Shown here: positions 1 through 22,331 of the stretch, one piece after another | Position numbering within the stretch: the stretch's first letter is position 1 | Layout: every line of letters begins with the position of its first letter | DNA from: a virus | IMG/VR virus record: IMGVR_UViG_3300042569_001040 | Span: 1-22,331 of that record | Reading direction: 5' to 3' (one strand) | Length of the DNA stretch: 22,331 bases | Program-made: the position numbers and the translations under genes | The notes under the pieces: generated by a model | Told to the model about the DNA's origin: nothing | What the model saw: only the letters and a program-made list of their open reading frames with translations | Database searches by the model: none

Positions 1-55
1 TTTATTATATTTGCTGTAGCATTATTTAAAATTGACGTTATTAGGTTAGGTAAGG

Positions 56-89
56 AAACCTCTGGAGTAATCTGGAGGTTTTGTTTTTT
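56..89 (+). terminator. Intrinsic terminator of the upstream unit
   Basis: A 10-bp stem (AACCTCTGGA with TCTGGAGGTT, two G-U pairs) closes a GTAA loop and runs into TTTTG followed by six T. It ends a transcript coming from left of the window. The 13 bases just before the stem (46-58, TTAGGTAAGGAAA) recur exactly before the terminator at 1829. Confidence 0.8.
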
Positions 90-94
90 ATTAT

Positions 95-102
95 TATCTT
101 TG
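95..102 (+). promoter_or_regulatory. Candidate -7 box TATCTTTG
   Basis: TATCTTTG matches the Bacteroidota housekeeping -7 consensus TAnnTTTG. It lies between the terminator at 56-89 and the gene starting at 115. I see no convincing -33 TTTG at the usual 19-21 base spacing, and the leader would be very short, so this is tentative. Confidence 0.35.
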
Positions 103-114
103 TATCTTAAAATT

Positions 115-396
115 ATGAGCATGAAGGAGTATAGAAAAACTGCAACAGTAAAAGCTAAGATATTTGAGCTGGGTGATGAGGATGGATTCACATGGACATA
201 TCGTGAACTAGCAAGTGCTAGAGATGATATTCAGTTTGGGATTTCAGCACCAGAACCAACAATACCATATATATCTACATTGGAGAATCAAGAACTTAAA
301 GGTGAGTTTGGAAAACACTATGTATGTACTGGTATACAAGGTGAAAGATGGCTAGTAGAAAAAGAAATATTTGAAACAACATATACAGAAGTATGA
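115..396 (+). CDS. Small phage protein, paralogue of the next gene
   Basis: A 93-residue protein. An in-frame TTG lies at 100, but ATG 115 is preferred because it follows an A-rich AAAATT leader. The start (KEYRKTATVKAKIFE) and the end (GERWLVEKEIFETTYTEV) follow the layout of a widespread small phage family that opens with a basic 'RK..V.A..(W/F)' strand and closes with an aromatic 'F..TY' tail. The next gene has the same plan, so the two look like diverged neighbours. The function of the family is unknown to me. No signal peptide or membrane segment is visible. The gene is first after the terminator and overlaps the following gene by an ATGA, which suggests translational coupling. Confidence 0.72.
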   Translation: MSMKEYRKTATVKAKIFELGDEDGFTWTYRELASARDDIQFGISAPEPTIPYISTLENQELKGEFGKHYVCTGIQGERWLVEKEIFETTYTEV

Positions 397-656
397 AATT
401 ATATAGAGAAAGGCCTAAGAGTGTTGAGGCTATGCAATGGGATGGTACAGAGGAATGTGCTATTAAGATTTCCGGGGATGAAGATTTTGCAGGACATATT
501 AATTATGATGGAAAAAAATTTGATAGCTTTTTTCTTACTACTAATAATGGTGAAATTAAATTGACACCGGGGGACTATGTTATAAAAGACTGGTACGGGG
601 AATATACTTTGATGCCAGAAAAAAATTTTAATAGAATGTATAAGGTGTTTGAATAA
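393..656 (+). CDS. PGDYG-type small phage protein
   Basis: An 87-residue protein. The N-terminus (RERPKSVEAMQWDGT) and the C-terminal segment LTPGDYVIKDWYGEYTLM, followed by F-N-R-M-Y, are typical of the common phage family with a 'kP..VEA.qW.G' start, a central PGD(Y/W)(V/I)I..G and a final 'F...Y'. Members are usually annotated as hypothetical and are probably small beta-barrel-like proteins; no biochemical role is established to my knowledge. The start ATG overlaps the stop of the preceding gene (ATGA). A TATATTTG box and a strong hairpin terminator follow, so the pair 115-656 may be a short transcription unit of its own. Confidence 0.78.
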   Translation: MKLYRERPKSVEAMQWDGTEECAIKISGDEDFAGHINYDGKKFDSFFLTTNNGEIKLTPGDYVIKDWYGEYTLMPEKNFNRMYKVFE

Positions 657-660
657 TACT

Positions 661-668
661 TATATTTG
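661..668 (+). promoter_or_regulatory. Candidate -7 box TATATTTG before a short leader
   Basis: TATATTTG is an exact TAnnTTTG match directly after the stop of the 393-656 gene. A transcript from here would meet the terminator at 730-764 within about 90 bases, so the product would be a small RNA or an attenuated leader. No matching -33 element is obvious. Confidence 0.3.
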
Positions 669-729
669 TGATATCATTATTTGTTTTGCGATTAATAATG
701 GTTCTTGTTTTAATTGGTTACTCAATGGT

Positions 730-764
730 AGGTCTAGATGTAAAAAGTCTAGACTTATTTTTTT
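730..764 (+). terminator. Intrinsic terminator
   Basis: The stem AGGTCTAGA/TCTAGACTT (9 bp, one G-U pair) has a 9-base loop and is followed by seven T. It separates the 115-656 pair from the GroES-like operon. The 657-825 gap otherwise holds the TATATTTG box and a weak TATCTTTA box at 795-802. Confidence 0.75.
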
Positions 765-825
765 GTTTAAACTTTAATTGTTTAATAAATTTATTATCTT
801 TACTGGATAATTAAAATATAATATT

Positions 826-1116
826 ATGAGTAAAGCAATTAAAAGTCTGAAAGGACGCAGAGTATTAATCAGTCAGCCAGAAAGAAAAGAATCTGTGATT
901 GAATTAAGTGAAGCTGATAAAGCACATATGGATTCTGAGGACATGAAGAAATGGACCAAGTTAACAGTGTATGCAATTGGTGAAGATGTTACTACAATTA
1001 AAGCAGGTGATGTAGTTTACATTGGTGTTAATTCTATCAAAAATGCAGAGGCACTTGAGGTTGATGGAGGTATCAAGTTGATGGTAAGTGAATATGACAT
1101 TGCAATTGTTTGGTAA
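826..1116 (+). CDS. GroES-like co-chaperonin (phage Cpn10)
   Basis: A 96-residue protein, the usual length for a GroES/Cpn10 subunit. The pattern follows GroES: an opening strand with LKGRRVLIS (residues 8-16), a flexible acidic stretch (about 18-42) holding VIEL where the mobile loop carries its Ile-Val-Leu contact, then VTTIKAGDVVYIG (55-67, compare 'vkvGDiVif' in GroES) and a C-terminal GGIKLMVSEYDIAIV (81-95, compare 'liMsEsDIlaiv'). GroES caps the GroEL cage. Phage versions such as T4 gp31 adapt the host chaperonin to fold capsid proteins, so virion-protein folding is the inferred role. It leads a three-gene unit with 1118 and 1528. The match is to the fold pattern, not a close relative, and no chaperonin is visible in the window. 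Confidence 0.72.
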   Translation: MSKAIKSLKGRRVLISQPERKESVIELSEADKAHMDSEDMKKWTKLTVYAIGEDVTTIKAGDVVYIGVNSIKNAEALEVDGGIKLMVSEYDIAIVW

Positions 1117-1117
1117 G

Positions 1118-1531
1118 ATGAGCCCTTTAATTTGTGATGATTATAAAAGGATGGTAGGAAAACCTGAGACATCTAATACATATACTAAAAGTTTAAAGAT
1201 TATGGCTGAACTTGCTGCAAATAAAAGCCAAGAAATGTATAAAGATTATATCAGAAAAGATTCTTTTGCAGGAGCAAAACCTAAAGCAGTTACATTACCA
1301 GATTTAAATGCTAAACCTTATCCGTTAAGGCCAGCTCATTATGGTGGTCCTAATAATCCTTATGAAGTGTTCAATGTGCTTGAGGCATGGGGATTAGATA
1401 AAGACTTTTACTTAGGTAATGTAATTAAGTACATAGCAAGAGCTGGAAAGAAAGATGCTACTAAAGAGTTAGAGGATCTGGAAAAAGCTGAAGTATATTT
1501 AAAAAGAAGAATAACTGAACTGAAAAAATGA
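1118..1531 (+). CDS. DUF3310 (SaV-like) protein
   Basis: A 137-residue protein from ATG 1118, one base after the previous stop. A GTG-initiated extension from 1088 would overlap the GroES-like gene by 29 bases and is less likely. Residues 74-132 carry the DUF3310 signature: HYGG, then NPYEV (80-84), a helix ending in the near-invariant GNVIKYIARAGKK (100-112), and a Lys/Glu-rich helix (KELEDLEKAEVYLKRR). DUF3310 is widespread in phages and mostly lies near nucleotide-metabolism or replication genes. It is sometimes annotated as a nucleotide-kinase-like protein without firm biochemistry. The first 60 residues are extra and carry no motif I know. Its stop overlaps the next start (ATGA). Confidence 0.85.
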   Translation: MSPLICDDYKRMVGKPETSNTYTKSLKIMAELAANKSQEMYKDYIRKDSFAGAKPKAVTLPDLNAKPYPLRPAHYGGPNNPYEVFNVLEAWGLDKDFYLGNVIKYIARAGKKDATKELEDLEKAEVYLKRRITELKK

Positions 1532-1752
1532 AATGGATTTTGATATTATTATTGTATTCATGTGCAACATCTGGTCCTAACTATAATCAAGGTGGGAGTC
1601 ATAATGATGATGTAGCAATGCGTAATAAACTTGTATATAAAGAAGACCTTAGAGTTAAAAAACAAATGAATAAAGCAAGGGCTTCAGCTAGAAGAAGTAT
1701 ACATAAATCAAAAAAATTTAAAAATAAAAAATTAAGAAGTATAGTTAATTAA
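1528..1752 (+). CDS. Small putative lipoprotein with basic tail
   Basis: A 74-residue protein. The N-terminus MKWILILLLYSC looks like a very short lipoprotein signal with a lipobox-like L-Y-S-C, giving Cys12 as the lipidated residue and a mature chain of 63 residues. The mature part is polar, then strongly Lys/Arg-rich from about residue 38 (many K-K, R-R and K-x-K pairs). No surface-export signal of the Bacteroidota type (acidic residues right after the Cys) is seen. Small phage lipoproteins are usually outer spanins or superinfection-exclusion factors. Neither is shown here, and the location far from the lysis genes argues somewhat against a spanin. It is translationally coupled to the DUF3310 gene by ATGA and is last before a terminator. 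Confidence 0.6.
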   Translation: MKWILILLLYSCATSGPNYNQGGSHNDDVAMRNKLVYKEDLRVKKQMNKARASARRSIHKSKKFKNKKLRSIVN

Positions 1753-1828
1753 AATATTATTTATACATTGCAATAACTTAAGGCTATAATTCTCTGTTAG
1801 GCTGTTAATTTTTACACATTAGGTAAGG

Positions 1829-1862
1829 AAATCCCAGATTAATTTTCTGGGATTTTGTTTTT
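1829..1862 (+). terminator. Intrinsic terminator before the fibre genes
   Basis: A perfect 10-bp stem (AAATCCCAGA/TCTGGGATTT) has a 7-base loop and is followed by TTTTGTTTTT. The 13 bases ending at 1831 (TTAGGTAAGGAAA, 1819-1831) are identical to those before the terminator at 56. Confidence 0.88.
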
Positions 1863-1868
1863 ATAAAA

Positions 1869-1900
1869 CTTTTTTGTATATTATAGTATATATATATAAA
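1869..1900 (+). promoter_or_regulatory. Promoter-like AT-rich block upstream of the first fibre gene
   Basis: CTTTTTTGTATATTAT (1869-1884) matches CTTTTACGTATATTAT (6589-6604) at 14 of 16 positions. Both are followed by TATATATA and AAAAT, and both lie between a terminator and a fibre-operon start codon. This repeated position suggests a phage late promoter. It does not contain TAnnTTTG, so a phage-specific or modified polymerase is possible. Confidence 0.4.
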
Positions 1901-1910
1901 ATAAATAATC

Positions 1911-2450
1911 ATGGACATTTTAAATTTTATTTCCTGGATCAAAGCTAAGCGTGTAACTACTACACCTCCAGATGGATCTCTAGTTGCTGTAGGTGCGCCT
2001 TCAAGAAAAAGAGATGACAAGTATCTTACAGTAGCAATGACATTAAATGATGCAGTACAATCAGGTAATATTGGTAATACTAAACATTATGAGTTAGACA
2101 TGGCAATTACTAGTGTTGTAACAGTAGATACTCCCCGTGGTATTATTGATATTCTTAATATGGGATCATCTGCTCCTTTAACTCCTGATCCAGCTTATGC
2201 TACTTCAGTATCTTTCACAATTGATAATTTAGATTTAGATCTTACTTTAGCCAATAGAGATAATATATATGTACAGTATTCTGTATATTACAAAAACACT
2301 ATAACTGACAATGCTATTCCACACTTAATTGCTACAGGAGCTACAACTGGATTAGATTTTAATTTTTATAATGCAAATCCTGCAATAGCTGGAGTTAATA
2401 ACTGGAATGGTGCATTGTATGTATACTTTGAACTATACACAATTAATTAA
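1911..2450 (+). CDS. Small tail/receptor-binding protein, anchor family A
   Basis: A 179-residue protein. The first 40-45 residues (DILNFISWIKAKRV, then RKRDDKYL) match the start of the 2476 product (DILNFISWIKGKRI, GRRDDDYL) and, more loosely, of 3561. This conserved segment is probably the module that docks the protein on the baseplate or a tail adaptor. The remainder is rich in alternating hydrophobic and Thr/Asn/Asp residues, which suggests a small beta-sandwich head domain; I do not recognise it. There is no signal peptide or membrane segment. It is the first gene after the 1829 terminator and has an AAATAAATAATC leader. No small partner ORF follows it directly: the next gene is its paralogue. 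Confidence 0.65.
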   Translation: MDILNFISWIKAKRVTTTPPDGSLVAVGAPSRKRDDKYLTVAMTLNDAVQSGNIGNTKHYELDMAITSVVTVDTPRGIIDILNMGSSAPLTPDPAYATSVSFTIDNLDLDLTLANRDNIYVQYSVYYKNTITDNAIPHLIATGATTGLDFNFYNANPAIAGVNNWNGALYVYFELYTIN

Positions 2451-2475
2451 TAAATAAAAATAAAAAATAAATAAC

Positions 2476-3105
2476 ATGGATATATTAAATTTTATAAGTT
2501 GGATTAAAGGTAAGAGAATAGTAAGTACTGTTGATACTACTAAAACAGTAATACCATTAGGTCTTAAAGATGGACGTAGAGATGATGACTACTTAGCTGG
2601 TACTATTTCAGTTGCTGACTTTGCTGCTGTAGTTTCAGATCCTTCAGTAACTTTTATACAAGGTTCAATTGAACCAAACGTTCAAGCTACTATGACTGCA
2701 ATAGGTGGTACAATAACTAAGAAAAATGGTACTGTACTTAAAAGATATAGAATACAAGGTATTGCTGACCTTGCAGGTTCAAGTTCATATGCTCTTCTTA
2801 TTGGAGTTGTTTCAGGTTCTAATACTTCATTTAGAGTAAGAGAAGATACAGTAATCTTAGCAGAAAATACTAATATATATGACACTGTTGCTTCTGCAAT
2901 GAACTTTAATGTTTTAGTAGCTAATAATGCAGGTAATTTAATTTCAACAACAAATGCTCTTATAGCAGATGATAATACAATTAGTACTATACAAGATCAT
3001 TGGTATACTTTAGTAATGGCAGCAGCTACTCCATTTAAAGCTCAAGTAAATATTGATTTTACAATAGCAATACCTGAAGATGAAACAGTAGAATTTATTA
3101 ATTAA
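2476..3105 (+). CDS. Small tail/receptor-binding protein, anchor family A
   Basis: A 209-residue protein. Residues 1-50 share the anchor with the 1911 product: 11 of the first 13 positions are identical, then a variable loop, then RRDDDYLAGTISVADF. The phrase 'ISVADF' recurs in 3561 (ISVADFLSSI), which links all three. The ectodomain (about 55-209) is predicted to be beta-rich, with no Cys and many Asn/Thr/Ala. I see no enzymatic motif. Both family-A short proteins end in a similar strand and Ile-Asn or Phe-Ile-Asn. DNA between the 1911 and 2476 anchors differs at many third positions, so the duplication is old. Two small ORFs follow. Confidence 0.65.
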   Translation: MDILNFISWIKGKRIVSTVDTTKTVIPLGLKDGRRDDDYLAGTISVADFAAVVSDPSVTFIQGSIEPNVQATMTAIGGTITKKNGTVLKRYRIQGIADLAGSSSYALLIGVVSGSNTSFRVREDTVILAENTNIYDTVASAMNFNVLVANNAGNLISTTNALIADDNTISTIQDHWYTLVMAAATPFKAQVNIDFTIAIPEDETVEFIN

Positions 3106-3120
3106 TAAAACTTAAAAATT

Positions 3121-3249
3121 ATGGAAAAAGAAAATAGAGTAACCGCTTTTTTATTAAAAAAGTATGGAGCAGATGTGACAAAAAAAGCTATGGAAGTTTT
3201 TAAAAAAAAACAAAGTGAATATATTCAAAAAGATAAAGCAATAAATTAA
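3121..3249 (+). CDS. 42-residue basic ORF between fibre genes
   Basis: ATG 3121 to TAA 3249 encodes 42 residues with 13 Lys/Arg. It is likely a single amphipathic helical hairpin (FLLKKYGADVTKKAMEVF). The start follows AACTTAAAAATT, the leader style of its neighbours, and it fills the space between 2476 and 3272 neatly. Function unknown. It is one of a set of small genes next to fibre genes but is basic where the others are acidic. Its short length leaves some doubt. Confidence 0.55.
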   Translation: MEKENRVTAFLLKKYGADVTKKAMEVFKKKQSEYIQKDKAIN

Positions 3250-3271
3250 TTAACTATAAAAAATAAATATC

Positions 3272-3493
3272 ATGGCAGCACCAATAGCATTAAAAGAAGC
3301 AAACATTAAAGTATACGCATCAGTATTGATGAATAACTCAGTATCATTAGATGAAAAAGCAGTAGCATTAACTGCAATATATGATTTTTTTGTTAATACA
3401 TATACTAATACTGAAGTATACAATGAATTTGGATTAGGAGTATATTTCCGTGATAGTGTATCAGGTGATATTAAAACTACACAGGTACCGTAA
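3272..3493 (+). CDS. Small fibre-partner protein
   Basis: A 73-residue protein with no recognised domain. A helical segment VSLDEKAVALTAIYDFF (24-40) resembles the 'L(T/D)xxxK...(D)xF/I' helix seen in other small ORFs of this region (4921, 6167, 10889, 13190). The end is a beta-like 'GLGVYFRDSVSGDIKTTQ'. The gene is preceded by AAAAAATAAATATC, almost identical to the leader of 6167, and is followed by a terminator, closing the first fibre unit. It could be a fibre-assembly chaperone or a small structural subunit. This is inference from position only. Confidence 0.6.
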   Translation: MAAPIALKEANIKVYASVLMNNSVSLDEKAVALTAIYDFFVNTYTNTEVYNEFGLGVYFRDSVSGDIKTTQVP

Positions 3494-3503
3494 TTAAAAA
3501 AAT

Positions 3504-3538
3504 AAATACCACAGATATAATATATTTGTGGTATTTTT
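3504..3538 (+). terminator. Intrinsic terminator
   Basis: A perfect 10-bp stem (AAATACCACA/TGTGGTATTT) has a 13-base AT-rich loop and a tail of five T. It closes the 1911-3493 unit. The sequence TATATTTG at 3521-3528 lies inside the loop and right arm. Confidence 0.85.
3521..3528 (+). promoter_or_regulatory. Candidate -7 box TATATTTG inside the terminator
   Basis: This exact TAnnTTTG match is 32 bases upstream of the 3561 start codon. Terminator and promoter would share bases, so read-through and initiation may influence each other. No clear -33 box. Confidence 0.33.
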
Positions 3539-3560
3539 ACATTAAATTAAAATAATAAAG

Positions 3561-4919
3561 ATGTTAAATAACTTAATTAATTTTCTAAATCTTATTTCAA
3601 GTAAGATGATGAAAAAAGTTCCTGAAGATCAAGATTTAATTATTCTTGGTACAAGAGATTCTAAATATGGAGGTGGTTATAAACCTACAGGTATATCAGT
3701 AGCTGATTTTTTAAGTAGTATACCTACACCTACAGTGCCTTTTGGTATTTGGTCATTATCTGATTCTGCAGGTGAAAAAACTTACTATGATACTTATGAA
3801 GATGCAATACCTTTTTTTGATTTTGGAAATGCAATTACTTTAGAGACAAGTACTAATCTAAGTGTAAATTTAGTTCTTAAAAACGGTATAAATATAAACT
3901 TAAATGGTAATACATTAAGAGTAGATGATTCTGCATATATTACTGATAATGGAATATTCGTAAACACTGTTATATTCAATGGTACTATAAGTCTACAAGT
4001 GAGTTCTAACTATGGCCTATACGTATTAAATGCTTCAAGCAAAATATCTATCCCTGCTATTTTAGATGGTACCGGAAACAATTTTTCTAATGGTGTATAT
4101 TCTGTAGGTACAGTGACTGATGCAAATGTAATTGCAAATGAGGGTATGTTTCAAGGAGCTAATACTGCTGTTTTTGATAATTGTAAAATAAGAGCTTTTG
4201 GACCAAATAGAGGAAATCAAGATACTGTTAATGGTCATGCTTTATACTTAGCAGGAGTAGCTTCAAATATGGAAGTTTATTCTACAGTATCTAATAAATA
4301 TTGTGCAAGAGCCCATGTTGCAGGAGCTAGATTAAATAACAGTAGACTTGAATCAACAGCTCATAGATCAGTATTTTTAAATGGAGGTTTTGTTGATGCT
4401 TGTTGGATGAGAGCTCCAAACTTTACATGTAAAGTAGAAGGTGGAGGTACACTACGTAATAGTTATTCTGAATCAAGTGCAGCAGCTCCTATATATTGTC
4501 TTAATCAAGACGGTGCAGTAAGTGATTGTACTTTTGTAGCACAAACAGCCAATGCTTTATACTTTGTAGGAATAGGTACATGGTATAGCAATTGTACATT
4601 TATAAGTAACTTAGCAGCTACAGGTGGATCATTCTTGTCTGGTTCAGAGGTGTTATTTGAAGATTGTAGATTTATATGTAGATGGGATAATGCAGCTGGT
4701 CATTGTGCAAACTTACCTCTTGTTAATACTTCATTTATAGACTGTAAATTTACAACAAGAAATGTTTCTGCATTAGGTATAAATGTAGGAGCTGTAGGCA
4801 TCTACTTAGTAGATAATAAATTCAAAGGTCCTGCTGGATCATTAGGTTATTCAGCATCTTTAATAAACTTAGCATTAAATACACAAGATAACAGAGGTAA
4901 CTCTATAATAAATTACTAA
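3561..4919 (+). CDS. Beta-helix tail spike/fibre (pectate-lyase-like fold)
   Basis: A 452-residue protein. Residues 1-55 are a divergent family-A anchor (NLISSKMMKKVPEDQDLIILGTRDSKYGGGY, then ISVADF). From about residue 63 the chain reads like a parallel beta-helix: a capping segment (FGIWSLSDSAG), then VLKNGININLNGNTL, then many short turns alternating with G-x-(Y/F)-x-x-(N/D)-C and N-x-x-F. The whole ectodomain parallels the last 400 residues of the 7899 product, including VLKNGININ against TLKNGVNIN, CRWDNAAGHC against CKWNNAGGHA, and the closing LNTQDNRGNSI against VNTADAQGNLL. Beta-helix spikes bind and sometimes cleave host polysaccharides; no catalytic residues can be assigned here. 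The regularly placed Cys residues are unusual for an extracellular part. Confidence 0.8.
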   Translation: MLNNLINFLNLISSKMMKKVPEDQDLIILGTRDSKYGGGYKPTGISVADFLSSIPTPTVPFGIWSLSDSAGEKTYYDTYEDAIPFFDFGNAITLETSTNLSVNLVLKNGININLNGNTLRVDDSAYITDNGIFVNTVIFNGTISLQVSSNYGLYVLNASSKISIPAILDGTGNNFSNGVYSVGTVTDANVIANEGMFQGANTAVFDNCKIRAFGPNRGNQDTVNGHALYLAGVASNMEVYSTVSNKYCARAHVAGARLNNSRLESTAHRSVFLNGGFVDACWMRAPNFTCKVEGGGTLRNSYSESSAAAPIYCLNQDGAVSDCTFVAQTANALYFVGIGTWYSNCTFISNLAATGGSFLSGSEVLFEDCRFICRWDNAAGHCANLPLVNTSFIDCKFTTRNVSALGINVGAVGIYLVDNKFKGPAGSLGYSASLINLALNTQDNRGNSIINY

Positions 4920-4920
4920 A

Positions 4921-5124
4921 ATGGATTCAATAGATAAATTAGAAGCAGAAAACGGAGGTCAAGTTTTAAACCAATTAGTTGTTCAGTTAAGTGAAGAAAA
5001 TGGTATTAGAACAATTAAGCAATCCAAATTCTTTACATCAATGGGTGAAGTATACTACAGTAAACTTACAAAAAAAGATAAAGAAGTGTGGGATGCATTT
5101 GTATTAATGATTAGTAATAAATAA
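4921..5124 (+). CDS. Small fibre-partner protein
   Basis: A 67-residue protein starting one base after the stop of the beta-helix gene. It has no known domain. The C-terminal helix KLTKKDKEVWDAFVLMI (48-64) resembles the C-terminal helix of 10889 (LTDEQKILFNDFINL) and the helices of 13190. The N-terminal half reads as a beta-strand pair (LNQLVVQLSEENGIRTIKQSKFF). Tight coupling to one fibre gene suggests a dedicated assembly factor or capping subunit for that fibre, by analogy with tail-fibre assembly proteins. There is no sequence similarity to known Tfa proteins. Confidence 0.65.
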   Translation: MDSIDKLEAENGGQVLNQLVVQLSEENGIRTIKQSKFFTSMGEVYYSKLTKKDKEVWDAFVLMISNK

Positions 5125-5129
5125 GTATC

Positions 5130-6152
5130 ATGGCAGTAGTAACAGTAATAGGCAAACAAGTTGGAGGAGTACCTTTCACAGTACGTGTTGATAGTGTAGC
5201 TGATCATGCATCTGTAGCAAATAATACAAACTTTTTAGATTTATCTGATGGTTTAGTTTATTTTAAAAATTCTACTGGTGCAATTGAAACTATTTTTAGT
5301 GCTTCTGCATCATTGCCAGCATGGTTAGAATCTAATGCAACAGATCTTACTATTTGGAATAATGGAAAAGGTAACGTTGCTACAAACACATCATATGGTG
5401 ATGGTGCACTTAAATCTAATACGTCAGGTTTTGAAAATACAGCTATAGGTCAATTAGCATTACAAAATAATACAACAGGTGCTTATAATATTGCTATTGG
5501 TAATTCTGCTTTACAAAATAATACAACTGGAACAACAAATACAGCAATTGGTCGGTTTGCTTTACAAAATAATACAATAGGAGTTAATAATACTGCTATT
5601 GGTAATCAAGCATTAATCAATAATGTATCGGGTGCTGATAATACTTCTATAGGATATAATTCATTTATTTTTAATACAACTGGAATTAGAAATATTGGAG
5701 TAGGTTCATATTCATTATTTTCTAATACTACCGGTGGTAATAATACAGCTGTAGGTTTTGAAGCATTAAGAAGTAATACCACAAGTAGTAATTTAACAGC
5801 TATAGGTTTTAATGCTTTATATGCAAATACAACAGGTACTAATCTTACTGCTGTAGGATATAGTGCATTAAATTCTAATACATCAGGTTATAATAATGTT
5901 GCAATTGGTAATTCTTCTTTAACAGCAAACACTACAGGAGATAGCAATACAGCAATAGGAAACAATACTCAAAGTGGAAATTTTAGTGGTTCAGTTATAT
6001 TAGGAAATTCTGCTATAGCTACTGCAAATAATCAATTTGTAATTGGTACTGCAGCAGTAAATGCAGGAGCAGTAACAGTAGAAGTAAATGCATCTTCTCA
6101 AGTATGGAATGTAGTTATTAATGGAGTAGCAAGAAAAATCTTGTTAGCATAA
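5130..6152 (+). CDS. Trimeric YadA-like tail fibre, anchor family B
   Basis: A 340-residue protein. Residues 1-60 are anchor family B (a MAVVTV start, then SVADHASVANNTNFLDLSD, LVYFKNSTGAI), shared with the 11184 product. Residues about 88-290 hold roughly eleven 17-residue repeats of the type N-T-A-I-G-x-x-A-L-x-x-N-T-T-G-x-x, the YadA-head/left-handed beta-roll pattern of trimeric adhesins. The end (QFVIGTAAVNAGAVTVEVN) is a short capping domain finishing in GVARKILLA. Such rolls form homotrimeric stalks, fitting a thin receptor-binding fibre. A Trp-containing joint (PAWLESNATDLTIWNNG) links anchor and repeats. No signal peptide or outer-membrane anchor is present, so it is a virion protein and not a cellular autotransporter. 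Confidence 0.82.
   Translation: MAVVTVIGKQVGGVPFTVRVDSVADHASVANNTNFLDLSDGLVYFKNSTGAIETIFSASASLPAWLESNATDLTIWNNGKGNVATNTSYGDGALKSNTSGFENTAIGQLALQNNTTGAYNIAIGNSALQNNTTGTTNTAIGRFALQNNTIGVNNTAIGNQALINNVSGADNTSIGYNSFIFNTTGIRNIGVGSYSLFSNTTGGNNTAVGFEALRSNTTSSNLTAIGFNALYANTTGTNLTAVGYSALNSNTSGYNNVAIGNSSLTANTTGDSNTAIGNNTQSGNFSGSVILGNSAIATANNQFVIGTAAVNAGAVTVEVNASSQVWNVVINGVARKILLA
5397..6015 (+). repeat. In-gene 51-bp repeats coding YadA-like beta-roll
   Basis: About eleven tandem units of roughly 51 bp (17 residues) lie inside the 5130 gene. Near-identical stretches such as TTACAAAATAATACAA occur three times at 5460-5576, the most recently duplicated part. Copy number could vary by slippage or recombination and so change fibre length. 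Confidence 0.85.
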
Positions 6153-6166
6153 TAAAAATAAATATC

Positions 6167-6385
6167 ATGGAATTAGAATTAACAGCAGAACAAATTGCAA
6201 AATCAATATCAGCAGCATATGATAGTGTTGCATTAATTGCAGAATTAAATGCTAAAGAAACTTTAACGGAAGAAGAAACTGCAACAGTAACACGTAATGT
6301 AGAACATATTCGTATTATGATGGGTAAAGAGTGGTTTGTTGAAGGACTTACTAATTTACAAATAACTGAATTACAAGCAATATGA
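6167..6385 (+). CDS. Small acidic helical fibre-partner protein
   Basis: A 72-residue, mostly helical, acidic protein. It has two similar segments: LTEEETATVTRNVEHIRIMM (33-52) and GLTNLQITELQAI (60-72). A two-helix arrangement of this type also appears in 10889 and 13190. Proteins with an 'LTEEE...VTRNVEHI.IM..K.WF..GLT..Q' pattern are, as I recall, common beside phage tail-fibre genes and have no known function. The leader AAAAATAAATATC matches that of 3272. The stop overlaps the next start by ATGA. Confidence 0.65.
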   Translation: MELELTAEQIAKSISAAYDSVALIAELNAKETLTEEETATVTRNVEHIRIMMGKEWFVEGLTNLQITELQAI

Positions 6386-6534
6386 AAGAGTTAGAGGCTA
6401 AACAAGTAATTGAACAAGCTTTAAATCAAGCATTCCTTAAAGGAGCATTTAATTTACAAGATGCAGCTATGATAACACAAGCATTAAGAGTTTTATATTC
6501 TGAACCAGAAGTAGAACTAGTTAGAGAAAATTAA
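6382..6534 (+). CDS. 50-residue helical ORF coupled to 6167
   Basis: ATG 6382 to TAA 6534 encodes 50 residues, entirely helical in appearance (VIEQALNQAFLKGAFNLQDA, then QALRVLYSEPEVEL). It starts within the stop of 6167 (ATGA) and ends five bases before a terminator hairpin, which supports it as a real gene. Function unknown. It may be a second small subunit for the same fibre, as 3121 is in the first unit. Confidence 0.62.
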   Translation: MKELEAKQVIEQALNQAFLKGAFNLQDAAMITQALRVLYSEPEVELVREN

Positions 6535-6538
6535 AAAT

Positions 6539-6569
6539 AAGAGTCACAGTAATGTGGCTTTTCTTTTTT
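6539..6569 (+). terminator. Intrinsic terminator
   Basis: A 10-bp stem with two G-U pairs (AAGAGTCACA/TGTGGCTTTT) closes a GTAA loop, the same loop as the terminator at 56, and is followed by C and six T. It ends the 3561-6534 unit. Confidence 0.78.
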
Positions 6570-6612
6570 ATATTTGTATATCTAGAATCTTTTACGTATA
6601 TTATTATATATA
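6569..6612 (+). promoter_or_regulatory. Candidate promoter region of the long fibre-lysis operon
   Basis: TATATTTG (6569-6576) is an exact TAnnTTTG match. Just downstream, CTTTTACGTATATTAT (6589-6604) repeats the block at 1869. Either could drive the 6626-18461 unit. The region directly follows a terminator and the start codon is at 6626. Confidence 0.4.
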
Positions 6613-6625
6613 AAATCAAATTATT

Positions 6626-7231
6626 ATGTCTGTAGGAAATTTAAAAACATATGGTGGCAAGGGTACCAATATGCCATGGCAATTAAAAATGTTATATGGC
6701 CAAGAATGCGCCTGTGACAATTTAGTTGATATTAATAATAATACTGTTAATGTTGATTCATTACTTAACCAAATATTAACTGCTATTCAAGCAGGAACTG
6801 AATATGAAGCAGCTTTAGTTATTGATGCTAATGATGTTACTTGGTTAGAGATAAGAATTTATAATGCAGGTACGGGAACATTTGATCCACCCGTTTATTA
6901 TTTAGCAGGAACAAATACTCCAGGTACACCAGTTGCACCAATTACTTATATTAATCCTAATACTTACTTAGCTCAAATAGTAAATAATACATCAGCTGTT
7001 ACTAGAACTCCTAATTATATTAGAACTTCTACATCAGGTACAGTTGCTCCAATAACATATAGTCTTTCTATAGCAAATGTAGGAATAGGTGATGGAACTT
7101 TTTTAGGTGCTACAATTAAACCGGGTGAATCAGTAAGTTTTGGACCTGATGGTATTAATAATTATTATGCTGCTTCTACATTTACATATGACGGAACAGG
7201 TACTGAATTACTTATTACATATAATTCATAA
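6626..7231 (+). CDS. Tail/baseplate-associated structural protein
   Basis: A 201-residue protein. The opening (SVGNLKTYGGKGTNMPWQLKML) resembles the N-terminus of structural proteins I associate with tailed phages of Bacteroidota, where a 'GNLK.YG.KG.N.P.Q..vL' segment begins short tail proteins next to fibre genes. A helix about 40-58 (VDSLLNQILTAIQAG) is followed by beta-rich sequence with several G/T/N turns, ending in GTGTELLITYNS. The middle (ALVIDANDVTWLEIRIYNAGTG) resembles a small beta-sandwich. It has no small partner gene and heads three consecutive large genes (6626, 7237, 7899). It may be an adaptor carrying them. Assignment rests on N-terminal pattern and location. Confidence 0.6.
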   Translation: MSVGNLKTYGGKGTNMPWQLKMLYGQECACDNLVDINNNTVNVDSLLNQILTAIQAGTEYEAALVIDANDVTWLEIRIYNAGTGTFDPPVYYLAGTNTPGTPVAPITYINPNTYLAQIVNNTSAVTRTPNYIRTSTSGTVAPITYSLSIANVGIGDGTFLGATIKPGESVSFGPDGINNYYAASTFTYDGTGTELLITYNS

Positions 7232-7236
7232 TACAT

Positions 7237-7899
7237 ATGAGTACTCAAATCTCTACAAAAACAATTGTACAAGATGAAGGTACAACTGTGCTTTCTAATG
7301 ACATTATAAATTTCACCGGAACTGGTGTTACTGTAAGTAGTGTAGGAGGTGCAGCACAAGTAGATATCCCTGGAAATGTTCCATCTACAAGTTATGGGTT
7401 ATATGCTCAAACAACTTCAAGCATACCTGCAACAGGAATTGCTAAAAATAGTATTATCGGTACAGGTGTAGGCACATTAACCGTTCCTGCAAATTCATTT
7501 CAAATAGGAGATTCCTTTACTTGTGAATTAGATGGTTTTTTATCTTGTTTAGGAACGGCAACATTACACATTCACGTTGAAACATTAGCAGGTGTCATTT
7601 TAGCAGATACAGGTATAATAAATATGGATGCAACTACTTCAAAATCGTGGTTATTAAATTTGTTTTTTACAGTTAGAAATATAGGAGGAGCAGGTGTTGC
7701 ATCAATTTCATCAGGTGGTTTATTTTCTTATATTAAAAATGCAGGAGTTAATTTTGAAGGATATGTGTTAAGTCAAATTAATGCTACGACTTTTGATACA
7801 ACAGTAAATAATACCTTAGTTGTAACTGCTCAATGGAATACAGGTAGTGCAAGTAATACTATTCAATCATTTAACTTTGTTTTACAAAAAGTATACTAA
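7237..7899 (+). CDS. Jelly-roll-like tail protein, anchor family C
   Basis: A 220-residue protein. Residues 1-48 (STQISTKTIV, then DIINFTGTGVTVSSVGGAAQVDIPG) match the start of 7899 (STEINIKKRI, SIDFVGSGVNASTIGGDVTVTIPG). This defines anchor family C. The remaining 165 residues look like a single beta-sandwich/jelly-roll domain: GVGTLTVPANSFQIGDSFTC, TLHIHVETLAG, then TFDTTVNNTLVVTAQWN and a final FNFVLQKVY. This kind of domain is common as a trimeric head on phage tail proteins. Its TAA stop shares its last base with the ATG of the next gene (TAATG), so the two are translationally coupled. No enzymatic residues are evident. Confidence 0.65.
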   Translation: MSTQISTKTIVQDEGTTVLSNDIINFTGTGVTVSSVGGAAQVDIPGNVPSTSYGLYAQTTSSIPATGIAKNSIIGTGVGTLTVPANSFQIGDSFTCELDGFLSCLGTATLHIHVETLAGVILADTGIINMDATTSKSWLLNLFFTVRNIGGAGVASISSGGLFSYIKNAGVNFEGYVLSQINATTFDTTVNNTLVVTAQWNTGSASNTIQSFNFVLQKVY

Positions 7900-10883
7900 T
7901 GAGTACAGAAATAAACATAAAAAAAAGAATTGCAGTTTTAGAAGAATCTGCAATAATAACGGCAGATGTAAACAGTATTGACTTTGTAGGTTCAGGTGTT
8001 AATGCATCTACAATAGGTGGTGATGTTACCGTTACTATTCCTGGTGGATCAGGTAATACTACATATTACTTAAACCAAACTGTAGATCAGTCTCCTTATA
8101 AAGAATTTTCATCAATTGTTACTAGTGCAATAGAACAAGTTGTACCATTAACAGTTGCAGGAGGAGTAACTTCTGTAATTGCTGAGTATCAAACACCTAG
8201 TGGTATACCAGGTACTATACAAATACCAGGAGGATTATGGCAATTCTTTTTACACTTCAATGCAGTAGCAGCAGGTCAAAATTGGATAATTAGACCTACA
8301 GTATATAAAAGAGATTTAGGTGGAATAGAAACATTGATTTTTACTCCTGATCCTGAGATAGTTACAGGAATGTCTACTACTACTACAATGTATGTATCTG
8401 ACGGTGTATTTCCAGCAACTACATTATTAACTACAGATAGAATAGTAGTAAAAATATCAATGCAAAATACTACTGGTGTATCTCAAACTGTAAACTTTAG
8501 AACAGAAGGTAGTCAACATTACTCAGTAGGATTAACAACATTAAATCAAATTATACCAACAGGAGCAGTTACAAATGTAACAGGAACAGCTCCAGTAGTA
8601 TCTTCAGGAGGTACAACACCTGCTATTAGTATTCCTCAAGCAGATACACTAACAGATGGGTACCTTTCTTCTACAGATTGGAATACATTTAATAACAAAC
8701 CTGATAATCTTAGTCAACTTAATGATGTAGATATTATTACGACTCCACTAGGAGATGGTGAAATTCTTACTTATGATGGAGTATCAGGGCTTTGGAAAAA
8801 TGAACCTCCAAACAGTACTCCAACAAATCAAGTTGTTTTATTTGCAGATTTAGGAACAACAGAAGCGTTAAAGGCTTGCACGTATAATAATGGTACTTTA
8901 GGTGTTGGAGCCACTTTAACTGGTAATGTTAATGGTCAATTATCAACTATATCTTTTACAGATAGAATTGATAATGTTGTAACTGCATTAAATCAAATAA
9001 TATTAGTTAGAAGTCAATCAAACCAAACTCAAAACGGTATATATGTAGTAACGCAACTGGGAAGTCCTTCACAGCCATTTATTATTACAAGAACAACTGA
9101 TGCCGATACCCAAACTGAACTATATCCTTTACAAATAAATATATTCGGGGGTTCAACTTTAGCTAACTTGGCATTTCTACAAAAGACAGTTGATCCAGTT
9201 GTTGGCACAAGTAACATAGTATTTACAACCACAGTAGTAGGGATTCAAAATACGCCAGTATTACATATAGATACTGTTACTTCTGCTCCGCTACCTACTT
9301 GTACTTATACATCTGGAACCAATCCAACATTACCTGGATCAGGTGCATTTTTGGAAGCAACTGTCAATGGAACTTTTCCTTCTATAAATGGTGTAACATT
9401 AACTGCTGGACGTAGATTTCTTGTGAAAGACCAAGTAAACCAAGCACATAATGGGACGTATGCAGTATCTAATATAGGAAGTGCAAGTACAAAATGGAGA
9501 ATTTTCCGTGTTGACGCTTGGGGGGGAAACTTTACAGTTTTAGAAAGAGAGTGGAAAGTAAATAATCCTTCCAGTACTAAATACGGGGCAAGATACTCTA
9601 CTAACTTACTTGGATTAGCAAATACAAACGTAGGAATTACGTCTATACCATTTTTTGAGGCAATTACATCATCTGCAGGAATATTTGGTATAGCAAACAC
9701 AAGTGGTGTTTATACTTTTTACGCAACACTTACACTAGCAATGGCAGTAGCGGTAACTGGTGACACTATTGTACAATTTGCAAACGTTATTGAAACTGGT
9801 AACGTAACTATCACTCTTAAAAATGGAGTAAATATTAATGGTAACGGATATACATACACATATTCTAATATTGCTGGGCATTGCTTTATAGATAATGCAT
9901 CTACAGTTATTTGTAATATAATTAATTTTTACCCAATCAGATCGTCAGCAAGTGGCTCAAGTAGTGTTTGGAATATAACTGGGGCAAGTAGTGAAATATA
10001 CTTTTATGGGGGATTGACAAAAGACACTGTAAATACAGCACATACTACAGCTATATTCAACTGTAAAGTTATGGAAGGATATAACGGATTGGTAACTGAT
10101 GTCTCAGCAGGGGTTACTGGATGTGCGGTTAGTATTGGTATCTTTAGAAATGTTAAATCAATAGTCAGTTCTGGAGGTGGGACTGGTTTTTATGTAACAG
10201 CTACGTGTGTGTCAGCAACAAATATTTATGGTTATTCTATATCCTCTTTCACCTATGGAGTCCTAATTTCTGGGGGCGGAACTTATACAAATATAACTGG
10301 GGAATCAATTGCTGGATTAGGTCTTGGTAGTAATGCTAGTTCAGCTAAGATATATAATAGTGTTGGTAGAAGTACTACAGAAAAAGGGCTTCATTCTAGC
10401 AATGGAGGTTTATGGATTAATTGTGTTGGTATTTCTTCTTCTTATATTGGGTTAAATGCTTATGGTGGTACATTTAAAAATTGTAACGGATATTCAGCAA
10501 CAGGAAATGGTGTATACTTACAAGATGGTAACGATGTTAATGATGTATCGTTCAATGGAGGTACAGCGACAAGTGATGGTGCTGTAGCTATGGTTAGGAG
10601 TGCTGGAGCTGGTTATAAAAACACTATAAAATCAGTATCAATAACTTGTAAATGGAATAATGCTGGTGGACATGCATTTCAAAAAATTAGTAGTGGTAAC
10701 GTTTGGTTATCAAATTGTTCATTAGCTGTTACAAATGCATCAGCTAACTGTTTACACGCTACATCTGCTGTAACAATGACTTGGGGATTAAATACATTTG
10801 AAGGTTCAACTACTGCGGTTAATGCTAATGTTACTCAGTTGTTAGTTAATACTGCTGATGCACAAGGAAACTTATTATTATAA
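7899..10883 (+). CDS. Large multidomain tail fibre with C-terminal beta-helix
   Basis: A 994-residue protein, the largest in the window. Domain order: anchor family C (1-50); a jelly-roll-like domain (55-220) like that of 7237; a linker VTNVTGTAPVVSSGG, then LTDGYLSSTDWNTFNNKP (about 230-268), a standard phage-fibre joint; two tandem copies of a phage repeat domain (about 309-455 and 462-595); and a beta-helix (596-994) homologous to the ectodomain of 3561. The repeat domain has the common form '(L)..CTY.(N/S)GT...G.GA.L.ATVNG....I......GRR.LVKDQ..Q..NGTY.V'. Beta-helix turns carry N-x-x-G and G-x-Y motifs, and the protein ends VNTADAQGNLLL. It probably forms a long trimeric receptor-binding fibre. 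GGG codons and G-runs are more frequent from about 9100 onwards than in neighbouring fibre genes. Confidence 0.82.
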   Translation: MSTEINIKKRIAVLEESAIITADVNSIDFVGSGVNASTIGGDVTVTIPGGSGNTTYYLNQTVDQSPYKEFSSIVTSAIEQVVPLTVAGGVTSVIAEYQTPSGIPGTIQIPGGLWQFFLHFNAVAAGQNWIIRPTVYKRDLGGIETLIFTPDPEIVTGMSTTTTMYVSDGVFPATTLLTTDRIVVKISMQNTTGVSQTVNFRTEGSQHYSVGLTTLNQIIPTGAVTNVTGTAPVVSSGGTTPAISIPQADTLTDGYLSSTDWNTFNNKPDNLSQLNDVDIITTPLGDGEILTYDGVSGLWKNEPPNSTPTNQVVLFADLGTTEALKACTYNNGTLGVGATLTGNVNGQLSTISFTDRIDNVVTALNQIILVRSQSNQTQNGIYVVTQLGSPSQPFIITRTTDADTQTELYPLQINIFGGSTLANLAFLQKTVDPVVGTSNIVFTTTVVGIQNTPVLHIDTVTSAPLPTCTYTSGTNPTLPGSGAFLEATVNGTFPSINGVTLTAGRRFLVKDQVNQAHNGTYAVSNIGSASTKWRIFRVDAWGGNFTVLEREWKVNNPSSTKYGARYSTNLLGLANTNVGITSIPFFEAITSSAGIFGIANTSGVYTFYATLTLAMAVAVTGDTIVQFANVIETGNVTITLKNGVNINGNGYTYTYSNIAGHCFIDNASTVICNIINFYPIRSSASGSSSVWNITGASSEIYFYGGLTKDTVNTAHTTAIFNCKVMEGYNGLVTDVSAGVTGCAVSIGIFRNVKSIVSSGGGTGFYVTATCVSATNIYGYSISSFTYGVLISGGGTYTNITGESIAGLGLGSNASSAKIYNSVGRSTTEKGLHSSNGGLWINCVGISSSYIGLNAYGGTFKNCNGYSATGNGVYLQDGNDVNDVSFNGGTATSDGAVAMVRSAGAGYKNTIKSVSITCKWNNAGGHAFQKISSGNVWLSNCSLAVTNASANCLHATSAVTMTWGLNTFEGSTTAVNANVTQLLVNTADAQGNLLL
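8820..9690 (+). repeat. Two tandem fibre repeat domains in the 7899 gene
   Basis: Two copies of a domain of about 140 residues lie at roughly 8820-9265 and 9280-9690. Parallel landmarks are LKACTYNNGTLGVGATLTGN against LPTCTYTSGTNPTLPGSGAF, VRSQSNQTQNGIYVVTQLGS against VKDQVNQAHNGTYAVSNIGS, then FIITRTTDAD against WRIFRVDAWG. The copies are diverged, so the duplication is old or the copies were acquired separately. Confidence 0.75.
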
Positions 10884-10888
10884 ATATT

Positions 10889-11182
10889 ATGGAACTAATT
10901 AAAATAGACATTATCAACGGGCAAATCATTAAAAGATTTAGTGATGATTCAGTATCATCTTTGTTATTATCGGAGCTGACAAATTCACAAAAAGTAGTTG
11001 TAGATAACTGTATTGCAATGATGAAAACTATGGAGAATGAATGGTTATTCATCTCAATAAACATTATTAATCCAATAACTAGACTGGTGTTTTTTCTAAC
11101 ATTGGATACATTTACAGAATTTTTATATGAAGATTTGACAGATGAACAAAAAATACTATTTAACGATTTTATAAATTTATAA
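10889..11182 (+). CDS. Small fibre-partner protein with two similar helices
   Basis: A 97-residue acidic protein. Two similar helical segments, LTNSQKVVVDNCIAMM (30-45) and LTDEQKILFNDFINL (83-97), flank a strongly hydrophobic beta-like stretch (WLFISINIINPITRLVFFLTL, 52-72). 13190 has the same length and layout. The central stretch could be taken for a membrane segment, but it contains Asn, Pro and Arg and fits buried beta-strands equally well. It is cotranscribed with the 7899 fibre (five bases after its stop) and ends one base before the next fibre gene. It is probably a dedicated partner of one of them; the function is not known. Confidence 0.62.
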   Translation: MELIKIDIINGQIIKRFSDDSVSSLLLSELTNSQKVVVDNCIAMMKTMENEWLFISINIINPITRLVFFLTLDTFTEFLYEDLTDEQKILFNDFINL

Positions 11183-11183
11183 C

Positions 11184-13187
11184 ATGGCAGTAATAACAGT
11201 AACAGGTTCCCCAGTAGTAGGTTTAAAATACACGGTAACAACAGCTTCAAGTGCTGATTGGGCAAGTGTATCTAATTCAACTTACTTTTATGATTTAACA
11301 GATAAGTTAGTTCATTATAAAGATTCAACTGGAACAGTATTAGAAATATTTGGTGCAGCAGGAGGTGGTTCTATACCACAAGCTAATAAAATTTATGTAG
11401 ATTCAATAAATGGGGTTGATTCAACTGCAAGAGGTAATATTAATAATCCTTACTTAACTCCTGAGTATGCCTTATCTGACATTACAAATACAGGGACATT
11501 TGGATGTACAACAGCAACAAGTGTAACCGTGTCGGCTATTTCAGATGTGAATTATGCTTCAATAAGTGTAGGAGATGTAATATCAGGAACAGGCATAGGA
11601 GTAAACACAATTGTAAAAAGTAAAGATGGAGGTGGAGTAAATGCAAAAGTTATCACGTTAAGTAAGGCAACAACAACAAGTGCTTCAATAACAGCTACTA
11701 GAGTGACTCAATACATGGTTATTTGCTCAGGAACTTATATTTATTCATCAAATTTAGAAAAAGATGGGTTTTCTTTTGATTTTAACAGTTGTAATGTTAT
11801 TTTTTCGGGTATTGTTTTTAATGTCACAGTTGCAAGAACAACACCGAGAATTATTTTAGGTGGTAATTGGTTTGGGAATAATTCAGCAAGTAGGTTAATT
11901 TATTCAGACTATTTAACTTGCGCAACCGATTTTATTTTTAAACCTTTAAATTATTACTCTATTGGAACAGGGGATCAAATTAGATTATCAAATGCTTATT
12001 CTTTTGGGAATATGTTAGTTGATTGCCCAAATTTTGACGCAAGATTTGGTAGTGTTGGATGGATAGAAGGTGGGAATTGTACATGGAACGGTTATAGATA
12101 TGGTTTACTTGGTGGTATTCGTGCTGGTGCTGGAATTTACGAATTTAATGGCTCTCAAGTTTGCCCTGCGTCTATAAATGCTTATTTTAGTAATACTAAC
12201 GGCACTATTATAACTAGTAATGATTCAATAATAAACGGACAATTGACTTTAAATGAATCTTCAAGTAGTTATTATGTGTTTTCTGGAGGAAATATAACAG
12301 GCACAACAATGACAATTGGAAGTACTTATGATTTAACCCCTCCTCTTTTGATTTCTTCCAACATAACGGCTACCACTATTAATATAATAGGGTCTAGGGG
12401 TGGAGTGATGTTGTCAGGAATAATAAAGGCGAATATTGTAAATACAAAAACACTAGGAAGTGTCGATATTGCAAATTTACAAGGTTCTTATACGGGATCT
12501 AGTACTTCCGAAGCAACCATAAAAGGGGGTTGGCATACAGACGGGAATTCTTCTTCAATATCTAGCGTAACATTGACGGGAACGGCTAGTCTAATTATTG
12601 TTGATTCTTATAAAAGTTTTGGATATACTACCAATGGGTACTGCTATTTGAACATAGCTAGTGGTTGCAATTTAAGAATAGACGGTTTTTTTAAAGGTAT
12701 TATATCTTCATTAGCTGGTACAATTACAAATAATGGAGTTTTTAACATCAATGGTTATCAATCAGCAATTATTACTGGAACTGTTTTAAATAATAATTAT
12801 ATTGAATTGTTTAGAACATCATCGGAAAACTCACTTGACACGCCTACAATAAAACTAGGAAACGGAGGGGTTTATCAACAGAACGGAGGTAAGTTAATAT
12901 GCAATGTAGCAACTTCAAAAAGTGGATTAATTCAAAAGACAGCCACTAACAGTAAAATTCAACTTACAGGACAAGCTTATTTAAAAGTAGCAAATGGTTT
13001 AGCACCTATCCAAATACTTTCAAATACTGGAACAGCACAAGATGTTGAAGTTTATTCTGTAATTGATAACTGCGCTGTAGGTTTCAGAATATCAGATACG
13101 TTTTCAGATACAACTTATGGAACAGCATACGCACCAAATATATTAGTAGGTGGAACAATGTTAGAGGCAACAACTTATTTATTATAA
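11184..13187 (+). CDS. Beta-helix tail spike, anchor family B
   Basis: A 667-residue protein. Residues 1-60 are anchor family B (MAVITV, then SADWASVSNSTYFYDLTDKLVHYKDSTG), shared with 5130. Residues 70-100 carry the entry motif of a pectate-lyase-like beta-helix: IYVDSINGVDSTARG, then NPYLTPEYAL. An insert of about 75 residues (105-178, with ISVGDVISGTGIGVNTIV and KVITLSKATTTSASITATRV), a beta domain common in phage fibres, interrupts the helix before it resumes with MVICSGTYIYSSNL. From there to about 640 there are many short beta-turn repeats with G-N-W-F-G-N, I-x-G-x-(I/Y) and N-N-x-x-F. The C-terminus (LVGGTMLEATTYLL) is a short cap. Polysaccharide binding or degradation is plausible but no active site can be named. 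GGG, ACG and CGA-type codons are commoner than in the first fibre genes. Confidence 0.78.
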   Translation: MAVITVTGSPVVGLKYTVTTASSADWASVSNSTYFYDLTDKLVHYKDSTGTVLEIFGAAGGGSIPQANKIYVDSINGVDSTARGNINNPYLTPEYALSDITNTGTFGCTTATSVTVSAISDVNYASISVGDVISGTGIGVNTIVKSKDGGGVNAKVITLSKATTTSASITATRVTQYMVICSGTYIYSSNLEKDGFSFDFNSCNVIFSGIVFNVTVARTTPRIILGGNWFGNNSASRLIYSDYLTCATDFIFKPLNYYSIGTGDQIRLSNAYSFGNMLVDCPNFDARFGSVGWIEGGNCTWNGYRYGLLGGIRAGAGIYEFNGSQVCPASINAYFSNTNGTIITSNDSIINGQLTLNESSSSYYVFSGGNITGTTMTIGSTYDLTPPLLISSNITATTINIIGSRGGVMLSGIIKANIVNTKTLGSVDIANLQGSYTGSSTSEATIKGGWHTDGNSSSISSVTLTGTASLIIVDSYKSFGYTTNGYCYLNIASGCNLRIDGFFKGIISSLAGTITNNGVFNINGYQSAIITGTVLNNNYIELFRTSSENSLDTPTIKLGNGGVYQQNGGKLICNVATSKSGLIQKTATNSKIQLTGQAYLKVANGLAPIQILSNTGTAQDVEVYSVIDNCAVGFRISDTFSDTTYGTAYAPNILVGGTMLEATTYLL

Positions 13188-13189
13188 TC

Positions 13190-13501
13190 ATGAAAACAAT
13201 AAACAAAATAGTATATGCACCAATCTACAAAACATTTGTAATTGATTTAGGTGAAACTGGTGAAAATATTGCTACTGATATAACAACTATGTCAGAAGCA
13301 GACCAATTAGTGTTTTTAGATCTATGGGAAGCATGTAAGTTACAGATTGATGTAATTGGTTACTTAGTGTATGATAAGTCTTCTGACGTGCTTAATATTG
13401 ATCCCTTAGATATTTCTATTAGCTCAGTGCTATTAGATGAAAGCCAAAGAGGTAAACTAGATGCAGTTCTAGTAATTTGTGAATCTTTAATTATTGAATA
13501 A
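13190..13501 (+). CDS. Small fibre-partner protein with two similar helices
   Basis: A 103-residue acidic protein starting two bases after the 11184 stop. The layout parallels 10889: an N-terminal strand (VYAPIYKTFVIDL), a first helix MSEADQLVFLDLWEACK (34-50), a hydrophobic beta-like middle, and a second helix LLDESQRGKLDAVLVICESLI (81-101). Its TAA shares one base with the ATG of the next fibre gene (TAATG), so translation is coupled. No domain is recognised. It is probably the partner of either the upstream spike or the downstream YadA-like fibre. Confidence 0.62.
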   Translation: MKTINKIVYAPIYKTFVIDLGETGENIATDITTMSEADQLVFLDLWEACKLQIDVIGYLVYDKSSDVLNIDPLDISISSVLLDESQRGKLDAVLVICESLIIE

Positions 13502-14739
13502 TGGCAATAGTATATACAAAAACTGATCAAGGATTAACAGTTGCAACAGGCACAGGAGCACCTGTACATACGGCAGTTGCAGGAGATAGGTATACAGATA
13601 CAGCAAACGGTAACACATATCAATATACCACAAGTTGGCAAAGTGTTTCTTATAGCGCAGGTGGATTAACTTATTTTACAGAAGCACAGAACACAACAGC
13701 ACCTAATGCTACTGTTCCTGTAGATAGTTTAACAGCTCTTTCAGCAACTACAAATGTAGACTTTGCAATTATACCTAAAGCAGGAGGTGCTTTACTTGCG
13801 GCTATTCCCGACAATACTTTTGCTGGTGGTAATAAAAGAGGTCAATTTGCGCTAGATTTACAAATGTCACGTTCAAGTGCAGTAATGGTTGCAAGTGGCA
13901 ATTTTTCCACAATTTTAGGAGGTTCAAATAACACTGCAATTGGGGCAAGTAGTTTAGCGGCTGGTTTAAATAATAGTGTTACTGGTGGTAATTCTGTTGC
14001 TATTGGGCAAAATAATAGTTCAACTAATACAAATTCATATTCTTTTGGTAATGAAAACCTTTCAAATGGGCTTAATAGTGTAGCAATAGGAAGATTTAAT
14101 AACGCAAGTGGAACAAGTTCTGTTGCAATAGGTGGAAATATTTCAACTTATAACCTTGCAAGTGGTACACGGTCTGTTGCTATTGGAGAAGCCAATACAG
14201 CAAGTGGATTAAATTCAACAGCTTTAGGTCAATTAAATATAAGTAATGGTTCATATTCATTTTCTTTTGGTAGACAAGCTCATACATTTGGAATAGATGG
14301 AAGACAAGCATACGCAAGTGGTCAAGAAGGCACAAGTGGTGATGCTCAAGTATCTAAGTTTATATTGCACGAAAGAACTACTGGAAACACAACAACTACT
14401 ATTACTACAAACTCAAGTGCAGCGGCTACAAATAATCAAGTAATACTATCAGACCAATCTGCATATAGATTCAAAGGTAGCATTGTAGGTAAGCAATCAG
14501 GTAGTGTAAACGCAGCAGTCTGGGATATTGATGGATTCATTGTAAGAGGTGCAAACGCAACAGCTACAACATTAAATATTTCAAATGTAAATGTAGTACA
14601 AAATACTCCAGGTTGGGGAACACCAACACTTGCAGCAGATACAACAAACGGAGGTCTTAGAGTGCAAGTAACTGGAGCAACTGCAACTAACATCCAATGG
14701 ACTGCAGTAATAGATACAACAGAGGTAATTTACGCTTAA
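13501..14739 (+). CDS. Trimeric YadA-like tail fibre with tip domain
   Basis: A 412-residue protein. The N-terminus (AIVYTKTDQGLTVATGTGAPVHTAVAGDRYTD, then GNTYQYTTSWQS) reads as a small adaptor domain not shared with the other fibres. After a hinge (about 60-125, including the FAGGNKRGQFALDLQM motif common before such heads), residues 128-262 hold YadA-head repeats with varied unit length: ILGGSNNTAIG, SVAIGQNN, YSFGNENLSNGLNSVAIG, SVAIGEANTASGLNSTALG. The C-terminal 150 residues (KFILHERTTG, YRFKGSIVGKQSG, DIDGFIVRGANAT, NTPGWGTPTLAADTTNGG, then IQWTAVIDTTEV) form a tip domain found on many phage fibres. Together this is a trimeric receptor-binding fibre with stalk and globular head. Confidence 0.82.
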   Translation: MAIVYTKTDQGLTVATGTGAPVHTAVAGDRYTDTANGNTYQYTTSWQSVSYSAGGLTYFTEAQNTTAPNATVPVDSLTALSATTNVDFAIIPKAGGALLAAIPDNTFAGGNKRGQFALDLQMSRSSAVMVASGNFSTILGGSNNTAIGASSLAAGLNNSVTGGNSVAIGQNNSSTNTNSYSFGNENLSNGLNSVAIGRFNNASGTSSVAIGGNISTYNLASGTRSVAIGEANTASGLNSTALGQLNISNGSYSFSFGRQAHTFGIDGRQAYASGQEGTSGDAQVSKFILHERTTGNTTTTITTNSSAAATNNQVILSDQSAYRFKGSIVGKQSGSVNAAVWDIDGFIVRGANATATTLNISNVNVVQNTPGWGTPTLAADTTNGGLRVQVTGATATNIQWTAVIDTTEVIYA

Positions 14740-14749
14740 AATAAATAAT

Positions 14750-15097
14750 ATGAAATTAAAAACATTAGTGCCTGTAACTTATAATAATGGAATAGCAGGT
14801 CAAGAAACTGGAATAGTAGAAGGTATTTTATCAACTTGTAATCAACAATTAGAAGTATCATTTAATTCATTGTACATGTTTCAATATGTATCTGAAGTAG
14901 GTCAAGTTATTTCATCTAACTTATATCCTGTTACAGAAGAAGAAACAAATGCTTTGTATGTTCAAGTTAAAGATGAAGTACCAACAGGTTTAAGTTATAC
15001 TGATGCTACTACATATCTTTACTACTTAGGATTTAGAGTAAAAATGGCTATAACATTTGGTATAGAAGTAAGTGAAATAGAAATAATTTTAAACTAA
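14750..15097 (+). CDS. Small fibre-partner protein
   Basis: A 115-residue protein following the YadA-like fibre after an AAATAAATAAT leader. The N-terminal part is beta-like (KTLVPVTYNNGIAGQETGIVEGILSTC). A segment VTEEETNALYVQVKDEV (56-72) resembles the LTEEET helix of 6167, and the end (LYYLGFRVKMAITFGIEVSEIEIIL) is hydrophobic and strand-like. No known domain. It is the longest small protein of the series. Position suggests it works with the 13501 fibre. Confidence 0.6.
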   Translation: MKLKTLVPVTYNNGIAGQETGIVEGILSTCNQQLEVSFNSLYMFQYVSEVGQVISSNLYPVTEEETNALYVQVKDEVPTGLSYTDATTYLYYLGFRVKMAITFGIEVSEIEIILN

Positions 15098-15102
15098 ATA
15101 TT

Positions 15103-15876
15103 ATGGCAGGAGGATCATATTGGGCTGAAGAAGTTTTAGATGTAATGTATCTAAAACCTACAGAGGTATTTAGAGGTTTTACATATAATAATAACTCTAC
15201 AACTGTACAAGCAGATGGTGGATTGGTTGCTTCTGCTTCTGCTTCTACATTAGCTCAATCAGTTGCATCTACTAATCTTGTATCAAAACAAATAAGACTT
15301 AGATATTATGCAAGTGTTGTATCTGGTGGTAGATATACAGGAATAAGAGGTTCTGCTTTATTATGGTATATACATGGTGGATTTAGATTTGTTTGTGATT
15401 TTAATATTTCAGATACTTCTTATTCTGCTGGATGTCAACAATTTTATGGATTAGCAGGTCAAACAACTGACTTAGCTTATGGAACTGCATCTGGAATTTT
15501 AGTAAGTACCTTAACTAATATAGTTGGTGTTGGTAGTGAAGTAGGTGATACTAATTTACAAGTATTTAGTAATGATGCTACTGGTACAGCTAGTAAAATA
15601 GATTTAGGAGTTGGCTTTCCTGCAAATAGAACAGTAGGAGCTATTTCAACAACTGTATATAGTATAATATTATATAATGAACCAATGTCTACAAGTGTTA
15701 TATATAGAGTAATTAATAATGAAACTGGTGCAGTTGCTACTGGTACAATTTCAACAGATTTACCAGCAACATCACAAGCATTAAATTTATTTGCAAGTAG
15801 ATGTATGTCAGCAACCTCTGTAACTAGTACAGGACAATTTGATTTAATGAAATTAGGAGTATACTCACAATTATAA
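15103..15876 (+). CDS. Receptor-binding protein with lectin-like tip domain
   Basis: A 257-residue protein. The N-terminus (AGGSYWAEEVLDVMYLKPTEVF) is unlike the other anchors. From about residue 65 the chain looks like a phage-fibre tip of jelly-roll or concanavalin-like type: QIRLRYYASVVSGGRYTG, FRFVCDFNISDTSYSAG, QQFYGLAGQT, then VGSEVGDTNLQVFSNDATG, KIDLGVGFPANR, YSIILYNEPMSTSVIYRV, and LNLFASRCMSATSV near the end. This order ('G.G.E.GDTN.Q...ND..G.A.KIDLG..F.A') is familiar from many tail-fibre C-termini. There is no repeat stalk, so it may be a short baseplate-proximal or tip protein. A small partner gene follows after two bases. Confidence 0.7.
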   Translation: MAGGSYWAEEVLDVMYLKPTEVFRGFTYNNNSTTVQADGGLVASASASTLAQSVASTNLVSKQIRLRYYASVVSGGRYTGIRGSALLWYIHGGFRFVCDFNISDTSYSAGCQQFYGLAGQTTDLAYGTASGILVSTLTNIVGVGSEVGDTNLQVFSNDATGTASKIDLGVGFPANRTVGAISTTVYSIILYNEPMSTSVIYRVINNETGAVATGTISTDLPATSQALNLFASRCMSATSVTSTGQFDLMKLGVYSQL

Positions 15877-15878
15877 TT

Positions 15879-16121
15879 ATGGAAAAGTTTATACTAATAC
15901 CAATAACAATTATTGAAGATGACTTAGAAGCAAATGTATGCTTAAAACCTTCAAGTTCATTAATAGAGAATTATATAGCAACATATAAAACTTTTGAAAA
16001 TGAAGTTGTAGCAATTGCTGAAACACCAGCTTTTATTACTGAAATGACACCATTACTATTTGCACAGTTTGAGCAAATGGATAATGTGCCTTTAGAAATC
16101 AGAAACCAATTTGAATTATAA
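15879..16121 (+). CDS. Small acidic fibre-partner protein
   Basis: An 80-residue acidic protein (KFILIPITIIEDDLEANVCL, then a helical second half with FITEMTPLLFAQFEQM). No domain is recognised and only faint resemblance to the other small proteins is visible. It starts two bases after the stop of the receptor-binding protein and precedes the endolysin by two bases, with an ATAATT leader before its own start. It is the last small partner of the fibre array. Confidence 0.6.
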   Translation: MEKFILIPITIIEDDLEANVCLKPSSSLIENYIATYKTFENEVVAIAETPAFITEMTPLLFAQFEQMDNVPLEIRNQFEL

Positions 16122-16123
16122 TT

Positions 16124-16570
16124 ATGAAAACTTCACAACAAGGCATAGACCTGATTAAGGGATTTGAAGGATGTAAGTTAAAAGCTTATGTTGATCCTGG
16201 AACTGGTGGATTACCAATTACGATTGGGTATGGAAACACAGCTAGAAAGGATGGTAGTAAGTTTAAATTAAGTGATAAAATTACTCAAGAAAGAGCTAAT
16301 GAATTATTCTTAGAGTTGCTTCCTAAGTATGAAGCTACTGTAGATAAGAATATAAAGGTTACTTTAAACCAAAATCAATATGATGCACTAGTATCTTTTT
16401 GTTGGAATTGTGGTAGTTCAAAAGATTTATTTGGTTTAATAAATAAAAAGTCTACTGATGCAGTTATATATGATTGGTGGATAAACCATTATATTACAGG
16501 AGGTGGAAAGTTACTTCCTGGATTATTAAAGAGAAGAAGAAAAGAAGCAGATTTATACATTAAAAAATAA
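16124..16570 (+). CDS. Endolysin, GH24 (T4-type) lysozyme
   Basis: A 148-residue muramidase that cleaves the N-acetylmuramic acid to N-acetylglucosamine bond of peptidoglycan. It has the GH24 signature: GFEGCKLKAYVDPG at 13-26 with catalytic Glu15 and Asp24, followed by ITIGYGNT (32-39), where Thr33 fills the third conserved position. Compared with the usual E-8-D-5-T spacing there are three extra residues (GTGGLP turn). Downstream landmarks are QNQYDALVSFCWNCG and LPGLLKRRRKEADLY, both typical of the family. There is no signal peptide or SAR anchor, so it needs a holin to reach the wall; the next gene is a holin candidate. Confidence 0.93.
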   Translation: MKTSQQGIDLIKGFEGCKLKAYVDPGTGGLPITIGYGNTARKDGSKFKLSDKITQERANELFLELLPKYEATVDKNIKVTLNQNQYDALVSFCWNCGSSKDLFGLINKKSTDAVIYDWWINHYITGGGKLLPGLLKRRRKEADLYIKK

Positions 16571-16574
16571 GATT

Positions 16575-16787
16575 ATGAAAGATTTAAAAAAAAGATGGGA
16601 TGCTAAAACTCCAACATTTTGGAAAAAAATACAAAAAATTGGTATTATAGCAGGAACAATTGGAGGAATAATTGTTGCTTCTCCTGTAGTATTACCTGCA
16701 ATATTGGTATCAGCTAGTGGATATTTATTATTAGCTGGAACTGTAACTGCCACATTATCACAGTTAACCGTAGAATCAACAGATTAA
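16575..16787 (+). CDS. Holin-like small membrane protein
   Basis: A 70-residue protein with a basic N-terminus (KDLKKRWDAKTPTFWKKIQK) and two closely spaced hydrophobic segments, about 21-36 (IGIIAGTIGGIIVA) and 39-60 (VLPAILVSASGYLLLAGTVTAT), separated by a Pro turn, with a short acidic tail. Size, topology and position four bases after the endolysin fit a class II holin that makes the inner-membrane hole releasing the endolysin. No internal second start (dual start) is evident. Confidence 0.75.
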   Translation: MKDLKKRWDAKTPTFWKKIQKIGIIAGTIGGIIVASPVVLPAILVSASGYLLLAGTVTATLSQLTVESTD

Positions 16788-16860
16788 TTTTAAAAAAGTG
16801 TACTGTATCTAGCAAAATTTAACTATATTAGAATATATATTATTTTTTATTTTTATTACT

Positions 16861-17172
16861 ATGGATTCAATAATTACAATAGGTTTATTCTGTATAGGTT
16901 TTATTATTACACTTATAGGGTACTTTTTAAAGACAACACACACATCAATAATAGCAGATGTACAAATTCTTAAATCTAATGATCAAGCTCACACAGAAGA
17001 AGAGGGTAGATTAAAAGGTAAAATAGAATTACTTGAACAAGAGCATAGACTTAAATATCAGTTGATCACAGAAACAACTCAACAAGAGATTAAGAATATG
17101 GCTACTAAAATTGGTGAGTTATCTGATACAGTTGGTAAACTAATTACCATTCAACTTAAAAATATAAAATGA
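16861..17172 (+). CDS. Membrane-anchored coiled-coil protein (spanin or holin-accessory candidate)
   Basis: A 103-residue protein: one N-terminal transmembrane segment (IITIGLFCIGFIITLIGYFL, 4-23) and a long charged coiled coil (about 35-100) with heptad-like hydrophobics (GKIELLEQEHRLKYQLI). This is the shape of an inner-membrane spanin (Rz type) or of a holin-accessory protein. No matching outer-membrane lipoprotein is embedded or adjacent; the nearest lipoprotein candidate is at 1528. It is separated from the holin gene by 73 AT-rich bases (16788-16860) with no hairpin, and overlaps the next gene by ATGA. Confidence 0.65.
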   Translation: MDSIITIGLFCIGFIITLIGYFLKTTHTSIIADVQILKSNDQAHTEEEGRLKGKIELLEQEHRLKYQLITETTQQEIKNMATKIGELSDTVGKLITIQLKNIK

Positions 17173-17660
17173 ATCCTACATTTTTAAAAACAGGAGATAT
17201 ATTACATTGTAGTGGTAAAAAATTATTAAGTAGATTAATTAAAAAAGCTACTAAATCTAAATTTAGCCACTCAGCAGTATTTATAGAAATATGGGGTCAA
17301 CCATATGTATTAGATGCACAAAAAGATGGTGTTAATCTAAGACCATTAAATGATTGGTTAAAAAAATACAATTACAATATTACTGTACACAGATCATCTA
17401 ACTTAGTAAATGAAAAAACATTTGCACAAAGAGCACTTACAAAAGTAGGACATACAGCATATGACTTTGAAAGTTTACTTATAAGACAACCAATTGAATT
17501 GCTAACAGGTAAATGGGTAGAAAAAGGAGATACAACTAAAGCAATGTATTGTTCTGAATATATTGCCTGGATATATGGAGTAGAAAAAGCATATAAGTTT
17601 TCACCTCAAGATCTTTATGAATGGTGTAAAGCTAATTTCTTTTATGAAATTGTAATTTAA
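17169..17660 (+). CDS. Permuted NlpC/P60-like (YiiX-type) cysteine hydrolase
   Basis: A 163-residue protein with the permuted papain-like layout of the YiiX/C92 group. It has a GDI(L/V) start strand (LKTGDILHC, 6-14), then FSHSAVFIE (32-40) with catalytic His34 and acidic Glu40, and a late nucleophile in MYCSEYIAWIY (126-136), Cys128. In this group the His precedes the Cys. Members hydrolyse peptide or amide bonds in peptidoglycan or acyl groups on lipids and proteins. In a lysis cassette, cleavage of wall peptide is the natural reading, complementing the GH24 glycosidase. There is no signal peptide. The ATGA overlap with 16861 couples it to the membrane protein. Confidence 0.78.
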   Translation: MNPTFLKTGDILHCSGKKLLSRLIKKATKSKFSHSAVFIEIWGQPYVLDAQKDGVNLRPLNDWLKKYNYNITVHRSSNLVNEKTFAQRALTKVGHTAYDFESLLIRQPIELLTGKWVEKGDTTKAMYCSEYIAWIYGVEKAYKFSPQDLYEWCKANFFYEIVI

Positions 17661-17703
17661 ATTTGTATTTTTATAATCAAGTTTAATCAATAAATAATAG
17701 GTT

Positions 17704-18306
17704 ATGATTTTAAGTCAAATTAGAAATGCTATTAACTCTAAAGGCTACAAGTGGTTTGATGATGTAGCAAACAAAAGCTATGATGTTAATATAGTAGGAG
17801 TACGTAATAGTTCTACTGGTAAAAAAGTTACTAATGTATTTGATGATATTATTACAATATCATATAAAGATGCTAAAGGCATATGGCAATATCATGAATG
17901 GATGAATACAACTGAGCCAGGTAAAAAGGGTGTAATGCAGTATAGCAATTCTAAAGGTGTAGCAAGACTTATTCCTGGACAATATAGAGGTGTGTGGTCT
18001 ATTGATAAGCACCAAGGTAAATATGAAGCCTTATGTCAAAGAAACGGTACTGTAGCAGTTTTTAGAGATAATAATAAAGACATGACCTTTGATGAAATAA
18101 CTAGAGATAATGGTATGTTTGGTATTAATATTCACAAAGCAGGTCAAGACTCTACATGGGTAGAAAACTGGTCAGAAGGATGTCAAGTATTTAAAAGAGT
18201 AAAAGACTTTGATGAGTTTATGAAGATTTGTAAACTAGCAGCAAAGATACACGGTAATCATTTTACCTATACATTAATAGAATCTAAAGATATAGCAGCA
18301 GTATGA
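17704..18306 (+). CDS. L,D-transpeptidase-like (YkuD-type) protein
   Basis: A 200-residue protein. The core FGINIHKAG (139-147) and WSEGCQVF (156-163) carry the arrangement of L,D-transpeptidase catalytic domains, usually H-x14-17-(S/T)-x-G-C: His144, Ser157, Gly159, Cys160. Before it, LIPGQYRGVWSIDKHQG and VAVFRDNN are beta-strands expected of the fold. L,D-transpeptidases form or exchange 3-3 crosslinks in peptidoglycan; phage relatives may instead cut or modify the wall. The N-terminal 60 residues are not recognised. The leader AATAATAGGTT follows a 43-base gap. The stop overlaps the next ORF (ATGA). Alternatives: another cysteine amidase or a tail-associated wall enzyme. Confidence 0.65.
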   Translation: MILSQIRNAINSKGYKWFDDVANKSYDVNIVGVRNSSTGKKVTNVFDDIITISYKDAKGIWQYHEWMNTTEPGKKGVMQYSNSKGVARLIPGQYRGVWSIDKHQGKYEALCQRNGTVAVFRDNNKDMTFDEITRDNGMFGINIHKAGQDSTWVENWSEGCQVFKRVKDFDEFMKICKLAAKIHGNHFTYTLIESKDIAAV

Positions 18307-18461
18307 AATTAAGAAATGCTTGGAAGATAAAAAATAAACAATGGGATAAAGTGTGTATAAGAGTCCGTCTTGGAGTTTTAGACTTTTTTACTATTGAATT
18401 TGATATAGATAGAAGTTTTTATATGCTGACTATATTAAACTTTACAATCAAAAATAGATAA
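18303..18461 (+). CDS. 52-residue ORF ending the lysis cassette
   Basis: ATG 18303 to TAA 18461 encodes 52 residues. The first part is basic (KLRNAWKIKNKQWDKVCIRVRL) and the second hydrophobic and strand-like (VLDFFTIEFDIDRSFYMLTILNFTI). It starts within the stop of the L,D-transpeptidase-like gene (ATGA) and is followed 22 bases later by a strong terminator, both of which support a real gene. Function unknown. It could be a small membrane-associated lysis regulator, but no clear transmembrane helix is seen. Confidence 0.55.
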   Translation: MKLRNAWKIKNKQWDKVCIRVRLGVLDFFTIEFDIDRSFYMLTILNFTIKNR

Positions 18462-18483
18462 CTACTACTAATCTATAATTTAG

Positions 18484-18514
18484 AACTCAGGTAAATAACA
18501 TACCTGAGTTTTTT
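18484..18514 (+). terminator. Intrinsic terminator after the lysis cassette
   Basis: A perfect 10-bp stem (AACTCAGGTA/TACCTGAGTT) has a 7-base loop and a T run. It is the first terminator after 6569, implying a transcription unit of about 12 kb covering the second half of the fibre array and all lysis genes. Confidence 0.88.
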
Positions 18515-18548
18515 ATTTTAAATACTATAAGTTTAAACTTATTTTGTA

Positions 18549-18556
18549 TATATTTG
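18549..18556 (+). promoter_or_regulatory. Candidate -7 box for the packaging operon
   Basis: TATATTTG, an exact TAnnTTTG match, lies 23 bases before the start codon at 18580 and 34 bases after the terminator. A second TTTTG at 18542-18546 is too close to act as a -33 box. The spacing to the start codon is compatible with a short leader. Confidence 0.4.
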
Positions 18557-18579
18557 TATAAACTTTTAAAATATATATC

Positions 18580-18855
18580 ATGAGTAAAGAAAACCAACAT
18601 CAAGAAGAAGTAGAATTAACAGCAGAAGAATTAGCAGAAAGAAAGGCTGATATGCTTAAATTTTACACAGAATCAATTCCTTATTTAACAGCACAACTAG
18701 AGTATGAGAAAGTACTATGTGATATTGATGAGGCTAGATTCAAAAGAACAAGTATTAACTATCAACTTGCAATGATGATGAATCCACCTACTGAAGGTGA
18801 AGATGATCTAGATGCACCAAAACCAGAACAAGAAAGAAAACTTAAAACTCAATAG
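18580..18855 (+). CDS. Conserved small acidic protein opening the packaging operon
   Basis: A 91-residue protein: an acidic start (QEEVELTAEELAERKADML), then a helical core (ESIPYLTAQLEYEKVLCDIDEARFKRTSINYQLAMMM, 28-64), and a Pro/Asp/Glu-rich disordered tail. Proteins with this 'LTAEELA.RK..ML.FY..S.PYL..QL.YE' pattern occur, as I recall, near structural genes of crAss-like phages and have no assigned role. A helical virion or scaffold-like component is possible. The stop is TAG, showing that TAG is not reassigned here. The gene follows the strongest terminator/promoter junction in the window. Confidence 0.65.
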   Translation: MSKENQHQEEVELTAEELAERKADMLKFYTESIPYLTAQLEYEKVLCDIDEARFKRTSINYQLAMMMNPPTEGEDDLDAPKPEQERKLKTQ

Positions 18856-18861
18856 GAACTT

Positions 18862-19224
18862 ATGGCATTAGTAAATCAAGTACAGAAACGTGCTGTAATG
18901 CCAAAATGGGAAATTGTTAAGTTTCAGATATTATCTCACTGCTATATTAATCATATAGTGGTGAGTGATTCTGACTTAAACTGTTTAACATTGTTGAGCA
19001 TGTCAGGACCTATTGAATTAACTCATTTTTGTTATGATGCTTCTTCTGAAGAACAGATGATATTTAAGTCACCACAAACAGTTAGAAATGCAGTTAATAA
19101 AGCAATGAAAACAATGTTAGTAATTAAAGATGATGTAGATAAAAAACTCATTAGATTAAATCCTACCTTGCAAGTACAAACAGAAGGAGATATATTATTA
19201 GATTATAAATTTTTAGGAAGATGA
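18862..19224 (+). CDS. Conserved protein of unknown function, possible winged helix
   Basis: A 120-residue protein. The sequence ILSHCYINHIVVSDSDLNCLTLLSM, then SPQTVRNAVNKAMKTMLV and LIRLNPTLQ, reads as three helices followed by a beta-hairpin. The order 'S.QTVRNAVNK....(L/I)' resembles the recognition helix of a winged-helix domain, so DNA binding is possible. That is a weak fold guess with no specific family. Its stop overlaps the start of the HU/IHF-like gene by ATGA, and association with that DNA-binding protein would be consistent. It lies in the virion and packaging operon, so it may also be a structural component. Confidence 0.62.
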   Translation: MALVNQVQKRAVMPKWEIVKFQILSHCYINHIVVSDSDLNCLTLLSMSGPIELTHFCYDASSEEQMIFKSPQTVRNAVNKAMKTMLVIKDDVDKKLIRLNPTLQVQTEGDILLDYKFLGR

Positions 19225-19607
19225 TCCCAAAAAAACCTAATACATTATACAAACAAGTTGCTGAAGATTTAAATATCTCAGAAACACTTGTAGATAATTT
19301 TATGACTTTCTACTATAAAGAGATAAGAAAAAACTTAACTGAGTTAAATCATATCAGAATAAACTTAGATGGTTTAGGAATCATGTCTATTAAACCTAGA
19401 TTAGTTACTGCACTCTTGGATAAGTATCATAATAGTATTGAAACACTAAATACGGATACTATGGCCAATTATAACTATAAGAAAAGAATAGAGGCTAAAG
19501 TTATATTATTGGAGAAAGCAGATAAAATGCTAAAAGCAGATAAAGAAATTAAAGATAAATTTTTAAAAGACAAAGCAGATGGGAAAACTGGAGAAGATTT
19601 GGCATAA
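19221..19607 (+). CDS. HU/IHF-like DNA-binding protein
   Basis: A 128-residue protein. Residues 8-60 match the N-terminal half of HU/IHF subunits: helix 1-2 (LYKQVAEDLNISETLVDNFMTFYYKEIRKNL), then the beta segment IRINLDGLGIMSIKP (45-59), compare 'v.l.GfGtF.v..r' in HU. The DNA-embracing arm with its Arg-Asn-Pro tip is not evident, and the rest (about 80-128) is a Lys/Glu-rich helix or coiled coil. Divergent IHF-like proteins are encoded in the structural block of crAss-like phages, which fits this location. The role may be DNA bending in packaging or a virion part. Its last 29 bases overlap the next gene. Confidence 0.68.
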   Translation: MIPKKPNTLYKQVAEDLNISETLVDNFMTFYYKEIRKNLTELNHIRINLDGLGIMSIKPRLVTALLDKYHNSIETLNTDTMANYNYKKRIEAKVILLEKADKMLKADKEIKDKFLKDKADGKTGEDLA

Positions 19608-19878
19608 TAGAAAGCAAATTATGGAGGGTATTAAAAATTCTGTAATAAGAGATGCCTTTGTAGAAAAGATTGCAGCAGATAGAATGGAATTATGTAATAT
19701 GTGTGTAAGAAAAGATACTAAAGGTTCATCATGTGTAATGCCAGGGACGCAACCATGTTGTAATTTATGTGGCTGCTCACTTACATTTAAAACAAGATCA
19801 TTATCATCAGAGTGTCCAGACTTGAGATGGAAAGCAGTTATCACAGAAGAAGATGAAGATAAACTAGAAAAATTATAA
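19579..19878 (+). CDS. Cys-rich, probably zinc-binding phage protein
   Basis: A 99-residue protein with eight Cys: 39, 42, 52, 60, 61, 64, 66 and 79. The order CNMC, then a CVMPGTQPCCNLCGCSL core and a final SSECPD(x)RW, is characteristic of a small phage family often found in Bacteroidota phages, likely folded around one or two zinc ions. The N-terminal helix (IWHNRKQIMEGIKNS) also looks like the family. The start at 19579 overlaps the IHF-like gene by 29 bases. ATG 19621 (85 residues) follows an AAATT leader and would avoid the overlap, so the true start is open; I favour the longer form because its first residues look conserved in type. Function unknown. Confidence 0.72.
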   Translation: MGKLEKIWHNRKQIMEGIKNSVIRDAFVEKIAADRMELCNMCVRKDTKGSSCVMPGTQPCCNLCGCSLTFKTRSLSSECPDLRWKAVITEEDEDKLEKL

Positions 19879-19880
19879 TT

Positions 19881-20195
19881 ATGACAACTGAAACAAATTT
19901 AACAGCACAAGGTCTATATGCACCTAATCATATTGGTAGTGCTGCTCCTGATACAAGTAATGTTATATGGAGTCAAATAACAAGTAGTAATAAAAGTGCT
20001 TATATTCCAACAGAGGTATTATTAAATAAAATAGAAAAATTAGAACTTCAAAATAAGTTTTTATCATTAAGTATACTTAGATTAGAAGGTAAATTTACTC
20101 AAGAAGAAGTTAATAATATTAAAAGTATGTTGGCATCAAATGATGAAGCATCAATTATTTTAGCTGATACAATTATAGAAAACGCACAATTATGA
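19881..20195 (+). CDS. Unknown protein with short coiled coil
   Basis: A 104-residue protein. Residues 1-45 are low-complexity and Ser/Asn/Ala-rich (APNHIGSAAPDTSNVIWSQ). Residues 46-65 form a short Leu zipper-like helix (LLNKIEKLELQNKFLSLSIL), followed by a helical hairpin (FTQEEVNNIKSMLASNDEASIILADTII). This suggests a small oligomeric protein with a flexible N-terminal arm. It starts two bases after the previous stop with the ATAATT leader and overlaps the nuclease gene by ATGA. No family is recognised; a virion or packaging accessory is likely from context only. Confidence 0.6.
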   Translation: MTTETNLTAQGLYAPNHIGSAAPDTSNVIWSQITSSNKSAYIPTEVLLNKIEKLELQNKFLSLSILRLEGKFTQEEVNNIKSMLASNDEASIILADTIIENAQL

Positions 20196-20998
20196 GTATA
20201 GTATTTAAAGCAGATGACCATAGTTATACTAGTATTGAAGGTGAAGAATCTATCAAATGGACTAGTGTAACAAGTCTTATATCAAAATTAAAAAAGCCAT
20301 TTGATAAAGTTAAAATAGCTGCTAAATGCTCTAAACAAAAAAAATCAAAATGGTTTGGTATAGCACCAGAAAAAATAATTGAAATCTGGGATAATGAAGC
20401 ACTAAGAGCTACATCATTAGGGACCTTTTATCATAATCAAAGAGAATCAGATCTATGCAGTCTATCTTCATTAGAAGTAGATGGTGTGATAATACCAATA
20501 ATAACTCCGGTACCTGAAGTAAACAATTTAAAGTATGCTCCTTCTCAAAAATTAGAACAAGGTGTATATCCTGAACATATGGTTTATTTAAAGTCTGCAG
20601 GTATATGTGGTCAATCAGATTTAGTAGAAGTAGTTAATGATAAAATTAATATCATTGATTATAAGACAAATAAGAAGATTGATGTTGAATCATATAAGGA
20701 TTGGGATGGGATTAGTGACAAATTACAGGACCCTGTATCACATTTGGATGATTGTAATTTTAACCACTATGCACTACAATTAAGTATATATATGTATATT
20801 ATGTTGAAACATAACCCAAAATTAAAACCAGGTAAACTGTTTATACATCATGTTACATTTGACTTAGATGGAGTAGATGAATGGGGGTATCCTATTACTA
20901 AATATACTGATCAAGGAGATCCGGAAATTAAACAAGTAATACCAATGGAGATACCATATTTAAAAGAAGAAGTTATAGCTATAATTAAATCATTATAA
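20192..20998 (+). CDS. PD-(D/E)XK nuclease (RecB/Cas4-like)
   Basis: A 268-residue protein with the full RecB-type nuclease motif set: SLGTFYHN (75-82) with His81, the conserved G-x3-H; GICGQSDLVEV (137-147) with Asp143; INIIDYKTNKK (152-162) with Asp156-x-Lys158; and HYALQLSIYMYIM (192-204), the Q-x3-Y motif (Gln196, Tyr200). These residues bind divalent metal and cut DNA. No four-Cys Fe-S cluster is evident, so it differs from typical Cas4 and AddB. Such nucleases are known in crAss-like phages. Placed two genes before TerL, it may process replication or packaging DNA ends. It is cotranscribed with TerL. Confidence 0.88.
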   Translation: MSIVFKADDHSYTSIEGEESIKWTSVTSLISKLKKPFDKVKIAAKCSKQKKSKWFGIAPEKIIEIWDNEALRATSLGTFYHNQRESDLCSLSSLEVDGVIIPIITPVPEVNNLKYAPSQKLEQGVYPEHMVYLKSAGICGQSDLVEVVNDKINIIDYKTNKKIDVESYKDWDGISDKLQDPVSHLDDCNFNHYALQLSIYMYIMLKHNPKLKPGKLFIHHVTFDLDGVDEWGYPITKYTDQGDPEIKQVIPMEIPYLKEEVIAIIKSL

Positions 20999-21000
20999 AC

Positions 21001-21516
21001 ATGTTAATAAAACTATTTGATGTACAAAATAATGTAGTAATACCAACTGAACATTGTTATACACTACATGCACTTAAGGATGTTATGGATGAATATCCAG
21101 AAAACTACATTAAGATATACCAGTACTTGTTTTATATGACATGTCCTAATCCTGATATGAATCCATTTTTTCACACACCAGAGATAGATAAAGAAGATTT
21201 AATTCTAGCTGAGATTAAAGCTGAATTTTCTACTGAGGATAAAACAATACATCAAGCATTAGTATTTTGTCAAAGATTATATGAAACTCCTACATATAGA
21301 GCATATAAAGGTATGGCATCTATGTTAGATAGATTAGCTAGATATATGGAGACTACTCCAATTACTGCAGGAAGAGATGGTAATATAAACTCACTTGTAG
21401 CTGCAGCAAAAAACTTTGATCTTATTAGAGCTTCTTTTAAAGGAGTATATAAAGATTTACAGGAAGAGCAATCTAGTAAAGTTAGAGGAGGAATTGGTTT
21501 ATCTTATGATAGTTAA
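21001..21516 (+). CDS. Conserved helical protein preceding TerL (small terminase candidate)
   Basis: A 171-residue protein. After a short beta opening (LIKLFDVQNNVVIPTEHCYTLHALKDVMDEYP) it is almost entirely helical, with two clear blocks, LAEIKAEFSTEDKTIHQALVFCQRLYE and RAYKGMASMLDRLARYMETTPI, then SLVAAAKNFDLIRASFKGVYKDL, and a Gly-rich tail. It resembles proteins conserved just upstream of the terminase in crAss-like phages. Small terminases are helical, of about this size, and usually lie directly before TerL, so it is a candidate for that role. There is no recognisable helix-turn-helix, and the assignment is by position only. It ends two bases before the TerL start. Confidence 0.6.
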   Translation: MLIKLFDVQNNVVIPTEHCYTLHALKDVMDEYPENYIKIYQYLFYMTCPNPDMNPFFHTPEIDKEDLILAEIKAEFSTEDKTIHQALVFCQRLYETPTYRAYKGMASMLDRLARYMETTPITAGRDGNINSLVAAAKNFDLIRASFKGVYKDLQEEQSSKVRGGIGLSYDS

Positions 21517-21518
21517 TT

Positions 21519-22331
21519 ATGGAAAATATGTACACGGATATTCCCACCTGGGATAATGGAACATGGACTACTACATCTTTTGATACAAGAAAAGAATTTG
21601 GTGAGTTTGTGTTTGCATTATTTAAAGAGCCCGGTGAATATGAGTTTGATGATGTCAGCAATAAAGTATTTATATCTGAGTCAACAAAATTCAATATAGA
21701 AAAAGTATATTGTGTAGCTCCATTTAAATCTAAAGATTTTATTAATTATTGGGATGACCAGAAAGCTAAATGCAGATTAGGTTTAATAATTAAATCAGGA
21801 TCTAAAACTTGGTTCCTTACAAGAGATTATTATATGTGGTTAAACTTCTTACCTATTTTTGATAAGGAGGAGCAAAAGTTTGGATTTGCTAAGATAAGAG
21901 ATGCACAATATCACATGGCCTTATATGAGATACTTGCAGAAATAAACTACATGCACGTAGCTATTCTTAAAAAAAGACAGATAGCTAGTTCATACTTTCA
22001 TGCAGGTAAACTTATTAATCAGTTATGGTTTGAAGCTGGGGTTACTTTAAAAATGGGTGCGTCACTTAAAGATTATATCAATGAAAAAGGTACCTGGAAA
22101 TTCTTATCTGAGTATGCAGCATTCTTAAATGAACATACTGCATGGTATAGACCTATGTCTCCAGACAAGGTAATGATGTGGCAACAAAAAATTGAGATAA
22201 GAAAAGGAGATAGAAAAGCTGAAATAGGACTTAAAGGTACTATGCAAGGTATGTCTTTTGAGAAAGATCCAACAAATGGTGTAGGGGGTCCGGTTAAGTT
22301 CTTCTTTCATGAGGAAGCAGGAATTGCTCCC
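21519..22331 (+). CDS. terL: Terminase large subunit, crAss-like (partial, 3' end beyond window)
   Basis: The frame is open from ATG 21519 to the last base: 271 residues, the N-terminal ATPase part of a protein expected to be several hundred residues longer. The ATPase of TerL powers DNA packaging into the prohead; its C-terminal nuclease, not visible here, cuts the genome. Landmarks: a start typical of crAss-like TerL (PTWDNGTWTTTSFDTRKEF), SKDFINYWDDQKAKCRLG, LTRDYYMWLNFLPIFDKEE, the Walker A-like LKKRQIASSY (150-159), GASLKDYINEKGTWKFL, FEKDPTNGVGGP, and the Walker B strand VKFFFHEEAGIAP (259-271) with acidic Glu265-Glu266. The first Gly of the classic P-loop is replaced (R-Q-I-A-S-S). The start follows TAATT, two bases after the previous stop. 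Confidence 0.93.
   Translation, partial: MENMYTDIPTWDNGTWTTTSFDTRKEFGEFVFALFKEPGEYEFDDVSNKVFISESTKFNIEKVYCVAPFKSKDFINYWDDQKAKCRLGLIIKSGSKTWFLTRDYYMWLNFLPIFDKEEQKFGFAKIRDAQYHMALYEILAEINYMHVAILKKRQIASSYFHAGKLINQLWFEAGVTLKMGASLKDYINEKGTWKFLSEYAAFLNEHTAWYRPMSPDKVMMWQQKIEIRKGDRKAEIGLKGTMQGMSFEKDPTNGVGGPVKFFFHEEAGIAP

Follow-up and report, generated by a model that had tools for sequence, protein, structure and literature searches.

A lysis cassette in a divergent crAss-like phage encodes a YkuD-like protein that we consider fairly likely to be an endolysin-type, wall-cutting LD-type cysteine hydrolase, in a late cassette of interchangeable parts whose Peptidase_C92 protein would act on envelope lipids or acylated proteins. 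Known YkuD-fold enzymes build or trim the bacterial wall; in a crAss-like phage this fold probably breaks it. This reading draws on the exchange of the gene with other lysin genes in one slot of the cassette, on a relative (G006) in which it is the sole recognisable lysin, on its lysin neighbours and fusions in other genomes, and on its fold match to DpaA and its catalytic motif.

The lysis cassette and its phage

The window, that is, the whole stretch of DNA analysed, comprises positions 1 to 22,331 of the 22.3-kb virus record IMGVR_UViG_3300042569_001040 (IMG/VR). Its cassette, at 16124-18461, consists of six closely packed ORFs on the + strand (Table 1), located as in an initial annotation made from the sequence, with 4-bp overlaps at 17169-17172 and 18303-18306. 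As in holin-endolysin cassettes, the lysin genes adjoin holin-type membrane genes, which are TM70 and CC103 in the window and a PF05105 holin elsewhere (L041 and G006). The arrangement is seen again in independent contigs and the three enzyme genes (GH24, C92 and YkuD-like) are under purifying selection (dN/dS about 0.12-0.25), so that it is not due to chance. The cassette is a known kind of module, carrying a catalytic family barely present in catalogues.

Table 1. Features of the cassette in the window.
Feature	Position	Strand	Basis
GH24 muramidase, 148 aa	16124..16570	+	PF00959, phrog_7, PDB lysozymes
TM70, 70-aa cationic hydrophobic-hairpin membrane protein, holin-like or accessory	16575..16787	+	
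CC103, N-terminal TM and coiled-coil protein	16861..17172	+	
Peptidase_C92 (YaeF/YiiX-type permuted papain-like) enzyme, 163 aa	17169..17660	+	PF05708, 3kw0
YkuD-like protein, phrog_3000 family, 200 aa, predicted hydrolase	17704..18306	+	phrog_3000, AlphaFold model, motif
52-aa basic ORF	18303..18461	+	71-100% identity among relatives

A contig that is 100% identical to the window across the cassette region (G012) encodes a Crassvirus major capsid protein (Crass_capsid), as do most relatives of the window phage, and the window ends within the 5' part of a terminase gene (phrog_6681). The phage is therefore a divergent crAss-like phage, its Crassvirales capsid protein being found through G012. 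The window also holds, at 1911-14739, consecutive tail-fibre-like genes with repeated N-terminal modules before differing bodies (MDILNFISWIK at 1911 and 2476; MAVVTV/MAVITV at 5130 and 11184), two of which include head-repeat (NTAIGNSAL) adhesin-type motifs. These genes look like a duplicated and swapped set of receptor-binding proteins.

The GH24 product matches PF00959 (Pfam, E=6.8e-29), phrog_7 endolysins (PHROGs, 7e-40) and PDB lysozymes (2e-22). Its putative catalytic residues, read from the sequence, are E15, D24 and T33; it has neither a signal peptide nor a TM segment, and its dN/dS is about 0.16. TM70, which has no family match in Pfam or NCBIfam, is hydrophobic at about residues 21-61 and is present in nearly all cassette variants. 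CC103 has a single N-terminal hydrophobic segment (residues 1-26) and alternates with a PF05105 holin (Phage_holin_4_1) in other variants. The PF00959 match, the hairpin in 16575 and the TM segment in 16861 bear out the lysis cassette with GH24 muramidase and holin-like and coiled-coil membrane proteins that had been annotated here.

Family, fold and active site of the YkuD-like protein

The 17704 product belongs to phrog_3000, annotated as of 'unknown function' (PHROGs, E=6.7e-32), and has no match above cut-off in Pfam or NCBIfam. When PF03734 was tried, it did not match the protein and reached one of 42 family members, at E=0.009; the family profile, searched against PDB sequences, retrieved chance matches only. 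The product also matches the C-terminal part of phrog_33083, an 'endolysin' family (2.6e-10), the N-terminal part of which matches the GH24 protein of the window. The profile coordinates hint at a natural fusion of GH24 and YkuD-like domains behind phrog_33083; the actual protein underlying it was sought and not recovered.

The AlphaFold2 model of the 17704 product (pLDDT 95.8, pTM 0.92; 42 aligned homologues) has a single credible Foldseek match in the PDB, DpaA (8ikr), with probability 0.98, E 9e-3, 13% identity and TM 0.39. The match is modest, and the assignment to a YkuD-like fold is further supported by the S-x-G-C motif shared with LdtB, LdtD and DpaA. When profiles were compared, the family showed no similarity to E. 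coli DpaA, entered as a single sequence, and negative controls were likewise null.

The catalytic motif, IH144-x12-S157-E-G-C160-Q-V, combines a histidine with S/T-x-G-C. H103, S157 and G159 are invariant among 152 distinct homologues, and H144 and C160 are conserved in 151. The sole copy without equivalents of H144 and C160 is a baseplate-hub fusion in the 634-kb phage LR745206 (L198, 3044-4570), where His is replaced by Ile and Cys by Ser; the copy in a related 642-kb phage (L197) retains both catalytic residues. Both residues had been named in the initial annotation, together with His34 and Cys128 of the C92 protein, and both pairs prove to be conserved. Two residues after the cysteine (C+2), LdtB (SHGCVRL) and LdtD (SSGCVRV) have Arg. 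Many LD-transpeptidases expose this Arg to a two-entrance groove, and DpaA (SIGCYAM) has a buried Ala, Ala145, in its place (PMC10653827). In the present family the position is Val in 149 of 152 homologues and Arg in none, which argues for a hydrolase.

An exchangeable lysin slot

The genes of IMG/VR relatives follow the order GH24 or nothing, TM70, CC103 where present, C92 or nothing, a variable gene X and the 52-aa ORF; in variants without CC103 a PF05105 holin lies upstream of TM70. Most contigs have the YkuD-like gene as X, which in part reflects the retrieval of many of them with this gene. In five contigs X is Peptidase_M15_3 (PF08291; L098-L101 and L105, 1.7e-15 for L098) and in one a divergent GH24 (L097), and the flanking C92 and terminase genes of these slot-swapped contigs are 80-92% identical to those of the window. 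No YkuD-like gene was found in the M15-bearing contig G010 (91.5 kb). The 52-aa ORF marks the downstream border of the slot, whatever enzyme occupies it.

The initial annotation had drawn attention to three enzymes lying together. This holds for the window but not as a fixed set, because relatives carry GH24+C92+YkuD, GH24+YkuD, C92+YkuD, C92+M15, C92+GH24 or YkuD alone. Where GH24 is missing in L013 and L014, the upstream gene is separated from TM70 by 2 bp, and the cassettes of L040-L044 are reduced to holin, TM70 and YkuD-like gene. In a profile search of contigs, PF00959 was not found in G001-G011, and the YkuD-like gene occurred without GH24 in G001-G009. The PF05708 search of 14 contigs, however, missed the C92 gene in G001, G002 and G012, where tblastn gave 98-100% identity, so that absences from this search alone are weak, and the ORFs of G006 and G005 were therefore scanned directly with Pfam (ORFs of at least 80 aa; a 12-kb ORF of G006 was left out). 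In G006, the 91-kb crAss-like contig of L044, the scan of 68 ORFs found crAss markers and a holin (PF05105); among the matches listed (the best 25 of 28 families, the remaining 3 being weak, E>5.7e-4) there was no further family of lysins. In G005 (118 kb, 105 ORFs) C92 is present, with no classical lysin among the families listed (the best 25 of 32, the remaining 7 with E>1.4e-7). The slot exchange, the YkuD-only cassettes and G006 are most simply explained if the YkuD-like protein can serve as the endolysin.

Wider distribution of the YkuD-like family

Homologues in the isolated phages crAss002, Rudgehvirus jaberico, DAC16 and SJC03, which include crAss-like and other Bacteroides phages, are labelled 'hypothetical protein', and that of ctcc615 'peptidoglycan-binding domain 1 protein'. 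The gene directly follows GH24 (L059, L071-L074) or GH19 (L045 and others) in large phages and Amidase_2 or GH108 in Bacteroidota loci, the Amidase_2, GH108 and GH19 neighbours being confirmed by Pfam. In marine Bacteroidota phages, as in P2-like prophages, its neighbours encode hydrophobic proteins of holin-like type. A lysin lies within 300 bp of 26 of 82 genome copies, not all of them independent, against none of the 614 other genes of these loci; in viral contigs outside the window clade the corresponding values are 10/37 and 11/502, again with copies that are not all independent. In L247 the YkuD-like copy is fused to PG_binding_1 (6e-16), and in L197 a Phage_base_V baseplate-hub protein (1.4e-5) has this domain at its C-terminal end. 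T4 gp5, a protein of the same type, carries a lysozyme. The copies that follow Amidase_2 (L228, L249 and other Bacteroidota loci) are longer, and in L228 the additional C-terminus comprises a hydrophobic segment and a lysine-rich tail, a composition suggesting a membrane-anchored form.

No recognised neighbour accompanies 86 of the 152 distinct copies, and no lysin is nearby in many large phages or in chromosomal copies beside DUF2589-like genes. Three copies on Bacteroidota chromosomes (L211, L221, L224) are located apart from lysis genes, with conserved downstream genes that are DUF2589-like by eye, and possibly represent a non-phage use of the family. The crAss002 gene and its counterparts in related Intestiviridae lie beside an exonuclease and the terminase, and the stretch inspected there contains no annotated lysis gene. 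The protein is 71-75% identical between the window phage and the unrelated L045-L088 contigs (up to 290 kb), whose other genes do not match, which suggests recent horizontal spread. Among the papers searched, none on crAss-like phages mentioned a transpeptidase.

The C92 protein

The permuted NlpC/P60-like hydrolase that had been recognised at 17169 is confirmed by its match to PF05708 (Peptidase_C92; 41 bits, cut-off 27, E=2.7e-10). The protein also matches BcPPNE (3kw0), by sequence (E=5e-12) and in Foldseek (probability 1.00), and its putative catalytic residues C128, H34, D49 and Y98, in permuted order, are invariant or nearly so and align with those of BcPPNE and YiiX; H34 and C128 are present in 21 of 21 homologues. 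The structural model is mediocre (pLDDT 72.7) and gives a partial Foldseek match to the N-acetylmuramoyl-L-alanine amidase of Bacteroides uniformis (4q5k; probability 1.00, 75 columns). A tblastn search of the phage collection with the C92 protein gave no match.

Proposed lysis pathway and alternative explanations

While the cassette genes, their exchange and the fold match are computational results, the activities of all the cassette enzymes are predicted ones. The small membrane proteins 16575 and 16861 would open or permeabilise the inner membrane. Of the two leaderless wall enzymes, the GH24 muramidase would cut glycan strands, and the YkuD-like protein would cut stem peptides as an LD-type cysteine hydrolase, presumably an LD-endopeptidase or carboxypeptidase. 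An enzyme hydrolysing the bond at the L-centre of meso-DAP would open 4-3 as well as 3-3 cross-links. The C92 protein may help to breach the membranes by way of envelope lipids or acylated proteins. A YkuD-like protein working alongside the muramidase, as the initial annotation had proposed, is supported as a predicted activity. The endolysin reading is weakened by the low TM score and identity to DpaA, by the null profile comparison, by the many copies without a recognised neighbour and by the genomic context in crAss002.

The annotation had further suggested that the YkuD-like protein might cut, mask or re-crosslink peptidoglycan, with delayed lysis or action on 3-3 cross-links as examples. 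A real L,D-transpeptidase that re-crosslinks or masks the wall and so delays lysis would agree with the YkuD-like fold and the SxGC motif, and delayed or gradual lysis has been reported for crAss001, DAC15 and DAC17 (PMC8375218). This reading has become very improbable, however: the C+2 Arg is missing from every homologue, the fold is best matched by a hydrolase, DpaA, the slot is swapped with M15 and GH24 hydrolases, and the family is co-located with amidases and glycosidases and fused to the baseplate hub, a site of phage wall-cutting domains. A protein that, like DpaA, frees outer-membrane proteins from meso-DAP and so provides a spanin-like uncoupling, not degradation of cross-links, is less hard to accept but still unlikely; DpaA is the best fold match, the small hydrophobic C+2 residue recalls its Ala145 (PMC10653827), and a muramidase is also in the cassette. 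Yet the gene interchanges with true wall hydrolases; in G006, moreover, no other wall enzyme is recognisable, and uncoupling would by itself not suffice for lysis there. There is also a small chance that the gene is a moron, a mobile accessory with no part in lysis, and lies beside lysis genes by coincidence, as its similarity between crAss-like and 200-290-kb phages with unmatched other genes and the many copies without lysin neighbours might indicate; the lysin adjacency and fusions, the conserved active site and its place as sole lysin candidate in G006 speak against this.

For the C92 protein, a role as peptidoglycan amidase or endopeptidase, with three wall enzymes acting together, is a possible though not the favoured explanation. 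It is consistent with membership of the NlpC/P60 superfamily, the partial match to 4q5k and the location within the cassette. Its closest relatives, YiiX (2if6) and BcPPNE (3kw0), however, have hydrophobic, lipid-type S1 pockets (that of YiiX holds a fatty acid), and their structures were taken to speak against a wall substrate (PMC3142127); a distant permuted NlpC/P60 enzyme, Tox-Act1, cleaves phospholipids, with measured phospholipase activity (PMC12994826). An envelope lipid or lipoprotein target is also favoured because C92 is retained when the wall enzyme next to it is replaced, and because the cassette has no recognised spanin pair. By analogy with its relatives, the C92 protein most likely acts on envelope lipids or acylated proteins. 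Of the three wall-active enzymes in the initial annotation, GH24 and the YkuD-like protein are supported as such and C92 is not, so that the set is probably two wall enzymes and a possible membrane-acting one.

With the endolysin-type reading as a basis, a more tentative proposal is that YkuD-fold LD-hydrolases form a new class of stand-alone endolysins, sole or interchangeable in crAss-like and other Bacteroidota phages, and that in the window phage the enzyme is paired with a C92 protein that replaces spanins by attacking lipids or lipoproteins of the envelope, with one enzyme for each layer of the envelope.

Significance and comparison with known systems

Catalogues of phage lytic proteins contain very few YkuD-type domains. 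An endolysin role for this widespread family would account for host lysis by some crAss-like phages without annotated lysins, assign a function to phrog_3000 in crAss002, DAC16 and Rudgehvirus jaberico, and add an endolysin of cysteine type whose cut is at the L-centre of meso-DAP. Outer-membrane disruption without a recognised spanin is the testable question posed by the C92 partner.

Like DpaA (E. coli YafK/LdtF), the YkuD-like protein is a YkuD-fold cysteine hydrolase by prediction, with an I-H...S-x-G-C motif and no C+2 Arg (Ala in DpaA, Val here), but DpaA is exported, chromosomal and removes Lpp, whereas the phrog_3000 family is leaderless and phage-borne. YkuD-family L,D-transpeptidases (LdtB, LdtD, YkuD; PF03734) share the S-x-G-C loop after a conserved His and differ in their C+2 Arg, signal peptide and LysM, and in that the 17704 family has no Pfam match above cut-off. 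The M15 endolysins (PF08291) occupy the same cassette slot in sister crAss-like phages, as a peptidase partner of, or substitute for, the muramidase, but they are zinc metallopeptidases of an unrelated fold. The C92 protein resembles YiiX and BcPPNE in its Pfam family and in the published catalytic set, C128-H34-D49-Y98 here; it differs in being leaderless and in lying in a phage lysis cassette. PhaLP already counts a YkuD-type domain as a phage lytic enzyme, with 10 entries (via cd16913, PF03734 and PF10908) compared with 2309 for Ami_2 and 1834 for GH24 (PMC8310338); the 17704 family differs from that class in that Pfam models do not reliably detect it.
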